Part shown: one piece after another, positions 1-64,000 of the stretch | Layout of the letters: the number at the start of each line of letters is the position of its first letter | Position numbering within the stretch: position 1 is the first letter of the stretch | Source: Roseomonas sp. HF4 | GTDB lineage: Bacteria > Pseudomonadota > Alphaproteobacteria > Acetobacterales > Acetobacteraceae | DNA length: 64,000 nucleotides | Reading direction: 5' to 3' | Assembly: GCF_005222755.1 (NCBI RefSeq) | Contig: NZ_STGD01000010.1 | Location: forward strand, 62,001-126,000 | Position numbers and translations under genes: made by a program | The notes under the pieces: model-generated | What the model saw: only the letters and a program-made list of their open reading frames with translations | The model's database searches: none | What the model was told of the DNA's origin: nothing

Positions 1-33
1 CAGTTGTGCGACACAGTCGGCGGGCTGAGCCAG

Positions 34-1809
34 ATGTCGGGGCTTTTGCGATGGATCGGGCGGTTCTTCAGGTCCGATGAGCCTTCGGCTCCCAGGGCGC
101 CGCAACAGCCTGAGTTGGCGAACTCGCGCGGAAGACAACCTAATTCGTCTACGACCAAGGATTCGCCGGGGGGGCACCCAGCGCCGACACCCCAGATCGC
201 TCCCCAAACTGTATTCCCTCGATCGCCCGTCGCTGAGGCCCGGCATGCTCGGCCGGCGGGCAGTAGCGGCAGCGTTCATCCGGGGATACCGAAGGCAGCG
301 ACGACTGCCGGCGGCGCAAATGCAAAGCGTCCACAGGCGGCGGGACCGTCCACGCCCTCGCTCAGGGGCCAGGCGATCCCGGCCAGCGCTATGGCTCCGC
401 CGCGTCCACCGAGCGATCGCGAGAAGGAAGCTGAGGCGCGCAGGCTCGCCGCGAAGATCGAGGCATTACCAGCGGAGATCGAGCAGCGCGCGCGCGAGCT
501 AGCCTCGGCATGCCGCGCGACTTCTGATGATGTTGTCGAACTCAACAAGCGCCTCGCAAATGGTGCGACCCCTGTCTCGCCAGCGGCTTCCACCCGGCGT
601 GGGATCGAGATCGTCTTGGGCGTGGACTTCGGTACCAGCAGCACGAAGATCGCCGCGCGCTTGCCCTACGAGGCGGGCTCACCCGTTTACGCTGTCCCTG
701 TGCCGCCCTTCGCACAGGCGGAGGAACACCCCTATCTTTGGGCATCGCGGCTTTGGCTCGCGTCTGATGGTCCGTTCTCTCTTTCGCCCCTGCCGGGCGC
801 TGCTGTTTCTTGCGCCTTGAAGGCAGGCTTGATGTCGAACCCGCCTGCCCCGGTCATGGGGACCGTGGCGGCACGGGCGAACGCAGAAGAAGCGGCCTGC
901 GCGTTCCTAGCGCTACAGGTCAGGCAAGCGCGGGGCTGGCTGGCGACCGAACGGGCCATGCTTATGCAGCGGGGCCGAATCACTTGGTCTTACAATTTCG
1001 GCTTTCCCGCCGCCTCACTGAACAATGGTGGTCTCCGCAATCGCTACCAGCGGTGTATCGCCGCCGCACTCTCGCTGGCCGACCAACCCGTAGCTGTAAC
1101 TCTCGCCGCTACGCGTGCAGCTTTGGCTGCGGTGGTGGGTTCTGAGACAGAGCAGCTTGAGCGCGCGCAAGCAGCGCTTGTCCCCGAGATCGCGGCGGCT
1201 GTGTCCGGCTTCGCCAACTCCACCATGCTGGATGACGGGCTTTACGCCATCGTCGACGTAGGGGGCGGCACGGTGGACTGCTGCACCTTCAACCTTTTCA
1301 AGGGACGCGACGGTGCGGCGCGCTGCCCCATCTTCGCGGCGGAGGTGGCAATGCTCGGGGCCGAGGTCTGGCAAGGTTGTGCGGACGATCCGACGCTGGC
1401 GAACTATTTCCGCTGGGATCTCGACCGCCGGCAACGCAGTGTGATCTGGGGAACCAAGCGGAACCGAGACCCGAAGAGCGAACGGTGGGTGCAGGGTCTG
1501 CCTGTATTCTTTGTGGGCGGCGGCATCCGGTCGGCTGTGCATCAGGCCAGCACTGGCAGCCTCGACGCCTGGCTGCGGCGTCACAGCCAGGACGGCGGCG
1601 GCGTCCGCCTGATGCGGCTGCCGCCTCCGGAAAATCTTGATCATGCGCTGTGCAACGCCACAGAGGTGCATCGCCTGGCCGTAGCGGTCGGCTTGAGCCT
1701 GCCAGCGGTAGACATGCCTGAGGTGGCGCTACCAGACGAAATCGAGGACGTCGAGCGACGCCGGCGGCGAGACGACGACGGGCGGTTTGTTGGCAAGGAG
1801 CAGGCCTGA
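34..1809 (+). CDS. Hsp70/actin-fold ATPase-like protein, island gene
   Basis: Predicted nucleotide-binding protein of the actin/Hsp70 superfamily; its cellular role is unknown. The first ~130 residues are Pro/Ala/Gln-rich and look disordered, and ~135-185 is a charged helical stretch that could be a coiled coil. From ~190 the ATPase signatures appear in order: phosphate-1 VDFGTSSTK (~197), phosphate-2 VDVGGGTVD (~407) and an adenosine-type GGGIRS (~493). Only about 100 residues follow, so the DnaK substrate-binding domain is absent. ATG 34 gives the natural-looking start MSGLLRW, but the frame is open to the window edge (TTG at 4), so the true start may lie further upstream. It precedes the restriction-like operon by 213 bp on the same strand, which suggests a regulatory or chaperone-like partner. 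That link is inference from position. Confidence 0.7.
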   Translation: MSGLLRWIGRFFRSDEPSAPRAPQQPELANSRGRQPNSSTTKDSPGGHPAPTPQIAPQTVFPRSPVAEARHARPAGSSGSVHPGIPKAATTAGGANAKRPQAAGPSTPSLRGQAIPASAMAPPRPPSDREKEAEARRLAAKIEALPAEIEQRARELASACRATSDDVVELNKRLANGATPVSPAASTRRGIEIVLGVDFGTSSTKIAARLPYEAGSPVYAVPVPPFAQAEEHPYLWASRLWLASDGPFSLSPLPGAAVSCALKAGLMSNPPAPVMGTVAARANAEEAACAFLALQVRQARGWLATERAMLMQRGRITWSYNFGFPAASLNNGGLRNRYQRCIAAALSLADQPVAVTLAATRAALAAVVGSETEQLERAQAALVPEIAAAVSGFANSTMLDDGLYAIVDVGGGTVDCCTFNLFKGRDGAARCPIFAAEVAMLGAEVWQGCADDPTLANYFRWDLDRRQRSVIWGTKRNRDPKSERWVQGLPVFFVGGGIRSAVHQASTGSLDAWLRRHSQDGGGVRLMRLPPPENLDHALCNATEVHRLAVAVGLSLPAVDMPEVALPDEIEDVERRRRRDDDGRFVGKEQA

Positions 1810-2022
1810 CGTGGAGGCGGCCCCGATCAGCCAACAGCCGGAAGCCCCACCCTGCGGGGGTTGATTGAGCCATTTCCGGTGGACGTGGTCCCACGAGCCC
1901 GAAGGCAAGCGGCTCTGTTGATTACGCGCCGCTAAATTCGCCACTAAGTTGCTCGCCATGCTTGATCGAACCACTGGTTCCGGGAAAGATGTACTACAAG
2001 CAACCTAGGGGCCGCGCGGGGC

Positions 2023-5000
2023 ATGGATTCGGAGTTCTTCAGCCGCCCAATCCTCAATTCGCCCTATGCGCCTCCGGCACGTCACTGGGAACTCGACTCG
2101 GATGGGCAACCAACCTCCCGGATCGTCGAGACCCGCCGACGGTCGGACCTGATCACACCGGTTCCGAAGCCAAAGCGTAGGAAGGGCAGCAAGGGCAAAG
2201 ACCAGTCGCAATTTCTATTCGAAGACGCCGAAGGTCTTTCCTCCGCGACGCAGGAGTATAACCCGACCCCGATCATCAACGAGGTCCGCGGCTACGTCGA
2301 AACCTGGCGGAACTTGCCGAACCCCGACCAGTGGGGCGTCACCCCAGAGACCGCGCGCCTGCTCCAGCACTGGCGTCACCACCAGTTCCAGGGTGTACGC
2401 CCCTTCTTCTGCCAGGTTGAGGCGGTCGAGACGGCGATCTGGCTTGCCGAGGTCGCGTCGAAGCCGAACTCCCGATACGGCAAGTTCCTTGACCACCTGA
2501 AGCGCGCCAACGCGCAGGCCAACCCCGAACTGATGCGCATCGCGCTGAAGCTCGCGACGGGGGCGGGCAAAACCACCGTCATGGCCATGCTCATCGCGTG
2601 GCAGACGGTCAACGCGGTCCGCCAGCCGAACAGCAAGACCTTCTCGCGCGGCTTCCTGATCGTCGCGCCGGGCATCACCATCCGGGATCGCCTGCGCGTC
2701 CTGCAGCCCAACGATCCCGACAGCTACTTCCGGGAACGCGAGATCGTCCCGCAGGACATGCTTGGCGACATCGCACGCGCCAAAATCGTCATCACCAACT
2801 ACCACGCCTTCAAGCTGCGCGAGCGCATCGACGTCGCAAAGGGCACGCGCTCGGCGCTGGAAGGCTGGCGCGAGGAGAAGCTCCAGACGCTCGAAACCGA
2901 AGGGCAGATGCTCCAACGCGTGATGCCCGACCTCATGGGCTTCAAGAACATCGTCGTGCTGAACGACGAAGCGCACCACTGCTACCGAGAGCGCGTGTCG
3001 GACGAAGATGACGATCTGAAGGGCGACGAGAAGGAAGAGGCGAAAGAGAACAACGAGGCCGCGCGCCTGTGGATCAGCGGCCTGGAAGCCGTCAAGCGGA
3101 AGCTCGGCCTCGCCAATGTCTACGACCTCTCCGCGACACCCTTCTTCCTGCGCGGCTCCGGCTATGCCGAAGGCACGCTGTTCCCGTGGACGATGTCGGA
3201 CTTCTCGCTGATGGACGCGATCGAATGCGGCATCGTGAAGCTGCCGCGCGTGCCCGTCTCTTCGAATGTGAATGACGGCACCATGCCGGTGTTCCGGAAT
3301 CTCTGGGACCACATCGGCAAGGCGATGCCGAAGAAGGGCCGCGGCACCGGCCAGGCCGCCGATCCGCAGAAGCTGCCAACCTACCTCATCACGGCGCTGC
3401 AGGCGCTCTACGGCCATTACAAGCAGACCTACGATCTTTGGCAGGAGAAGGGCATCCGGATCCCGCCCGTGTTCATCATCGTCTGCAACAACACGGCGAC
3501 GTCGGAGCTGATCTACCGCTACATCTCCGGCTACGAGCTAAGCGATGCCGAGGGCGGCGCGAGCTTCCAGCAGGGTGCGCTCGAGCTGTTCCGCAACTAC
3601 GACGAGTATGGGAATCGCCTCGCCCGACCCAACACCATCCTCGTGGATAGCGCGCAGCTCGAATCCGGCGAAGCGCTGGACAAGGACTTCCGCGCCATGG
3701 CCGCGGATGAGATCGAGCGATTCCGCAAGGAGATGGTCGAGCGCAGCGGTGACATCCGCGCCGGTGAGACGATCGACGACGCCACCCTGCTGCGCGAGGT
3801 CATGAACACCGTCGGCAAGCCTGGCCGCCTGGGCGAGCAGGTCCGCTGCGTGGTGTCCGTCTCCATGCTGACGGAAGGGTGGGACGCGAACACCGTCACG
3901 CACATCCTCGGTGTGCGCGCCTTCGGCACGCAGCTTCTGTGCGAGCAGGTTGTCGGCCGCGCCCTTCGGCGCCAGTCCTACGAGCTGAATGACCAGGACC
4001 TGTTCAACGTCGAATACGCCGACATCCTCGGCATTCCCTTCGACTTCACCGCGAAGCCGGTCGTGGCGCCCCCGGCTCCGCCACGGGAGACGGTGCGCGT
4101 CCATGCCGTGCGACCGGACCGTGATGCGCTGGAGATCACCTTCCCTCGGGTCGAGGGCTACCGCGTCGAACTGCCCGAGCAGCGCCTGGAGGCACAGTTC
4201 AAGCCCGACCATGTGCTGGAGCTGACGCCGGAACTGGTCGGCGCTACCCGCACGCGCAACCAGGGCATCATCGGAGAAGCCGCGGACCTCACGCTCGACC
4301 ATCTGGACGAGGTGCGGGACTCCACGGTGCTGTTCCACCTGACGCGGCACCTGCTCTACCGCACCTACCGCGAGACGGGCGAGGAGCCGAAGCTGCATCT
4401 CTTCGGGCAGATGAAGCGCATCGTCCGGCAATGGATCGATGGCGGCTACCTTCGCTGCATCGGTGGTACGTTCCCCGCGCAGCTCCTCTACATGGAGCTG
4501 GCGGAGATGGCGGCCAACAAGATCAAGGACGCCATCACCGAGTCCCTCGTCGGCGAGAAGCCGGTGCTGGCGATCCTGGACCCCTACAACCCCACTGGCT
4601 CGACCCGCTTCGTGAACTTCACCACCTCCAAGGCGACGCGGTGGGAAGCACGCCCCGACCGCAGCCACATCAACTGGGTCGTCTGCGACAGCGATTGGGA
4701 AGCCGAGTTCTGCCGCGTGGCCGAGAACCACCCGCGCGTCCTGGCCTATGCGAAGAACCAGGGCCTCGGCTTCGAGGTGCCGTACCTGCTCGGCACGCAG
4801 TCCCGCCACTACCGCCCGGACTTCATCCTGCGCGTGGATGACGGGCGCGAGGACCCGCTGAACCTGATCGTCGAGGTGAAGGGGTATCGCGGCGAGGATG
4901 CGAAGGAAAAGGCGAACACGATGCGCGCCTTCTGGGTGCCGGGCGTCAACAACCTCGGCAGCCATGGCCGCTGGGCGTTCGCCGAGTTCACCGCGGTCTA

Positions 5001-5064
5001 TGAGATGGAGGACGAGTTCGCCTCGCTGCTCGCCGCCTTCACGGCCGAATCGGTGCTGGTCTGA
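2023..5064 (+). CDS. Type III restriction-like DEAH helicase-nuclease (Res, BPTD_3080-type)
   Basis: Predicted ATP-dependent DNA translocase/endonuclease, the restriction partner of the methyltransferase at 5948-8884. The N-terminus (FFSRPILNSPYAPPARHWEL) is typical of BPTD_3080-family restriction proteins. Superfamily 2 helicase motifs are intact: Walker A GAGKT (~180), DEAH (~315), SAT (~371) and the arginine-finger motif QVVGRALRR (~642). The C-terminus carries a PD-(D/E)XK nuclease signature, RPDFILRV then LIVEVKGYRG (~932-955). The 1013-residue length suits the family. ATG 2023 is chosen because the conserved N-terminus starts there, although no strong ribosome-binding site is visible. 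The DinD-like gene follows after 37 bp. It should act in the cytoplasm on unmodified DNA. Activity is inferred from intact motifs. Confidence 0.88.
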   Translation: MDSEFFSRPILNSPYAPPARHWELDSDGQPTSRIVETRRRSDLITPVPKPKRRKGSKGKDQSQFLFEDAEGLSSATQEYNPTPIINEVRGYVETWRNLPNPDQWGVTPETARLLQHWRHHQFQGVRPFFCQVEAVETAIWLAEVASKPNSRYGKFLDHLKRANAQANPELMRIALKLATGAGKTTVMAMLIAWQTVNAVRQPNSKTFSRGFLIVAPGITIRDRLRVLQPNDPDSYFREREIVPQDMLGDIARAKIVITNYHAFKLRERIDVAKGTRSALEGWREEKLQTLETEGQMLQRVMPDLMGFKNIVVLNDEAHHCYRERVSDEDDDLKGDEKEEAKENNEAARLWISGLEAVKRKLGLANVYDLSATPFFLRGSGYAEGTLFPWTMSDFSLMDAIECGIVKLPRVPVSSNVNDGTMPVFRNLWDHIGKAMPKKGRGTGQAADPQKLPTYLITALQALYGHYKQTYDLWQEKGIRIPPVFIIVCNNTATSELIYRYISGYELSDAEGGASFQQGALELFRNYDEYGNRLARPNTILVDSAQLESGEALDKDFRAMAADEIERFRKEMVERSGDIRAGETIDDATLLREVMNTVGKPGRLGEQVRCVVSVSMLTEGWDANTVTHILGVRAFGTQLLCEQVVGRALRRQSYELNDQDLFNVEYADILGIPFDFTAKPVVAPPAPPRETVRVHAVRPDRDALEITFPRVEGYRVELPEQRLEAQFKPDHVLELTPELVGATRTRNQGIIGEAADLTLDHLDEVRDSTVLFHLTRHLLYRTYRETGEEPKLHLFGQMKRIVRQWIDGGYLRCIGGTFPAQLLYMELAEMAANKIKDAITESLVGEKPVLAILDPYNPTGSTRFVNFTTSKATRWEARPDRSHINWVVCDSDWEAEFCRVAENHPRVLAYAKNQGLGFEVPYLLGTQSRHYRPDFILRVDDGREDPLNLIVEVKGYRGEDAKEKANTMRAFWVPGVNNLGSHGRWAFAEFTAVYEMEDEFASLLAAFTAESVLV

Positions 5065-5100
5065 TACCCTGAACGACTTTCCTGCCCCCGGAGATTACCT

Positions 5101-5943
5101 TTGGACCGCCAAGTCATCCTGCAGCTGACTGAAACATTCGAAGGCCATGCGCAGCAGACCGACTCCGGCGTGGAGTATTGGCTGGCACGGGACCTCCAGG
5201 TGCTGCTCGGCTACGCGAACTGGGTCAATTTCCAGAACGTCCTGGGCAAGGCGCGGACGGCCTGTGAGGTCTCGGAGCACGACCCGGCGGACCATTTTGC
5301 TGAGGTCAGCAAAATGGTCGAACTCGGGTCCGGCGCGCAGCGCGAGATCGACGACGTCATGCTCACCCGCTTCGCCTGCTACTTGGTGGCGCAGAATGGC
5401 GACCCGAGCAAACCGGAAATCGCCTTCGCGCAATCCTACTTCGCGATCCAGACGCGCCGCGCCGAACTGATCGAGCAGCGGATCCTGGAAGCCGAACGCC
5501 TGACAGCGCGCCGCAAGCTGACGAGCACCGAGAAGGACCTGTCCCGCGTGATCTATGAGCAGACCGGCGGCAATCAGGATTTCGCCCTGATCCGCAGCAA
5601 GGGCGACCAGGCGCTGTTCGGCCGGTCTACCCAGGCGATGAAGGCGCAATGGAAGGTGCCGGACAGCCGGCCGCTGGCGGATTTCGCGCCCACCATCATC
5701 CTGAAGGCGAAGGACTTCGCCACCGAGATCACCATCTTCAACGCCCGCGCCCATGGCATGGCGAGCGAAGCGCGGATCGCGGCCGAACACACGACCAACA
5801 ATCAGGCTGTGCGCAACACCCTGCTGGGTCGCGGCATTCGCCCCGAGGCGCTTCCGCCCGCAGAGGACATCAGGAAGGTCGAGCGGCGCCTCGCCTCTGA
5901 TGAGCGAAAGACGCAAAGCAAGCCCAAGCGGCTGGACGACTGA
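5101..5943 (+). CDS. dinD: DinD-like protein (DNA-damage-inducible protein D family)
   Basis: Homologue of E. coli DinD, an SOS-induced protein reported to act on RecA filaments. Family hallmarks are visible: a BRO/antirepressor-like N-terminus (YWLARDLQVLLGYANW), the DHFAEVSKMV segment, RFACYLVAQNGDPSKPEIA (~85-105) and SYFAIQTRRAEL (~110-125). The 280-residue length matches the family. The start is TTG 5101, preceded by a weak CCGGAGA; it gives MDRQVILQLTETFEG. It sits 37 bp after Res and 5 bp before the methyltransferase, inside the same operon. Members of this family are often found next to restriction-modification genes. A role in sensing DNA damage or modulating recombination during restriction is plausible but not shown by the sequence. 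No LexA-type operator is apparent. Confidence 0.85.
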   Translation: MDRQVILQLTETFEGHAQQTDSGVEYWLARDLQVLLGYANWVNFQNVLGKARTACEVSEHDPADHFAEVSKMVELGSGAQREIDDVMLTRFACYLVAQNGDPSKPEIAFAQSYFAIQTRRAELIEQRILEAERLTARRKLTSTEKDLSRVIYEQTGGNQDFALIRSKGDQALFGRSTQAMKAQWKVPDSRPLADFAPTIILKAKDFATEITIFNARAHGMASEARIAAEHTTNNQAVRNTLLGRGIRPEALPPAEDIRKVERRLASDERKTQSKPKRLDD

Positions 5944-5947
5944 CCCG

Positions 5948-8884
5948 ATGGCCAAGCAGCCCCTGGAAATCACATCGCTCAAGCACGACGCCACGCGCCG
6001 CAACATCCCGACCGCGGAGCTGGAGACGGTGATGCGGGCGGAGGACAAGTCGCCCATCCGGCTCGCCTATGAACGGCGGAACCGCGACCTCGACCCGCAG
6101 CTCGTCTGGCGCGGCAAGGATGAGCAGGACTGGTCGGACCTGATCGTGCAGGCGCCGCCGCTCTACATCCAGGAGAAGGTGCACCCGCAGGCGCTGATCG
6201 AGGACATCAAGCGGCGCAGCAAGGCGAAGCCGGCGGCGGCGGCGATGCCGGACCTCTTCGCTGACTTCAACGGACTGAAGGACGCGGAGGCCGCGACCGA
6301 GTTCTATCAGCACGACCAGCACTGGTCGAACCGCATGATCTTGGGCGACAGCCTGAGCGTGATGGCATCGCTGGCGGAACGCGAGGGGCTGCGCGGGCAG
6401 GTGCAGTGCATCTATTTCGACCCGCCCTACGGCATCAAGTTCAACAGCAATTTCCAATGGAGCACCACCAGCCGCGACGTGAAGGACGGCGACCGCAGCC
6501 ATGTGACGCGGGAGCCGGAGCAGGTGCGTGCCTTCCGCGACACCTGGCGCGACGGGATCCACTCCTATCTGACCTATCTGCGGGACCGGCTGACGGTGGC
6601 GCGCGACCTGTTGCACGAGAGCGGCAGCATCTTCGTGCAGATTGGCGAAGAAAATCTGCACCTCATTCGATCAATTCTTGACGAAATATTCGGCCCCGCA
6701 AATTTTATCACCAATCTCATTATAAGAAAAACAGGGTCACACAGTGATGATTTTGTGGGCTCATCGGTCGATTATGTTGTCTGGTATTCGAAAGATCGTC
6801 GAAAGGCAAAATTTCGCCAGCTGCATGCACAGCAGATTTTGCCACCAATAGACGAAGATTACTATGTAAATATTCTTCTGCCCGACGGAATTCGACGCCG
6901 CATGACCAAAGAGGAGCGTCTTCGGCAGGTTAGTTTGCCCAAGGGAAGTGTAATTTTCCGATATGGACCTATCACTGGGCAAGGGCCATCGAAGAATGAC
7001 GAAACGATTCATTTCCGGGGTGTAGCATACCCCCCGAAAGAAAAGCGGCATTGGTCCACCAGCACTTTGGGTATGTATCGTGTAATTCGTGCGGACAGAA
7101 TGCTTCAAATCGGGAGCGATATCGCATGGGATCTGCGATGGGACGAAGTTCCGAAGAAACTGAACAATATATGGGAAGATACGCAGTCTGGTGGCTTTGG
7201 TGATCAGAAGCGCTACGTTGTAGAGACTACGCCTGTAGTCATTGAACGCTGCGTTCTGATGGTGACTGATCCAGGCGATCTCGTTTTGGACCCCACCTGC
7301 GGCTCGGGGACCACCGCCTATGTCGCCGAGCAGTGGGGCCGCCGCTGGATCACCATCGACACCTCGCGCGTTTCGCTGGCGCTCGCCCGCTCGCGCCTCA
7401 TGGGCGCGCGCTACCCCTACTACCTCCTGGCCGACAGTCCCGAGGGCCAGCGCAAGGAAGCCGAGGTCACCCGCACCGCGCCGAAGACCGCGCCCACCGC
7501 TGGCCGGCTGCGCCTCGGCTTTGTCTATGAGCGCGTGCCCCACATCACGCTGAAATCCATCGCCAGCAACGCCGAGATCGACGTGGTCTGGGAGCAGGCG
7601 CAGACGGTGCTGGAGCCGCTTCGCGCCGCGCTCAATGCCGCGCTCGGAAAGTCCTGGGAAGAATGGCAGATCCCGCGCGAGGCCGGGGACCCCTGGCACG
7701 CCGAGGCGGCCAAGACCTGGGAAGAACTTCGCCTCGTCCAGGACAAGCCCACCGAGGCCGCTGTGCTGCTACAGAAGCTCAACAAGCAGCTCGGCCGCAG
7801 CTACACCCTTGCCGCCCTGCCGGAGGCGCCGCGCGATCCCTGGTCGGCCGAGCCCACGCGCCTGCATGCCGAATGGTGGAAGGCGCGCATCGCCCGGCAG
7901 AAGGAGATCGACGCCTCGATCGCCGCCAAGGCCGATGTCGAATACCTCTACGACAAGCCCTATGAGGACCGCGGGCGCATCCGCGTCGCGGGCCCCTTCA
8001 CGGTGGAGAGCCTCTCGCCCCACCGCGCGCTGACCGTGGACTGGAACGACGAGCTGGTGGACCCGCAGCGCCCCAAGGGCGTGAAGGGCATGGCGGAGGG
8101 GCAGGCGGCGATCAAGCGCGACTTCGCCGCCATGATTATCGAGAACCTGCGTAGCGCCGGCGTGCAGCAGGCCGACAAGGCGGACCATATCCGCTTCACC
8201 AGCCTGGTCGGCTGGCCCGGCGCACTGATCTGCGCCGAAGGGCGATACATGGAAGGCGAGCAGGAACGCCGCGCGGGCATCCTGATCGGCCCCGAATTCG
8301 GCACGCTGACCCGCCCGGACCTGGTGGCAGCAGCGCGCGAGGCAGCCGATGCCGGCTTCGATGCACTGATCGCCTGCGCCTTTGCCTATGACGCCCACTC
8401 GGCCGAGTTCGACCGGCTCGGGCGGGTGCGCGTGCTGCGCGCCCGCATGAACCCGGACCTGCACATGGCGCAGGATCTGAAGGCGACGGGCAAGGGGAAC
8501 CTCTTCGTCATCTTCGGCGAGCCCGACATCAAGATCGAGCCGCAGAAGGACGGGCAGCTGCGGGTGCGCATCAAGGGCGTGGACGTGTTCAAGCCGCAGA
8601 CCGGCGAGGTCGAAAGCGAGGGCACGGACAAGATCGCCCTCTGGATGATCGACACCGACTACAACGAGGAAAGCTTCTTCGTCCGCCACGCCTACTTCCT
8701 CGGAGCGAACGACCCTTACAAGGCGCTGAAGACCACGCTGAAGGCCGAGGTCGACGAGGCGGCGTGGAGCAGCCTGAACAGCGACGTCTCCTACCCCTTC
8801 CCGAAGCCGGCGAAAGGGCGGATCGCGGTGAAGGTGATCAATCACCTCGGGGATGAGGTGATGAAGGTGTTCGCGGTGGCCTGA
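5948..8884 (+). CDS. Site-specific adenine DNA methyltransferase (Mod-like, beta class)
   Basis: Predicted N6-adenine methyltransferase giving the host modification for the adjacent Res. Motif order is that of beta-class enzymes: catalytic DPPY (~158) first, a target recognition domain (~236-440), then the SAM-binding LDPTCGSGT (~449). At 978 residues it is much longer than classical type III Mod (~650); the extra C-terminal ~500 residues include RIRVAGPFTVESLSPHR. ATG 5948 lies 5 bp after the DinD stop. The frame is open further upstream, but that stretch overlaps dinD and is not used here. Bases ~6655-7265 are strikingly AT-rich (6721-6780 is 40% GC; 6541-6600 is 67% and 7321-7380 is 70%). 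This points to a swapped specificity domain inside an otherwise GC-rich gene. Confidence 0.9.
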   Translation: MAKQPLEITSLKHDATRRNIPTAELETVMRAEDKSPIRLAYERRNRDLDPQLVWRGKDEQDWSDLIVQAPPLYIQEKVHPQALIEDIKRRSKAKPAAAAMPDLFADFNGLKDAEAATEFYQHDQHWSNRMILGDSLSVMASLAEREGLRGQVQCIYFDPPYGIKFNSNFQWSTTSRDVKDGDRSHVTREPEQVRAFRDTWRDGIHSYLTYLRDRLTVARDLLHESGSIFVQIGEENLHLIRSILDEIFGPANFITNLIIRKTGSHSDDFVGSSVDYVVWYSKDRRKAKFRQLHAQQILPPIDEDYYVNILLPDGIRRRMTKEERLRQVSLPKGSVIFRYGPITGQGPSKNDETIHFRGVAYPPKEKRHWSTSTLGMYRVIRADRMLQIGSDIAWDLRWDEVPKKLNNIWEDTQSGGFGDQKRYVVETTPVVIERCVLMVTDPGDLVLDPTCGSGTTAYVAEQWGRRWITIDTSRVSLALARSRLMGARYPYYLLADSPEGQRKEAEVTRTAPKTAPTAGRLRLGFVYERVPHITLKSIASNAEIDVVWEQAQTVLEPLRAALNAALGKSWEEWQIPREAGDPWHAEAAKTWEELRLVQDKPTEAAVLLQKLNKQLGRSYTLAALPEAPRDPWSAEPTRLHAEWWKARIARQKEIDASIAAKADVEYLYDKPYEDRGRIRVAGPFTVESLSPHRALTVDWNDELVDPQRPKGVKGMAEGQAAIKRDFAAMIIENLRSAGVQQADKADHIRFTSLVGWPGALICAEGRYMEGEQERRAGILIGPEFGTLTRPDLVAAAREAADAGFDALIACAFAYDAHSAEFDRLGRVRVLRARMNPDLHMAQDLKATGKGNLFVIFGEPDIKIEPQKDGQLRVRIKGVDVFKPQTGEVESEGTDKIALWMIDTDYNEESFFVRHAYFLGANDPYKALKTTLKAEVDEAAWSSLNSDVSYPFPKPAKGRIAVKVINHLGDEVMKVFAVA

Positions 8885-9960
8885 TGGCGGTCCCCTACGA
8901 CCTCACCTGCTGGTACCTGAATGACCGCCGTATCATGGAACTGGTGGGGCCAGGGGCCCTCGACTGCGGCGGTGGTGGGTCACCGTCTCGCGACCCTCAC
9001 CTGGACCGGCTTCGGCGCCTGCGGGACTTGAAGGACGCCGCCATCGACTGGATGCAGGCCGCCAAGCCCTCACCCCTCGGCGTGCTTCTCACGACGGGTG
9101 CCGCCGACGCCGGAAGGGCTTTCACCCATCTCGGGCTCTTTGGCTTCAAGGGCCTGAACAAGTACGACGCGGCTCGGCAAAGTGGACGGTCCGCACCGGT
9201 CCCAGTCGCCTATTCCAAGCTCGATCCTTGGATGCCGAATGGGAAGGTCACCTGCGACTACTATCCAGAACACCTGACGTCGGTGTCAGCATGGGGTGAG
9301 CTATCAGGGCAGAAGCGAAAGTTCTTTCTGGGCGTGATTCAGGACGTTGCGAACGGAGGCATTCGGGCGATCCCGTACCTGTTTGCCGATGTGGTTGAGA
9401 ACCAACTTCGCGGGCAGATCTTGAGCTCCGGCGCCTGGTCGAGCCATCTCGAAATCCACATCGATCAGATCGACTCATTTGCGCGTGTTTCCGAGGTTCC
9501 TCTCGAACGCACGCGGGCCGCTCTCGACAGTCTGAGGGCCGTTCCGGAGCGGCAGATCAAGGAAGCGATCGCCGATATTCTGGGTGAGCCTAACGTCCCG
9601 AAAGACTGGGGCGGCGAGTCGTCAGACCTTTTCAGCAGCAGGGTTACGATCGACGGGAATCGGGCATCCACCGCCTTCCTGCTGAAGGGGCCCGCGAATT
9701 TCAGGCCGATGACGATGGCTGAGCTCGGAAGCAATGGCGATCAAATCCAGAGGCTCTTCACAGAGCCGGCCGAGCTCCTTGTCCTTCAGCATTGCCACGA
9801 GGTCACTTCGGCCGTTCGCACGATGATGCGGGCGTTCGCACAGCAGATGGGCAATCCAAGGCGTTTCGCGATTATCGATGGCTACGACACGATCCGGCTC
9901 CTCACGGCATACGGGAAGTGCGGCTTTGGTCCCGCGGCCTCAGGGCATGATGGAGCCTGA
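8884..9960 (+). CDS. Unrecognised protein, restriction operon
   Basis: I do not recognise this 358-residue protein. It has no signal peptide or membrane segment, so it is probably cytoplasmic. The N-terminal half has a Gly-rich turn (ALDCGGGGSPS) and a helical RLRRLRDLKDAAIDWM. The C-terminal ~130 residues (DWGGESSDLFSSRVTIDG, AFLLKGPA, LLVLQHCHEV, RFAIIDGYDT) alternate hydrophobic strands with Asp/Lys/His. This could be a divergent nuclease-type fold, but the acidic residue of a normal ExK motif is missing, so I only raise the possibility. ATG 8884 overlaps the methyltransferase stop (TGATG), and the helicase gene follows after 3 bp. Tight coupling implies it works with the methyltransferase, Res and helicase. 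Confidence 0.8.
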   Translation: MAVPYDLTCWYLNDRRIMELVGPGALDCGGGGSPSRDPHLDRLRRLRDLKDAAIDWMQAAKPSPLGVLLTTGAADAGRAFTHLGLFGFKGLNKYDAARQSGRSAPVPVAYSKLDPWMPNGKVTCDYYPEHLTSVSAWGELSGQKRKFFLGVIQDVANGGIRAIPYLFADVVENQLRGQILSSGAWSSHLEIHIDQIDSFARVSEVPLERTRAALDSLRAVPERQIKEAIADILGEPNVPKDWGGESSDLFSSRVTIDGNRASTAFLLKGPANFRPMTMAELGSNGDQIQRLFTEPAELLVLQHCHEVTSAVRTMMRAFAQQMGNPRRFAIIDGYDTIRLLTAYGKCGFGPAASGHDGA

Positions 9961-9963
9961 TCG

Positions 9964-12027
9964 ATGGAATTCCGCATCGCCGACAGCTTCACCGCCAGTC
10001 TCGCGAAACTCACCGCGGCCGAGCAGAAGGCGGTGAAGACCACCGCGTTCGATCTGCAGATGGATGCCTCGGCGCCGGGGCTATCGTTCCATAAGGTGGA
10101 TCGGGCGAAGGATCCGAATTTCTGGTCGGTTCGCGTCAATGCCGACATCCGCCTGATCGTGCATCGCACCGGGTCGAGCCTGCTGCTGGCCTATGTGGAT
10201 CATCACGACAAAGCCTATCGCTGGGCTGAGCGGCGAAAGATCGAACGCCACCCGACGACCGGCGCCATGCAGCTGGTGGAGATCCGGGAGCGAGTCGAGG
10301 AGTTGCCCCCCGTCACTCCCGCGACGGCAGCCGCGTCCGTCGGTCCGAAGCTCTTCGCCTCGCTGCGCAAGCTCGAGCTCATGGCCATGGGCGTCCCCGA
10401 GGAGTGGGTCGAGGACGTCCGTGCGCTCACCGAGGACACGCTGTTCAACGTGCTGGGCCACCTGCCGCAGGAAGCACAGGAAGCCCTGTTGCGGTTGGCG
10501 GTGGGCGAGAAGCCACCGGCGCCGCAGCCCGCCCCTGTCAGCGCCGACCCATTTGCGCACCCGGACGCACAGCGTCGGTTCCGGGTGCTGCATGACGTGG
10601 AGGAGTTGCGGCGGGCCTTCGACTACCCGTGGGATCGCTGGGCCGTGTTCCTGCATCCCTCACAGCGGGAGGTGGTGGAGCGGCGCTACGCAGGGCCGGC
10701 CCGCGTGACCGGCTCTGCCGGAACGGGCAAGACGATCGTCGCGCTGCATCGCGCCGCCTATCTGGCCCGAAGCAACCCTAAGGCCCGTGTCCTGCTTGCC
10801 ACCTTTTCCAAGCCACTGGCACGCGCGTTGGCGGGCCGCTTGGAAAGCCTTGTCGGCGGAGAGCCGGCAGTGGCGGCGCGCATCGCGGTCCAGCCGATGA
10901 CCGGCGCAGCCTACGATCTCTACACTGAGGCGTTCGGGCAGCCCAACATCGCTTCCGCCGCCATCGTCCAGGGGTTGCTCCGCAAGGCGAGCCAGGAGTC
11001 CGGCGTCGCCGCCCCACAGCCGTTCCTGATCGCCGAGTGGAATGAGGTCGTGGACGCGCAGCAGACGCGGTCGTGGGAGGCGTATCGCGATGCGCCGCGC
11101 CTGGGGCGGAAGACGCGCCTCGGCGAAAAACAACGTCAGGCGCTCTGGAACGTATTTGCTGCCGTCCAGTCGGGGCTCTCGGCGCAGAAGCTGGTGACCT
11201 GGGCCGAGGTCTTCGCGCGCCTGGCAGAGCGGGCCCGGGCCGGCAAAGCGCCTGCTTACGACCATGTCGTGGTCGATGAGGCCCAGGACCTGGGCATGCC
11301 CGAGGCGCGGTTCTTGGCGGCGATGGCGGGTGACAGGCCGGACGGCTTGTTCTTCACCGGCGACCTTGGGCAGCGGATCTTCCAGCAACCTTTCTCGTGG
11401 AAGGCCCTCGGGATCGATGTGCGCGGGCGATCCATCAGCCTCAGGATCAACTACCGGACCTCTCACCAGATCAGAACCCAGGCCGACCGGCTGCTGCCCG
11501 GCAGCGTTTCTGACGTTGATGGGCTGAAGGAGGGGCGGCGCGGGACCGTGTCGCTCTTCGATGGGCCCGAGCCGGCCGTCCGGCTGTTCCCGGATGACGT
11601 TGCAGAGAGCAAGGCCGTCGGCGCTTGGGTCGCGGACAGGCTGCGCGACGGGTGCGCGCCCGAGGAAATTGGACTTCTTGTGCGCTCGGCCGCCGAGCTT
11701 CCAAGGGCCCGAGCGGCGGCGAAGGCCGCCGGTGCCAAGGCGACGGAGTTCGACGAGAAGGTCGAGACGGTACCCGGCGCGGTCTGCATCAGCCCAATGC
11801 ACCTGGCGAAGGGCCTCGAGTTCAGAGCCGTCGCGGTCATGGCTTGCGACGATGAGGTGCTGCCTTTGCAGGAACGCGTTGAGGCCGTCACCGACGAGGG
11901 GGACCTGCAGGAAGTCTACGAGACGGAACGGCATCTGCTGTACGTCGCATGTACCCGGGCGCGGGATCATCTTTGGGTCTCGGGTGTGCAGCCCGAGTCG
12001 GAATTCCTGCGCGACATGGCGGATTGA
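9964..12027 (+). CDS. RelE/ParE-like domain fused to UvrD-type helicase
   Basis: Predicted superfamily 1 DNA helicase with a toxin-like N-terminus. Residues 1-~85 resemble RelE/ParE toxins (SFTASLAKLTAAEQKAV, FWSVRVNADIRLIVHRTG, LLLAYVDHHDKAYRWAERRK). The helicase starts at ~235: Walker A GSAGTGKT (~250), DEAQD (~437), motif IV-like LRINYRTSHQ (~495) and YVACTRARDHLWVSG (~660). The family as a whole processes DNA ends or displaces strands. Here the RelE-like part may be a nucleic-acid-binding module or an embedded toxin. No separate antitoxin gene is seen, so self-inhibition would be needed if it is toxic. ATG 9964 is 3 bp after the preceding stop. It is the last gene of the operon; the tRNA-Ser gene lies 327 bp downstream. 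Confidence 0.88.
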   Translation: MEFRIADSFTASLAKLTAAEQKAVKTTAFDLQMDASAPGLSFHKVDRAKDPNFWSVRVNADIRLIVHRTGSSLLLAYVDHHDKAYRWAERRKIERHPTTGAMQLVEIRERVEELPPVTPATAAASVGPKLFASLRKLELMAMGVPEEWVEDVRALTEDTLFNVLGHLPQEAQEALLRLAVGEKPPAPQPAPVSADPFAHPDAQRRFRVLHDVEELRRAFDYPWDRWAVFLHPSQREVVERRYAGPARVTGSAGTGKTIVALHRAAYLARSNPKARVLLATFSKPLARALAGRLESLVGGEPAVAARIAVQPMTGAAYDLYTEAFGQPNIASAAIVQGLLRKASQESGVAAPQPFLIAEWNEVVDAQQTRSWEAYRDAPRLGRKTRLGEKQRQALWNVFAAVQSGLSAQKLVTWAEVFARLAERARAGKAPAYDHVVVDEAQDLGMPEARFLAAMAGDRPDGLFFTGDLGQRIFQQPFSWKALGIDVRGRSISLRINYRTSHQIRTQADRLLPGSVSDVDGLKEGRRGTVSLFDGPEPAVRLFPDDVAESKAVGAWVADRLRDGCAPEEIGLLVRSAAELPRARAAAKAAGAKATEFDEKVETVPGAVCISPMHLAKGLEFRAVAVMACDDEVLPLQERVEAVTDEGDLQEVYETERHLLYVACTRARDHLWVSGVQPESEFLRDMAD

Positions 12028-12354
12028 TGGGGGGCGTGGCAGCGCGAAGTGGCCGAGGATCTGTTCTGCTTCGTGAGGCCCGTACCTCTGGTTCGCGCGC
12101 GAAGTACGGATTTCGGGCAAGTGGGGTTCGAACCGCAGCAGGTGCCGACCGCGCTGAAACCGGCCTTTGACCTAGATTTTTGGGGTCCGTACTAAATCGG
12201 CCAAGTCAGCAGGTCCGGAGAGAAATGGCCTCCGGAGAGCGATTTTCGGCCGTCTCCGCGCCGGGCCAGTCAACAGGTCTGGCCCAAAAACCCCAGGAAA
12301 CCTGCCACTCAGCGGGGCGTCCGATCAGGCGGAGAGCATGGCTCGTATGGGAAC
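12028..12354. other. Gene-free right edge of the island
   Basis: No convincing gene is present between the helicase stop and the tRNA-Ser 3' end. There is no integrase, resolvase or transposase fragment. The stretch holds a tRNA-like 21-mer at 12114-12134 (separate entry) and GGTCC/GGCC-rich short repeats. It appears to be the boundary between the acquired island and the core chromosome. Confidence 0.5.
12114..12134. repeat. tRNA-3'-end-like fragment, possible attachment-site remnant
   Basis: The segment cgggcaagtggggttcgaacc matches bases 12358-12379 of the tRNA-Ser gene (cggacagggtgggattcgaac then c) at about 18 of 22 aligned positions, in the same orientation. It covers the acceptor 3' strand and T-arm, the part normally duplicated when an island integrates into a tRNA gene. 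It could be a degraded att site. The short T-arm palindrome GGTTCGAACC also makes a chance match possible. Confidence 0.3.
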
Positions 12355-12445
12355 TGGCGGACAGGGTGGGATTCGAACCCACGATACGCTTTTGACGTAT
12401 ACGCACTTTCCAGGCGCGCGCCTTCGACCGCTCGGCCACCTGTCC
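12355..12445 (-). tRNA. tRNA-Ser (anticodon GGA)
   Basis: On the minus strand the sequence folds as a class II tRNA of 91 nt including an encoded CCA. The acceptor strands GGACAGG and CCTGTCC pair perfectly, with discriminator G. The D-arm contains GCCGAGCGGTCGAAGGC, the anticodon loop CTGGAAA gives GGA (12409-12411), a long variable arm follows as serine tRNAs require, and the T-arm is GTGGGTTCGAATCCCAC. It reads UCC/UCU serine codons. Its 3' end faces the restriction island, the classic geometry for integration at a tRNA gene. Confidence 0.97.
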
Positions 12446-12459
12446 ACGGGCGGCGGACC

Positions 12460-12489
12460 ATAGTCACGGCCGGACCCGGACGCAAGCAA
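12460..12489 (-). promoter_or_regulatory. Candidate sigma70 promoter for tRNA-Ser
   Basis: On the minus strand TTGCTT (12489-12484) and GACTAT (12465-12460) are separated by 18 bp, and the -10 ends 15 bp before the tRNA 5' end. Position and spacing fit a tRNA promoter; the sequence match is moderate. Confidence 0.4.
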
Positions 12490-12530
12490 GCGGCGCCACC
12501 CGATCTGCCCCACCGTTGCCATCCCGCGCC

Positions 12531-14234
12531 ATGGGGCCGAGTATGCCCCGCATGGCAGCAGAACCGCCGGCAACGGAGGCGGCGCGAAGGGCGCGGGCGC
12601 CCCGGCCGGGACCTCGCGGCAGGACCGTCGCCCCTGCCGCACGCGACGCCGTCGCCGCCACCCTCGGCGACCTGCCGCTGCGGCGCGACCTGCTGATCGA
12701 GCACCTCCACGCGCTGCAGGACCGCCACGGCGCCCTGCGGCCGGATCACCTCGTGGCACTTGCCGACCTGCTCGGCCTCGCGCCCGTCGAGGCCTTCGAG
12801 ACTGCCACCTTCTACCATCATTTCGACGCGCTCCCGGCGGACGGGCCGCCGCCGCCGCCCGTGACCATCCGTGTCTGCGAAGGCCTGCCCTGCGTCCTGG
12901 CCGGCGGCGAGGCACTGTTGGCGACACTGCGCGCCACCCCGCCCGGCGCCGCGCGCATCCTGGCCGCGCCCTGCATGGGCGGCTGCGACACGGCGCCCTG
13001 CTGCGCCGCCGCCAGCGGCCCGGCGCAGGCGCATCTTCCGTCTGCCACGTCCGCGCGCGTCGTCGCCGCCTTCGCGCAGGGTGTCCCGCTGCCGCCCTCC
13101 GCGCCGCCGCGACGGCCGCCGCCCTTCCACCGGCTCGCCGCGCTGCGGGAAGGTCACCTGAACCGGGACGCGATGCTCGCTGCCCTCGACGCGTCTGGCC
13201 TCCGCGGCATGGGCGGCGCCGGCTTCCCTGTCGCGCGGAAGTGGCGCGCCGTGATGGCCGCACCCGCCCCGCGCCACCTGGTGGTCAATGCCGACGAGGG
13301 CGAGCCCGGCACCTTCAAGGACCGCTGGATCCTGGACCGCGAGCCCTGGCGTTTCCTCGAAGGGATGCTCCTCGCGGCCGAGGCGATCGACGCCGAGGCC
13401 TGCTGGATCTACCTCCGCGACGAATACCCCGAGGCCCGGCGCCTGCTGGTCCAGGCGCTCGCCGCGCTCGACGCCGACGGCGTCGCGCGCCGGCCAATCC
13501 ACCTCCGCCGCGGCGCCGGCGCCTATGTCTGCGGGGAGGAGACGGCGCTGCTGGAAAGCCTGGAGGGCCGCCGCGGCTATCCACGCCACAAGCCCCCCTT
13601 CCCGGGGGAGCGCGGTCTCTTCGGCCGCCCCACGCTGATCCACAACGTCGAGACGCTGTGGTGGCTCCCGGAGGTGCTGGCCGCGCCCGAAGCCTATGCC
13701 GCCGCGGGCCGCAACGGTCAGGCGGGCGAGCGCCTGTTCAGCCTCTCGGGCCGCGTGCGGCGGCCGGGCGTCTACCGCGCGCCGATCGGCATCACAGCAC
13801 GCGACCTGATCGAGGACTTCGGCGGCGGCATGCCGGGCGACCATCGCCTCGCCGCCTACCTGCCGGGCGGTGCCTCCGGCGGCATCCTGCCCGCGTCCAT
13901 GGCCGACCTGCCGCTCGGCTTCGGCACGCTGGAGACCCACGGCTGCTTTGTCGGATCCGGTGCCGTGATCGTGCTGTCCGACCAGGACGACCTGGCCGAG
14001 GCGGCGCGCAACCTGCTGCGCTTCTTCCGCGACGAATCCTGCGGCCAGTGCACGCCGTGCCGCGTCGGCACGCAGAAGGCGGTGCACCTGCTCGATGCGC
14101 CGCGCTGGGACCGCGCGCTGCTGGCGGAGCTTTCGCAGGCCATGGCCGACGGCTCGATCTGCGGCCTTGGCCAGGCGGCGATGAACCCCGTGCTTTCCCT
14201 GCTGCGCCACTTCCCGGAGGAGGCCGCGCCATGA
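12531..14234 (+). CDS. fdsB: NAD-dependent formate dehydrogenase, fused gamma-beta subunit (NuoE-NuoF-like)
   Basis: Diaphorase subunit that passes electrons from formate oxidation to NAD+. The N-terminal part is NuoE/FdsG-like: a [2Fe-2S] thioredoxin-like domain with CEGLPC (~114) and CMGGCDTAPCC (~147). The remainder is NuoF/FdsB-like: NADH-binding GLRGMGGAGFPVARKW (~223), FMN-binding NADEGEPGTFKDR (~253) and the C-terminal [4Fe-4S] motif ESCGQCTPCRVGT (~502). A fused beta subunit of about this size is known from the two-subunit FDH1 of Methylobacterium. The start is uncertain: in-frame ATGs occur at 12531, 12543 and 12552, and the first ~40 residues are low complexity. The stop overlaps the alpha-subunit start (ATGA), so the two are co-translated. 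Confidence 0.88.
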   Translation: MGPSMPRMAAEPPATEAARRARAPRPGPRGRTVAPAARDAVAATLGDLPLRRDLLIEHLHALQDRHGALRPDHLVALADLLGLAPVEAFETATFYHHFDALPADGPPPPPVTIRVCEGLPCVLAGGEALLATLRATPPGAARILAAPCMGGCDTAPCCAAASGPAQAHLPSATSARVVAAFAQGVPLPPSAPPRRPPPFHRLAALREGHLNRDAMLAALDASGLRGMGGAGFPVARKWRAVMAAPAPRHLVVNADEGEPGTFKDRWILDREPWRFLEGMLLAAEAIDAEACWIYLRDEYPEARRLLVQALAALDADGVARRPIHLRRGAGAYVCGEETALLESLEGRRGYPRHKPPFPGERGLFGRPTLIHNVETLWWLPEVLAAPEAYAAAGRNGQAGERLFSLSGRVRRPGVYRAPIGITARDLIEDFGGGMPGDHRLAAYLPGGASGGILPASMADLPLGFGTLETHGCFVGSGAVIVLSDQDDLAEAARNLLRFFRDESCGQCTPCRVGTQKAVHLLDAPRWDRALLAELSQAMADGSICGLGQAAMNPVLSLLRHFPEEAAP

Positions 14235-16966
14235 CGCGCTTCCTTCTAGACGGGCGCGCGGTCGAGGCCGGTCCGGAGGAGACGATCTGGACGGTCGCGC
14301 AGCGCGAAGGCGTGGCGATCCCGCATCTCTGCCATCGCCCGGAACCCGGCTACCGCCCCGACGGCAATTGCCGCGCCTGCCTGGTGGAGGTGGAGGGCGA
14401 GCGCACGCTCGCCGCGTCCTGCATCCGCACGCCACGTGACGGCATGGTGGTGCGCACCGCGACGCCGCGCGCCGAGAGCGCGCGACGCATGGTGTTCGAA
14501 CTCCTGCTGGCCGACATGCCGGGGCCGGAGGGTCGCGACGCGACGGCGCCCTTCGCGCGCTGGGCGGCGCGGCTCGGCGTCACGCGGTCCCGCTTCGCGG
14601 CCGATGCCCGGCCGCCACCGGACCTCTCGCATCCCGCCATGGCCGTTGCGCTCGATGCCTGCATCGTCTGCGGCCTCTGCGAACGCGCCTGCCGGGAGGT
14701 GCAACACAATGACGTGATCGGGCTCGCGCATCGCGGCGCGGCGGTCACGGTCGCCTTCGACCTGATGGACCCGATGGGCGCTTCCTCCTGCGTCGGCTGC
14801 GGGGAATGCGTGCAGGCTTGCCCGACGGGCGCGCTGCTGCCGAAATCGGTGCTCGACGCGCACGGCCATCGCGCGGCGGAAGCGGCGGAGGAGGTCGCGA
14901 GCGTCTGCCCCTATTGCGGCGTCGGCTGCCAGGTGGGCTTCCGCGTGCGCGGCAACCGCATCGAGGAGGTGGTCGGCCGCGACGGCCCGGCCAATCGCGG
15001 CCGGCTCTGCGTCAAGGGCCGCTTCGGCTTCGACTACCTGGCGCATCCCGACCGCCTCACACAACCGCTGGTCCGGATCGACGGCGCGGCGAAGGACCCC
15101 GCCGACTGCCTCGACCCCGCCCGCGCGCGAAGCAAGTTCCGCGCGGCGTCGTGGGAGGAGGCGATGGGCCGCGCCGCGCAGGGGCTTCTCGGCATCCGCG
15201 ACGGCGTGGGGCCGGACGCGCTGGCAGGCTTCGGCAGCGCCAAGGGCTCGAACGAGGAGGCGTACCTGTTCCAGAAGCTGGTCCGCACCGGCTTCGGCAC
15301 GAACAATGTCGACCACTGCACGCGGCTCTGCCACGCGGCCTCGGTCACCGCGCTGCTGGAGGGCATCGGCAGCGGCGCCGTCACCGCGCCCTTCACGGCG
15401 GTCGCCGATGCCGACGTGATCTTCCTGATCGGCGCACGCCCGACCGAGAACCACCCCGTCGCCGCCACCTTCATCAAGCAGGCGGCGGCGCGCGGCGCCA
15501 CGCTGGTCATCGCCGACCCGCGCGGCAGCGACCTCGACCGCCACGCCACCGAGGTGCTGCGCTTCGCGCCCGGGGAGGATGTCGCGCTGCTCAACGCCAT
15601 GCTGCACGTGATCCTGGGGGAGAACCTGCACGATGCCGCCTTCGTCGCCGCGCGCGTCGAGGGGCTGGAGCGGCTGCGCGCGCATGTCGCATCCTACGCG
15701 CCCGAGGCGGTGGAGACGCGCTGCGGCGTGCCGGCGGGGCAGATCCGCCGCGTTGCGCGGCGCTATGCACAATCTCCGGCCGCGCTGACGCTCTGGGGCA
15801 TGGGCATCTCGCAATCGGTGCACGGCACCGAGAATGCGCGCGCGCTGATCGCACTGGCGTTGGTCTGCGGCCATGTCGGGAAGCGCGGCGCCGGGCTGCA
15901 TCCGCTGCGCGGCCAGAACAACGTGCAGGGCGCGTCCGATGCGGGGCTGATCCCGATGATGCTGCCCGACTACCATCGCGTGGACGACGCCACGGCCCTC
16001 GCGGCGATGGAGGCGCTCTGGGGCGCCGCCCTCGATCCGCGCCCGGGCCTGACCGTGGTCGAGATCCTGGACGCCGCTGAACGCGGTGACATCCGCGGCA
16101 TGTATGTGATGGGCGAGAACCCGGCCATGTCGGACCCCGACCTGGCCCATGCGCGCGCGGCGCTGGCCCGGCTCGACCACTTGGTGGTGCAGGACCTGTT
16201 CCTGACCGAGACCGCGGCACTGGCCGACGTGATCCTGCCGGCCTCCGCCTGGCCGGAGAAGGACGGCACCGTCACCAACAGCAACCGCACCGTGCAGATG
16301 GGCCGCGTCGCGACGGCGCCGCCGGGGGAGGCGCGGCAGGACCTCGCGATCATCGTCGATCTCGCGCGCCGCCTCGGCCTGCCCTGGCGCTACGCGCATC
16401 CGCGCGAGGTCTTCGCCGAGATGGCCGCTGCCATGCCGAGCCTTGCCAACATCACCTGGGAGCGGCTGGGTCGCGAGGGCGCCGTCACCTATCCCTGCCC
16501 GTCGCCGGATGCGCCGGGACAGGAGATCGTGTTCGCCGACCACTTCCCGACACCGGACGGCCGCGCGCGCCTGGTGCCCGCCGGCCCCGGCGACGCAGCC
16601 GAGGTGCCGGACGCCGCCTTCCCCTTCATCCTGACCACCGGGCGCGAGCTCGAGCACTGGCACACCGGCACCATGACGCGGCGCGCGGGCGTGCTCGATG
16701 CGCTGGAGCCTTCGGCCAGCGTCTCCCTCGCGCCGCAGGAGCTGCGCCGCCTCGGCCTGGCGCCGGGCGCGCGCGTGCGCGTGACCACGCGACGGGGCGC
16801 GCTGGAATGCGCGGCGCGCGCCGACCCCGACCTGCCCTCGGGCCTCGTCTTCCTGCCCTTCGCCTTCCGCGAGGCGGCGGCGAACCTGCTAACCGACCCG
16901 CACCTGGACCCCGAGGGCAAAATCCCAGGATTCAAGCTCTGCGCGGCCCGCGTCGAGCCGGCGTGA
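14231..16966 (+). CDS. fdsA: NAD-dependent formate dehydrogenase, catalytic alpha subunit (Mo/W-bis-MGD)
   Basis: Cytoplasmic enzyme oxidising formate to CO2, with electrons passing through Fe-S clusters to the gamma-beta subunit. Domains in order: N-terminal [2Fe-2S] ferredoxin (HLCHRP, NCRACLVEVEG, ~35-60), two [4Fe-4S] sites (ACIVCGLCERAC ~143; SCVGCGECVQACPTG ~186), the molybdopterin-domain cluster VCPYCGVGC (~224), then the bis-MGD fold with the Mo/W ligand Cys in CTRLCHA (~366). The ligand is a normal codon, so this is not a selenoprotein. The length of 911 residues fits FdsA/FdhA. The ATG overlaps the preceding stop by 4 bp. No fdhD (sulfur insertion) or small delta subunit follows, so maturation factors must be encoded elsewhere. 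Confidence 0.92.
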   Translation: MTRFLLDGRAVEAGPEETIWTVAQREGVAIPHLCHRPEPGYRPDGNCRACLVEVEGERTLAASCIRTPRDGMVVRTATPRAESARRMVFELLLADMPGPEGRDATAPFARWAARLGVTRSRFAADARPPPDLSHPAMAVALDACIVCGLCERACREVQHNDVIGLAHRGAAVTVAFDLMDPMGASSCVGCGECVQACPTGALLPKSVLDAHGHRAAEAAEEVASVCPYCGVGCQVGFRVRGNRIEEVVGRDGPANRGRLCVKGRFGFDYLAHPDRLTQPLVRIDGAAKDPADCLDPARARSKFRAASWEEAMGRAAQGLLGIRDGVGPDALAGFGSAKGSNEEAYLFQKLVRTGFGTNNVDHCTRLCHAASVTALLEGIGSGAVTAPFTAVADADVIFLIGARPTENHPVAATFIKQAAARGATLVIADPRGSDLDRHATEVLRFAPGEDVALLNAMLHVILGENLHDAAFVAARVEGLERLRAHVASYAPEAVETRCGVPAGQIRRVARRYAQSPAALTLWGMGISQSVHGTENARALIALALVCGHVGKRGAGLHPLRGQNNVQGASDAGLIPMMLPDYHRVDDATALAAMEALWGAALDPRPGLTVVEILDAAERGDIRGMYVMGENPAMSDPDLAHARAALARLDHLVVQDLFLTETAALADVILPASAWPEKDGTVTNSNRTVQMGRVATAPPGEARQDLAIIVDLARRLGLPWRYAHPREVFAEMAAAMPSLANITWERLGREGAVTYPCPSPDAPGQEIVFADHFPTPDGRARLVPAGPGDAAEVPDAAFPFILTTGRELEHWHTGTMTRRAGVLDALEPSASVSLAPQELRRLGLAPGARVRVTTRRGALECAARADPDLPSGLVFLPFAFREAAANLLTDPHLDPEGKIPGFKLCAARVEPA

Positions 16967-17034
16967 ACAGCCGAGGCTTGCCGGCGGGGCCGCGCCGTCC
17001 CTAGGCTTCAACCCACAGAACGGGAGACACCGAC

Positions 17035-18582
17035 ATGACCATCAGGCGCAGGCTCCTCGGCCAGGGCATCGCGGCGGCGACGGGCGCGCTCGCACTCCCC
17101 GGAATCCTCGTCCGCCCGGCGGCGGCGCAGCGCAGCGCCGACACGCTGCGCATCGCCTTCCGCGACGCGGTGCCCAACGTGGACCCGTACTTCAACAGCC
17201 AGCGCACCGGGCTCATCATCGGCCATCAGGCCTTCGACGGGCTGGTGCACCGCGACCCGGCCACCTTCCGCATCGTCCCCGCGCTCGCGACCGAATGGCG
17301 CTGGGTGAACCCGACGACGCTCGACTTCACGCTGCGCCAGGGCGTGAAGTTCCACGACGGCAGCGCCTTCGGGCCGGATGACGTGGTCTACACGATCAAC
17401 ACCGTGGCCGACCCGAACAGCCGCGTCGCAACGCCGTCCAACTACGCCTGGATCCAGGGCGCGGAGAAGACCGGCGACTGGACGGTGCGCCTGACGATGA
17501 AGCGGCCGACGCCGGCGGCGCTGGAATACGCCGCCCTGGTCATGCCGATCTGGCCGAAGGCGTATCGGGAACGCGTGGGCGCTGAGGGCTTCTCCCGCGC
17601 GCCGATCGGCACCGGCCCCTATCGCTTCACGAAGGTGGACGTGTCGAGCGGCGTCGAGTTCGAACGCTTCGACGATTATTACCAGGGCGGGCCGAAGGGC
17701 CGGCCGGCGATCCGCAAGCTGACCGCGCGCTACATCGGCGACGCGGCGACGGAGCTGACCGAGTTGCTCGGCCAGCGCGTCGACTGGATCTGGAACATGA
17801 ACCCGGACCAGATCGCCAACGTGAACCGCCTGCCCTACCTGCAGGCGACGCGGCAGGAATCGATGCGCGTCGGCTTCCTCAACCTGGATGCCGCCGGGCG
17901 CAGCGGCGCCGGCAACCCGATGACGAAGCTCGAGGCGCGGCGCGCCGTCTGGCACGCCATCGACCGCAAGGCGATCGCCGAGCGCCTGGTCGGCGGCGGG
18001 TCCCGCGTGCCGGACGCGCCCTGCTTTCCGTCCCAATTCGGCTGCAACGGCTCGGCCGCCATGACCTACGACTACAACCCGGCCAAGGCGCGCGAGTTGC
18101 TGGCACAGGCGGGCTACCCGAATGGCTTCGACATCGAGCTGACCTCCTATGTCCAGCCGCGGCAGTGGTCGGAGGCGGTGCAGAACTACCTGCGCGCCGT
18201 CGGCATCCGCGCCAACCTCAACCTCATGCAGGTGGCGGCGCAGATCCAGCGCTCGCAGCGCGGCGAGCTGGCGATGCAGATGGGCTCCTGGGGGTCCTAC
18301 TCGATCAACGACGTCTCGGCGATCATGCCGAACTACTTCGCGGGCGGCGGCGACGACTACGCGCGCGATGCGGAGATGACGCGGCTGATCAACGAGGGCG
18401 GCTCGACGGCAGACGAGGAAGCGCGCAAGACGGCCTACGATGCCGCGATCAAGCGCGCGACCGAGCAGGCCTACTGGCTGCCGCTGCACACCTACGTCTC
18501 GGTCTTCGGCTTCCAGAAGCAGCTCGAATTCCCGACCTTCCCGGACGAGCTGCCGCGCTTCTACCTCGCGAAGTGGAAGTGA
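17035..18582 (+). CDS. Peptide/nickel-type ABC transporter substrate-binding protein (family 5)
   Basis: Periplasmic binding protein for a DppA/OppA-type importer. The start MTIRRRLLGQGIAAATGALA with a following AQR looks like a Tat or Sec signal cleaved near residue 30. Family 5 features are visible: DTLRIAFRDAVPNVDPYF, AFDGLVHRDP, LRQGVKFHDGSAFGPDDVVY (~100-120), IGTGPYRF (~195) and the C-terminal YWLPLHTYVSVFGFQK. The length of 515 is normal. ATG 17035 has CGGGAGA upstream. The ABC permease and ATPase genes lie on the opposite strand, convergent with it, with a structured repeat between the 3' ends. They may serve the same substrate, but the binding protein is not in their operon. The substrate is unknown. 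Confidence 0.9.
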   Translation: MTIRRRLLGQGIAAATGALALPGILVRPAAAQRSADTLRIAFRDAVPNVDPYFNSQRTGLIIGHQAFDGLVHRDPATFRIVPALATEWRWVNPTTLDFTLRQGVKFHDGSAFGPDDVVYTINTVADPNSRVATPSNYAWIQGAEKTGDWTVRLTMKRPTPAALEYAALVMPIWPKAYRERVGAEGFSRAPIGTGPYRFTKVDVSSGVEFERFDDYYQGGPKGRPAIRKLTARYIGDAATELTELLGQRVDWIWNMNPDQIANVNRLPYLQATRQESMRVGFLNLDAAGRSGAGNPMTKLEARRAVWHAIDRKAIAERLVGGGSRVPDAPCFPSQFGCNGSAAMTYDYNPAKARELLAQAGYPNGFDIELTSYVQPRQWSEAVQNYLRAVGIRANLNLMQVAAQIQRSQRGELAMQMGSWGSYSINDVSAIMPNYFAGGGDDYARDAEMTRLINEGGSTADEEARKTAYDAAIKRATEQAYWLPLHTYVSVFGFQKQLEFPTFPDELPRFYLAKWK

Positions 18583-18586
18583 GGGT

Positions 18587-18714
18587 GGGGGGGGAAGGGA
18601 ACTTCTCCCCCCAAAACCCCCCTCAACCTTCTTTGTCACTTGGCGCCCGACCTCCCGGGACCTGCGCCAAAGGACAAAGAAGGGAGGGGGCTCGGGGGAG
18701 GTTCCCCTCCCCCG
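18587..18714 (-). repeat. Structured intergenic repeat, family 1, copy A (inverted)
   Basis: About 128 bp filling the gap between two convergent genes. Each end is a hairpin: 18587-18612 (11-bp stem with one G-T pair, loop GGAA) and 18693-18714 (9-bp perfect stem, loop TTCC, which is GGAA on the other strand). The core is an inverted pair, 18629-18646 and 18664-18681, matching 16 of 18 positions. It is the reverse complement of the copies at 33366-33495 and 47376-47505. It probably ends transcription from both sides. Confidence 0.85.
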
Positions 18715-18735
18715 ACCTGCGGCATCCGCCCGGCC

Positions 18736-19697
18736 TCAGGCCGCCCGCTCGACCAGGTGGCATTCTGCGAGGCCCACGGCATCGCGAAGCGTGGGCGGCG
18801 CCGCGACCGAGCACTTCGCCACCGCCACCGGGCAGCGCGGGTGGAAGCGGCAGCCCGGCGGGATGTTCGCCGGGTCCGGCATCGCATCCCCCAGCCCGAC
18901 ATCCGGCACGCCGAGCCCCGGCTCCGGCGTCAGCACCGAAGCGAGCAGCGCCTTCGTGTACGGATGGCGCGGCGTGGCGAACAGCGTCTCGCTCTCGGCG
19001 CGCTCGACGATGCGGCCGAGATACATCACCGCCACCTCGCTCGCGATGTGCTCGACCACCGCCAGGTTGTGGCTGATGAACAGGTAGGTCAGGCCGAGAT
19101 CGCGGCGCAGCTCCGCCAGCAGGTTCAGGATCTGCGCCTGCACCGACACGTCGAGCGCGCTGGTGGGTTCGTCGCAGACCACGATGCGCGGGCGCAGCAC
19201 GAGGGCGCGCGCGATGGCCACGCGCTGGCGCTGCCCGCCCGAGAGCTGCGCCGGGAAGCGCACGCCCTGGTCCTTCGACAGGCCGACGCGCTCCAGCGCC
19301 TCGGCCACGCGGCGGTCGACATCCGCGCCGGCGATGTTGCCCTGCGCGATCAGCGGCATGGCGACGATGTCGCGCACGCGTCGCTTCGGGTTCAGCGAAG
19401 CGAAGGGGTCCTGGAACACCGGCTGGATGAGCCGCGCACGGGCACGCCGGTCCATGCCCGACAGCCGCTGCCCGTCCACCAGCACGTCGCCGGCGGTGGG
19501 CGGCAGCAGGCCGAGGATCAGCCGCGCCAGCGTCGATTTCCCGCAGCCGCTTTCCCCCACCACGCCGAGCACGCTGCCCGCAGGCACGGCGAAGGAGACG
19601 TCGTCCACCGCGATCACGCGCTTGGGCGGGGCGAAAAGCCCCTGGCGGACGCGGAACTCGCGCTTCAGGCCGCGCACCTCGATCGCCGCGGTCCCGC

Positions 19698-19701
<4 letters not shown>
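18736..19701 (-). CDS. Peptide-type ABC transporter ATP-binding protein (DppF/OppF-like)
   Basis: Second cytoplasmic ATPase of a DppBCDF-type importer. Walker A GESGCGKS (~51), ABC signature LSGGQRQRVAIARAL (~159) and Walker B IVVCDEPTSALD (~180) are intact. The C-terminal oligopeptide-transporter domain contains RCPVAVAKC and related cysteines, as in DppF-type proteins. The length of 321 is normal. The start overlaps the stop of the DppD-like gene. It is the last gene of the four-gene minus-strand operon starting at 22455. Confidence 0.92.
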
Positions 19702-20671
<970 letters not shown>

Positions 20672-20675
<4 letters not shown>

Positions 20676-21541
20676 CGGCTGAGGTCGGTGCCCATCATGT
20701 CGCGCAGCGCGTCGCCCAGCAGGTTCACGCCAAGCACCAGCACGAACAGCGCCGCGCCGGGGATGATGATGACCCAGGGCGTGAAGAACATGTATTCCTT
20801 GGCTTCCGAGATCATCAGCCCCCAGGACGGCAGCGGCGCCGGCACGCCGAGGCCAAGGAAGGACAGCGCGGCCTCCAGCAGGATCGCCAGCGCCATCTCG
20901 AGCGTCGCGACGACCGCGAGATGCGTCGCGATGTTGGGCAGTACCTCGCGCGTCAGCACCCACCAGCGGGAGACGCCGGCGCACCAGGCGGCGGCGACGT
21001 AGTCGAGGTTGCGGATCTGCATGGTGGTGGACCGCGCGACCACCGCGAAGCGGTCCCACAGCAGCAGCCCCAGCACCAGCACCACCAGCATGAAGGAAGA
21101 CCCGCGCAGCGCGGCAACGGCCAGCGCCACCAGCACCGCCGGGATCGACAGGCGGGTGGTGATGGCGAAGACCACCGCGTCGTCGATCTTGCCGCCGTAG
21201 AATCCGCCCAGCACGCCCAGCGTGATGCCGATGACGCCCGAGGTGATGACGGTCAGCACCCCGATCACCATCGAGATGCGCGCCCCGTAGATCAGGCGCG
21301 AGAAATAGTCCCGCCCTAGCTGGTCCGTGCCGAGGAAGTTGCGCGGATCGCCCCCTTCCATGAAGGACGGCGGCACCAGCCGACGCTCGAGGTCGATCGC
21401 GAAGGGGTCGTAGGGCACGATCCAGGGCGCCAGCAGCGCGACGATGGCGCAGAAGCCGACGATGCCCGCGCCGACCAGGAAGCCCCAGTTGCCGAGCAGC
21501 GTCCGCCGCCCGCCCCCCGCCGTGGTCGCGATGGTGGTCAT
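20672..21541 (-). CDS. Peptide-type ABC transporter permease (DppC-like)
   Basis: Inner-membrane permease with about six helices. The N-terminal OppC-type segment (NWGFLVGAGIVGFCAIVALL, then FLGTDQLGRDYFSRLIYGAR at ~65-85) is typical, and the EAA-type coupling loop appears near EAALSFLGLGVPAPLPSWG (~230). The length is 289. ATG 21541 overlaps the dppB-like stop, and its own stop overlaps the DppD-like start. It pairs with the permease at 21538-22455. Confidence 0.92.
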
Positions 21542-22455
21542 GACGTGCGCAGCCGCGGGTCGAGCACGGCATTCAGCAGGTCTGCCAGCAGCGTCAGCGC
21601 GATATAGAGCAGCGCGAGGACCAGCACGACCGCCTGCACGACGGGGAAGTCGTTCTTGCTGATGCTCTCCCACGCCAGGTAGCCGACGCCGTGCAGGGCG
21701 AAGACCGTCTCGATCACGATCGAGCCCCCGAGCATGAAGCCAAGCTGCACCGCCGCGATGGACACGACCGGGATGGCGGCGTTGCGGAAGCCATGCTTGA
21801 CCAGGATCGACAGGCGCGACAGCCCCTTGGCGCGCGCCGTGCGGATGTAGTCCGACGCCAGCGCCTCGATCATGCCCGACCGCGTGAGGCGCGTGAGCGA
21901 CGGGATGGCCGAGAAGGCCAGCACCACGCCCGGCATGACGAAATGCTCCCAGGACCCGGTGCCCGAGATCGGCAGCCACGCCAGCTGCAGCCCGAACACG
22001 ACCATCAGCACGAGGCCGAGCCAGAAGGACGGCATGGCCTGGCCGACCAGCGCCACCATCGTGACCGCCCGGTCCACCCAGGTCCCTTCCCGCACCGCTG
22101 CCAGGATGCCGAGCGGCAGCGAGACGACCAGCGCGATCGCGAGCCCGACAAGCCCGAGCGTCAGCGTCACCGGCATGCGCGCCGCGATCAGGTTGGCGAC
22201 GCGGTCGCGGAAGAAGTAGCTCTCGCCGAAATCGCCCTGCACGGCGCGGCCGAGCCAGTCGAGGTACTGCACGTGCAGCGGGCGGTTGAGGCCGTAGGCC
22301 TCCCGGATCGTCTCGATGTCCTGCTGCGTCGCGTTCGGCCCCGCGATCGAGATGGCGAGGTCGCCTGAGATGCGCGTGAGCAGGAAGGCGAGCGTCAGGA
22401 CCGTCAGCGCGACGAGGACCGCGACCGCGAAGCGTCGGAGGAAGAAGCGCAGCAT
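21538..22455 (-). CDS. Peptide-type ABC transporter permease (DppB-like)
   Basis: First gene of the importer operon, an inner-membrane protein of 305 residues. MLRFFLRRFAVAVLVALTVL is the canonical DppB first helix. YGLNRPLHVQYLDWLGRAVQ and GDFGESYFFRDRVANLIAAR follow (~55-90), then further membrane helices and the coupling loop RTARAKGLSRLSILVKHGFR (~200-220). The start ATG 22455 has GGGAAGCC-type sequence upstream in a leader of about 50 bp that contains a candidate promoter. Confidence 0.93.
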   Translation of the reverse strand: MLRFFLRRFAVAVLVALTVLTLAFLLTRISGDLAISIAGPNATQQDIETIREAYGLNRPLHVQYLDWLGRAVQGDFGESYFFRDRVANLIAARMPVTLTLGLVGLAIALVVSLPLGILAAVREGTWVDRAVTMVALVGQAMPSFWLGLVLMVVFGLQLAWLPISGTGSWEHFVMPGVVLAFSAIPSLTRLTRSGMIEALASDYIRTARAKGLSRLSILVKHGFRNAAIPVVSIAAVQLGFMLGGSIVIETVFALHGVGYLAWESISKNDFPVVQAVVLVLALLYIALTLLADLLNAVLDPRLRTS

Positions 22456-22464
22456 GTCGTGGGA

Positions 22465-22494
22465 AGCCTAGGCAGGCATGGTGCGCCGCGGCAA
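22465..22494 (-). promoter_or_regulatory. Candidate promoter of the dpp-like operon
   Basis: On the minus strand TTGCCG (22494-22489) and TAGGCT (22470-22465) are 18 bp apart, 10 bp before the dppB-like ATG and just after the terminator of the upstream gene. It fits a housekeeping promoter with a very short leader. The match is moderate. Confidence 0.3.
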
Positions 22495-22506
22495 GGCCCG
22501 GACGCG

Positions 22507-22535
22507 AAAAGGGGCGGCCCCCGCGGTGCCGCCCC
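22507..22535 (-). terminator. Rho-independent terminator of the duplicated-domain protein gene
   Basis: Read on the minus strand: GGGGCGGC, a loop of nine bases, GCCGCCCC, then TTTT. A perfect 8-bp GC stem (22528-22535 with 22511-22518) followed by a T run is an unusually clear intrinsic terminator for this GC-rich DNA. It lies 25 bp after the stop of the gene at 22560-23234. Confidence 0.8.
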
Positions 22536-22559
22536 ATCCGGTCTGCGCCGAAGCGCCGC

Positions 22560-23234
22560 CTATTGCAGCGGCAGCGTCACGTTCACGACCTCGCAGAGGT
22601 TCACGTTCCGCCGTTCCTGCGGCTGGCCGCCGTCGTAGACGAAGCGGATGTCGTACATGCAGGGGCCCTCGGGCAGGCGCACCGGGAAGACCGCGCCGGG
22701 CGCCACGGTGTCGGCGCCGAGCCGGTCGGGGCCCCAGTTGTTGTCGGTGGTGAGCGAGGCGAAGACCTGCATCACCGTCCGCTGGCCCTGGTTCACCAGG
22801 TTGAAGGACGGGTTGCCCGTCGGCCCGCCCTGCGGCGGCCGCGCCTGCTGCTGCGGCGCGCCCTGCTGCGGCCCGCCCTGCTGCGCGCGGCTGCCGTCGA
22901 AGGTGAGGTCGCGGACGTTGCAGAGGTTGATGTTGCGCCGTTCCTCGGCCGGGCCGCCCTGCTGGTCGTAGACCACGCGCACGTCATAGAGGCACTGGCC
23001 CTGCGGCAGGCGAACCACGAAGGACCGCCCGGCCGGCACGACATTCTGGCCAAGCCGGTCCTGCCCCCAGGTATTGTCCGTGGTGGGCGACGCGTAGGCC
23101 TCGTAGATCACCCGGGAACTGCGGTTGACCAGGTTGAAGGACGGGTCGCCTGTCTGGGCGAGCGCGCCGGCGGCGAAGCCGCCGAACGCCATGAAAGCCG
23201 CAGCGGCGGCGGTCGCCACGCGTCGCATCAGCAT
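22560..23234 (-). CDS. Secreted protein with two tandem copies of an unknown domain
   Basis: Exported protein of unknown function. MLMRRVATAAAAAFMAFGGF followed by ALAQ is a cleavable signal peptide ending near residue 26. Two ~80-residue repeats follow (about 30-112 and 140-224), joined by a Gln/Gly/Pro-rich linker. Both contain PSFNLVN, TTDN-WG-DRLG, a VRLP-G-C-YD segment and ERRN-NLC. Each repeat keeps two cysteines, so a disulfide per domain is likely in the periplasm. ATG 23234 has GGAGGAGCG upstream. It is a single-gene unit ended by the terminator at 22507-22535. Similar proteins are annotated only as hypothetical in related bacteria, to my knowledge. Confidence 0.8.
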   Translation of the reverse strand: MLMRRVATAAAAAFMAFGGFAAGALAQTGDPSFNLVNRSSRVIYEAYASPTTDNTWGQDRLGQNVVPAGRSFVVRLPQGQCLYDVRVVYDQQGGPAEERRNINLCNVRDLTFDGSRAQQGGPQQGAPQQQARPPQGGPTGNPSFNLVNQGQRTVMQVFASLTTDNNWGPDRLGADTVAPGAVFPVRLPEGPCMYDIRFVYDGGQPQERRNVNLCEVVNVTLPLQ

Positions 23235-23375
23235 GGGGTCGCTCCTCCTCGCAAGTGCCGGGCAGGGCGCCCGTCCGTTCCGCCCGTGAGGCTAGCCGAG
23301 TGGGCGGCGCCGCGCCAACCACCCAAGGTGCCGAGGTGTGATCCCGGTGCGAATCGCTTCAGAGGGGCCGCCGCG

Positions 23376-23978
23376 TCAGGCGAAGCGGGCCAGCGCCTGT
23401 TCGAGCGAGGCGAGCGCATTGCCGAGCGCCGCCGTCATCGCCGCCGCCGCCTGCTCGGGCGTCGGCTCGGCGGTGCCGGCGGCGAGCGGCGCCGTGCCGC
23501 TGCTGACCAGCTGCCCGACCAGCCGGCTGCCGTTGCGTTCGTCGACCAGCAGCAGCGTCATCTCGGCCCGCGCCCGGCCTTCGCCCTGGACGGCCGCGAG
23601 GCCCGTGAGATCGCCCTCCAGCACGAAGTCGGGCGTGACGCGCGAGCCCGGCGCCAGGATCGCCGCGAACAGCCGCGAATCGAGCAGCCAGCGGCGCAGC
23701 GCCTGCTCCGCCGCCTCGGCCGGCGGCGCCGCCCATTCGGCGTAGAAGTCCAGGAACTCGGTCCCGTCGGGTCGGATGGTGCGGAGGCTGCGCACGTCCA
23801 GCCCCGCGCCGGCGCGGATCGTGCGCACCAGCAGCGTGCGCCGGCCCCGCCCGCTGCGCGGCGCCGCGTCCCGCCGCGGCTCGAGCGGAAAGCGCCGCGT
23901 CTCGACATAGGGCCGGTCGGGCAGCACGGAACAGCCGGCCAGCAGCGGCAGCGCGAGGAGAAGGCGGCGGTCCATCAT
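23376..23978 (-). CDS. ABC-type transport auxiliary lipoprotein (MCE system)
   Basis: Predicted outer-membrane-facing lipoprotein of an MCE lipid transporter, similar in role to PqiC-type proteins. MMDRRLLLALPLLAGC gives a lipobox (LAGC, Cys 16). The mature part has the auxiliary-component pattern RRFPLEP, DFYAEWAAPPAEAAEQALRR (~85-105), FVLEGDLTGLAAV and MTLLLVDERNG. The length is 200. ATG 23978 lies one base past the mlaD-like stop, so it is the fourth and last gene of the operon. Tandem ATGs at 23978 and 23975 leave the start ambiguous by one codon. Confidence 0.82.
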   Translation of the reverse strand: MMDRRLLLALPLLAGCSVLPDRPYVETRRFPLEPRRDAAPRSGRGRRTLLVRTIRAGAGLDVRSLRTIRPDGTEFLDFYAEWAAPPAEAAEQALRRWLLDSRLFAAILAPGSRVTPDFVLEGDLTGLAAVQGEGRARAEMTLLLVDERNGSRLVGQLVSSGTAPLAAGTAEPTPEQAAAAMTAALGNALASLEQALARFA

Positions 23979-23979
23979 G

Positions 23980-24996
23980 TCATCGGCGCTCCCGGGGCGG
24001 TGGTGGCGGCGCGCCGAACAGGGACTGGGACGGGCTGCGGCGCAGCGCCTCGGCGGTGTCGCGCAGGCTCGAGACGGTCGCGCGCAGGTCGCGCAGCAGC
24101 GGGCCCAGATCCGCCTGCGCGTCCGCGGTGGTGCCGCGCACGGTGCGCAGCGCCAGTTCCAGGGATTGCAGCACGGCCGGCAGGCGCGCGATCGCCACGC
24201 GCAGGTCGGCCGCCGCCTGGCCGACATTGCCCGCGGCACCGGCCACCTCCTCCGACCCGAGCAGCGCCTGCGCCGCCTCGCCCGCCGCGCCGACTGTGCG
24301 CGCCGCGCCGCGGATGTCGTTCACCGCCTCCCGCAGCGCGACCATGGTGGCCGAGGCCTCGCGCAGCGCGACGGACAGGTCGCCCTGCCCGCGCAGCTGG
24401 CCGCGGACGTCGTTCATCATGCCGGTCGCGGCCTCGATCAGCGCCTCGATGTCGAGGCCCGCGAGCTGCGTCATCAGCCGCTCGGCCGCGCTCGTGACCT
24501 GCGTGATGGTGGAGGGGACCGAGGGAATGACCTGGAAGGTCGGCGTCCAGGGCACCTCGATCGGCGGCGCGCGCTCGGGGTCGGTGAAGTCGATCTCGAG
24601 ATAGGCAAGGCCGGTCACGCCGGACGACGCGATGCGCACGCGCAGCCCCGCCGCGACCGCGGTCTCGACCGAGGTGCGGCCGTAGCGTTCGGGATCGACC
24701 GCGAAGCGCAGCAGCACGAGCCGCGCCGTCGTGTCGTCGGGGCCCTGCGCCGTCGCGCCGTAGACGACCGAGACGAGGCCGAGCTCCGTCACGCGCCCGA
24801 CCGGCACGCCGCGGAAGCGCACGGGCGCGCCAACATCGAGGCCGGCCACGGATTCGCGGATGTAGGTCTCGAAGATCTGCTGCTGCCCGCCCAGCCGGCC
24901 GGCCGTGAAGTACAGCACGAAGCCGAACGCCAGGCCGAGGCCCGCAAGCACCAGAACGCCCACGCGGAGATAGAGGCTGCGTCCGGCCTGCGGCAT
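23980..24996 (-). CDS. mlaD: MlaD-family MCE substrate-binding protein
   Basis: Inner-membrane-anchored periplasmic lipid-binding subunit of an MCE transporter. A single N-terminal helix (VGVLVLAGLGLAFGFVLYF, ~12-30) anchors it. One MCE domain follows (SVAGLDVGAPVRFRGVPVGR, ~48-68). A long C-terminal helical region rich in Ala/Arg with repeated heptad-like LRD, VSSLRDTAEALRR segments could form a tunnel or needle as in YebT/PqiB-type proteins. At 338 residues it is almost twice E. coli MlaD. The start is one base after the ATPase gene stop. Confidence 0.88.
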   Translation of the reverse strand: MPQAGRSLYLRVGVLVLAGLGLAFGFVLYFTAGRLGGQQQIFETYIRESVAGLDVGAPVRFRGVPVGRVTELGLVSVVYGATAQGPDDTTARLVLLRFAVDPERYGRTSVETAVAAGLRVRIASSGVTGLAYLEIDFTDPERAPPIEVPWTPTFQVIPSVPSTITQVTSAAERLMTQLAGLDIEALIEAATGMMNDVRGQLRGQGDLSVALREASATMVALREAVNDIRGAARTVGAAGEAAQALLGSEEVAGAAGNVGQAAADLRVAIARLPAVLQSLELALRTVRGTTADAQADLGPLLRDLRATVSSLRDTAEALRRSPSQSLFGAPPPPPRERR

Positions 24997-24997
24997 G

Positions 24998-25795
24998 TCA
25001 GATCGCCTCCCGCCGGAAGAAGGCGCGGACGGTCCGGTTGTCGCTATCCTCCCGCAGCCTGCGCGGGTCGCCCTCGGCGATCATGCCCTGCGCGTCCTTG
25101 TCGAGCATGATGCAACGGTCGCCGATCGCGAGGATCGACTGCAGTTCGTGCGTCACCACGACGAAGGTCGCTCCCGTGTCACGTGCGATGTCCTTGATCA
25201 GTGCGTCGAGCCCGGCCGAGGTGATGGGGTCGAGCCCGGCCGAGGGCTCGTCGAGGAACAGCAGCGGCGGGTCGAGCGCCATGGCGCGCGCGATCCCCGC
25301 CCGCTTCGCCATGCCGCCCGAGATCTCGGCCGGCAGGCGGCCGGCCGCGTCGCCGAGCCCCACGAGACCGAGCTTCGATCGCGCCAGGGCTTCGCGGGCC
25401 GGCCGGGGCAGGTCGGTATGTTCCTCCAGCGGCAGCTCCACGTTCTGCGCCAGGGTCATGCTCCCGAACAGGGCGCCCGATTGCCACATCACGCCAAGCC
25501 GCCGCAAGAGCGCCCTGCGGTCGGCGCCCTTCGTGGCCGCCAGCTCCTCGCCCAGCAGCCAGGCCCGGCCGGCGGCCATCGGCACGAGGCCGATCAGCGT
25601 CTTGAGCAGCGTGGATTTGCCGCAACCCGAGCCGCCGAGGATCACGAAGATCTCACCGCGCCGGACCTCGAAGGTGACGCCCTTGAAGATCGTCCGGGCG
25701 CCGAAGCGGACCGCGACGTCCTCGACCCGGATCACCGGTTCGGCCGAGGTCCCCGCACCCGCCGCGGGCGCCGCCGTGCCGCTGTCGGGCGCCAT
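24998..25795 (-). CDS. mlaF: MlaF-family ABC transporter ATP-binding protein
   Basis: Cytoplasmic ATPase driving phospholipid movement between membranes. Walker A GGSGCGKS (~54), signature ISGGMAKRAGIARAM (~159) and Walker B LLFLDEPSAGLDP (~180) are typical of MlaF; GMAKR is diagnostic for this subfamily. MAPDSGTAAPAAG (ATG 25795) gives a short low-complexity N-terminus. The ATG overlaps the permease stop by one base (TGATG). The length is 265. Confidence 0.92.
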   Translation of the reverse strand: MAPDSGTAAPAAGAGTSAEPVIRVEDVAVRFGARTIFKGVTFEVRRGEIFVILGGSGCGKSTLLKTLIGLVPMAAGRAWLLGEELAATKGADRRALLRRLGVMWQSGALFGSMTLAQNVELPLEEHTDLPRPAREALARSKLGLVGLGDAAGRLPAEISGGMAKRAGIARAMALDPPLLFLDEPSAGLDPITSAGLDALIKDIARDTGATFVVVTHELQSILAIGDRCIMLDKDAQGMIAEGDPRRLREDSDNRTVRAFFRREAI

Positions 25796-26910
25796 CAGAT
25801 GCCGAGCCGGTAGAACAGCACGGCAAAGATGCCATCCATCACGACGATTGCGACGATGCCGCCGACCACGGCGGCCGTCGCGGCATCGCCCACCGCGCGC
25901 GGGCCGCGCCCGGCCGTCAGCCCCGCGCGGCAGCCGATGCCCGCGATGACCGCGCCGAAGCACCCGGCCTTGAACAGGCCGCCCGCCAGGTCCTGCAACG
26001 TCAGCCACTGCTGCAGCTGCACCGAGACCGCCGCCCAGGGAAAGCCGAAGCCCGCCATGATCACGGTCATGCCGGCAAGTCCCGCCAGGCTCATCAGCAT
26101 GGCGAGCACCGGCATCGCGAGCGTTGCCGCGATCAGGCGCGGCAGCACCAGCATGGAGGCCGGGTCGATGCCCATGACGCGGAGCGCGTCGACCTCCTCG
26201 TTCACCGTCATGGTGCCGAGCTCGGCGGCGAAGGCCGAGCCGGTCCGCCCCGCCAGCACCACGCCGGCCAGCAGCGGCCCGAGTTCGCGGAGCAGCGCGA
26301 TGCCGACGAGGTTGGGCACGAAGATCTCGGCGCCGAAGCGGCGCAGCGGGATGGCCGACTGGAAGGCGAGGATGACGCCGATCAGGAAGCCGAGTAGCGC
26401 CGTGAGCCCGAAGGCGCGCGTCCCGACCTCATCGAGGTGGCGCATCAGGTCGGCCCAGCGCAGCAGCCGCGGATGACGCAGCGTCCGCAGGACGATGACC
26501 ACGGATTCGCCCAGGAACGCGACCCGCGCGAGCGCGCCGCGCAGGCGTTGCACCGTGGCACGCCCGACCGCCGTGATCGGCAGGAAGCGCCGCGACACCG
26601 GCGGGGCGGGCGGGGCGGCGGCGAGCGCGGCCCGGGTCCGCTCCAGGACCGGCGCGATCTGCGGGGCCGCGCCCTCGACCTTCGCGTCCGGCGCCGCGGT
26701 CAGCAACAGGACCGCCCCCGCCGAATCGAGCGCCTCGAGGTCGGAGAGGTCGAGCACCACGACCGGCGCGTCCGCGGCCGCGCGAATCGTGGCGGTCCAG
26801 GCTCGCGCGGCCGCGGCCACGTCCAGCCGTCCACTCGCGCGAAGCACCTTGCCCCCGGCTTCGTCGCTCACCGCGACCTCGGCCGTCATCGCACCCGGGC
26901 TCCCATCCAT
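25795..26910 (-). CDS. mlaE: MlaE-family permease with N-terminal STAS domain
   Basis: Inner-membrane permease of the MCE transporter, first gene of the operon. The N-terminal ~100 residues form a STAS/MlaB-like domain (LRASGRLDVAAAARAW, VVVLDLSDLEALDSAGAVLL). The C-terminal ~260 residues are a MlaE permease with LLGFLIGVILAFQSAIPLRR and the conserved ELGTMTVNEEVDALRVMGID. In E. coli the STAS part is the separate protein MlaB, so this fusion replaces that gene. The start is uncertain: 26910 is chosen, but in-frame GTG 26949, ATG 26928 and ATG 26889 are possible. Confidence 0.9.
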   Translation of the reverse strand: MDGSPGAMTAEVAVSDEAGGKVLRASGRLDVAAAARAWTATIRAAADAPVVVLDLSDLEALDSAGAVLLLTAAPDAKVEGAAPQIAPVLERTRAALAAAPPAPPVSRRFLPITAVGRATVQRLRGALARVAFLGESVVIVLRTLRHPRLLRWADLMRHLDEVGTRAFGLTALLGFLIGVILAFQSAIPLRRFGAEIFVPNLVGIALLRELGPLLAGVVLAGRTGSAFAAELGTMTVNEEVDALRVMGIDPASMLVLPRLIAATLAMPVLAMLMSLAGLAGMTVIMAGFGFPWAAVSVQLQQWLTLQDLAGGLFKAGCFGAVIAGIGCRAGLTAGRGPRAVGDAATAAVVGGIVAIVVMDGIFAVLFYRLGI

Positions 26911-26965
26911 GCCGGCTTGTGGCCTCATCGCGGAGAAGATCGCAAGCACATACTGCCCCGCGGCG

Positions 26966-27700
26966 TCAGCCGCCGAGCGCGTGGATCAGCACCGCCGCGG
27001 CCACCGAGACGTTCAGGCTCTCGACCGGCCCGGCCGCCGGCAGCGTCACGCGCATGGCGCAGGCGGCGACGGTGGCGGCGCCGAGCCCCGTCTCCTCGTT
27101 GCCGAGCACGAGCGCGACGGGCGCCCGGCGGGGCACCGCCCCGGGCGGCACGCCGCCGCGCGCCACCGCGGCCACCGTCAGCATGGCGGGCGCCATGGCG
27201 CCAATCGCCACCGGCAGGTCGCGCACATGGAACAGCTCCAGCGCCTCGAGCCCGCCTTCCGAGGTGCGGAACGCCGCATCCGACAGCCCCGCCTGGCGCG
27301 GATCGCCGGACAGCAGCATGGCTCGACAGCCGAAGAAGGCGGCAGAGCGCGCGATGGCGCCGAGGTTGTGCGGATTGCCGATGCCGTCCAGCACCGGCGT
27401 CACGCGCGCCGCGCCGAAGGCGGCGGGCAGCGCCCGCGGGTCGAGCGCGGGCACGCTGCGCGGCAGGGCCAGCGCGACGATCCCGCCATGGTGCTGCGTG
27501 CCGGCGATGCGCGCGAGATCGGCGGCCGCGACCTCGCGATAAGGCCGGCGCAGCCGTGCCAGCACGGCGCAGTGCGGCCCGGCCTCCCGCCGCCGCTCCG
27601 GCGTGTGGAACAGGCGCATGACATCGGGGGCGCGCCGGGCGAAGACGGCCGCGACGGCGGCCGGGCCGCAATGCCGGTCGAGGTCGGGCGGCCGCGTCAC
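26966..27700 (-). CDS. TrmH/SpoU-family RNA 2'-O-methyltransferase
   Basis: SAM-dependent RNA ribose methyltransferase, cytoplasmic. The N-terminal ~85 residues resemble the L30e-like substrate-binding domain (VMRLFHTPERR, HHGGIVALA). The SPOUT domain carries all three motifs: LDGIGNPHNLGAIARSAAFF (~105-125), ALVLGNEETGLG (~190-202) and the knot ESLNVSVAAAVLIHAL (~225-240). The target (rRNA or tRNA position) cannot be told from sequence. It starts with GTG 27700, overlapping the dehydrogenase stop (GTGA), so it is co-translated with an unrelated catabolic gene. Confidence 0.9.
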   Translation of the reverse strand: MTRPPDLDRHCGPAAVAAVFARRAPDVMRLFHTPERRREAGPHCAVLARLRRPYREVAAADLARIAGTQHHGGIVALALPRSVPALDPRALPAAFGAARVTPVLDGIGNPHNLGAIARSAAFFGCRAMLLSGDPRQAGLSDAAFRTSEGGLEALELFHVRDLPVAIGAMAPAMLTVAAVARGGVPPGAVPRRAPVALVLGNEETGLGAATVAACAMRVTLPAAGPVESLNVSVAAAVLIHALGG

Positions 27701-28698
27701 GCGGCGCCGAGCGCCACCAGGCGCTGGTGCAGCGCGTCCGGAATCTCGACGCCCGCCGCCATCGCAGTCGTCGTCAGTGCGTCGCGGCGGCTGCCGGGCA
27801 GGCGCACGCCCTCCTCGGCCACCATGGCGGCGACGAAATCCTCGATGCGCCGCGCGAAGGCGTCGGCACCCGCCAGCGCGCCGGGGTCCACCACCAGCAG
27901 CGCCTGGCCGAGGCGCGGGCGGTTGCCCTCCTCCTCGAAGAAGCTGTCGGCCTCGAAGCCGAAGGCGGCGCCGGTCAGCGCGCAGCAGAGCAGTTCCACG
28001 ACCATCGCCAGCAGCGCGCCCTTGGTGCCGCCCATGGCGAGCATGGCTCCGGAGAGCGCCGCCTTGGCATCGGTGGTCGGCCGGCCCTCGGCATCGAGCG
28101 CCCAGCCTTCCGGGATCGGCCGGCCTTCCTTGGCGGCCACCATGATCTTGCCGCGCGCGACCTCGGACAGCGCCATGTCGATCACGAGCGGCGCCGCGTC
28201 GCGGCGGGGGAAGGCGGCGGCGACGGGGTTGGTGCCCATCAGCGGCCGCGCGCCGCCCGGCACCGGCATCGCCGCCGGCGAATTGGTGAAGGCGAGCGCG
28301 ACCAGCCCCTGCGCCGCCAGCCGCGCGACCGGCAGGCCCATGGCGCCGGAATGGTGCGAATTGGTGATGCCCGCGAAGGCCACGCCATGCGCCCGCGCGC
28401 GCCAGGCCGCTTCGTGTTCCGCCAGTGCCAGCGCCGGATAGGCGAGGCCGTGGCGCGCATCGACCAGCACCGCGCCGCCGCGTTCGTTGACGATGCGCGG
28501 CAGGGCGGCGCCGTCGGCGCGGCCGTTCTTCAGGAAGGCCGCGTATTGCGGCACGCGGGAGAGGCCATGGCCGGCCTGGCCCGCGGCCTCCGCCGCCGCC
28601 AGCGCGCGCGCCGTCGCCGCGGCCATGTCGGCCGAGGCGCCGGCGGCGGCGAGCGCGGCCCGCGCCAGCGCCTCGGCCTCGGTGAGCGTGAGGCGCAT
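27697..28698 (-). CDS. LDH2/MDH2-family NAD(P)-dependent dehydrogenase
   Basis: Oxidoreductase of the malate/L-lactate/sulfolactate dehydrogenase family (Ldh family, non-Rossmann). Family motifs seen: the N-terminal helical region with AAEAAGQAGHGLSRVPQY (~37-54), GHGLS and ITNSHHSGAMGLPVARLA (~110-127, catalytic His region), PLMGTNPVAAAFPR (~150) and GGTKGALLAMVVELL (~227). The length of 333 is normal. ComC, the (R)-sulfolactate dehydrogenase, belongs to this family. With suyAB-like genes 1.5 kb away and a Bug protein gene overlapping it (TGATG), a sulfolactate or related 2-hydroxyacid substrate is plausible. Malate or ureidoglycolate activity cannot be excluded. Confidence 0.88.
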   Translation of the reverse strand: MRLTLTEAEALARAALAAAGASADMAAATARALAAAEAAGQAGHGLSRVPQYAAFLKNGRADGAALPRIVNERGGAVLVDARHGLAYPALALAEHEAAWRARAHGVAFAGITNSHHSGAMGLPVARLAAQGLVALAFTNSPAAMPVPGGARPLMGTNPVAAAFPRRDAAPLVIDMALSEVARGKIMVAAKEGRPIPEGWALDAEGRPTTDAKAALSGAMLAMGGTKGALLAMVVELLCCALTGAAFGFEADSFFEEEGNRPRLGQALLVVDPGALAGADAFARRIEDFVAAMVAEEGVRLPGSRRDALTTTAMAAGVEIPDALHQRLVALGAA

Positions 28699-29675
28699 CA
28701 ATCCACCCTGAGCCCGGCTTCCTGGATCAACCGCGCCCAGCGTTCCGTCTCGGCCGTGACATGCGCGAGCGAGCGCGCGCGATCCCAGCCTTCCACCGTG
28801 AAGCCGCCTTCCTCCGCGCGGCGGGTCACGCCGGGGTCGCGGATGGCGCGCAACGTGTCGCGCTCGAGCTGCGCGAGCACCGGCGCCGGCACAGCGCTGT
28901 GCGCCATCACCGCCGTCCAGTTCGTCATCTCGAGCCCGGGCTGGCCGAGCTCCTTCACGGTCGGCACATCGGGCAGCAGCGCGTGCCGCGCGGCCGAGGT
29001 GATGGCCAGCGGCCGCAGCATCCCCGCGCGCACCTGGCCGATGCATTCCGGCAGGTTCGCCACCACGAAGTCGATGTTGCCGGCGACGAGGTCGGTGATG
29101 ACCGGCGCGCCGCCGCGATAGGGCACGTGCGCGATGCGGTCGCCCGCGCCGGTCGCGCGGCGGAACAGCTCAAGCCCGAGATGCGGCGGCGAGCCGTTGC
29201 CCGAGGACCCGCCGTTGAGCTGGCGCGTGCGCGCCTGCTGCACGAAGGCGGCGAAGTCGCGCGCCGGGTTCTTCTCGGCGTTCACGACCACGACCAGCGG
29301 CAGCGAGCCGAGCACCGAGATCGTCGTGAGATCGCGGCGGAAGTCGAAGGGCGGGTTCGGGATGAGCGTCGCGTTCACCGTGTGCGTCATGGTGATGGCG
29401 AGCAGCGTGTGGCCGTCGGGCGGGCTCTTGACCGCCGCATCGGCGCCGATCTGTGCCGACCCGCCGGGGCGGTTCTCGATCACCACCGGCTTGCCCCAGA
29501 TCTCGGACAGCTTCGCGCCGACCAGGCGGGCCATGATGTCGGTCAGCCCGCCGGGCGGGAAAGGCACGATGTAGCGGACGTTCTGGCTCGGGAAGGCGGC
29601 CTGCGCGCGGGAAGCGGCGGGCAGCAGCGCCGCGGCGGGCGCTGCCGCTAGCAGGTTGCGGCGGTTGAACATCAT
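28698..29675 (-). CDS. Bug/TctC-family tripartite tricarboxylate transporter binding protein
   Basis: Periplasmic receptor that captures a carboxylate for a TTT carrier. MMFNRRNLLAAAPAAALLPA is a Tat-like signal cleaved near AQA (~27). Mature hallmarks follow: VRYIVPFPPGGLTDIMARLV (~33-52), VVIENRPGGSAQIGADAAV (~64-82), GNGSPPHLGLELF, HVPYRGGAPVITDLVAGNID (~175-194) and LPDVPTVKELG. The length is 325. ATG 29675 has a good GGGAGGAA site. No TctA/TctB membrane genes are in the window, so it is an orphan receptor here. The stop overlaps the dehydrogenase start. Confidence 0.93.
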   Translation of the reverse strand: MMFNRRNLLAAAPAAALLPAASRAQAAFPSQNVRYIVPFPPGGLTDIMARLVGAKLSEIWGKPVVIENRPGGSAQIGADAAVKSPPDGHTLLAITMTHTVNATLIPNPPFDFRRDLTTISVLGSLPLVVVVNAEKNPARDFAAFVQQARTRQLNGGSSGNGSPPHLGLELFRRATGAGDRIAHVPYRGGAPVITDLVAGNIDFVVANLPECIGQVRAGMLRPLAITSAARHALLPDVPTVKELGQPGLEMTNWTAVMAHSAVPAPVLAQLERDTLRAIRDPGVTRRAEEGGFTVEGWDRARSLAHVTAETERWARLIQEAGLRVD

Positions 29676-29817
29676 GCAAGGTTCCTCCCGTGAATGTCGT
29701 TGCGGCGATGCTAGCCCATGGCCGCAACGGATGGCGAGACGCGCGCGCCGCGTTTCCGCGACGCTCCGCCGGGTTCCCGGAGTAGGATCGGTGCGGCGGC
29801 AGCAGGGAGGCCACGCC

Positions 29818-30120
29818 ATGTCCGCTTGCAACATCGTCCGCTTCCGCGTGAAGCACGGCGCGGAGGAAGCCTTCGTCGAGGCGCACCGCAAGGCGAGCAC
29901 CGACTGGCCGGGCTTCCAGCGCGCCATGCTGGTGCGCACGGGGGATCGCGTCTTCTGCTTCGTCGGCCTCTGGGCCGACATGGAGAAGATGGCCGCGGCG
30001 CGGCCGCAGATGATCGCGGTGCTCGACAGCTTCCGCGACACGCTCGAGGATTTGGGCGGCGGGCTCGGTGTCACCGACCCGGCCTCGGGCGCGGTGGTGT
30101 TCGACACCGCGGCGCAGTGA
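29818..30120 (+). CDS. Small ABM-like ferredoxin-fold protein
   Basis: A 100-residue protein of the dimeric alpha/beta-barrel type, similar to antibiotic-biosynthesis monooxygenase (ABM) domains. IVRFRVKHGAEEAFVEAHRK, the PGFQRAMLVRTGDRVFCFVG strand pair and a helix MIAVLDSFRDTLEDL follow the fold order. No clear catalytic residues stand out, so the function is unknown. ATG 29818 has AGGGAGG upstream. It is transcribed divergently from the Bug protein gene and is convergent with the suyB-like gene; a hairpin at 30125-30153 separates them. Confidence 0.75.
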   Translation: MSACNIVRFRVKHGAEEAFVEAHRKASTDWPGFQRAMLVRTGDRVFCFVGLWADMEKMAAARPQMIAVLDSFRDTLEDLGGGLGVTDPASGAVVFDTAAQ

Positions 30121-30124
30121 CGAT

Positions 30125-30153
30125 GGGGCCGGCGGCGTGAGACCACCGGCCCC
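30125..30153. terminator. Bidirectional terminator-like hairpin
   Basis: GGGGCCGG (30125-30132) pairs perfectly with CCGGCCCC (30146-30153) across a 13-base loop. It lies exactly in the 39-bp gap between two convergent stop codons. There is no T run, so it may act with Rho or as an mRNA end stabiliser. Confidence 0.55.
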
Positions 30154-30159
30154 GGCGCG

Positions 30160-31335
30160 TCACGCGCTCTCGTACAGCCGCGTCAGGCTGAATTCGCGGT
30201 GGCCGAGGATCTCGGCCGCCGTGTGCTGGCCGTCCGCGGTGCGGACGATGCAGTCGAGCAGCGCCTCGCCGGCATCGTCCATGTTCATCTTGCGCTGCAG
30301 GATGCCGGTCACGTCGACATCGACATGCTCGGACATGGTGCGCATCGTCCGCGGGTTCGCCGTCAGCTTGATCACCGGCACGATCGGGTTGCCGATGACG
30401 TTGCCCTGGCCGGTCGGGAAGGTGTGCACCGCGAAGCCCGAGGCCGCGCAGAGCGTGACCATCTCGGCCGCCGCGGAGGACGAATCCATGAACCACAGCC
30501 CCGGATGCGTCGGCTCCTCGGCCTTGTCGAGCACGCCGTCCACCGTGCACTTCTTGCCGATCTTCTGGATGTTGCCGAGCGCCTTCTCCTCGATGGTGGT
30601 CAGGCCACCCTCGATGTTGCCCTTGGTGGGCTGGCTGTCGGACAGGTCGGAGGTCTTGTTCGCCTCGACGATGGCCTGGTAGCGGTCGAACATCCGCATG
30701 AATTCGGCGCGGATCTCGGGCGTCTTGCACCGGGCAGCCACCAGATGCTCGCCGCCGGTGAGTTCCGTCGTCTCGCCGAAGACCAACGTGTTGCCATTCG
30801 CCCAGAGCTTGTCGAAGGAGTTGCCGACGGTGGGGCAGGACGCGAGGCCCGAGGTGGTGTCGCTCTCGCCGCACTTGGTGCTGACCCAGAGGTCGACCAT
30901 CGGCGCGCGCGTCTTCTTGAGCGCCGTCGCGTACTTCACCATGCGATAGGCGGCGCGCGAGGCGGCGGCGATGGTGTTGATGTCGCCGTTCTGCTCGATG
31001 GCGAAGAACTCGACCGGCTTGCCGGTCTTGGCGATGCCTTCCGCCACCTTGCCGGCCCAGCCGAGTTCGATCCCGATCACCACCACCGCGGCGACGTTCG
31101 GGTTGCAGCCCGTGCCGATGATGGTGCGGAAATGCAGGTCGAGGTCCGCGCCGAACTGCAGCCGCCCATAGGCGTGCGGGATGGCGAGCGTGCCCTGGAT
31201 GTTGCGCGCCACGCCCTCGGCCGCGGCGTTGGAGATGTCGTCCACCGGCAGGATCAGGACGTGGTTGCGCACGCCCATGCGGCCGTTGTCGCGGCGCCAG
31301 CCTTCGAAGGTCGCGTTCTTGAGGTCGATGCCCAT
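30160..31335 (-). CDS. suyB: UxaA-family lyase/dehydratase large subunit, likely sulfolactate sulfo-lyase beta (SuyB)
   Basis: Altronate/galactarate dehydratase-type enzyme with an Fe-S site, split from its SAF-domain partner encoded just upstream. I recognise it as closest to SuyB, which with SuyA splits (R)-sulfolactate to pyruvate and sulfite. Segments seen: [60 protein letters not shown] (~150-170), [20 protein letters not shown] and [20 protein letters not shown]. Conserved cysteines in TKCGESD and VTLCAAS could ligate a cluster. The length of 391 fits SuyB; full-length UxaA is ~495 because it includes the SAF part. Sulfolactate as the substrate is family inference; another sugar acid is the main alternative. 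Confidence 0.7.
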
Positions 31336-31348
31336 GATCGCTTCTCCC

Positions 31349-31633
31349 TTACCAGCGCTTCGTCTTGACGTTGTGCACGTGCAGGTGCTCGCCTGCGCCG
31401 ATGTCCTTGACCGCCTTACCGATGTCCACGCCGTACTTCATGATCGTGTCGCCGTTGCCGATCGCCTTGATCGCGAGCTTGTGACCGATCGGGATGTCGT
31501 TCTTGGCGTCGAACTCGATCAGCTTGTCCTGGTCCATGATCCAGCCGGTCAGCTTGGTGCCGGCCTTCAGGTTCTCGACCACGACCACGCCGACGCTGTC
31601 GCCTTCGTCGTGGACGACGAAATGGATCGTCAT
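31349..31633 (-). CDS. suyA: SAF-domain small subunit, likely sulfolactate sulfo-lyase alpha (SuyA)
   Basis: Small 94-residue SAF-fold subunit that completes the active enzyme with the downstream large subunit (13-bp gap). Sequence: [40 protein letters not shown] (~47-66) and the C-terminus [12 protein letters not shown], which I associate with SuyA-type proteins. The IGHKLAI and KYGVDIG segments are the usual SAF/UxaA N-terminal pattern. ATG 31633 has a strong GGGGAGGAAG site. A sigma70-like promoter lies 32-60 bp upstream. It is the first gene of the pair and divergent from a GntR regulator. Confidence 0.72.
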
Positions 31634-31664
31634 CGCTTCCTCCCCTCTCCGTTTGGGTGGCGGG

Positions 31665-31710
31665 ACGCTACGCCGCGCTTGACCGGCAGTCAACTAGATG
31701 AGTTAGATGA
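31665..31710. promoter_or_regulatory. suyAB promoter with candidate GntR operator
   Basis: On the minus strand TTGACT (31693-31688), 17 bp and TAGCGT (31670-31665) form a good sigma70 promoter for suyAB. Overlapping its upstream edge is AACT-N5-AGTT (31692-31704), and the 7-mer TAGATGA occurs twice, at 31695-31701 and 31704-31710. These sit between the divergent suyA and GntR genes, the expected place for an autoregulatory operator. Confidence 0.5.
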
Positions 31711-31714
31711 CTGT

Positions 31715-32461
31715 GTGAACGCGGAACCGCCCCTCTGGCGCATGATCCGGGATTCGCTGGAGGCGGCGCTGGCCGCCGGCGAATACCCGGCCGGGACGCC
31801 CCTCCCCTCCGAGGCGAAGCTCGCCGCCCGCTTCGGCTGCGCCATCGGCACCGTGCGCCGCGCGGTGGACGAGCTGGTGGCCGCGCGTGCCCTGGTGCGC
31901 CGGCAGGGCCGCGGCACCTTCGTGCCCGACCACGATGCCATGGCGCGCCTGCCGCATGACGGGCCGGACCGCACCGCCTTCTACTTTTTCCACATCCGCC
32001 CCGAGGACGGCGCCCGCCTGCCGCCCGAGACCGAGCTGCTGGACTTCCGCGCCGGCCTTCCCTGCCCTGCCTGGATCGCGCCGCATCTCGGCATCGCGGC
32101 CCGGGCGCCGATGATCTTCGCGCGGAACCTGCAGCGGATCGGCGGGCGCGCGGTCGCGCTCGACGAGCTCTGGCTGCCGCGCGCGCTGTTCCCCGGGCTC
32201 GATCGCGCCGGCTTCGCGGGGCGGGACGGCACGGTCTACGGCCTCTATCAGAAGCGGTTCGGGCATTCCGTGATCCGCACGGACGAAAGGCTGAAGGCGG
32301 TGCCCGCGCCGGCCGAGGCCGCCACTGCCTTCGACCTGGCGCCGGGTGCGCCGGTGCTGCGCATCCTGCGCGTCGCCTACGCGATCGGCGACCGCCCGGT
32401 GGAATTGCGCATCTCCCATGCGGACACGCGGGAGCATGAATACTTCAACACCCTGGCCTGA
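31715..32461 (+). CDS. GntR/HutC-family transcriptional regulator with UTRA domain
   Basis: DNA-binding regulator, probably of the divergent suyAB-like genes. The winged helix-turn-helix occupies the N-terminus (LWRMIRDSLEAALAAGEYPA, then LPSEAKLAARFGCAIGTVRR at ~30-50, RRQGRGTFV at ~63). The C-terminal UTRA effector domain ends FDLAPGAPVLRILRVAYAIG and VELRISHADTREHEY. The length is 248. GTG 31715 is chosen because it preserves the first helix; the next ATG (31742) would truncate it. There is no clear ribosome-binding site, and a TTGACC at 31679 would place transcription close to the GTG, so a leaderless mRNA is possible. The ligand is unknown. Confidence 0.85.
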   Translation: MNAEPPLWRMIRDSLEAALAAGEYPAGTPLPSEAKLAARFGCAIGTVRRAVDELVAARALVRRQGRGTFVPDHDAMARLPHDGPDRTAFYFFHIRPEDGARLPPETELLDFRAGLPCPAWIAPHLGIAARAPMIFARNLQRIGGRAVALDELWLPRALFPGLDRAGFAGRDGTVYGLYQKRFGHSVIRTDERLKAVPAPAEAATAFDLAPGAPVLRILRVAYAIGDRPVELRISHADTREHEYFNTLA

Positions 32462-32500
32462 CGTGGCACAGATCGGGCCCTGACCCGCGGGAGAGAGAGC

Positions 32501-33355
32501 ATGGCCGGCGTCTTCTGGTACGATGGCACCTGGACGACCGAGGAGCCGAAGATCGTCGGCCCCATGGACCACGCCTTCTGGCTGGGCTCGGTGATCTTCG
32601 ACGGCGCGCGCGCCATCCGCGGCCATGCGCCCGACCTCGGCCGCCATGCCGCGCGCTGCGTGGCCTCCGCCCGGTCGATGCTGATGAAGCCGACCCGCAC
32701 CGCCGAGGAGATCGAGGCGCTCTGCCGCGAGGGCATCCGCCGCATGGGGCCCGAGGCCGAGCTCTATGTCCGGCCGATGTTCTTCATCCGCAAGGGCCTC
32801 GGCGCCGCGCGACCGGACCCGGACAGCACGGACTTCATCCTGTCGGTCTACGACGCGCCGATCCCGAAATGGGCGGGCTTCTCGGCCGTCATGGCACCGT
32901 TCCGCCGCCCGGCGCCGGACATGGCGCCTACCGATGCGAAGGCGTCCTGCCTCTATCCGAACGGTGCGCGCGCCTCGGCCTTCGCCGCCGCGCAGGGCGC
33001 CGACAATGCGGTGATGTGCGACGCGCTCGGCCACGTGGCGGAATTCGCCTCGGCCAACCTGTGGTTCGCCAAGGACGGCCAGGTGATCACGCCTGCGGTC
33101 AACCACACCTTCCTCAACGGCATCACGCGCCAGCGCGTGCTGGCGCTGTTCGCCGATGCCGGCGTGGCGGTGCAGGAACGTACGGTGAAGCCGGGCGAGC
33201 TCGAGACGGCGGACGAGATCTTCTCGACCGGCAACTATGCCAAGGTGCAGCCCTGCACGCGCTACAACGGGCGTGACATGCAGATCGGCCGCTTCACGAC
33301 GCAGGCGCGGGACATGTACTGGCGCTGGATGGAAGCGGGCGAGAAGCTGGTCTGA
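32501..33355 (+). CDS. Class IV PLP aminotransferase (branched-chain type)
   Basis: Fold-type IV PLP enzyme related to branched-chain amino acid transaminases. WYDGTWTTEEPKIVGPMDHA is the typical N-terminus, LYVRPMFF (~88) the substrate-side strand and APTDAKASCLYPNGARASAF (~145-165) contains the likely Schiff-base Lys; ALGHVAEFASANLWF and NHTFLNGITRQRVLAL (~200-220) are the cofactor signature. The length of 284 is slightly below IlvE (~308). ATG 32501 has GGAGAGAGAG upstream. It is 39 bp after the GntR gene and may be co-transcribed. In this context it could feed an oxo-acid (for instance cysteate to sulfopyruvate), but that is conjecture. A repeat follows. Confidence 0.88.
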   Translation: MAGVFWYDGTWTTEEPKIVGPMDHAFWLGSVIFDGARAIRGHAPDLGRHAARCVASARSMLMKPTRTAEEIEALCREGIRRMGPEAELYVRPMFFIRKGLGAARPDPDSTDFILSVYDAPIPKWAGFSAVMAPFRRPAPDMAPTDAKASCLYPNGARASAFAAAQGADNAVMCDALGHVAEFASANLWFAKDGQVITPAVNHTFLNGITRQRVLALFADAGVAVQERTVKPGELETADEIFSTGNYAKVQPCTRYNGRDMQIGRFTTQARDMYWRWMEAGEKLV

Positions 33356-33365
33356 GGTGGACGAT

Positions 33366-33495
33366 GCGGGGGAGGGGAACCTCCCCCGCGCCCCCTCCTT
33401 TTTTTGCATCTGGGGTCCGTCCTGGGAGGTTCGGTCCCAAATGCCAAGGAAGGTTGAGGGGGGTCCGGGGAGAGAAGTTCCCTTATCCCCCCGCC
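33366..33495 (+). repeat. Structured intergenic repeat, family 1, copy B
   Basis: About 130 bp in the gap between two convergent genes, starting 10 bp after one stop and ending 3 bp before the other. The left hairpin 33366-33389 has a perfect 10-bp stem with loop GGAA; the right hairpin (~33467-33491) has loop TTCC. The central stem pairs TGGGG-TCC with GGTCCCA, different bases from copy A but the same pairing. Confidence 0.85.
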
Positions 33496-33498
33496 TTT

Positions 33499-34740
33499 TC
33501 AGCCCCGGTGCAGCACCGCGCGCTGCCGCGTCACCGTCCGCTTCCCGCGCTTGTACGCCATCAGCACGGGCGCCACGGTGCGCAGCGCCATCTCCGGCGT
33601 CTCCGCATCCAGCACCACCAGGTCGGCCGGGTTGCCGACCGCCACGCCGTAGTCCGGCAACCGCATCAGCCGCGCCGCGTCCTTCGTCGTCATGTCCCAC
33701 ACCGCGCGCACCTCGGGGTCCGACCCGCGATGCGTCACGATCGCCTGCATGTTCGCCTGGCGCAGCAACTGCCCGTCGCCGAACGGGGTGAAGGGGTTGA
33801 GGATGTTGTTCGACGCGACCGAGCACAGCACGCCGCGCTCGGCCAGCGCATTCGCGTCCACCACGTTGCGCGGCACGTCGCGGTCCATGTGCCGGCCGCC
33901 GAGGTAGAGGTCGGTCGCGGTCAGGACCGTCAGCGCCACGCCGGCGCCGGCCATGCGGCGTGCCGCCTCCTCCAGCCGCGGTGGCGCGGCGGCGGCCAGC
34001 TTCGTGACATGCCCGACCGCGACGCGCCCACCCCAGCCGTATTGCTCCGTCAGGTCGCAGACGAGCAGCGTGTCGAGGTCATCGGCCGAGACGCCGCTGT
34101 CGAGATGCATGTCGATGTCGACGTCGAATTCGCGCGCCATCTCGAATACGCGGCGGATCTGCGCGGCGCGGTCGGTGTCGTAGTTGGGTGCGGCACCGAC
34201 CACGGTCGCGCCGTTGCGCAGCGCCGCCACCATCAGCTCGTCCGTGCCAGGATTGTTGGTCAGCCCCTCCTGCGGCATGACGCAGATCTCGAGGTCGATC
34301 GCCCAGGCGTATCGCTCGACCAGCGCCTTCACGCCCTCGAGTCCGCGCAGCCCGACCCTGGGGTCGACCTCGACATGCGTGCGCATGCGCGTCGCGCCGT
34401 GCAGGATGCAGTTCTCCAGCGTGCGGGACGCGCGCTCGGTGACGTCCTCGACCGCGAAGGTGTGCTTGACGTCGGAGACGCGTTCCATGGCGCGATGCGG
34501 GTGGCGGGACGCCTCGCAGGCGCAGCGCGCCAGGATGCAGGATTTGTCGAGGTGGATGTGCGTCTCGACGAAGCCCGAGCAGACCAGCCGGCCGCCGCCC
34601 TCGGCCTCCTCCCGCGCCGTGCCGGGCAGGTCGCGCGCGATGGCGGCGATACGCCCGCCCGCCACGCCGACATCGACCGGCGGCGCATCCGGCTTCGCCT
34701 CGGGCAGGCGCACCTCGCGCAGGATCAGATCGAAGTCCAT
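33499..34740 (-). CDS. Amidohydrolase-superfamily protein (cytosine-deaminase-like)
   Basis: Metal-dependent hydrolase of the amidohydrolase superfamily, 413 residues. The metal site is visible: the first-strand motif SGFVETHIHLDKSCIL (~55-70, HxH), DMHLDSG (~205), VGHVTKL (~240) and an aspartate in the NNILNPF region (~300). This HLDK version is typical of cytosine deaminase and related N-acyl or isoguanine deaminases. The substrate cannot be assigned. ATG 34740 has GGAGGGG upstream. It is divergent from the Bug protein gene at 34873 with a 132-bp shared promoter region, so the receptor may import its substrate. Confidence 0.88.
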   Translation of the reverse strand: MDFDLILREVRLPEAKPDAPPVDVGVAGGRIAAIARDLPGTAREEAEGGGRLVCSGFVETHIHLDKSCILARCACEASRHPHRAMERVSDVKHTFAVEDVTERASRTLENCILHGATRMRTHVEVDPRVGLRGLEGVKALVERYAWAIDLEICVMPQEGLTNNPGTDELMVAALRNGATVVGAAPNYDTDRAAQIRRVFEMAREFDVDIDMHLDSGVSADDLDTLLVCDLTEQYGWGGRVAVGHVTKLAAAAPPRLEEAARRMAGAGVALTVLTATDLYLGGRHMDRDVPRNVVDANALAERGVLCSVASNNILNPFTPFGDGQLLRQANMQAIVTHRGSDPEVRAVWDMTTKDAARLMRLPDYGVAVGNPADLVVLDAETPEMALRTVAPVLMAYKRGKRTVTRQRAVLHRG

Positions 34741-34872
34741 GGCCCCTCCGGCAGCAGCTGGCGCATCGAACCATGTTGGCCGGGGCGCGTCGATGGCGCG
34801 TACCTTGCATCCTGCGTGCCATCGTACCCCGCGCGACGTCGCGTCGCGCCCCCAAGCCCTGTCGGAGACACC

Positions 34873-35850
34873 ATGACCGCCATATCCACCCGCCGCGCGC
34901 TGCTCACCGCAGCGTCACTCATTGCTGCGCCGCGCCTCGCCCGTGCACAGGCCTGGCCGGCGCGGCCGATCCGCTGGATCGTGAACTTCCCGCCCGGCGG
35001 CGCCGCCGACATCCTCTCCCGCACGCTGGGCGAATGGTTCGGCAACCGGCTCGGCCAGCCGATCGTGATCGAGAACCGGCCGGGCGCCGGCGGCATGCTG
35101 GGCGCGGACCTGGTCGCCAAGGCGCGCGGCGACCTGCACATCGTGATGATCTCCTCCGCCGCCTCGCATGGCATCGGGCCGGTGCTTTACCGCACGGTGC
35201 CCTACGATCCACTGGCCGACTTCACGCACATCCATTCGGTCGGCACCTTCCCCTCGGTGCTCGCGGTCAATCCCAACGTCGCGGCGACCAGCGTCGCCGA
35301 CCTCGTGGCGATGGCGCGTGCGCGGCCGGGGGAGGTCACCTACGGCTCGGGCGGCAACGGCACGATGAACCACCTGATCGGGCAGCTGCTGTCGCGCGCC
35401 GCGGGGGTCGAGCTGACCCACGTGCCCTATCGCGGCTCCGCCCCCGCCATGACCGACGTGATGGGCGGGCAGATCCCGGCGATCATGGAGAGCCTGCCGA
35501 CCGCAATGGGCAACATCCGCGGCGGCCGCATGCGCCCGCTCGCGACTAGCGAGGCCGAGCGGTCCCCCGCTCTCCCCGACGTGCCCACCTTCGCCGAGGC
35601 CGGCTTCCCCGCCGTCACATCGACCAACTGGTTCGGCTTCTCGGCCCCCGCAGGCATCCCGCCCGAGGTCGCGGCGCGCTGGGAGAGGGAGATCGCGGCG
35701 GCGATGGCGGCCGAGCCCGTGCGCGCGCGCTTCGCCACCATCGGCATCCGCCCCGGCACGCTCGATGCCGCCGGCTACACCGCGCTGGTGCGCAGCGAAC
35801 TCGACCGCTGGCGGGAGGTGATCCGCGCCGGCAACATCAGCGTCGACTGA
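34873..35850 (+). CDS. Bug/TctC-family tripartite tricarboxylate transporter binding protein
   Basis: Second orphan periplasmic receptor, 325 residues. MTAISTRRALLTAASLIAAP with RLARAQ gives a signal cleaved near residue 26. Mature motifs: IRWIVNFPPGGAADILSRTL (~32-51), IVIENRPGAGGMLGADLVAK (~64-83), GSGGNGTMNHLIGQ, HVPYRGSAPAMTDVMGGQIP (~175-194) and LPDVPTFAEAGFP. ATG 34873 follows GGAGACACC. No carrier membrane subunits are nearby. The divergent amidohydrolase is the most likely functional partner; that is inference from gene arrangement. Confidence 0.93.
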   Translation: MTAISTRRALLTAASLIAAPRLARAQAWPARPIRWIVNFPPGGAADILSRTLGEWFGNRLGQPIVIENRPGAGGMLGADLVAKARGDLHIVMISSAASHGIGPVLYRTVPYDPLADFTHIHSVGTFPSVLAVNPNVAATSVADLVAMARARPGEVTYGSGGNGTMNHLIGQLLSRAAGVELTHVPYRGSAPAMTDVMGGQIPAIMESLPTAMGNIRGGRMRPLATSEAERSPALPDVPTFAEAGFPAVTSTNWFGFSAPAGIPPEVAARWEREIAAAMAAEPVRARFATIGIRPGTLDAAGYTALVRSELDRWREVIRAGNISVD

Positions 35851-35907
35851 GCGCCGGCGCTTCGCATGCCGCGCCCACGAAGGAGGCGTCCTTCGTGCGC
35901 GCGGCGG

Positions 35908-36435
35908 TCAGCGCCGCGCGGCCGCGCGCAGCACCGCGAAGGCGAGCGCCGTCTTCACCGCCGTTCCCGGCAGGAACAGCACGAAGCCCGCCAGGATCGC
36001 CCTCTCCCAGCCCACGAAGCCGCCGAGCCAGGCGACGCCGGGCACGAAGATCACCAGGTGCGCGATGCCGAGCACCGCCGCCTGCCGCAGCGCACCCTGC
36101 CCCGCCCGGCCGGCGATCCAGGCCGCGCCCAGGAAACCCAGCAGGTAGCCGGCCGTCGGGCCTGCAAGGACGGCGATCCCGCCGGTGCCGTTGGCGAAGA
36201 CCGGCAGCCCCATGGCGCCCTCGGCGAGATAGAGGGCGACGCTCGTGACGCCGAGCCGCGATCCGCCCAGGGCGCCCAGCAGCAGCACCGCCAGCGTCTG
36301 CAGCGTGGCGGGCACCGGCCACATCGGCACGGCCACCTGTGCCGAGGCTGCCAGCACCGCCGAGCCGAGCAGGCCCATGCCCCAGAACCGCGCCGCCGCG
36401 ATGCCGCGCGCCGCAGTGAACTGCCTGACCGTCAT
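35908..36435 (-). CDS. bioY: BioY-family biotin transporter S component
   Basis: Integral membrane biotin-binding protein of 175 residues with about six helices. Family signs are ASAQVAVPMWPVPATLQTLA (~30-49), the GSRLGVTSVALYLAEGAMGLP segment, AGPTAGYLLGFLGAAWIAGR (~88-107) and FVLFLPGTAVKTALA near the end. Energy-coupling EcfA/EcfT partners are not adjacent; solitary BioY proteins are known to function. ATG 36435 has GGAGAGG upstream; an alternative ATG at 36450 would add five residues. It lies 17 bp after the CoA-transferase gene on the same strand. Confidence 0.92.
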   Translation of the reverse strand: MTVRQFTAARGIAAARFWGMGLLGSAVLAASAQVAVPMWPVPATLQTLAVLLLGALGGSRLGVTSVALYLAEGAMGLPVFANGTGGIAVLAGPTAGYLLGFLGAAWIAGRAGQGALRQAAVLGIAHLVIFVPGVAWLGGFVGWERAILAGFVLFLPGTAVKTALAFAVLRAAARR

Positions 36436-36452
36436 GTCGTGCCTCTCCATCC

Positions 36453-37652
36453 TCAGGGGGCGAGCGGCCGGGTTTCGCCCCGCGCCACCGCCTCGAACAC
36501 CATATCGTTGTGCGCGCCGGCGGCCGGGCCGGTCCAGCGCACCATCTCCCGCGGCGCCACGCCGTCGAAGCGGAAGGGCGCGGCCGGGTGCAGCACGTCG
36601 CCGAGCAGCGGGTCCGGCACCTCCATCACCCAGCCGCGATCGCGGAAATGCGGATCTGTCGCGCAATCGGCCATGTCGAACAGGCGCGAACAGGGCACCT
36701 CGGCCGCCTCCAGCACCGCCTCGGCCTCGGCCGCCGGCTTCGTGCGCGTCCAGTCTGCGATGGCGGCGTCGAGTTCGGCCACGTTCGCGCAGCGCCCGCC
36801 ATTGGTCGCGAAGCGCGGGTCGGCCGCCATCCCCGGCCGGCCGATCGCGGCCATCAGCCGCTTGAAGATCAGGTCGGAATTGCCCGCGACGCAGAGCCAC
36901 CTGCCGTCCGCGCAGGGGTAGGTGTTGGTCGGCGCCGCGGTCTTGATCGCGGCGCCCTGCGGCTGCCGAACCCAGCCGAACAGACCGTATTCCGGCAGCA
37001 TGCCCTCCATCAGGGAGAACACGCTGCTGACCAGGTCGACGTCCACCACGCGCCCCTTCGCCGCCGGGTCGCCCTTCACCTGCCAGCAGGCGGCGACGAC
37101 CGCCATGGCGCAGTACATGCCCGCGAGGTCGTCGCTGATGGAAACGCCGCAGCGCGGCGGCGGATACTCCGTCTGGCCGGGATTGGCGGTCAGGTGGCGC
37201 AGGCCGCCCATCGCCTCCCCGATCGCGCCAAAGGCCGGCTTGTCGCGATAGGGGCCGTCCTGCCCGTAGCCCGAGATGCGCCCGATCACGAGGCGCGGGT
37301 TAGCCGCGTGCAGCACGTCCGGGCCGAGCCCGATGCGCTCGAGGTAGCCGGCGCGGAAATTCTCGACCAGCGCATCGGCGCGCTTGAGCAGCGCCACCAG
37401 CCGGTCGCGGTCCTCCGGCTTCTTGAGGTCGAGCGTGACGCTCAGCTTGTTCCGCCCATGCACGCTGAACCAGACGGCGTTGCCCTCGACGCTGCTGCCC
37501 CAGCCCCGCACCGGGTCACCGCCGGGCGGCTCCACCTTCACCACCTCGGCGCCGAGGTCGGCCAGCAGCCGCGTCGCGAAGGGCGCGGCGATATAGTGGC
37601 CAAGCTCGACGATCCTGAGCCCGGCCAGGGGGAGGTTGGGTGCCTGCGTCAT
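36453..37652 (-). CDS. CaiB/BaiF-family (class III) CoA-transferase
   Basis: Transfers CoA between a thioester and a free carboxylic acid, 399 residues. The N-terminus LAGLRIVELGHYIAAPFATR and LADLGAEVVKVEPPGGDPVR (~10-50) are family-defining, and WFSVHGRNKLSVTLDLKKPE follows. The catalytic Asp is expected in GVSISDDLAGMYCAM (~165-180). GRWLCVAGNSDLIFKRL (~230) and EVPCSRLFDMAD are conserved. Acyl-CoA substrates are unknown. ATG 37652 is used; an in-frame ATG at 37664 gives four more residues. BioY lies 17 bp downstream, likely in the same transcript. Confidence 0.9.
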   Translation of the reverse strand: MTQAPNLPLAGLRIVELGHYIAAPFATRLLADLGAEVVKVEPPGGDPVRGWGSSVEGNAVWFSVHGRNKLSVTLDLKKPEDRDRLVALLKRADALVENFRAGYLERIGLGPDVLHAANPRLVIGRISGYGQDGPYRDKPAFGAIGEAMGGLRHLTANPGQTEYPPPRCGVSISDDLAGMYCAMAVVAACWQVKGDPAAKGRVVDVDLVSSVFSLMEGMLPEYGLFGWVRQPQGAAIKTAAPTNTYPCADGRWLCVAGNSDLIFKRLMAAIGRPGMAADPRFATNGGRCANVAELDAAIADWTRTKPAAEAEAVLEAAEVPCSRLFDMADCATDPHFRDRGWVMEVPDPLLGDVLHPAAPFRFDGVAPREMVRWTGPAAGAHNDMVFEAVARGETRPLAP

Positions 37653-37983
37653 GCGCCGTCCCATACGCCGGAACGCGGCGGCGGGAAATCGCGCGCGGTA
37701 AAGCGCCCGGCAAGGTTCGAGCCCTAGATTCAACCCCAGGGTGCCGCGGCGCCCGGTCTCCCGTGTGGCGCGGATCCTCCCTTCCGCGTCCCCGCCCGGC
37801 GCGCCGGGCGGCACACTCGGGGCGGGGCCCCGGGGTCCCGCCCCACCTTTCCATCCCCCGCGTCGCCCGACGGCGATCCCGGCCATCGGCGCTGCCCTGC
37901 CGCCGCGCGTTTTTCGTGCATCACGCGGCCGTGATGGCTAGGCTGACGGCCCCCATCCCAATGATACCGACGGAGGAGCCTCC
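37653..37983. other. Divergent intergenic region with GC hairpin
   Basis: No gene is supported between the CoA-transferase start and the globin-like gene. A strong inverted repeat lies at 37819-37844 (GGGGCGGG and CCCGCCCC with a 10-base middle that can itself pair). Promoters for both flanking genes should be here, but none is clear. A GGAGGAG ribosome-binding site sits at 37971-37977. Confidence 0.5.
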
Positions 37984-38379
37984 ATGGCGGCAAGCCCATC
38001 GGGCCTCGTCGCGCGCAGCTGGAAACGCCTCGGCCCGATGGCGGACCGGGCGGCGAACCTGTTCTACGACCATCTCCTCGAGGTCGCGCCCGCCGCCCGC
38101 GCCCGCCTCGCGCCCGAGCGGATGCCCGAGATGCGCCGCGCCCTGGTCGCGCGCATCGACGCAGCCATCGGCGGCGCCGTCGGAAAGCAGCCGCCGCCCG
38201 CCGCCGGCGCCCCGCAGGACCTGCTGCTAGGCGCGCCGCCCGCGGCGGGGCTCGAGGCGCTGCTGCGCACCGTCCGGGACATGCTGGCGGTCGAGTGGTC
38301 GGACGACCTCGCCGCCGCCTGGGCGTCCGAGAGCCCGCGCCTCCTGCAGGCGCTCGCCCCCGCCAGCGCCGCCGCCTGA
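37984..38379 (+). CDS. Globin-like protein lacking the proximal histidine
   Basis: A 131-residue protein whose first half matches bacterial single-domain globins: VARSWKRLGPMADRAANLFY (helix A-B), DHLLEVAPAARARLAPERMP (B-C). The last third also fits (WSDDLAAAWASESPRLLQAL, helices G-H). The region where the heme-binding histidine should sit (helix F) is replaced by a Pro/Ala/Gly-rich stretch (KQPPPAAGAPQDLLLGAPPA). The only histidine in the protein is at ~30. It therefore probably does not bind heme in the normal way. ATG 37984 has GGAGGAG upstream. It stands alone ahead of the AtzG/AtzE-like pair. The globin assignment is my reading of the pattern and needs structural comparison. Confidence 0.6.
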   Translation: MAASPSGLVARSWKRLGPMADRAANLFYDHLLEVAPAARARLAPERMPEMRRALVARIDAAIGGAVGKQPPPAAGAPQDLLLGAPPAAGLEALLRTVRDMLAVEWSDDLAAAWASESPRLLQALAPASAAA

Positions 38380-38457
38380 CCGGCCGGGTGCAACTTTCGC
38401 CGCCGCGGCTTTTGCGGCAGGCTTGGCCGTGTCGCGCAAGCAGGGGAATTCGACGCC

Positions 38458-38646
38458 ATGACCGAGGATGAAGCGCTGGCCCGCGCCGCGGGTCTCGGGG
38501 AGGCATGGCGCGGGCGCAGCGCCGAGGTCGCGGACGCCATCGCCCATGCGCGACGCCTCGCCAGCGCCTTCCCCCGCCCGGCGGACGAGGTGGCCGAGCC
38601 GATGCCCGCCTTCGTCGTGCCCGCGCCGAAGGCCGCCGGCCGATGA
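38458..38646 (+). CDS. AtzG-like small amidase partner (DUF4089)
   Basis: A 62-residue protein directly before an amidase and overlapping it by ATGA. MTEDEALARAAGLGEAWRGR and the helical AHARRLASAFPRP, then a flexible Pro/Ala tail, match the DUF4089/AtzG pattern. AtzG binds and stabilises the AtzE amidase in cyanuric-acid degradation and is found with many other AtzE-like amidases. The ATG at 38458 follows a GGGGAATTC-type sequence. Function as a partner subunit follows from gene order and family knowledge. Confidence 0.75.
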   Translation: MTEDEALARAAGLGEAWRGRSAEVADAIAHARRLASAFPRPADEVAEPMPAFVVPAPKAAGR

Positions 38647-40037
38647 CCGCGCCCCACGAGATGACCCTCGCGGAGGCCTCCGCCGCGATCGCGAAGCGCC
38701 GCCTTTCGCCGGTCGAGTACCTCGACGCGCTGCGCGCCCGCGCCGAGGCGCTGGAGCCGCGCCTCAACACCACCATCCGCCCCCTTTGGGACGACGCGCG
38801 GGACCAGGCGCGCAAGGCGGAACGGCGCATCGCGCGCTCCGGCCCGCGGTCCCCGATGGATGGGCTGCCGATCGGGCTCAAGGACATCATCGACCTCGCG
38901 GGCCACCCCACGACCTGCCATTCGCGCCACCTGCTCGACAACATGAAGACCGAGGACGCGGCCGTGGTGGCCCGCCTGCGCGCGGCCGGCGCGGTCTTCC
39001 CCGCGAAGCTCGCGACGCATGAATTCGCGATCGGCGGCCCGGCCTTCGACCTGCCCTTCCCGCCGGCCCGCAACCCCTGGAACACGGCGCATCATCCGGG
39101 CGGGTCGTCGTCCGGCTCGGGCTCGGCGGTCGGGGCGGGGCTGCTGCCGGCGGCGCTCGGCACCGACACGGGCGGCTCGGTCCGCCACCCGGCCAGCCAT
39201 TGCGGCATCGTCGGCATGAAGGCGACCTACGGGCTGGTCTCGCGCCGCGGCGTCTTCCCGCTGTCCTACACGCTGGACCATGTCGGGCCGATGACGAAGG
39301 ACGTGGCGTCGAACGCGCTGCTGCTCGGCGCCATCGCCGGGCATGACCCGCAGGACCCCGGCAGCGCCGACCGCAAGGCGGGGAAATACGGCCGCGGCCT
39401 CAGGAAGGGGCTGAAGGGCCTGACCATCGGCTATGTCCGCCACTTCCACGAGGCCGACCAGCCCGCGACGCCCGAAGTCGCCGCCGCCCTCGATGCCGCT
39501 TCCCGGCTGATGGCGAAGGAAGGGGCGAAGGTCAGGACGGTCACGCTGCCGTCCCTGAATGACTTCGCCGGCGTCAACCGCGCCATCCTGATGGGCGAGA
39601 GCGCCGCCATCCACGGCAGCTGGCTGCGCGACGCGCCGGAGGGCTACGCCGCGCTGACGCGCAAGCGCCTGCTGCCGGGCCTGTTCGTCCGCGCCGAGGA
39701 CTACGTCCAGGCGCAGCGCCGCCGGCGCGAGTTGGTCGCCGCGGTCGAGGCCGCGCTGGCCGGCTGCGACCTGCTGCTGACCGCGAGCAGCATGGACCCC
39801 GCCTGCCGCATCGACGATCCGGAGGCGGTCGAGCTCACCTATCCGCGCCAGGCGCGCACCGCCTTCAACGTCACCGGGCACCCGGCCCTGACGCTGATGT
39901 GCGGCCTGTCGCAGGACGCCGGGGTGCCGCTGTCGCTGCAGCTGGTCGGGCGCTTCTTCGATGAGGCGACGATCTACCGCGCCGCCGCGGGCTACGAGCG
40001 GGCGGCCGGGTGGCGGGACCGCTGGCCGACGCTGTGA
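38643..40037 (+). CDS. Amidase-signature hydrolase (AtzE-like)
   Basis: Amidase-signature family enzyme of 464 residues using a Ser-cisSer-Lys triad. The Lys is in PIGLKDIIDLAGHPT (~78-92), the cis-Ser in HHPGGSSSGSGSAVGAG (~150-166) and the nucleophile Ser in LGTDTGGSVRHPAS (~174-187). The gene pair with DUF4089 points to an AtzE-like amidase, but substrate specificity (1-carboxybiuret or another amide) cannot be read from sequence. ATG 38643 overlaps the DUF4089 stop, so 1:1 coupled translation is likely. No cyanuric-acid hydrolase or allophanate hydrolase gene is in the window. Confidence 0.9.
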   Translation: MTAPHEMTLAEASAAIAKRRLSPVEYLDALRARAEALEPRLNTTIRPLWDDARDQARKAERRIARSGPRSPMDGLPIGLKDIIDLAGHPTTCHSRHLLDNMKTEDAAVVARLRAAGAVFPAKLATHEFAIGGPAFDLPFPPARNPWNTAHHPGGSSSGSGSAVGAGLLPAALGTDTGGSVRHPASHCGIVGMKATYGLVSRRGVFPLSYTLDHVGPMTKDVASNALLLGAIAGHDPQDPGSADRKAGKYGRGLRKGLKGLTIGYVRHFHEADQPATPEVAAALDAASRLMAKEGAKVRTVTLPSLNDFAGVNRAILMGESAAIHGSWLRDAPEGYAALTRKRLLPGLFVRAEDYVQAQRRRRELVAAVEAALAGCDLLLTASSMDPACRIDDPEAVELTYPRQARTAFNVTGHPALTLMCGLSQDAGVPLSLQLVGRFFDEATIYRAAAGYERAAGWRDRWPTL

Positions 40038-40120
40038 GCGGCCCGGGCCGCGCACCCCGGACCCGCCCCGCCAGAGGCCGAAAGGCCGCTGGGCACCGGA
40101 ACCGGGCGTCCGAACCCCAT

Positions 40121-40180
40121 GGTTTCCAAAGGCCCTCCGGCCTTTGGCGGGGGGGCGAGGGGGACGGCGCCCCCCTCGCC
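40121..40180. repeat. Structured intergenic repeat, family 2, copy D
   Basis: Two consecutive hairpins: CCAAAGGCC-CTCC-GGCCTTTGG (40126-40147, perfect 9-bp stem) and GGCGAGGGGG with CCCCCTCGCC (40154-40180, perfect 10-bp stem). The 31-base segment 40121-40151 resembles 48759-48788, with the hairpin retained. It sits between the amidase stop and the glycosyltransferase start, and may act as a terminator. Confidence 0.65.
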
Positions 40181-40188
40181 GCGCGCGC

Positions 40189-41706
40189 GTGACCTCGACC
40201 CGCCTGCGCCGCGCGCTCCGCGGCGCCGCAGTGCCTGTGCTGCTGCTCGCGGCCGCGTTCCTGCTGCGCGCCTTTTCCTTCGCCCCGGCGGTGATCGACA
40301 CCGACGAAGGGCTCTACATGCTGCAGGCGCGCGAATGGCTGCGTGGCAACTGGCCGCTCTCGGGCGTCTGGGACATGCACCCGGTCGGCGCGCCGGCGCT
40401 CTTTGCCGCCGCCATGGCGCTGCTCGGCGAGCACATCTGGGTCACGCGCCTGCTCGGCGTGCTGGGCGCCTGGCTCACGGCCTGGGCGCTGCATGCCATC
40501 GTGCGCTTCGCGACCGCACCGCCGGCGCTCGGGCTTGCGGCGGGGCTGCTCTATCTCGCGCACAGCACGCTGATCGGCGGGCTCGCGACCAATACCGAGA
40601 TCCTGTTCACGCCGCTCACGGCCTGGTCCATGGCGCTCGGCCTGCGCGCCGCGCGCCGCGCGTTGGAGGACGGCGTCGCGCCGCCCTTCGCGAAGATCCT
40701 GGCGATGGGCGCGATGATCGGCTTCGCGCTGGCGATCAAGCCGGTCGCGGTGTTCGAGGGCTCGCTCGCCTGGCTGCTGCTGGTGGGACCCGCCTGGTGG
40801 CGCGGCCTGCTGCCGACGCCTCGGGCGCTGGTCTTCGCCGTGACCTATGCCGCGCTCTGCGCCGCGCCGACGCTGTTGTTCGGCTTCGCCTACTTCCTGC
40901 GCGGGGAACTGGCGGAATTCGTCAACGGCGCCTTCCTCGCGCCGCTGCGCTACGCGGGCGCGCGGGTCGGGCTGCTGGATGCGGCGCGCTACACGCTGAT
41001 CGTTGCGATGATCCTTCTCTGGGCCTTCGTGCTGGTCGTGCCGGCGGTGATCCGACCGCGCGTGACGAAGGGGCCGGTCGCGCTGCTGCGGCGCCTCGCC
41101 ATTGCGTGGTTCGCGGCGGCGACGGCGGCGGTGGTGATGCCGGGGATGTACTTCCAGCACTACTACCTGCTGTGGCTGCCACCGCTGTCGCTGCTGGCCG
41201 CGCTCGGGGCGCGCAGGCTGGCGCGCGCGGCGCGGCCCGGCCTCGTGGTCGCGGCCTTCGCACTGCTGGTGGGCGGCGTCGCGCTCGATGCCTGGCGGTC
41301 CTCCACCATCCCGCGCCTGTATGGCACGATCGGGCTCACCGGCCCCGATCCGGTGCGCGAGGTCGCCGACGCCATCAGGCGCGAGATCGACCCCGGGGAG
41401 CCGATCTGGGTCGTGAACTACCACCCGACCGTCCATGTGCTGGCCGATGCCGGCCTCGCGACGCGCTACGCCTTCCCGGCACAGCTCAGCGGCCGCTACT
41501 GGTCGGTCACGGGCATCGACCCCTATGCGGAGGTCGCGCGCATCCTGGCATCCACGCCGCAGGTGATCGTGGTGGACCGCGGCTGGTGGGCGGGCGTGCG
41601 CCCGCGCATCGCCGCCATGGTCGACGAGGCGTTGGCCGAGAACTACGACCTCGCGACCGTGGTGCAGGAGGAGCGCGGCGTGGTCGAGATCTGGCGCCTG
41701 AAATGA
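40189..41706 (+). CDS. GT39/ArnT-type membrane glycosyltransferase
   Basis: Polytopic inner-membrane enzyme of 505 residues, likely transferring a sugar from a lipid-linked donor. The first helix (VPVLLLAAAFLLRAF) is followed by the catalytic-type acidic motif VIDTDEGLYMLQAREWLRG (~39-57) and DMHPVGAPALFAAAMAL, the PMT/ArnT-like first periplasmic loop. About ten further membrane helices follow, then a soluble C-terminal part (~390-505) with VNYHPTVHVL and VIVVDRGWWAGVRP. GTG 40189 is chosen as the last start before the first helix; no good ribosome-binding site is seen and a repeat lies directly upstream. Acceptor unknown. Confidence 0.8.
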   Translation: MTSTRLRRALRGAAVPVLLLAAAFLLRAFSFAPAVIDTDEGLYMLQAREWLRGNWPLSGVWDMHPVGAPALFAAAMALLGEHIWVTRLLGVLGAWLTAWALHAIVRFATAPPALGLAAGLLYLAHSTLIGGLATNTEILFTPLTAWSMALGLRAARRALEDGVAPPFAKILAMGAMIGFALAIKPVAVFEGSLAWLLLVGPAWWRGLLPTPRALVFAVTYAALCAAPTLLFGFAYFLRGELAEFVNGAFLAPLRYAGARVGLLDAARYTLIVAMILLWAFVLVVPAVIRPRVTKGPVALLRRLAIAWFAAATAAVVMPGMYFQHYYLLWLPPLSLLAALGARRLARAARPGLVVAAFALLVGGVALDAWRSSTIPRLYGTIGLTGPDPVREVADAIRREIDPGEPIWVVNYHPTVHVLADAGLATRYAFPAQLSGRYWSVTGIDPYAEVARILASTPQVIVVDRGWWAGVRPRIAAMVDEALAENYDLATVVQEERGVVEIWRLK

Positions 41707-41807
41707 CGAAGTGGGAGCCTGTCCCGACCCGGGCGGGCGGCGATGAAGTCGGGGGGACCTCTCCCGCCGCGTATTGACCCGTTCCAGGCCAGGCCGGCCG
41801 CTCGCCC

Positions 41808-42365
41808 TCAGGGGTGCTTCCAGGACACCTCGGCCGGCCCCGGCGCCGTCGGGTCCACGCGCAGAACCTCGCCGTTCGCGACGCTCCGGCCGGTCAGCGC
41901 CATGATGAAGCCCCAGTGGCTGACGACCAGCGTATGCGCCCAGTCGTCGAGCGCGGCCATCTCGGCGCGGAACAGCGCGGCACGGCCCTCCACCTGGTCG
42001 GCCGGCTCCTCCGCCGGCGGCCACCACACCTCCTCGAGATGCGTGAAGTCCACCTCCGGGAAGGCCATCGCGAGTTCCGTGCGCGGGCTGCCGATGTCGC
42101 AGGTGAAGGCGTAGCGTTCCCGCACCACGGGTGCCACGGTCAGCGGCAGGCCGAGCCGCCGCGCGGCCGGCAGCGCCGTCTGCAGCGCGCGCCTATAAGG
42201 GGAGACGACGATGCGGCGGATCGCCTCCCGCTCCAGCGCCTCGGCGGCCTCCTCGGCCTGGCGGTGGCCGAGCTGCGTCAGCGCCGGGTCCACGATGCCC
42301 GGGTCCCGCCGCGTCTGGGTAAAGAGCAGGTTGAACTCGCTCTGTCCGTGGCGGAGCAGGATCAT
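41808..42365 (-). CDS. Histidine phosphatase family protein
   Basis: Phosphoglycerate-mutase-like enzyme of 185 residues. The catalytic RHG motif is at the very N-terminus (MILLRHGQSEFN), the second-half RIVVSPYRRALQTA (~50-63) and VRERYAFTCDIGSPR (~80) carry substrate-binding Arg/Glu positions, and the second catalytic His is in TLVVSHWGFIMALTGR (~145-160). Most relatives are phosphatases of unclear substrate. ATG 42365 is the only sensible start. It is divergent from the Tim44-like gene. Confidence 0.88.
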   Translation of the reverse strand: MILLRHGQSEFNLLFTQTRRDPGIVDPALTQLGHRQAEEAAEALEREAIRRIVVSPYRRALQTALPAARRLGLPLTVAPVVRERYAFTCDIGSPRTELAMAFPEVDFTHLEEVWWPPAEEPADQVEGRAALFRAEMAALDDWAHTLVVSHWGFIMALTGRSVANGEVLRVDPTAPGPAEVSWKHP

Positions 42366-42487
42366 GGGTCGGGTTCCTCGGTCGTCACGCCCGGGGGTAG
42401 CGGGCCGGCGCCCTGCCCGCAACCCGGACCGCGCGCTGTTGCGGGCGGCCCTGCGCACCCCTAAGTGTGGGGGCCGAGGAGAATGCG

Positions 42488-43153
42488 ATGAGTGGCGGCC
42501 TGCCGATCGACCTGATCCTGTTTGCAATGGTTGCGGCCTTCCTGGTGCTGCGCCTGCGCAGCGTGCTGGGAAAGCGCACCGGCTTCGAGCGCCCGCCCCA
42601 GGCCGAGCCCGCGCCTGGCATCGGCCAGCCCGCAGCGCGGGAGGCCGATCCCCTGCCGCCCCCCGCCCCCGGCGCCGTCCGGCGCGGCATCCCCGACCCG
42701 CGCTCGCCCGCCGGCCAGGCGCTGGCGCGCATCCAGGGCGTGGACCGCAGCTTCGACCCGACCGCCTTCCTCGGCGGCGCCGAGGGCGCGTTCCGGATGA
42801 TCGTGGACGCCTTCGCCCGCGGTGACCGCGCGACGCTGCGCGACCTGCTCTCGGACGATGCCTATGCCGGCTTCGAGGGCGCCATCGCGGCGCGCGAGCA
42901 GGCCGGCGAGACGCAGCGCACCGAATTGCGCTCGATCCAGGACATGGCGATCGAGGAAGCCGATCTGCGCGGCACCGTCGCTGACGTGACAGTGCGCATC
43001 GTCTCCGACCAGGTGAATCTGACCATCGCGAGCGACGGGTCGATCAGCGCGGGCGCCGAGGCTGTGACCGAGATCACGGACCTCTGGACGTTCCAGCGCG
43101 ATCTTGCGGTTTCCGATCCCACCTGGAAGCTCGTGGGAACCCGGCCCGCCTAA
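42488..43153 (+). CDS. Tim44/TimA-family membrane-associated protein
   Basis: A 221-residue protein with one N-terminal membrane helix (LPIDLILFAMVAAFLVLRLR, ~5-25), a Pro/Ala-rich linker, and a C-terminal Tim44-like domain: AFRMIVDAFARGDRATLRDL (~100-120), LLSDDAYAGFEGAIAARE and ITDLWTFQRDLAVSDPTWKL. This is the alphaproteobacterial counterpart of mitochondrial Tim44 and is typically followed by mltA, as here (69-bp gap). ATG 42488 has GAGGAGAATG upstream. A role in envelope assembly or protein handling is presumed. Confidence 0.85.
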   Translation: MSGGLPIDLILFAMVAAFLVLRLRSVLGKRTGFERPPQAEPAPGIGQPAAREADPLPPPAPGAVRRGIPDPRSPAGQALARIQGVDRSFDPTAFLGGAEGAFRMIVDAFARGDRATLRDLLSDDAYAGFEGAIAAREQAGETQRTELRSIQDMAIEEADLRGTVADVTVRIVSDQVNLTIASDGSISAGAEAVTEITDLWTFQRDLAVSDPTWKLVGTRPA

Positions 43154-43222
43154 GCCCCGGGTCGGGGCGTCCGCGGCCCTCCAACAGCCCCCGGAGAGTC
43201 GCGGCGCCGGCCGGGCTGGGGT

Positions 43223-44560
<1,338 letters not shown>

Positions 44561-44618
44561 CCCGCCCTGATGGACAGGGCCCCGCCGCGGCGCAAGGATC
44601 GCGGCCGGAGGAACCGCC

Positions 44619-45644
44619 GTGAACGACTGGCCCGACATCATCGCCGACGAGGAGACGCTGGAAGACGTGCTCTCCCGCCCGGACCCGGCGCTGGTCACCG
44701 ACCTTGCCGCCGTGCCGGGCGACATCCTGGTGCTAGGTGCCGCCGGAAAGATGGGCCCGACGCTGTGCCGCCAAGCGAAGCGCGCCGACCCCGCCCGCCG
44801 CGTGATCGCGGTGGCGCGCTGGTCGGAGGAAGGGCTCCGCGCGCGCATGGAATCCTGGGGCATCGAGTGCATCGCGGCCGACCTGACCGACCGCGCGGCG
44901 CTGGCTGGCCTGCCCGATGCGCCGAATGTCGTCTTCATGGCGGCGCGCAAGTTCGGCTCCTCGGGGAACGAGCCGCTGACCTGGGCGATGAACGTGCTGC
45001 TGCCGGCCATGGTGGCCGAACGCTACGCCGCGTCCCGCATCGTGTTCTTCTCGACAGGCAACGTGCTGCCGCTGGTGCCGGTGAGCTCGGGCGGCGCCGA
45101 TGAGGCGACGGCGCCCGCGCCGGTCGGCGACTACGCCGCCTCCTGCCTCGGGCGGGAGCGCGTGTTCCAGCACGCGGCCGCCACGCGCGGGACGCCCTGC
45201 TTCGGCATCCGGCTGAACTACGCGATCGACCTGCGCTACGGCGTGCTGCACGACATCGCCTCCAAGGTCCTGGCGGGCACGCCGGTGCCGCTCGCCATGG
45301 GCCACGCGAATGTCGTCTGGCAGGGCGACGCGAATGCCTGGACGCTACGCGCCCTGGCGCGGGCCTCGCCGGATTGCCCGATCCTGAACGTGACGGGGCC
45401 GGAGACGGTGTCCGTGCGCTGGGTGGCGCGGGACTTCGCGCGCCGCTTCGGCCGCGACGTGGCCTTCGCCGGGGAGGAGGCGCCCGATGCGCTGCTGTCC
45501 AACGCGGCGCGCGCCTTCGCCGAATTCGGCTACCCGTCGGTGCCGCTCGCACGGATGCTGGACTGGGTGGCGGGCTGGGTGGCGCAGGGCGGCCGCTCGC
45601 TCGGCCGCGCGACCAAGTTCGAAGTGCGCGACGGCCGCTTCTGA
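44619..45644 (+). CDS. NAD(P)-dependent epimerase/dehydratase family protein
   Basis: Extended SDR-type protein of 341 residues. The nucleotide-binding motif is GDILVLGAAGKMGPTLCRQA (~34-53), a variant GxxGKMG rather than the usual GxxGxxG. VIAVARWSEEGLRARMESWG (~64-83) and the strand VVFMAARKFGSSGNEPLTWA (~103-122) follow. FFSTGNVLP and APVGDYAASCLGRERVFQ (~165-182) take the positions of the Ser and Tyr-x3-Lys; here Tyr is followed by AASC, so the Lys is missing and ordinary SDR chemistry is doubtful. GTG 44619 has GGAGGAA upstream. Its stop overlaps the TetR start, so the two are co-expressed. Confidence 0.8.
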   Translation: MNDWPDIIADEETLEDVLSRPDPALVTDLAAVPGDILVLGAAGKMGPTLCRQAKRADPARRVIAVARWSEEGLRARMESWGIECIAADLTDRAALAGLPDAPNVVFMAARKFGSSGNEPLTWAMNVLLPAMVAERYAASRIVFFSTGNVLPLVPVSSGGADEATAPAPVGDYAASCLGRERVFQHAAATRGTPCFGIRLNYAIDLRYGVLHDIASKVLAGTPVPLAMGHANVVWQGDANAWTLRALARASPDCPILNVTGPETVSVRWVARDFARRFGRDVAFAGEEAPDALLSNAARAFAEFGYPSVPLARMLDWVAGWVAQGGRSLGRATKFEVRDGRF

Positions 45645-46279
45645 TGGAAGGATCGCCGCGCCCGATCTCGCCCCGCGCGGCGGCGACGCGGCAGCGCATC
45701 CTGGATGCGGCGCTGGCGGAATTCGCGCTGGCCGGCCTGGCCGGCGCGCGCGTCGACGAGATCGCGGCCCGCGCCGGCGCCAACAAGCGGATGCTCTACG
45801 CGCATTTCGGCTCGAAGGAGGAGCTCTGGCTGACCGTGCTGGAGCGCGCCTATGCCGCCAAGCGGGCCGAGGAGCACGCGCTCGACGTCGAGCACCTGCC
45901 GCCGGTCGAGGCCATGACGCGCCTCGTGCGGTTCAACCTCCGCTACACCGCCGCGCATCCGGAATTCGTCGCGCTGCTGAACCAGGAGAACATCCACCGC
46001 GCCGCCTACCTGCGGCGCAGCGCGGAGGTGCCGGCGCTCTACTCGCCGCTGCTCGAGAGCCTGCGCGCCGTGCTGCGGCGCGGCGCGGCCGAGGGGCTGT
46101 TCCGGCGCGACGTGGATCCGCTGCAGCTCTACGTCACCATGCTCGGCCTCGGGCATTTCTGGGTGGCGAACCGGCACACGCTGTCCACCATCTTCGGCGA
46201 GGACCTCGGCACCGAGGCGGCGCTGGAGGCGCGGGAGGGACATGTCGTCGAGGTCGTTCTCGGCTATCTGAGGCCCTGA
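45644..46279 (+). CDS. TetR-family transcriptional regulator
   Basis: One-component repressor of 211 residues. The N-terminal helix-turn-helix is clear: RQRILDAALAEFALAGLAGA, VDEIAARAGANKRMLYAHFG and SKEELWLTVLERAYAAK (~15-72). The ligand domain contains LNQENIHRAAYLRRSAEVPA (~122-141), as in TetR regulators with the YsiA/C-terminal family. ATG 45644 overlaps the previous stop (TGATG). It lies upstream of a MetE-core gene by 26 bp, so it likely controls its own operon, which includes the dehydrogenase-like gene and perhaps the methyltransferase-like gene. Confidence 0.88.
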   Translation: MEGSPRPISPRAAATRQRILDAALAEFALAGLAGARVDEIAARAGANKRMLYAHFGSKEELWLTVLERAYAAKRAEEHALDVEHLPPVEAMTRLVRFNLRYTAAHPEFVALLNQENIHRAAYLRRSAEVPALYSPLLESLRAVLRRGAAEGLFRRDVDPLQLYVTMLGLGHFWVANRHTLSTIFGEDLGTEAALEAREGHVVEVVLGYLRP

Positions 46280-46305
46280 AGCACGCCCCGGGAAGGACAC
46301 TGCGC

Positions 46306-47346
46306 ATGAGCCAGACGACCAAGATCCTGCCGACCACGGTGGTCGGCAGCTACCCGCAGCCGCACTGGCTCGTGGACCACGCCATCCTGACGAAGAACAA
46401 CGTCGTGCCGCGCGTGCGCCTCAAGGAGATCTGGCGCGTGGCCGAGGACGCGCTGGAGGAGGCGCAGGACGACGCGACGCTGATCGCGATCCGCGACATG
46501 GAGCGCGCCGGCATCGACATCATCACCGACGGCGAGATGCGGCGCGAATCCTACTCCAACCGCTTCGCCCTCGCGCTCGATGGCGTCGACGTGGACAACC
46601 CCGCCATCGTGAGCGGCCGCATGGGCAAGCCGACGCCCGTGCCGCGCGTGGTGGGCCCGATCCGCCGCCGCCACCCGGTCGAGGTGCGCGACGTCGCGTT
46701 CCTGCGCGCCAACACCGACCGCCAGGTGAAGATCACCCTGCCCGGGCCCTTCACCCTGTCCATGCAGGCGCATGACGAGCACTACGGCGACGACGAGGCG
46801 CTCGCCATGGCCTATGCGGCGGTGGTGGCCGAGGAGGCACGCGACCTCAAGGCCGCCGGCGCCGACGTGATCCAGCTCGACGAGCCCTGGCTGCAGGCGC
46901 GGCCCGACCAGGCGAAGCGCTACGGCGTGAAGGCGATCAACCGCGCGCTGGAAGGCGTGGGCGGCACCACGGTCGTGCATCTCTGCTTCGGCTACGCCGC
47001 GCTCGTGAGCGACAAGCCGTCCGGCTATTCCTTCCTGCCGCAGCTGGCGGACAGCACGGCGGCGCAGATCTCGGTCGAGGCGGCGCAGCCGAAGCTCGAC
47101 CTCGGCATCCTGGGCGACCTGTCGAACAAGACGATCATGCTGGGGGTGCTCGACCTCGGCACGACGGAGGTCGAGACGCCGGAGGTCGTGGCGGCGCGCA
47201 TCCGCGCCGGGCTGAAGCACGTGCCTGCCGAACGCCTGGTGGCGGCGCCCGACTGCGGCATGAAGTACATGCCGCGCGAACGCGCCTTCGCGAAGCTCAA
47301 GGCGCTGGCCGACGGCGCGGCGATCGTGCGGCGGCAGATCTCGTAG
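46306..47346 (+). CDS. MetE-core (cobalamin-independent methionine synthase C-terminal-like) protein
   Basis: Zinc-dependent methyltransferase-fold protein of 346 residues, equivalent to the catalytic half of MetE without its N-terminal folate-binding domain. LPTTVVGSYPQPHWLVDHAI is typical, ITDGEMRRESYSNRFALALD (~70-90) binds substrate, and the zinc ligands are expected in VVHLCFGYAALVS (His/Cys, ~224) and VAAPDCGMKYMPRERAF (Cys, ~310). It may transfer methyl groups from a small donor rather than folate. ATG 46306 has GGGAAGG upstream. It ends in a repeat. Confidence 0.82.
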   Translation: MSQTTKILPTTVVGSYPQPHWLVDHAILTKNNVVPRVRLKEIWRVAEDALEEAQDDATLIAIRDMERAGIDIITDGEMRRESYSNRFALALDGVDVDNPAIVSGRMGKPTPVPRVVGPIRRRHPVEVRDVAFLRANTDRQVKITLPGPFTLSMQAHDEHYGDDEALAMAYAAVVAEEARDLKAAGADVIQLDEPWLQARPDQAKRYGVKAINRALEGVGGTTVVHLCFGYAALVSDKPSGYSFLPQLADSTAAQISVEAAQPKLDLGILGDLSNKTIMLGVLDLGTTEVETPEVVAARIRAGLKHVPAERLVAAPDCGMKYMPRERAFAKLKALADGAAIVRRQIS

Positions 47347-47375
47347 CGCGGCGTTGGCGTGATGGCGGCAAGGGC

Positions 47376-47505
47376 CGGGGGAGGGGAACCTCCCCCGCTC
47401 CCCCTCCCTTCTCTGTCACGTGGCACCGATCCGGGAAGGTCGGGCGCCAGGTGCCAAAGAAGGTTGTGGGGGGTTTCGGGGGGAGAAGTTCCCTTCTCCC
47501 CCCGG
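47376..47505 (+). repeat. Structured intergenic repeat, family 1, copy C
   Basis: About 130 bp starting 29 bp after a stop codon. The left hairpin CGGGGGAGG-GGAA-CCTCCCCCG (47376-47397) is perfect; the right hairpin ends the element near 47505 with loop TTCC. The central arms (TCTGTCACGTGGCACC and GGCGCCAGGTGCCAAAGA) pair imperfectly. Unlike copies A and B it lies between tandem, not convergent, genes. Confidence 0.85.
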
Positions 47506-47588
47506 CTTCCCCGCCCGTTCCCCCTCCGAGGGTTGACGCGCGCCACCTCGGCGGCCCAGCGTTGCGCGATCCGACGGAGGAACGACCC

Positions 47589-48557
47589 ATGCGCGCGCTG
47601 ACGCTGCTCCTGGCCTTCCTGCTCGCGGCCTGCGGCGGCGGCCCAAGGCCCGACGTGTTCACCTATGTCGGCTCGGGCAACCAGCCGATGGCGGCCGAGC
47701 TCTGGCTGCCGGAGGGCACCGGGCGCGTGCCGGTCGTCATCCTCTCCCACGACGTGCGCGGCAAGCGCGACCCGCATCTGACCGACTACGTCAACGCGCT
47801 GAAGGGCTCGGGCGCCGCCGTGCTGGTGCTCGACCACTATGCGTCGCGCAGCATCGACACCTCCCGCCCGCCGCCGGAACGCGCCTGGATCACGGCGATG
47901 GACTTCGCGATCGACGCCTATGGCGCGCTGGAAGCCCTGGCGGAACATCCGCGAATCGACCGCCGTCGCGCGGGCCTGGTCGGCTTCGGGGAAGGCGGCG
48001 GCGGCGGCGCGCTGCTGGCCGCGCACCAGTGGCTGATCGCGCAGCGCCCGGCGAACGGGCCGCGCTTCCTGGCCTTCGCGGCAGTGGCGCCGGAATGCGC
48101 CTACCGCCTGGGCAACCGCGCGACCAACCGCGCGCCGATCCTGATGCTGGTGGCCGAGCGCGACAACCGCACCGGCCGGGCACCCTGCGACGACCTCGCC
48201 TCCTACCTCCGCGCCGCGGGGGGCAACGTCACGGTCAACCTGTACCGCGGCGCCCGGCACGGCTTCGACGACCCGGCCGGGCCGGTGCGCGCCGACCCGC
48301 AGGGGGAGAACATCACCCGCTGCGTCTGGCAGCAGGGGCCGGACGGGCTGTGGCGCGAACGGGCCTCGGGGGTGACCGGCGCCTCGCTGTTCCGCATCAA
48401 CCAGACCGAGGCGTCGCAGCAGGCCTATCTGCAGTCGCGCCAGGCATGCCGGACGCTCGGGACGGAAACCCAGGGGGATGCGGCGCTGCGCGGGCGCGCA
48501 GTCGGCGAGGTCGCGGGGCACATGAAGACGCATGTGATCGACGCGCGGGTTCGGTGA
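47589..48557 (+). CDS. Dienelactone-hydrolase-like lipoprotein with altered nucleophile site
   Basis: Alpha/beta-hydrolase of the dienelactone hydrolase type, 322 residues. MRALTLLLAFLLAACGGG gives a lipobox (LAAC), so it is likely a lipoprotein. The fold is evident: VPVVILSHDVRGKRDPHL (~50-67), the strand-turn RAGLVGFGEGGGGGALLAA (~130), ILMLVAERDNRTG (~181, acid Asp) and LYRGARHGFDDP (~218, catalytic His). At the nucleophile elbow, where GFSxGG or GFCxGG is expected, the sequence is GFGEGG, with Gly replacing Ser/Cys. Catalysis by the usual route is therefore doubtful. ATG 47589 follows a GGAGG at ~47576. Confidence 0.78.
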   Translation: MRALTLLLAFLLAACGGGPRPDVFTYVGSGNQPMAAELWLPEGTGRVPVVILSHDVRGKRDPHLTDYVNALKGSGAAVLVLDHYASRSIDTSRPPPERAWITAMDFAIDAYGALEALAEHPRIDRRRAGLVGFGEGGGGGALLAAHQWLIAQRPANGPRFLAFAAVAPECAYRLGNRATNRAPILMLVAERDNRTGRAPCDDLASYLRAAGGNVTVNLYRGARHGFDDPAGPVRADPQGENITRCVWQQGPDGLWRERASGVTGASLFRINQTEASQQAYLQSRQACRTLGTETQGDAALRGRAVGEVAGHMKTHVIDARVR

Positions 48558-48952
48558 GGGCGGGCCGGCCGAGCCGCGCCATCGGCCCGACCTGGATTTG
48601 TCCGAAACCGCCCACCGGCTGCTGCGGGCGGCGCTGAATTCCGTCGCGACGCAGCCGGCCACGGTCTTCCGGCCCTTACGCGACCTGTTGTACCCGGCCG
48701 GCCGCCAGCCCCTCTGCTGGCGCCTGCGGTGACCGCGCCATGCCGTCGCCCCGGTATCGGTTTCCGAAAGCCCTTCGGCCTTCGCGGGTTCCCATCGGCG
48801 TTGCTGCGCAACGTCGATGGGAACCCGTGGCGGGGTGCTCCGGAGGGGCGGCGCCCCTCCGCGCGATGTACCCTACCTCCCCCTGGCGCTATGGCCCGCC
48901 TGCCGCATATCCGTTACACCCCGCCCTTTCCGGGAACGCCGAGGCACCCCCT
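48558..48952. other. Gene-free stretch upstream of trpB with multiple hairpins
   Basis: No well-supported gene lies in these 395 bp. A 44-codon frame from TTG 48598 to TGA 48732 has no clear start signal or family match and is not called. The right half holds family 2 repeat copy E. The trpB promoter should be between ~48860 and 48950. No leader peptide or attenuator is recognisable. Confidence 0.5.
48759..48860. repeat. Structured intergenic repeat, family 2, copy E
   Basis: Three hairpins in a row. The first (48765-48784, 8-bp stem with one mismatch, loop CTTC) matches copy D at 40121 in sequence and fold. The second, 48785-48827, is exceptional: a 13-bp perfect outer stem, one G-T pair and a 5-bp inner stem around CTGCG. 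The third is GGAGGGGC-GGC-GCCCCTCC (48842-48860). It may terminate the preceding transcript or act at the trp leader. Confidence 0.65.
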
Positions 48953-50187
<1,235 letters not shown>

Positions 50188-50191
<4 letters not shown>

Positions 50192-50349
50192 CGACCGCGA
50201 TCGCAACCATTCGGCCCGATGCCCCGCATCGGCCCGGGAGCGCTCAGCGCGACCGCGCCCAGCCCGCCCGCCATGCCCCGCGCGCCAGCGCATGGCGCGC
50301 AAGCCAGCCGGCCGGAGGCCGCGCCCGGCGCGTGAGGGCATTCGCATGA
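50188..50349 (+). CDS. Possible coupling micro-ORF between trpB and trpA
   Basis: A 53-codon frame begins with GTG 50188, overlapping the trpB stop (GTGA), and ends with TGA 50347-50349, overlapping the trpA ATG (ATGA). It thus bridges the whole 154-bp gap with stop-start overlaps at both ends. The predicted peptide is Arg/Ala/Pro-rich with no recognisable domain. It could keep ribosomes running from trpB into trpA. A chance open frame in GC-rich DNA is the main alternative. Confidence 0.25.
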
Positions 50350-51176
50350 GCCGGATCGCGGCGCGCTTCGCGGCGCTGAAGCACGAAGGGCGCGGCGCGC
50401 TCGTGACCTATCTTTCGGGCTACGATCCCGACCCGGCGACCTCGCTCGCCATCCTGCGCGGCCTGCCCGGCGCGGGGGCGGACGTGATCGAGGTCGGCGT
50501 GCCCTTCACCGACCCGATGGCCGACGGCCCCTCGATCCAGCGCGCCGGGCTGCGCGCGCTGAAGGCGGGCGCGACGCTCGACGGCGTGCTCGCCCTCGTG
50601 CGGGACTTCCGCAAGGAGAACGCGGCGACGCCGGTGGTGCTGATGGGCTACTACAACCCCATCCTGTCCTACGGCGTGGATGCGTTCTGCAACGACGCGG
50701 CCGCCTCCGGCGTCGACGGCCTGATCGTCGTGGACGTGCCGCCCGAGGAAGCGGACGAGATCGAGCCGCAGGCAAAGGCCAACGGCCTCGACCTGATCCG
50801 CCTCGTGGCGCCGACAACGGATGACGCGCGCCTGCCACGCGTGCTCGCGGCCACCACGGGCTTCGTCTACTACGTCGCGATCACCGGCATCACCGGCACG
50901 CGGAGCGCGACCACGGCCGACCTCGCTGCCGCGCTGCCGCGCATCCGCCCGCATACCGACCTGCCGGTCTGCGTCGGCTTCGGCATCCGCACGCCCGAAC
51001 AGGCGGCCGAGGCCGCGCGCATCGCCGATGGCGCCGTGGTCGGCACGGCGCTGGTCGATGCGCTGGCCGCGAGCCTCGACGCGGAGGGCCGCGCGAAGCC
51101 TGACACGGTGCGCAAGGTCCTCGACCAGGTGCGCGCCCTGGCCGAGGCGGTGCGCGGCGTTCCGAGCGCCGCGTGA
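50346..51176 (+). CDS. trpA: Tryptophan synthase alpha chain
   Basis: Cleaves indole-3-glycerol phosphate to indole and glyceraldehyde 3-phosphate; indole channels to TrpB. The TIM-barrel motifs are clear: [15 protein letters not shown] (~20), the catalytic Glu and Asp in [16 protein letters not shown] (~48-63), [13 protein letters not shown] (~97), [14 protein letters not shown] (~124) and [14 protein letters not shown] (~175). The length of 276 is normal. ATG 50346. Its TGA overlaps the GTG of ribF. It forms a transcriptional unit with trpB despite the 154-bp spacing. Confidence 0.96.
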
Positions 51177-52093
51177 TCGTCGGGGCCTGGCACCAGGTCC
51201 CGCGCGAGGCGCGCGGTGCGACGGTCGCGCTCGGCAATTTCGACGGTGTGCATATCGGCCATGCCGCGGTGCTGCGCGCGGCGCATGCCGCGCGGCCAGA
51301 CCTGTCGCTGGCCGTGCTGACCTTCGAGCCGCACCCGCGCGAGCATTTCCGGCCCGACGACCCACCCTTCCGGCTGACGCTGCTGCCCGCCAAGGCGGCC
51401 GCGCTGCGGGAGGCGGGCGCAAGCTTCGTCTTCGCGCTGCCCTTCGACGATGCCTTCGCGGCGATGTCGGCCGAGGCCTTCGTCGAGCACGTGCTGCATC
51501 GCGGCCTCGGCGCGAAGCACCTCGCCTGCGGGCCGGACTTCGCCTTCGGCCACCGCCGCGGCGGCGACGTGGCGTTCCTCGCGCGGGAGGCCGAGGCGCG
51601 CGGCATGGGCCTGACCATCGTGCCGCCGGTCGAGCAAGGGGGCGAGGCCATCTCCTCCTCCCGCATCCGGCGGCTGCTGCAGGACGGCTACCCCGAGCGC
51701 GCCACCGAGAAGCTCGGCCGGCCGTGGGAGATTCGCGGCACCGTGGTGCATGGCGACAAGCTCGGCCGCGTGCTCGGCTGGCCGACGGCGAACATCTGGA
51801 TCGGCCGGCACCTCGAACCCGCGCGCGGCGTCTATGCCGTGACGGTCGCGCTGCCGGACGGGCGCGTGGCGAAGGGCGTGGCGAATGTCGGGCGCCGGCC
51901 CACGCTCGGCGGCGATCCCGAGACGCGGCTCGAGACCTTCGTCTTCGACTTCGACGGCGACCTCTATGGACAGGAGATCGGCGTGCGGCTCGTGCGCTTC
52001 CTGCGCCCGGACGCGAAATTCGCCGGGCTCGAGGAATTGAAGGCCGCGATCGCCGAGGATGCGCGCCAGGCGCGCGCAGTGCTCGGCGCATGA
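51173..52093 (+). CDS. ribF: Bifunctional riboflavin kinase/FAD synthetase
   Basis: Converts riboflavin to FMN and FMN to FAD. The N-terminal FAD synthetase part has the nucleotidyltransferase [14 protein letters not shown] (~22-35) and [12 protein letters not shown] (~158-169). The C-terminal riboflavin kinase domain has [15 protein letters not shown] (~200) and [16 protein letters not shown] (~244). The length is 306. The start is GTG 51173, overlapping the trpA stop, so it is co-translated with trpA. Synteny with ileS and lspA downstream is typical for bacteria. Confidence 0.94.
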
Positions 52094-52196
52094 TCGCGCG
52101 GCGCGCGCCGCATGCGCGGGGCCGTGCGGAAACGCACTGCTTCACGCGGCCGGTGGGCGTAGTGTCGGGCCACATCACGAGGTCCAGAGGCCTGCC

Positions 52197-52868
52197 ATGC
52201 GGTGCTTCGCTTCCTCCGTGGCGGCCGGGCTCATCGGCCTGGCCAGCCCGGCCGCCCTCGCCCAGTTCGCCGCCTTCGACCTGGTCTGGGTGCGACCGGC
52301 GGCCGAAAGCGGCGCGCCGTCGCCCTGCGCGCGCATCCTCGTGCTCGACCTGCCGCGGGACTGGATGGCCGGCGACGCCGCCGCCGTGGTCATCGCCGAT
52401 CGCGCCGACGCAGCCGCGGCCTTCCCTCCGCTGCGCGCGGCGTTGCTGGCCGAGCGGACAGCGGTACTGGAATTCCCCTCCGGCGCCGCGGAGGGCTGCC
52501 ATGTCGCGCCGGGCCCCCTCGCCGAGGTGCTGGGCGCGCTGCGGGACCTGCGCGAGGACGTCGGCGCCGGCGTGGTGGTGGCGGTGGGCGTCGGCACCGC
52601 CGGGGCCGCCGTGCTCGACGCGGCGCGGGAGGAGGTCGCGGCGCGCTTCCTCGGCCATGCCGGTGCGCGGCTGGCGGTCGCGGTTGCGATCGGCCCCGAT
52701 GGCACCCGCACGTATGCGCGCGGCACGCGCCCGCCGGCCGAGGAAGCCTGGCCCGAACGGTTGCCGCTGCTCTGCGCCGCGCTGGCGGGCGCCGAAGGGC
52801 CGGCCGCATGCATGGCCGCGCTCGCGCCGGAAGGACCGCGCTTCGTCACGGCGCGCCCGCTGCCCTGA
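52197..52868 (+). CDS. Unrecognised secreted protein
   Basis: I do not recognise this 223-residue protein. MRCFASSVAAGLIGLASPAA with LAQ is a signal peptide cleaved near residue 23. The mature part alternates Ala/Val-rich strands (ARILVLDLPRDWM, AGDAAAVVIADRAD, GVVVAVGVGTAGAA) with Ala-rich helices and contains three or four cysteines. It might be an alpha/beta domain that reads as a degenerate hydrolase or protease-like fold, but no catalytic motif is visible. ATG 52197 has an AGAGG-type site upstream. It lies between ribF and ileS with its own ~100-bp leader, and its amino acid use matches the rest of the region. Confidence 0.7.
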   Translation: MRCFASSVAAGLIGLASPAALAQFAAFDLVWVRPAAESGAPSPCARILVLDLPRDWMAGDAAAVVIADRADAAAAFPPLRAALLAERTAVLEFPSGAAEGCHVAPGPLAEVLGALRDLREDVGAGVVVAVGVGTAGAAVLDAAREEVAARFLGHAGARLAVAVAIGPDGTRTYARGTRPPAEEAWPERLPLLCAALAGAEGPAACMAALAPEGPRFVTARPLP

Positions 52869-52884
52869 GGCGCGCGGGCTGCGC

Positions 52885-52975
52885 TTGACGCGCCGCCACG
52901 GGCTTCCGCATATGCCGGCATGGCTTGGCCCGCACCCGCGCGAATTATCGCCCCGGCCCTCCGCTGAGGGCCGGG
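52885..52975 (+). promoter_or_regulatory. ileS leader: candidate promoter and strong hairpin
   Basis: TTGACG (52885-52890), 18 bp and CATATG (52909-52914) give a candidate promoter. Downstream, CCCGGCCCTC-CGCT-GAGGGCCGGG (52952-52975) is a perfect 10-bp stem with a 4-base loop, 65 bp before the ileS ATG. It has no T run. It could be a leader structure controlling ileS, or the end of the preceding gene's transcript. Confidence 0.4.
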
Positions 52976-53039
52976 TTCCGCACGCGCGCCGCTTCCCATT
53001 CCCGCGCCCGCCCCGCTCCGGGCGCCCCGAGACACCGCC

Positions 53040-55835
53040 ATGACCGACACCGCCACCGAGGCCCGCGACTACCGCGGCACCGTCTTCCTGCCGAAGACGT
53101 CCTTCCCCATGAAGGGCGACCTGCCGAAGCGCGAGCCCGCGATGCTCGAGCGCTGGGCACGGCTCGACATCTGGCAGCGGCTGCGCGCGCAGTCGAAGGG
53201 CCGCGACACCTTCGTCCTGCATGACGGCCCGCCCTATGCCAACGGCAACCTCCATATCGGCCACGCGCTGAACAAGATCCTGAAGGACGTCATCAACCGC
53301 GCCGCGCAGATGGCGGGCCGCGACGCCAACTACGTCCCCGGCTGGGACTGCCACGGCCTGCCGATCGAATGGAAGGTCGAGGAGGAATACCGCGCGAAGG
53401 GCCGCGACAAGGATGCCGTGCCGGTGCTGGATTTCCGCGCCGAGTGCCGCGCCTACGCGCAGCATTGGCTCGGCGTGCAGTCCGAGGAATTCCAGCGCCT
53501 CGGCGTCTTCGGCGACTGGTCCGACCGCTACGCCACGATGGACTTCGAGTCCGAGGCCAAGATCGCCGGCGAGATCGGCAAGTTCCTGCTCAACGGCTCG
53601 CTCTATCGCGGCCTGCGCCCGGTGATGTGGTCGCCGGTCGAGAAGACCGCGCTGGCCGAGGCCGAGATCGAGTACCACGACCACGTATCCCCCACGCTGC
53701 ACGCGAAGTTCCGCATCCTGCGCGCGGAGGCGGCGGACCTGGTCGGCGCCGGCGTCGTCATCTGGACCACCACGCCCTGGACCATGCCCGGCAACCGCGC
53801 CGTCGCCTACGGGCCGCAAATCGACTACGCGCTGGTGCATGTGGAGGGCGTGAGCGAGGCCTCGCTGCTCAAGGTCGGCGATCGGCTGCTGGTCGCGCTG
53901 CCGCTGCTGCCGAGCTTCGAAAAGGAGGCCGGCATCGGCGCGCACAGCATCCGGCGCCTGCTCAAGGGAGCGGAGCTGGACGGCGCCGTCGCCGCCCACC
54001 CGCTGCGCGGCCAGGGCTACGATTTCGATGTGCCGCTGCTGCCCGGCGACTTCGTGACCACCGAGGCCGGCACCGGCTTCGTGCACATCGCGCCCGGCCA
54101 TGGCGAGGACGACTTCAACCTCGGCCGCCAGTTCGGCCTGCCGATCCCCGAGACCGTCAACGACGACGGCACCTTCACCATGCACGCGCCGGGCTTCACC
54201 GGCCTGCACGTCTTCAAGGCGCATACCGCGATCTACGACGCGATGAGGGAAGCCGGCACGCTGGCGGCGACGGGGAAGCTCACGCATTCCTATCCGCATT
54301 CCTGGCGATCCAAGAAACCGGTGATCTTCCGCGCCACGCCGCAATGGTTCATCGCGATGGATGACGCGAATGCCATCCGCGAGAAGGCGCGCGACGCGAT
54401 CGCCAAGACGCATTTCGTGCCCGAGGCCGGGCGTAACCGGCTCGATTCCATGATCGCCGCACGCCCTGACTGGTGCATCAGCCGCCAGCGCGCCTGGGGC
54501 GTGCCGATCCCGGTCTTCGTGTCCAAGCAATCCGGCGAGCCGCTGCGCGACCCCGCCATCATCGAACGCGTGGTCGAGGCCTTCCGCACCGAGGGCGCGG
54601 ACGCCTGGTACAAGCCCGGTGCGGCGGCGCGCTTCCTCGGCCCCGACCGCGACCCTGCGCTCTACGAACAGGTCATGGACATCGTCGACGTGTGGTTCGA
54701 GAGCGGCTCGACGCACGCCTTCGTCCTGCCGCCGCGCGGCCTGCCCTTCCCGGCGGACCTCTACCTGGAAGGCTCGGACCAGCATCGCGGCTGGTTCCAT
54801 TCCTCGCTGCTCGAATCCGTCGGCACCAACGGCGTCGCGCCCTTCAAGGCGGTGCTGACGCACGGCTTCGTCCTGGATGAGCAGGGGCGGAAGATGTCGA
54901 AGTCGCTGGGCAACGTCACCGCGCCCCAGGACGTGATGAAGCAGTACGGCGCCGACATCCTGCGGCTCTGGGTGATGAATTCCGACACCGCGCTCGATCT
55001 CCGCATCGGCCCCGAGATCGTGAAGCAGCAGGCGGAATTGTATCGCCGCATCCGCAACACGCTGCGCTGGCTGCTCGGCAGCCTGGACGGCTTCACCGAC
55101 GCCGAGACGGTGCCCCATGCCGAACTGCCCGAGCTCGAGCGCTGGGTGCTGCAACGGCTGACCGAGATCGACGCGCGCATCCGCCGCGCGGTCGAGACGC
55201 ATGACTGGTCGGGCGTCTATCCCGAGATCCACAATTTCTGCGCGGCCGACCTCAGCGCCTTCTACTTCGACATCCGCAAGGACGCGCTCTACTGCGACCG
55301 CGCGGACAGCCCGCGCCGGCGCGCGGCGCGCACGGTGCTCGACGTGCTGCACCGCTGCCTCTGCAAGTGGCTGGCGCCCGTGCTGGCCTTCACGGCGGAG
55401 GAGGCGTGGCTCGCGCGCTTCCCGGACGAGGAGGGGAGCGTGCACCTGCTCGACTTCGTCTTCGTGCCGGAGGGGTGGAAGGATGATGCGCTGGCGGCGA
55501 AGTGGGCGCGCATCCGCGAATTGCGCGGCCTGGTGACATCGGAACTGGAGAAGGCGCGCGCGGCCGGCACCATCGGGTCGAGCCTGCAGGCAGCGCCCGC
55601 GCTGGCGCTGCCCGAGGCCGACGCCGCGCTGCTGCCGGCCGAGGCCTGGGCCGAGACCTGCATCACCTCGGGCTTCGCGCTATCGGTTGGTGATGATGTC
55701 CCGGCGGCGGCCTTCCATGCCGCCCCCGGCACCAAATGCGCCCGCTGCTGGCGCGTCCTGCCCGAGGTCGGCACCTCCGCGAAGCACCCGACGCTCTGCC
55801 TCCGCTGCGAGGATGCCGTGGAGGCGCTCTCGTGA
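53040..55835 (+). CDS. ileS: Isoleucyl-tRNA synthetase
   Basis: Class I synthetase charging tRNA-Ile, 931 residues. HIGH is at ~72 (NGNLHIGHALNKILKDVI), the CP1 editing domain contains VIWTTTPWTMPGNRAV (~240), and KMSKS is GRKMSKSLGNVT (~616-627). The C-terminal zinc-binding part has CARCWRVLPEVG and LCLRCEDAVEAL (~900-930). It is the eubacterial IleS1 type by this zinc tail, so not the mupirocin-resistant form. ATG 53040 starts MTDTATEARDYRGTVFLPKT, the common N-terminus. It is followed by a small hairpin and lspA. Confidence 0.97.
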   Translation: MTDTATEARDYRGTVFLPKTSFPMKGDLPKREPAMLERWARLDIWQRLRAQSKGRDTFVLHDGPPYANGNLHIGHALNKILKDVINRAAQMAGRDANYVPGWDCHGLPIEWKVEEEYRAKGRDKDAVPVLDFRAECRAYAQHWLGVQSEEFQRLGVFGDWSDRYATMDFESEAKIAGEIGKFLLNGSLYRGLRPVMWSPVEKTALAEAEIEYHDHVSPTLHAKFRILRAEAADLVGAGVVIWTTTPWTMPGNRAVAYGPQIDYALVHVEGVSEASLLKVGDRLLVALPLLPSFEKEAGIGAHSIRRLLKGAELDGAVAAHPLRGQGYDFDVPLLPGDFVTTEAGTGFVHIAPGHGEDDFNLGRQFGLPIPETVNDDGTFTMHAPGFTGLHVFKAHTAIYDAMREAGTLAATGKLTHSYPHSWRSKKPVIFRATPQWFIAMDDANAIREKARDAIAKTHFVPEAGRNRLDSMIAARPDWCISRQRAWGVPIPVFVSKQSGEPLRDPAIIERVVEAFRTEGADAWYKPGAAARFLGPDRDPALYEQVMDIVDVWFESGSTHAFVLPPRGLPFPADLYLEGSDQHRGWFHSSLLESVGTNGVAPFKAVLTHGFVLDEQGRKMSKSLGNVTAPQDVMKQYGADILRLWVMNSDTALDLRIGPEIVKQQAELYRRIRNTLRWLLGSLDGFTDAETVPHAELPELERWVLQRLTEIDARIRRAVETHDWSGVYPEIHNFCAADLSAFYFDIRKDALYCDRADSPRRRAARTVLDVLHRCLCKWLAPVLAFTAEEAWLARFPDEEGSVHLLDFVFVPEGWKDDALAAKWARIRELRGLVTSELEKARAAGTIGSSLQAAPALALPEADAALLPAEAWAETCITSGFALSVGDDVPAAAFHAAPGTKCARCWRVLPEVGTSAKHPTLCLRCEDAVEALS

Positions 55836-55847
55836 TGGCGGGGGCAC

Positions 55848-55862
55848 GGGGGCAGCGCCCCC
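55848..55862. terminator. Short GC hairpin between ileS and lspA
   Basis: GGGGGC-AGC-GCCCCC (55848-55862), a perfect 6-bp stem with a 3-base loop, lies 12 bp after the ileS stop and 14 bp before the lspA ATG. It resembles the third hairpin of the family 2 repeats. It may reduce rather than abolish read-through, since ileS-lspA are normally co-transcribed. Confidence 0.35.
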
Positions 55863-55876
55863 GCGGACCACCTCGC

Positions 55877-56374
55877 ATGAGCCTCCGCCTCGGCCTCCCC
55901 GTCGCCGCCGGCATCCTGGCCGCCGACCAGGCGTCGAAGTGGTGGATCCTCGAGGTCGCCCGCCTCCCCGAGGTCGGCCAGATCCCGCTGTGGGAGGCCG
56001 GCCCCTTCGGCCTCGACCTCACCATGGTCTGGAACCGCGGCGTGACGTTCGGCCTGCTGTCCGGCGACAGCGCCTGGAACCAGGTGGCACTGGCGCTGGT
56101 CGCGATCGCGATCGCGGGCTTCCTGCTGCGCTGGATGGCGCGGGCGGAGAACCGGCTGACCGCGCTGGCGCTGGGCGGCGTGGTCGGCGGCGCGGTCGGC
56201 AACGTGATCGACCGCTTCCGTTTCGGCGCCGTGGTGGACTTCGTCGATGCCCATGCCTGGGGCTGGCACTGGTATGTGTTCAACGTGGCCGACGCCGCGA
56301 TCGTCTGCGGGGTGGCAGCGCTGGTCGCGGATGCCTTGTTCCGGCCCAAAGCCCAGCCTAAGGAGGGGTCATGA
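55877..56374 (+). CDS. lspA: Lipoprotein signal peptidase (signal peptidase II)
   Basis: Inner-membrane aspartic protease that removes signal peptides from prolipoproteins. Four helices are evident. The catalytic aspartates are in GNVIDRFRFGAVVDFVD (~113-129) and FNVADAAIVCG (~135-145). The N-terminal LAADQASKWWIL (~14-25) is conserved. The length of 165 is normal. ATG 55877 is used. The stop overlaps the DUF3035 lipoprotein start (ATGA), and the product of that gene is itself a likely LspA substrate. Confidence 0.95.
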   Translation: MSLRLGLPVAAGILAADQASKWWILEVARLPEVGQIPLWEAGPFGLDLTMVWNRGVTFGLLSGDSAWNQVALALVAIAIAGFLLRWMARAENRLTALALGGVVGGAVGNVIDRFRFGAVVDFVDAHAWGWHWYVFNVADAAIVCGVAALVADALFRPKAQPKEGS

Positions 56375-56940
56375 GGATGCGCCTTTCCCCACTGCCCGCC
56401 CTGGCGGTCGCCCTGCTGCTCGCCGGCTGCGGCGAGAACACGACCCGCACGCTCGGCCTCGTGCGCGACGCGCCGGACGAGTTCCAGGTGACGACGCGGG
56501 CGCCGCTGTCCATGCCGCCCGACATGACCTCGTTGCCGACCCCGCGCCCGGGCGCGGCGCGGCCGCAGGAACGCTCGGCCCGCCAGCAGGCCGAGGCGCT
56601 GCTCGTGCCCGGCCTGTCGCTCGACGACCCGCGCCGCGCGCCCGGCGCCCGTGTCTCGGTGGGGGAGGCCGCACTGATCCAGGGCGCCGGCCCCGATGCG
56701 CCCGACGACATCCGCCGCCGCGTGGATGAGGAGAGTCTGCGCCTCGACCAGCCGAGCCGCGCCCTGTCGGACCGACTGATCTTCTGGCGCGACCCGCCGC
56801 CGCCCGGCGTGGCGGTGGACCCGTCCCGCGAAGCACAGCGCCTGCGGGAAAATGCGGCGCTCGGTCGGGAGGAAGGCGTCGGCCAGACCCCGGTGGTGCA
56901 GCCGCGCCGCCAGTCCTTCTGGGAATGGATCGGGTTCTGA
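56371..56940 (+). CDS. DUF3035 lipoprotein
   Basis: Alphaproteobacterial lipoprotein of unknown exact function, 189 residues. PLPALAVALLLAGCGENTTR gives a lipobox LAGC (Cys ~20). The conserved RDAPDEFQVTTRAPLSMPPD (~32-51) is the DUF3035 hallmark; the rest is Arg/Pro-rich and ends SFWEWIGF. ATG 56371 overlaps lspA and has a perfect AAGGAGG site. It is expected to sit at the outer membrane, in the same operon as lspA and upstream of the M16 peptidases. Confidence 0.88.
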   Translation: MRMRLSPLPALAVALLLAGCGENTTRTLGLVRDAPDEFQVTTRAPLSMPPDMTSLPTPRPGAARPQERSARQQAEALLVPGLSLDDPRRAPGARVSVGEAALIQGAGPDAPDDIRRRVDEESLRLDQPSRALSDRLIFWRDPPPPGVAVDPSREAQRLRENAALGREEGVGQTPVVQPRRQSFWEWIGF

Positions 56941-57070
56941 CAGCCCGCCCGGATCGCGCCATGCCGCGCGGTCCCAGGGCGGCGGCGCCCCGCCCGCGGT
57001 CTGCACCGCGCAAGCATACGCTTCCGTAAGGCGGCTTCCCCCGGCGGGGGGGCGCCCCTATCTCTGGACC

Positions 57071-58441
57071 ATGCCTGTCATGACCCGCCGCCGCTCCATG
57101 GGCGCGCTCGCCGCGCTCGCCGCCGCCACCCAAGCCGGGCGCGCCATGGCGCAGGCCGCGCCGCCGCCCAACCGGCCCCTGTTCGGCGCGAAGCAATGGG
57201 AGCTCCGCAACGGGCTCCGCGTCGTGTTCCACGAGAACCGCCGCGCGCCGGTCGTGGCGCAATACCTGTATTACGCGGCGGGCGGCGCCGAGGATCCGTC
57301 CGGCCGCTCGGGCGTGGCGCATTTCCTCGAGCACATGATGTTCAAGGGCAGCCCGAACGTCCCCTCGGGCGAGTTCTCCCGCCGCGTCGCGCGGGAAGGC
57401 GGCAACGACAACGCCTTCACCTCGCGCGACGTCACCGCGTATTTCCAGCAGGTCGAGGCGTCGCGCCTGCCGATGATCATGGCGATGGAGGCCGACCGCT
57501 TCTCCGCCGCGCTGATCCCGGCCGACCAGCTGGAAAGCGAGCGCAACGTCGTGCTCGAGGAACGCCGCCAGCGCACCGACAGCAACCCCCGCGCACGCTT
57601 CCAGGAAGCCTTCCGCGCCGCGCTCTGGGGGCCGCAGGCCTGGCCTGGCCGTCCCATCATCGGCTGGGAGGACGAGATCCGCGCCATCACCCGCGACGAC
57701 CTGACCGGATTCTACGGCCGGTTCTACGCGCCGCACAACGCGACGCTGCTGGTCTCCGGCGCCGTCGAGGAAGCACGGCTGCGCGACCTGGCGGAGGAAC
57801 ACTACGGCCGCGTCGCCGCCCGCCCCGGCGCGGGGCGCGACCGCCCCCGCGCGCCCGCCGCGCCGCACGAACCCCGGCTCGTGGCCCGCGAGCGCACCGC
57901 GCGCGAAGCCCTGTTCCTGCGCGCCTGGATGGCGCCGAGCCTGACCACCGACGGCGCGCGCTACGCCCTGCCGCTGGAGGCGCTGGCGCATCTGCTCGGC
58001 CGCGGCCAGGGCAGCCGGCTGCATGCCGCGCTGATCGAGACCGGCCTCGCCGTCTCGGCCGGCGCCGCCTATGACGGGGAGGCCGCGGCCGAGACAGAGT
58101 TCATGCTCTGGGCCGTGCCGCGCCGCGGCATCACGCCCGAACGCCTGGAGGCCGCCGTCGCGGCGGAAGTCGCGCGGCTGCTGCAGGACGGCCCTTCGGA
58201 GGAGGAGGTGGCGCGCGCGACGCGGCAGCTCTCGGCCGGCGCGCTGCTGGCACTTGACAGCTTCGGCGCGGCGCCGCGGATGCTGGGCGGCACGCTCGCC
58301 ATCGGCCTGCCGGCCGAGGTGGTGGAATTCTGGCCCGCGCGCCTGCGCGCCGTGACACAGCCCGAGGTCGCGGCCGCCGCGCGCGCCGTGCTCGCGCGCC
58401 CGACCGACACGGTCGGCTGGCTCCTGCCCGAGGCCGCCTGA
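57071..58441 (+). CDS. M16 family zinc peptidase, active subunit
   Basis: Pitrilysin/processing-peptidase-like zinc protease, 456 residues. MTRRRSMGALAALAAATQAG resembles a Tat/Sec signal cleaved near AMAQ, so it is periplasmic. The inverted zinc motif HFLEHMMFKG (HxxEH, ~85) is followed by the distal Glu in LESERNVVLEERRQ (~158-171). LRNGLRVVFHENRRAPVVAQ (~46-65) is the usual N-terminal strand. ATG 57071 or 57080 are both possible. Its partner without a zinc site follows after 2 bp. Confidence 0.92.
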   Translation: MPVMTRRRSMGALAALAAATQAGRAMAQAAPPPNRPLFGAKQWELRNGLRVVFHENRRAPVVAQYLYYAAGGAEDPSGRSGVAHFLEHMMFKGSPNVPSGEFSRRVAREGGNDNAFTSRDVTAYFQQVEASRLPMIMAMEADRFSAALIPADQLESERNVVLEERRQRTDSNPRARFQEAFRAALWGPQAWPGRPIIGWEDEIRAITRDDLTGFYGRFYAPHNATLLVSGAVEEARLRDLAEEHYGRVAARPGAGRDRPRAPAAPHEPRLVARERTAREALFLRAWMAPSLTTDGARYALPLEALAHLLGRGQGSRLHAALIETGLAVSAGAAYDGEAAAETEFMLWAVPRRGITPERLEAAVAAEVARLLQDGPSEEEVARATRQLSAGALLALDSFGAAPRMLGGTLAIGLPAEVVEFWPARLRAVTQPEVAAAARAVLARPTDTVGWLLPEAA

Positions 58442-58443
58442 GC

Positions 58444-59697
58444 ATGAGCACGAACTTCACCCTGCCGATCCAGGTGGTCGAGGCCGGCCCCGTGACCGCC
58501 TGGCTGGTCGAGGATCATTCCGTGCCGGTCGTCTCGCTGTCATGGTCCTGGCCGGGCGGCGCGGCGCGCGATGCCGCGGGCGCCGAGGGCACCATGGCGA
58601 TGGCGACCGCCATGCTCTCGGAGGGGGCCGGCGACCTCGACGCCACCGCGTTCCAGGACGCGCTGCGCGACGCGGCGATCGGCCTGTCCTTCTCCGCCGG
58701 GCGCGACAATTTCGAGGGCGGCTTCCGCTGCCTGACGGATGCGTTGCCCGAGGCGCTGCGCCTCGCGCGGCTCGCCATGACCGCGCCGCGCTTCGAGGCC
58801 GACGCGGTGGAACGCGTGCGCGCGCGCGCCATCGCCGGCGCGCGCCAGGTGCTCGAGACCCCGCGCGGGCAGGCGAGCCGCGCCTTCTGGGCCGCCGCCT
58901 TCCCGCAGCACCCGGCAGGGCGGCCCTCCGGCGGCACCGCCGAGAGCCTGGCCGGCGTGACGGTGGAGGCGATGCGTGCCGCGCTCGCCGCGCAACTGCG
59001 CCGCGGCGGCGTGCTGGTGGCTGCCGCAGGCGCCATCCGGCCGGCGGAACTGGCGGCGCTGCTGCCCGACCTGCTGGGCTCCCTGCCCGAGGGCGCGCCC
59101 TCCGCGCCGCCGCCGCTGCCGCCCTTCACCGCCTTCGGCCGCCAGGTCGTGCCGGTGCCGAGCTCGCAGTCGCAGGTCATCATCGGCCAACCGGGCATCG
59201 CCGCGACCGACCCCGACTGGGAAGCCGCGCAGGTGGTGCTGCGCGTGCTCGGCGGCGGCGGCTTCTCCTCCCGCCTCATGCAGGCGGTGCGGGTGGAACG
59301 CGGCCTGACCTATGGCATCGGCGCGGGGCTCGACACCATCTTCGGCGGCGGCGTCGTCACCTCCGCCTTCGCCACCGAGAACGCGCGCGTGGCCGAGGCG
59401 CTCGAGGTGACGAAGCGCGTCTGGTCCGAACTCGCCGCCTCCGGGCCGACGCCCGGCGAGTTGGACGAAGCGGTTGCCTACCTGACCGGGTCGCTGCCGC
59501 TGCAGTTCACCGACACCCGGCGCATCGCCGCGACGCTGCTGGCCATGCGCCGCAACGCCCGGCCGCTCGACTGGCTCGACGGGCGTACCGAACGGCTGCG
59601 CGCCGTCACGGTGCCCACGGCCGCGCGCGTCGCCGGCGCGCTGCTCCGGCCCGGCGACCTCGCGGTGACGGTGGCGGGGCAGCCGGTCGGGATCTGA
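58444..59697 (+). CDS. M16 family peptidase, non-catalytic partner
   Basis: Second half of the processing-peptidase pair, 417 residues. It has the M16 fold (VEDHSVPVVSLSWSWPGGAA, GGGGFSSRLMQAVRVERGLT at ~274-293) but the HxxEH segment is replaced by EGTMAMATAMLSEGAG, so no zinc binding is expected. As with mitochondrial and other bacterial pairs, it should shape the substrate chamber. No signal peptide is obvious, in contrast to the active subunit, although it should act in the same compartment. ATG 58444 is 2 bp after the preceding stop. Confidence 0.9.
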   Translation: MSTNFTLPIQVVEAGPVTAWLVEDHSVPVVSLSWSWPGGAARDAAGAEGTMAMATAMLSEGAGDLDATAFQDALRDAAIGLSFSAGRDNFEGGFRCLTDALPEALRLARLAMTAPRFEADAVERVRARAIAGARQVLETPRGQASRAFWAAAFPQHPAGRPSGGTAESLAGVTVEAMRAALAAQLRRGGVLVAAAGAIRPAELAALLPDLLGSLPEGAPSAPPPLPPFTAFGRQVVPVPSSQSQVIIGQPGIAATDPDWEAAQVVLRVLGGGGFSSRLMQAVRVERGLTYGIGAGLDTIFGGGVVTSAFATENARVAEALEVTKRVWSELAASGPTPGELDEAVAYLTGSLPLQFTDTRRIAATLLAMRRNARPLDWLDGRTERLRAVTVPTAARVAGALLRPGDLAVTVAGQPVGI

Positions 59698-59960
59698 CGG
59701 GGCGGATACTGCCCTGGCGTTCGTCGGCTCCGCGCCGTGCCCCGTTCGCCGCGGCGTGGCGGACGGACCTCACGGCCGGCGGCGCGCAGCGCCGCGCCCT
59801 CCGGCGCCTCCACGCCGGTCGGGCGCAGGCGTTCCGCGCGTGCCGCCGCGGGCAGGGCGCCCAGCGCCAGGACGGCGCGTCCGGTCCGCATGCGGGCGGA
59901 TGTGCTGGCGGCCTCGCGTCGTGCCGAGCCCGTGGCACACTGGCCCCGCACAAGAGGGAG

Positions 59961-61604
59961 ATGCCGATGCCCAGACACGCCGCCGAAGCCGCCTGGTCCG
60001 TCGTGGAAGCACTCGGACGGCGCCCCGGCGCGGCCGCCATCCGGCCGCTGTTCGCCGCCGCGCCGGACCGCCCGGCGCGCATGACGCGACGCGCCGGCGA
60101 CATCCTGCTCGACCTGTCGCGCACCTCCGTCTCGGCCGAGATCCTGGACGCGCTGCTCGCCCTGGCGCGCGCCGCCGACATGGAAGGCTTCCTTGCGCGC
60201 ATGGCGGCCGGCGCGCCGGTCAACGCCACCGAGGGCCGCGCCGCCCTGCACATGGCGCTGCGCGCCCCGCCCGAGGCCACGTTCCGGGCGGGGGAGGAGG
60301 ACGCGACGGCCGCCGTGCAGGGCACGCTCGCGGCCATGCGCGGCTTCGTCGCGCGCATCCATGACGGCACGCTGAAAGGCGCCACCGGCCTGCGCTTCAC
60401 CGACGTGCTGAACATCGGCATCGGGGGCTCCGACCTCGGCCCGGCCATGGCGGCGCGCGCGCTCTGGACGCCCACCTGCCCGATGCGCGCGCACTACCTC
60501 GCGAATGTCGACGCCCATGCGTGGGAGGAGGTGCGCGCGCGCCTCGACCCCGCCCGCACGCTGGTGCTGGTGGCGTCCAAGACCTTCACGACGCAGGAGA
60601 CGATGACCAACGCAGCGCTCGTGCGCGCCTGGCTCGCCGCGGCGGTGGGGGAGGCGGGGGCCGGCGCGCATCTCGCCGCGCTGTCCACCAACCTGCCGGC
60701 GACGGCTGCCTTCGGCATCGCGCCCGAACGTGTCTTCGGCTTCCGCGACTGGGTGGGCGGGCGCTTCTCGATGTGGAGTGCGATCGGCCTGTCGCTGGCG
60801 CTGGCGCTCGGCTGGGACGCCTTCGCCCGGCTGCTCGCCGGCGCGCGCGCGATGGACGAGCACGTGCTGTCCGCGCCGCTGGCGGACAACCTGCCGGCGC
60901 TGCTGGCGCTGGCCGAGGTCTGGCACGTCGATGCGCTGGGCTACCCCGCGCGCGCCGTGCTGCCCTACGACGAGCGCCTGGCGCGCCTGCCCGCCCACCT
61001 CCAGCAGCTCGAGATGGAAAGCCTCGGCAAGCGCGTCGCACTGGACGGCAGCCTGCTCGCGCGCGCCTCCGGCCCCGTGGTGTTCGGCGAGCCCGGCACC
61101 AATGCGCAGCATTCCTTCATGCAGTTGCTGCACCAGGGCACGACGCCGGTGCCGGCCGACATCATCCTGGTCGCGAACCCCGACCACCCCCATGCCGACA
61201 GCCACCGCAAGCTGCTGGCGAACGGACTGGCGCAGGCCGAGGCGCTGCTGCGTGGCAAGGACGCGGCCGCCGTGGAGGCCGAGATGCGCGCGGCCGGCGC
61301 CGACGCGGCCGCGGTCGCACGGCTGCTGCCGCACCGCGTCTTCCCCGGCGACCGGCCGAGCGCGCTGATCCTGCTGCCGCGCCTCGACGCCTTCACGCTG
61401 GGGCAATTGGTGGCGCTGTACGAGCACAAGGTCGCGTGCCTCGGCGCGCTGTGGGGCATCAACCCCTTCGACCAGTGGGGGGTGGAGCTGGGCAAGCAGC
61501 TGGCGGGCGGCGTGCTGGCGGCCCTGGAAGGACGGGGTTCGGCGCGTGACCCGGCGACGGCGCCGCTGGTCGCCGAGATCCTGCGCCTGCAGGCGCGCGC
61601 GTGA
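59961..61604 (+). CDS. pgi: Glucose-6-phosphate isomerase
   Basis: Interconverts glucose 6-phosphate and fructose 6-phosphate, 547 residues (E. coli-type length). LNIGIGGSDLGPAMAARAL (~150-168), the SKTFTTQETMTNAAL phosphate-binding stretch (~210-224), signature GEPGTNAQHSFMQLLHQGTT (~376-395) with catalytic His, and the final signature GINPFDQWGVELGKQLAGG (~503-521) with the catalytic Lys are all present. ATG 59961 has AAGAGGGAG upstream; ATG 59967 is an alternative. The 263 bp upstream hold no supported gene. The stop overlaps the MOSC gene (GTGA). Confidence 0.96.
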   Translation: MPMPRHAAEAAWSVVEALGRRPGAAAIRPLFAAAPDRPARMTRRAGDILLDLSRTSVSAEILDALLALARAADMEGFLARMAAGAPVNATEGRAALHMALRAPPEATFRAGEEDATAAVQGTLAAMRGFVARIHDGTLKGATGLRFTDVLNIGIGGSDLGPAMAARALWTPTCPMRAHYLANVDAHAWEEVRARLDPARTLVLVASKTFTTQETMTNAALVRAWLAAAVGEAGAGAHLAALSTNLPATAAFGIAPERVFGFRDWVGGRFSMWSAIGLSLALALGWDAFARLLAGARAMDEHVLSAPLADNLPALLALAEVWHVDALGYPARAVLPYDERLARLPAHLQQLEMESLGKRVALDGSLLARASGPVVFGEPGTNAQHSFMQLLHQGTTPVPADIILVANPDHPHADSHRKLLANGLAQAEALLRGKDAAAVEAEMRAAGADAAAVARLLPHRVFPGDRPSALILLPRLDAFTLGQLVALYEHKVACLGALWGINPFDQWGVELGKQLAGGVLAALEGRGSARDPATAPLVAEILRLQARA

Positions 61605-62149
61605 TCCGGCAGGGGCGTGTGCGCGCCGTCGCCCGCGACGCCGCCCACCGCTTCAGCAAGGCGGTGGTGCCGGAGATCCTGTTGCGCACGGGCCTCGGCG
61701 TCGAGGGCGACGCCCATGCGGGCGCCACGGTGAAGCACCGGTCCCGCGTCGCGCGCGACCCGACCCAGCCCAACCTGCGCCAGCTGCACCTGATCCAGGC
61801 CGAGCTGTTCGACGAGCTCGCGGCGCAGGGCTTTGCGATCGCGCCCGGCGAGATGGGGGAGAACGTCGCCACCGAGGGCCTCGACCTGCTCGCGCTGCCG
61901 CGCGGCACGTTGCTGCGCCTGGGCGCCTCGGCGGTCGTGGAGGTGACCGGCCTGCGCAACCCCTGCGCCCAGCTTGACGCGTTCCAGCCCGGGCTGATGC
62001 GGGCGGTGCTGGGCCGCGACGGCGCGGGCGCCCTGCTGCGCAGGGCCGGGATCATGGCGGTGGTGCGCGCCGGCGGCGCGGTGCGGGCGGGGGATGCGCT
62101 GCGGGTGGCGCTGCCGGCCGGGCCGCATCACGCGCTGGCGCCGGTCTAG
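61601..62149 (+). CDS. MOSC domain protein
   Basis: Predicted sulfur-carrier or molybdenum-cofactor-linked protein, 182 residues. EGDAHAGATVKHRSRVARDP, LFDELAAQGFAIAPGEMGEN (~65-85) and LRLGASAVVEVTGLRNPCAQ (~108-127) follow the stand-alone MOSC pattern; the Cys in RNPCAQLDAF is the persulfide-carrying residue of the family. GTG 61601 overlaps the pgi stop. A link to formate dehydrogenase maturation at 12.5-17 kb is possible in principle but not indicated by gene order. Confidence 0.88.
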   Translation: MIRQGRVRAVARDAAHRFSKAVVPEILLRTGLGVEGDAHAGATVKHRSRVARDPTQPNLRQLHLIQAELFDELAAQGFAIAPGEMGENVATEGLDLLALPRGTLLRLGASAVVEVTGLRNPCAQLDAFQPGLMRAVLGRDGAGALLRRAGIMAVVRAGGAVRAGDALRVALPAGPHHALAPV

Positions 62150-62161
62150 CGCAGGGCGGCG

Positions 62162-62875
62162 TCAGGCCGGGGCCAGACCCCGCACCGCTGCCTCGCAGCG
62201 CGCGGCGACGTCCTCCCACCCCTGCCGCGATGCCGCGCAATCCTCGAACCGGAGCGGTGCGCCGATCCGCAGCCGCAGCCGCCGCGGCGCAGGAAAGCGC
62301 CGCTGCGGTGGCCAGGCGGCGAAGGCGCCGTCGAGGAAGCACGGCACCACCGGAACCTGCGTTCCCGCCACCAGCGCGCCGATGCCCGGCTGGAAGCGCG
62401 CCATGGCGCCGTCGCGGCAGCGCGTGCCCTCGGGGAACAGGATGTAGACCAGGCGGTCCTCGATCAGGCGTTCGCGCAGCGTCGCGATCTCGCTCGCGCG
62501 CGTCTTCTTGCGCCAGACCGGCAGCGCGTTGACGGCATAGGCCGCGAAGGCCGAGGACAGCGTCGATCCGAAGAAGGTGTCCCCCGCCGCCAGCGCATGC
62601 GCGCGCCGCGCCGCATCGCCGCGCAGCACGGCGGACAGCGTCAGCGCATCGAGGTGGCTCGCATGGTTCGCCACCAGCACGAAGGGCGCCGGCGGCAAAT
62701 TCTCCCGCCCCGTCACCTCCAGCCGATGGAACGCCGCGAGATACGTCCGCAGCAGCGCCCGCCAGGCGCCGCCCACCAGCACCGACCCCAGGCCGCGTTC
62801 GCGCGACAGGCTGCGCAGCCGCTGTTCGGCCGGGAGCCCGTGGTCGCGCGCCGGGCGCAGCTCGAACTCCTTCAT
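62162..62875 (-). CDS. Lysophospholipid acyltransferase (PlsC-type)
   Basis: 1-acyl-glycerol-3-phosphate acyltransferase family enzyme, 237 residues. The catalytic NHxxxxD is FVLVANHASHLDALTLSAVL (~66-85), followed by the substrate-binding VYILFPEGTRCRDGAMARFQ (~142-161), where FPEGTR is the glycerol-phosphate motif, and VPVVPCFLDG (~173). It probably acts at the inner membrane in phospholipid or neutral lipid synthesis. ATG 62875 overlaps the cdsA stop (ATGA). It is the third and last gene of a minus-strand phospholipid set. Confidence 0.88.
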   Translation of the reverse strand: MKEFELRPARDHGLPAEQRLRSLSRERGLGSVLVGGAWRALLRTYLAAFHRLEVTGRENLPPAPFVLVANHASHLDALTLSAVLRGDAARRAHALAAGDTFFGSTLSSAFAAYAVNALPVWRKKTRASEIATLRERLIEDRLVYILFPEGTRCRDGAMARFQPGIGALVAGTQVPVVPCFLDGAFAAWPPQRRFPAPRRLRLRIGAPLRFEDCAASRQGWEDVAARCEAAVRGLAPA

Positions 62876-63849
62876 CCGCCGGTGATCAGACGCGCCGGCT
62901 GCCCCATCCCGAAGCCCACGAAGAACTGGATGACGTGGAACGCCGCGGGCGCCACCAGCAGCAGGGAATTGAAGCGGTCCAGCACCCCGCCATGGCCGGG
63001 CAGGATGGTGCCCATGTCCTTGATGCCGATGTCGCGCTTGATCGAGGACAGCATGAGGTCCCCCGCCTGCGCGCCGACGCCCACCACCAGCCCCAGCAGC
63101 AGCAGCCAGTGCCACTGCGCCAGCGGCGTGCCCGCGAAGATGAAGGACGACAGCACCGCCACCAGCAGCGTGGTGACGCCGAGCGCGCCAACCGCGCCGG
63201 AGATGGACTTGTTCGGGCTCGTCGCCGGCGCCAGCTTCGGCCCGCCGATCAGCTTGCCGAAGGTGAAGGCCGCGACGTCCGACAGCGCCACCGTGGTCAG
63301 CAGCATCAGCAGGATCGGCCGGTAGCCCGGCTCGTTCGCCATGAAGGACAGGTGCGCCAGCCCCGCGCCGAACAACATGTAGGCGAAGACGCCGAGCGCC
63401 GTGCGCTGCACGTACCCCGCCGGGCGGTCCAGCGGGATGGTGCCGACCACGATCACGCCGACGGTCAGCGGCCAGAGCGCCACGAAGAACCCGTACCAGT
63501 GGTCGAGCGCGGCGAAATTCGCCGCCAGGATGCCGAGCACCACGATCCCCGCCACCAGCCTTTCGCGGAACAGCCCCGTCGCGCGGTCGAACTCGCGCAG
63601 GCACGCGAGGCCGAGCAGCGTGACCGCGCCGATCACCCATTCGCGCCCGAGCAGCACCGGGCCCATCATCAGCGGCAGCAGCAGGCACCAGGATGCGGTG
63701 CGCAGCCACAATTCGCGGCGCAGTTCCTGCGTGCCGCGGCCCTTCAGCGTCATCACGCCGATCACCGCGAAGGCCGCGGCCACCACCAGCACGGCGGCGG
63801 CGACGATGCCGATGGCGACCGGGTGGTCGAAGGCGCCCTGGCGGGTCAT
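62872..63849 (-). CDS. cdsA: Phosphatidate cytidylyltransferase
   Basis: Makes CDP-diacylglycerol from phosphatidic acid and CTP. A polytopic membrane protein of 325 residues with about eight helices. The CDS signature is intact near the C-terminus: SNKS-type start at SPNKSISGAVGALG (~218), then SIKRDIGIKDMGTILPGHGG and VLDRFNSLL (~265-293). It is longer at the N-terminus than E. coli CdsA. ATG 63849 overlaps the preceding gene's stop. A second cdsA-like gene may exist elsewhere, since this one travels with a CDP-alcohol transferase rather than with dxr/frr. Confidence 0.9.
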   Translation of the reverse strand: MTRQGAFDHPVAIGIVAAAVLVVAAAFAVIGVMTLKGRGTQELRRELWLRTASWCLLLPLMMGPVLLGREWVIGAVTLLGLACLREFDRATGLFRERLVAGIVVLGILAANFAALDHWYGFFVALWPLTVGVIVVGTIPLDRPAGYVQRTALGVFAYMLFGAGLAHLSFMANEPGYRPILLMLLTTVALSDVAAFTFGKLIGGPKLAPATSPNKSISGAVGALGVTTLLVAVLSSFIFAGTPLAQWHWLLLLGLVVGVGAQAGDLMLSSIKRDIGIKDMGTILPGHGGVLDRFNSLLLVAPAAFHVIQFFVGFGMGQPARLITGG

Positions 63850-64000
63850 GGCCGCGCCGCCAGCGCCGCCGCGGCGCGCGAGAGGCGCAGCCAGGCCGTC
63901 AGCAGGGACCCGATCGTGATCGCCGCCAGCACGCCCCAGGGTGCCCAGGCGCCGCCCGACCAGGCGGCCGGGACCAGCGCGCACCACAGCGCGAGCACCG
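63846..64000 (-). CDS. Partial membrane protein, probably CDP-alcohol phosphatidyltransferase C-terminus
   Basis: Only the last ~51 codons are in the window; the gene continues past the right edge. The translation (ending WAPWGVLAAITIGSLLTAWL then RLSRAAAALAARP and stop) is hydrophobic with two membrane helices. Its stop overlaps the cdsA ATG (ATGA). Clusters of CDP-alcohol phosphatidyltransferase, CdsA and PlsC are common, so that identity is likely, but the catalytic motif is outside the window. Confidence 0.45.
   Translation of the reverse strand, partial: VLALWCALVPAAWSGGAWAPWGVLAAITIGSLLTAWLRLSRAAAALAARP

Follow-up and report, generated by a model that had tools for sequence, protein, structure and literature searches.

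The window, the 64,000-nucleotide stretch of Roseomonas sp. HF4 DNA analyzed here, begins within a run of same-strand genes that ends at a tRNA gene, where the following features were assigned:

34..1809, + strand: gene for an Hsp70/actin-like ATPase, assigned by motifs; ATG at 34, frame open from the window start
2023..5064, + strand: Res, an SF2 helicase with a C-terminal PD-ExK nuclease motif, BPTD_3080 family (NF046055)
5101..5943, + strand: DinD, with a Bro-N domain, PADLOC candidate PDC-S13 (NF008573, PDC-S13); cargo of bay 1
5948..8884, + strand: type III-like DNA methyltransferase, Mod (PADLOC MTase_III, 1304 bits; PF01555)
6662..7242, + strand: target-recognition region of Mod, exchanged relative to the sister island L014 (unaligned DNA between blocks of 95% and 93% identity)
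8884..9960, + strand: 358-aa protein, U358, with an OB-like middle and a predicted PD-(D/E)XK domain; cargo of bay 2
9484..9957, + strand: C-terminal nuclease-like domain of U358, residues 201-358 (E222, D248 and K268 invariant)
9964..12027, + strand: RelE-like domain (about residues 1-105) fused to a UvrD helicase, ArmD-like (PF00580/PF13361)
12091..12383, no strand: stretch ending in the tRNA-Ser 3' end, with diverged copies (83-92%) in five other places of the genome
12355..12445, - strand: tRNA-Ser (GGA), the island boundary

All six open reading frames were confirmed on the + strand, with distances, in order from the Hsp70-like gene to RelE-UvrD, of 213, 36, 4, -1 and 3 bp; the original prediction had the genes and their spacing right, to within 1 bp. 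The last five genes, Res to RelE-UvrD, form one tight same-strand cluster adjoining tRNA-Ser(GGA). The window truncates the island: a gene for an SNF2 helicase lies upstream on the same strand and ends 58 bp before the ATG of the Hsp70-like gene. GC content is 58-68% over positions 1-12000, compared with 69-77% over 12001-30000, and homology with L014 stops 25 bp past tRNA-Ser. A serine recombinase gene is also found upstream.

The first gene of the tight cluster encodes a Res protein that scores 1355 bits against NF046055 (BPTD_3080; cut-off 800), and in Pfam it lies above the cut-off for PF04851 and slightly under that for the endonuclease domain PF19778. Its GxGKT, DEAH, PD and ExK motifs are kept in 42 of 42 loci and supply the SF2 helicase and C-terminal PD-(D/E)XK nuclease by which a type III Res is recognized. 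Res falls outside the canonical type III Res family (21 bits on PRK15483, with a cut-off of 564; 25 bits on PADLOC REase_III), and a PDB sequence search with it gave no useful match. The PRK15483 score counts against a type III reading, as does the gene order, which is res-mod where type III systems usually have mod-res. Among 398 sampled genomes of the phylum, 27 encode a protein passing the Res family cut-off.

Mod carries the conserved motifs DPPY (residue 158) and DPTCGSG (residue 448), and it matches the PDB Mod subunits 6k0w and 4zcf (EcoP15I). Motif IV precedes motif I, with a variable region, residues 241-420, between them, which is the arrangement of beta-class N6/N4 methyltransferases. 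This region is the most variable part of the first 570 residues of Mod across 34 loci, and in the comparison with L014 protein identity is 30-40% within it and 97-100% before residue 210. An exchanged recognition domain in a near-identical island fits the expectation for a sequence-specific system. L014 has the same gene order, SNF2 and Hsp70-like genes included; because it is 93-95% identical to the island in the window, it is not an independent case.

The last gene encodes RelE-UvrD, whose UvrD part is identified by Pfam. The RelE part gives only a sub-threshold HigB-like Pfam match (E 0.047); it is well conserved over 30 sequences, that of the window included, with R63, H67, H80, H81, D82 and Y85 kept in all 30. 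In the UvrD part, the GTGKT motif is kept in 30 of 30 sequences and DEAQD in 28-29 of 29, and a GajB-like match of 89 bits covers part of the protein. RelE-UvrD is absent from five loci of the class with at least 3.7 kb of downstream sequence each (L122, L124, L125, L126 and L134), whose genomes are also missing among the RelE-UvrD genome matches, as well as from L169 and L184; since it is missing in these seven loci, it is not strictly required.

Comparison across genomes revealed a recurrent three-gene frame in the order Res (BPTD_3080), methyltransferase, RelE-UvrD, with two variable positions: bay 1 after Res, holding DinD in the window, and bay 2 after the methyltransferase, holding U358. 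In 39 of 40 fetched regions (20/20 and 19/20), Res has a methyltransferase no more than about 4 kb away, and RelE-UvrD is near Res in 10/20 and 13/20 regions of the two sets, some of which are cut off where their contig ends (L130, L131, L136 and L168 among them). Of 385 sampled class genomes, 12 have both Res and RelE-UvrD, against an expectation of 0.97 (hypergeometric P 2e-13, uncorrected for relatedness of the genomes).

Bay contents were surveyed in 42 loci, comprising 35 of the 40 fetched regions together with the window, L014-L016, L087, L089 and L091; the survey omitted L140, L141, L182 and L183, in which Res is only 31-32% identical, and L185, which has no methyltransferase match. Besides DinD, bay 1 holds HEPN, NYN, PIN, GmrSD, DUF2971 or PDC-S11 proteins, and besides U358, bay 2 holds HNH, OLD-like, AAA-subtilase, SNF2 or HEC-07 proteins (the NYN labels of L168 and L169 were given by similarity to L170, and the HicBA label of L125 by reading the sequence by eye). 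No Pfam match was found for 8 of the 20 bay-1 and 3 of the 10 bay-2 proteins searched, and both bays are empty or nearly so in L087, L129, L139, L166 and L174. Mapped over a tree of 41 of the 42 loci, in which 12 of 38 inner branches are open, the bay contents require 26 changes for 20 labels. DinD, a clear member of its family (367 bits on NF008573, cut-off 242; 376 bits on PDC-S13) for which a PDB sequence search gave no useful match, occurs in 3 of the 42 loci, and U358 in 4; in L171, a DinD missed by our open reading frame picking and recovered in other comparisons sits in the same place and is 73% identical. On these counts, DinD and U358 are exchangeable cargo of the frame and not, as first proposed, members of one six-gene system. 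What stands of that proposal is the recurrence of Res, methyltransferase and RelE-UvrD together, whereas the six genes are not one unit; likewise, the recurrence sought for its two marker proteins was found for RelE-UvrD with Res, and U358 accompanies the frame in few loci.

The turnover in the bays also bears on a simpler explanation, namely that this is a plain type III-like restriction-modification (RM) operon whose bay genes are unrelated passengers, the bays being safe landing sites in an operon that is kept since loss of Mod kills the cell. Several empty bays and the frequent change of content would agree with this, and toxin-type pairs such as the PIN pair can occupy bays as they could any toxin-antitoxin landing site. 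However, the bay proteins with a family match are for the most part nucleases, toxin-type RNases, defence-type ATPases or catalogued defence candidates, and RelE-UvrD holds one position with its motifs intact, and we regard the passenger explanation as unlikely.

We could not identify any family match for U358 in PADLOC, Pfam or NCBIfam. Its relatives number 1148 among 7127 candidates, and of the 72 genome loci compared for the family, only 4 have the frame or just its three final genes, several of the contigs being too short to tell; on this distribution, U358 was rejected as a subunit of the restriction enzyme. When the C-terminal domain encoded in the window is aligned with that of 31 of the 72 family loci, E222, D248 and K268 are unchanged in all 32 sequences; Pfam gives only scattered weak matches, in 1-3 of the 32 members. 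The best structural match for a model of this domain is MspJI, with a Z score of 8.0, close to the 7-8 that the tool gives as its noise level; Foldseek returned nothing below E 0.001 for either U358 model, and the U358 sequence has no match in the PDB, similarity to MspJI included. MspJI has an SRA-like N-terminal domain, and MspJI-type enzymes have Q or E two residues before the catalytic lysine. U358 differs from MspJI and AspBHI in having an OB-like instead of an SRA-like part and altered catalytic residues, with a hydrophobic residue at the (D/E/Q)xK position. Going by its model, the domain may be a PD-(D/E)XK nuclease, with MspJI as nearest match.

Upstream of the frame, the Hsp70-like label derives from the motifs VDFGTSSTK, VDVGGGTVD and GGG, which we take to be nucleotide-binding; their core positions are kept in 4 of 4 sequences, and the protein has no Pfam match to Hsp70/actin-like families and no PDB match with either the single sequence or a 4-sequence profile. 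Its neighbor, the SNF2 helicase, scores 827 bits on PADLOC DrmD and 159 on the DrmA helicase model. The two genes adjoin one another in all four plasmid matches, and the Hsp70-like gene is absent from all 40 fetched Res regions and from L015 and L016. From this gene context, the Hsp70-like gene is probably outside the restriction operon, contrary to its inclusion in the original prediction, and the SNF2-Hsp70-like pair likely forms a module of its own within the island. A distant Res (31-32% identical) also occurs 13-52 kb away on three of the four plasmids that carry the pair, those of Sphingobium CAP-1, S. fuliginis and Shinella PSBB067, which is an observation against two modules.

It is this observation, along with the shared strand, the close spacing and the same order in L014 from SNF2 and the Hsp70-like gene onward, that would favor a single integrated defence system of six or seven genes (SNF2, Hsp70-like, Res, DinD, methyltransferase, U358 and RelE-UvrD) all acting together; ARMADA type II, as far as described in the available text of a preprint, likewise joins a RapA/SNF2 helicase, a methyltransferase and RelE-UvrD (PMC12458937). 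We find such integration quite unlikely: L014 is not independent, the Hsp70-like gene is missing from the Res regions as noted, none of the plasmids has it adjacent to Res, two of the three with a Res share that region, and a gap of 213 bp separates it from Res in the window. A scan of positions 1700-2100 found no promoter or terminator.

At the level of sequence, these comparisons establish that the frame recurs with its catalytic motifs intact, that the contents of its bays change, and that the recognition domain of Mod differs from that of L014. Our preferred reading, to which we give a probability of about 0.7, is that the second to sixth genes are a predicted type III-like RM operon built on a two-bay frame, which likely marks host DNA and would destroy unmarked phage DNA; we infer a role of the island in phage defence. 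Mod would bind a specific site and methylate it in host DNA, and on unmethylated phage DNA Mod and Res would use ATP to travel along and cut. The UvrD helicase would likely unwind the ends, leading to degradation of the DNA. The RelE domain would act on phage mRNA or ribosomes, by binding or cutting them. A second layer, against phages escaping the first, likely comes from the bays: in the window, U358 would act as a nuclease of the MspJI kind that may target modified DNA, and DinD would assist the DNA-damage response. More tentatively, and with the odds against it, the frame may be an unnamed chassis that senses unmethylated DNA and switches on whichever effectors occupy its bays (DinD, U358, HEPN, NYN, PIN, GmrSD, HNH, OLD-like and others), an RM system thereby serving as sensor for interchangeable effectors in a manner like the ancillary effectors of CBASS or type III CRISPR, with U358 founding a new nuclease family as one such effector.

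The predicted RM operon shares with the type III systems EcoP15I and EcoP1I a Mod-like methyltransferase with a variable region between motifs IV and I and a Res with SF2 helicase and PD-ExK motifs; it differs from them in the BPTD_3080 family of its Res, the res-mod order, a long extra C-terminus on Mod, the two cargo bays and the added RelE-UvrD. Type III enzymes cleave 25-27 bp from one of two inversely oriented sites and methylate one strand, and known examples are described, in the portion of the source available, as Mod2Res1 complexes (PMC4005696). The placing of Res, methyltransferase and DinD in known families was borne out by the matches given above, and for Res and Mod this qualifies the claim that the combination matches no named system: both are type III-like and carry family names, and for the frame itself no named system was found.

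The RelE-UvrD fusion is not new: the accessible text of the ARMADA preprint describes the same architecture in type II, where ArmD, encoded by the last gene and required in ARMADA, joins a RelE-like domain to a UvrD helicase of GajB-like type (PMC12458937). The island shares with ARMADA type II, so far as that text describes it, RelE-UvrD as last gene, a methyltransferase and a RapA/SNF2-type helicase nearby, but its RelE-UvrD has only 32% identity with the final helicase gene of an E. coli plasmid operon resembling ARMADA type II. Membership was rejected, as neither a YprA-like helicase (ArmC) nor a PglX-like methyltransferase (ArmB) was found among the six window proteins (Pfam, NCBIfam) or in SNF2 (Pfam). 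DISARM was rejected too: a DrmD-like SNF2 is present, and among the best 25 PADLOC families per protein, for window proteins and SNF2, there is no DrmB or DrmC. Gabija was rejected with no GajA among the PADLOC matches listed for the window proteins.

Embedding of defence genes in other systems is itself known, for instance modification-dependent GmrSD-type genes within a type I system in the part of that report available (PMC11411939). With such embedded genes (Hma, type I; PADLOC HEC/PDC; TgvAB) the bays share the cargo families PDC-S13 (DinD), PDC-S11 and HEC-07, as well as a GmrSD-type protein that matches HEC-05 at 78 bits; the island differs in its host operon, a type III-like frame of the BPTD_3080 family in which two bays are defined, and the available text of those sources mentions no such frame. 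Hsp70-like proteins accompany McrBC in the CoCoNuTs, according to the available portion of that study (PMC11090510), and the accessible text of a BREX survey mentions no Hsp70, UvrD or DinD (PMC12839542). A literature search with thin coverage of subscription papers and preprints, and therefore of little weight, found nothing on this frame, on BPTD_3080 or naming the SNF2-Hsp70-like pair. For the three-gene frame with its two cargo bays we found no name. If the reading preferred here is right, database entries named "BPTD_3080 family restriction endonuclease," "site-specific DNA-methyltransferase" and "3'-5' exonuclease" would belong to one recurrent system, the two bays, one of which yielded U358, would be a hunting ground for new antiviral effectors, and the frame would allow a direct test of whether a restriction operon activates the genes embedded in it or simply carries them as passengers.

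The island could instead be cargo of a prophage-like element and act mainly in competition between elements rather than in host defence, given the recombinase upstream, genes read by eye as phage- or plasmid-type, and the presence of Res relatives on 55 plasmid records. This is a question of beneficiary and not of biochemistry, and exact ends of such an element were found neither by a repeat search with the tRNA end, which has no copy in three 20-kb stretches and only diverged copies elsewhere, nor by comparison with L014; we consider this very unlikely. The stretch at 12091..12383 is a possible relic of an attachment site.

The Res (BPTD_3080 family), the methyltransferase (Mod) and the RelE-UvrD helicase form a recurrent frame. 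Res clears its family threshold in 22 of the 385 class genomes sampled and in 27 of 398 from the phylum, and relatives of RelE-UvrD (>430 bits) occur in 17 of the 385; both are present in 12 class genomes against 0.97 expected (P 2e-13, relatedness ignored). Five class genomes have RelE-UvrD without a paired Res: in four the gene lies at most 650 bases from the upstream-side contig end, and in the fifth (G190) a methyltransferase adjoins it. Eleven plasmid records have a RelE-UvrD of roughly 50% identity or higher, and 10 of them also list Res; in the eleventh (Qipengyuania) it adjoins other nuclease genes, with no Res within 10 kb. Seen from Res, a methyltransferase is nearby in 20/20 class and 19/20 phylum regions, and RelE-UvrD in 10/20 and 13/20, respectively. 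The three-gene loci run on one strand in the order Res, methyltransferase, RelE-UvrD, save L132 and L133, where the methyltransferase precedes Res and RelE-UvrD is convergent. Res motifs GxGKT, DEAH, PD and ExK and the Mod DPPY are intact in 42/42 loci, UvrD GTGKT and RelE R63, H67, H80, H81, D82 and Y85 in 30/30.

In the window, the six ORFs of the original prediction, their strand and their spacing were reproduced within 1 bp, and three belong to known families as had been proposed: Res matches NF046055 "BPTD_3080 family restriction endonuclease" (1355 bits), the methyltransferase PADLOC MTase_III (1304 bits), and DinD NF008573 (367 bits) as well as PADLOC PDC-S13. The N-terminal stretch of the UvrD helicase gives just a weak HigB-like match, and U358, a 358-aa protein, matched no family in these searches. 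The predicted recurrence stands for Res, methyltransferase and RelE-UvrD; DinD and U358 proved exchangeable, and the Hsp70-like gene was absent from the 40 fetched Res regions.

The gene at 34-1809 (+), presumably Hsp70-like from its motifs, has a strong match among the 385 class genomes in the window's own genome only (2/385 at E 1e-8, the second scoring 44 bits), and four plasmid relatives among 72,556 records. Directly upstream on the same strand lies a SNF2 helicase gene in 4/4 (two by annotation, two by coordinates), and the window's copy is likewise preceded by one, matching PADLOC DrmD at 827 bits. Surroundings are defence-rich where annotation was inspected; in Aminobacter a Hachiman HamA gene lies about 4 kb off. 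Two pairs on conjugative plasmids are:

L090 14268-19236, SNF2 (DrmD-like) and Hsp70-like pair
L086 37047-41920, SNF2 (DrmD-like) and Hsp70-like pair

The pair is a candidate two-gene defence module. It may stand in a looser partnership with the restriction operon: the plasmids of Sphingobium CAP-1, S. fuliginis and Shinella PSBB067, three of its four, have a diverged Res (31-32% identical) at 13-52 kb from it. The Hsp70-like gene was, however, in none of 40 fetched Res regions, which together with its constant SNF2 partner also argues against the predicted single set of six. The pair is likely a module of its own, 213 bp in front of the restriction operon.

Two slots differ in content among the 42 loci of our census: bay 1, which separates Res from the methyltransferase, and bay 2, which separates the methyltransferase from RelE-UvrD.

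Contents of the two bays by locus (Pfam matches, except for DinD, U358 and where stated otherwise)
Bay 1, HepT-like HEPN: L128, L131
Bay 1, NYN: L130, L170
Bay 1, GmrSD_N: L137, L138
Bay 1, PIN: L173
Bay 1, DUF2971: L124
Bay 1, DUF4268: L123 (below cut-off)
Bay 1, PDDEXK_4: L179 (inside a 4-kb insertion)
Bay 1, Bro-N: L167
Bay 1, DinD: window, L014, L171 (L171 copy 73% identical)
Bay 1, DUF3883: L091 (annotation)
Bay 1, no Pfam match (8/20 proteins): L089, L127, L135, L172, L176, L178, first L179 ORF, second L131 ORF
Bay 1, no Pfam match: L015, L016
Bay 2, U358: window, L014, L015, L016
Bay 2, HNH_2: L172, L138
Bay 2, AAA plus subtilase, two proteins: L128
Bay 2, SNF2: L123
Bay 2, AAA_16: L167
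Bay 2, AAA_15 (OLD-like): L177
Bay 2, no Pfam match (of 10 non-U358 proteins checked): L127, L170, L176
Both bays empty or nearly: L087, L129, L139, L166, L174

In PADLOC the L123 bay-1 protein is PDC-S11 (312 bits) and the L170 bay-2 protein HEC-07 (621 bits); the L137 GmrSD is closest to PDC-M55C (106 bits; HEC-05, 78 bits). Over a 41-locus Res tree, the 20 labels of bay 1 imply 26 changes, against a minimum of 19 and a mean of 31.4 for shuffled labels (26 or lower in 0/200); DinD (3 rows) requires 2 changes and "empty" (8 rows) 7. The cargo is thus exchanged, although near relatives share it.

The sister island L014, in the MAG Rhodospirillales bacterium Ga0074136, matches the window in a 7.8-kb block (95.5% identity) and a 5.2-kb block (93.3%), with 6662-7242 unaligned. 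This stretch encodes methyltransferase residues ~240-430, where protein blocks are 30-40% identical; the bordering blocks reach 83% and 70%, and those before them and 451-510 reach 97-100%. Across 34 loci, conservation within the first 570 residues is lowest here, and the stretch sits between the DPPY and DPTCGSG motifs. Type III Mod enzymes carry their target-recognition domain between these two motifs. The exchange reads as the mark of a DNA-sequence-specific methyltransferase that would be under selection to change its target. Since homology stops 25 bp past tRNA-Ser, both islands lie at tRNA-Ser(GGA) with different neighbours.

The island extends upstream of the window on its own contig, with a SNF2 helicase gene and, both identified by search, genes for an IrrE-like protein and a serine recombinase. 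Coordinates, with the tRNA of the window first:

12355-12445, tRNA-Ser(GGA), window, position confirmed
L009 12490-13218, IrrE-like protein, upstream contig
L009 14969-16321, large serine recombinase, upstream contig

In L009 1-16321 (C10:42001-58321) a first run of minus-strand genes reads, by translations alone, as phage- or plasmid-type replication genes; with the IrrE-like protein and the recombinase that come after it, this suggests an integrated element. The ~290 bp at 12091-12383, where the tRNA-Ser has its 3' end, have 83-92% copies at five other places in the genome (L002-L006), one adjoining a second tRNA-Ser (CGA) in L003. Past the tRNA, at 12516-16966, GC rises and the ORFs resemble, by reading, a formate dehydrogenase operon of ordinary chromosome.

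The embedding of defence genes is already an established idea: DarTG2 is embedded in a type I system (PMC12255303) and TgvAB, a modification-dependent system, in a restriction system (PMC11411939). Both papers cite Payne and colleagues, whose preprint reportedly treats embedding. The RelE-UvrD fusion has the architecture of ArmD in ARMADA type II, where no gene is dispensable and protection is lost with ArmD K266A (PMC12458937, preprint); an E. coli plasmid of apparently ARMADA type II layout holds a relative 32% identical to the window's protein. On a Thermus plasmid (L211 4462-11995), a RelE-UvrD with 40% identity follows a very long gene for a DEAD-box helicase, and type III-A CRISPR genes and an N-6 methylase lie nearby, possibly an ARMADA-like set. 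Our literature search found nothing describing the Res-methyltransferase-RelE-UvrD frame; we therefore count this frame, both of its bays and U358 as the new parts.

Mod likely marks host DNA and Res with Mod likely cuts unmarked phage DNA; RelE-UvrD would process DNA ends, its RelE domain probably acting on mRNA or ribosomes, and bay genes likely add a second layer. We favour this layered reading because a modification-dependent system is known to be embedded in a restriction system (PMC11411939), and because GmrSD proteins occupy bay 1 in two loci. Least certain is what DinD does here; it is a protein under LexA control with an effect on RecA filaments.

In actinobacteria a U358-like gene stands within a gene set (L045 4128-10411; L034, L040-L044 and L046-L049 have related genes). 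A ~1030-aa protein containing a P-loop-like stretch accompanies it in 11 loci, a protein kinase that matches PD-T4-6/mad6 profiles in 9 and a small protein in 5; this may be an undescribed defence operon. In L051-L084, from archaea, candidate phyla and cyanobacteria, the U358 C-terminal domain follows an N-terminal stretch that reads as HTH-like in several, a possible new nuclease family.
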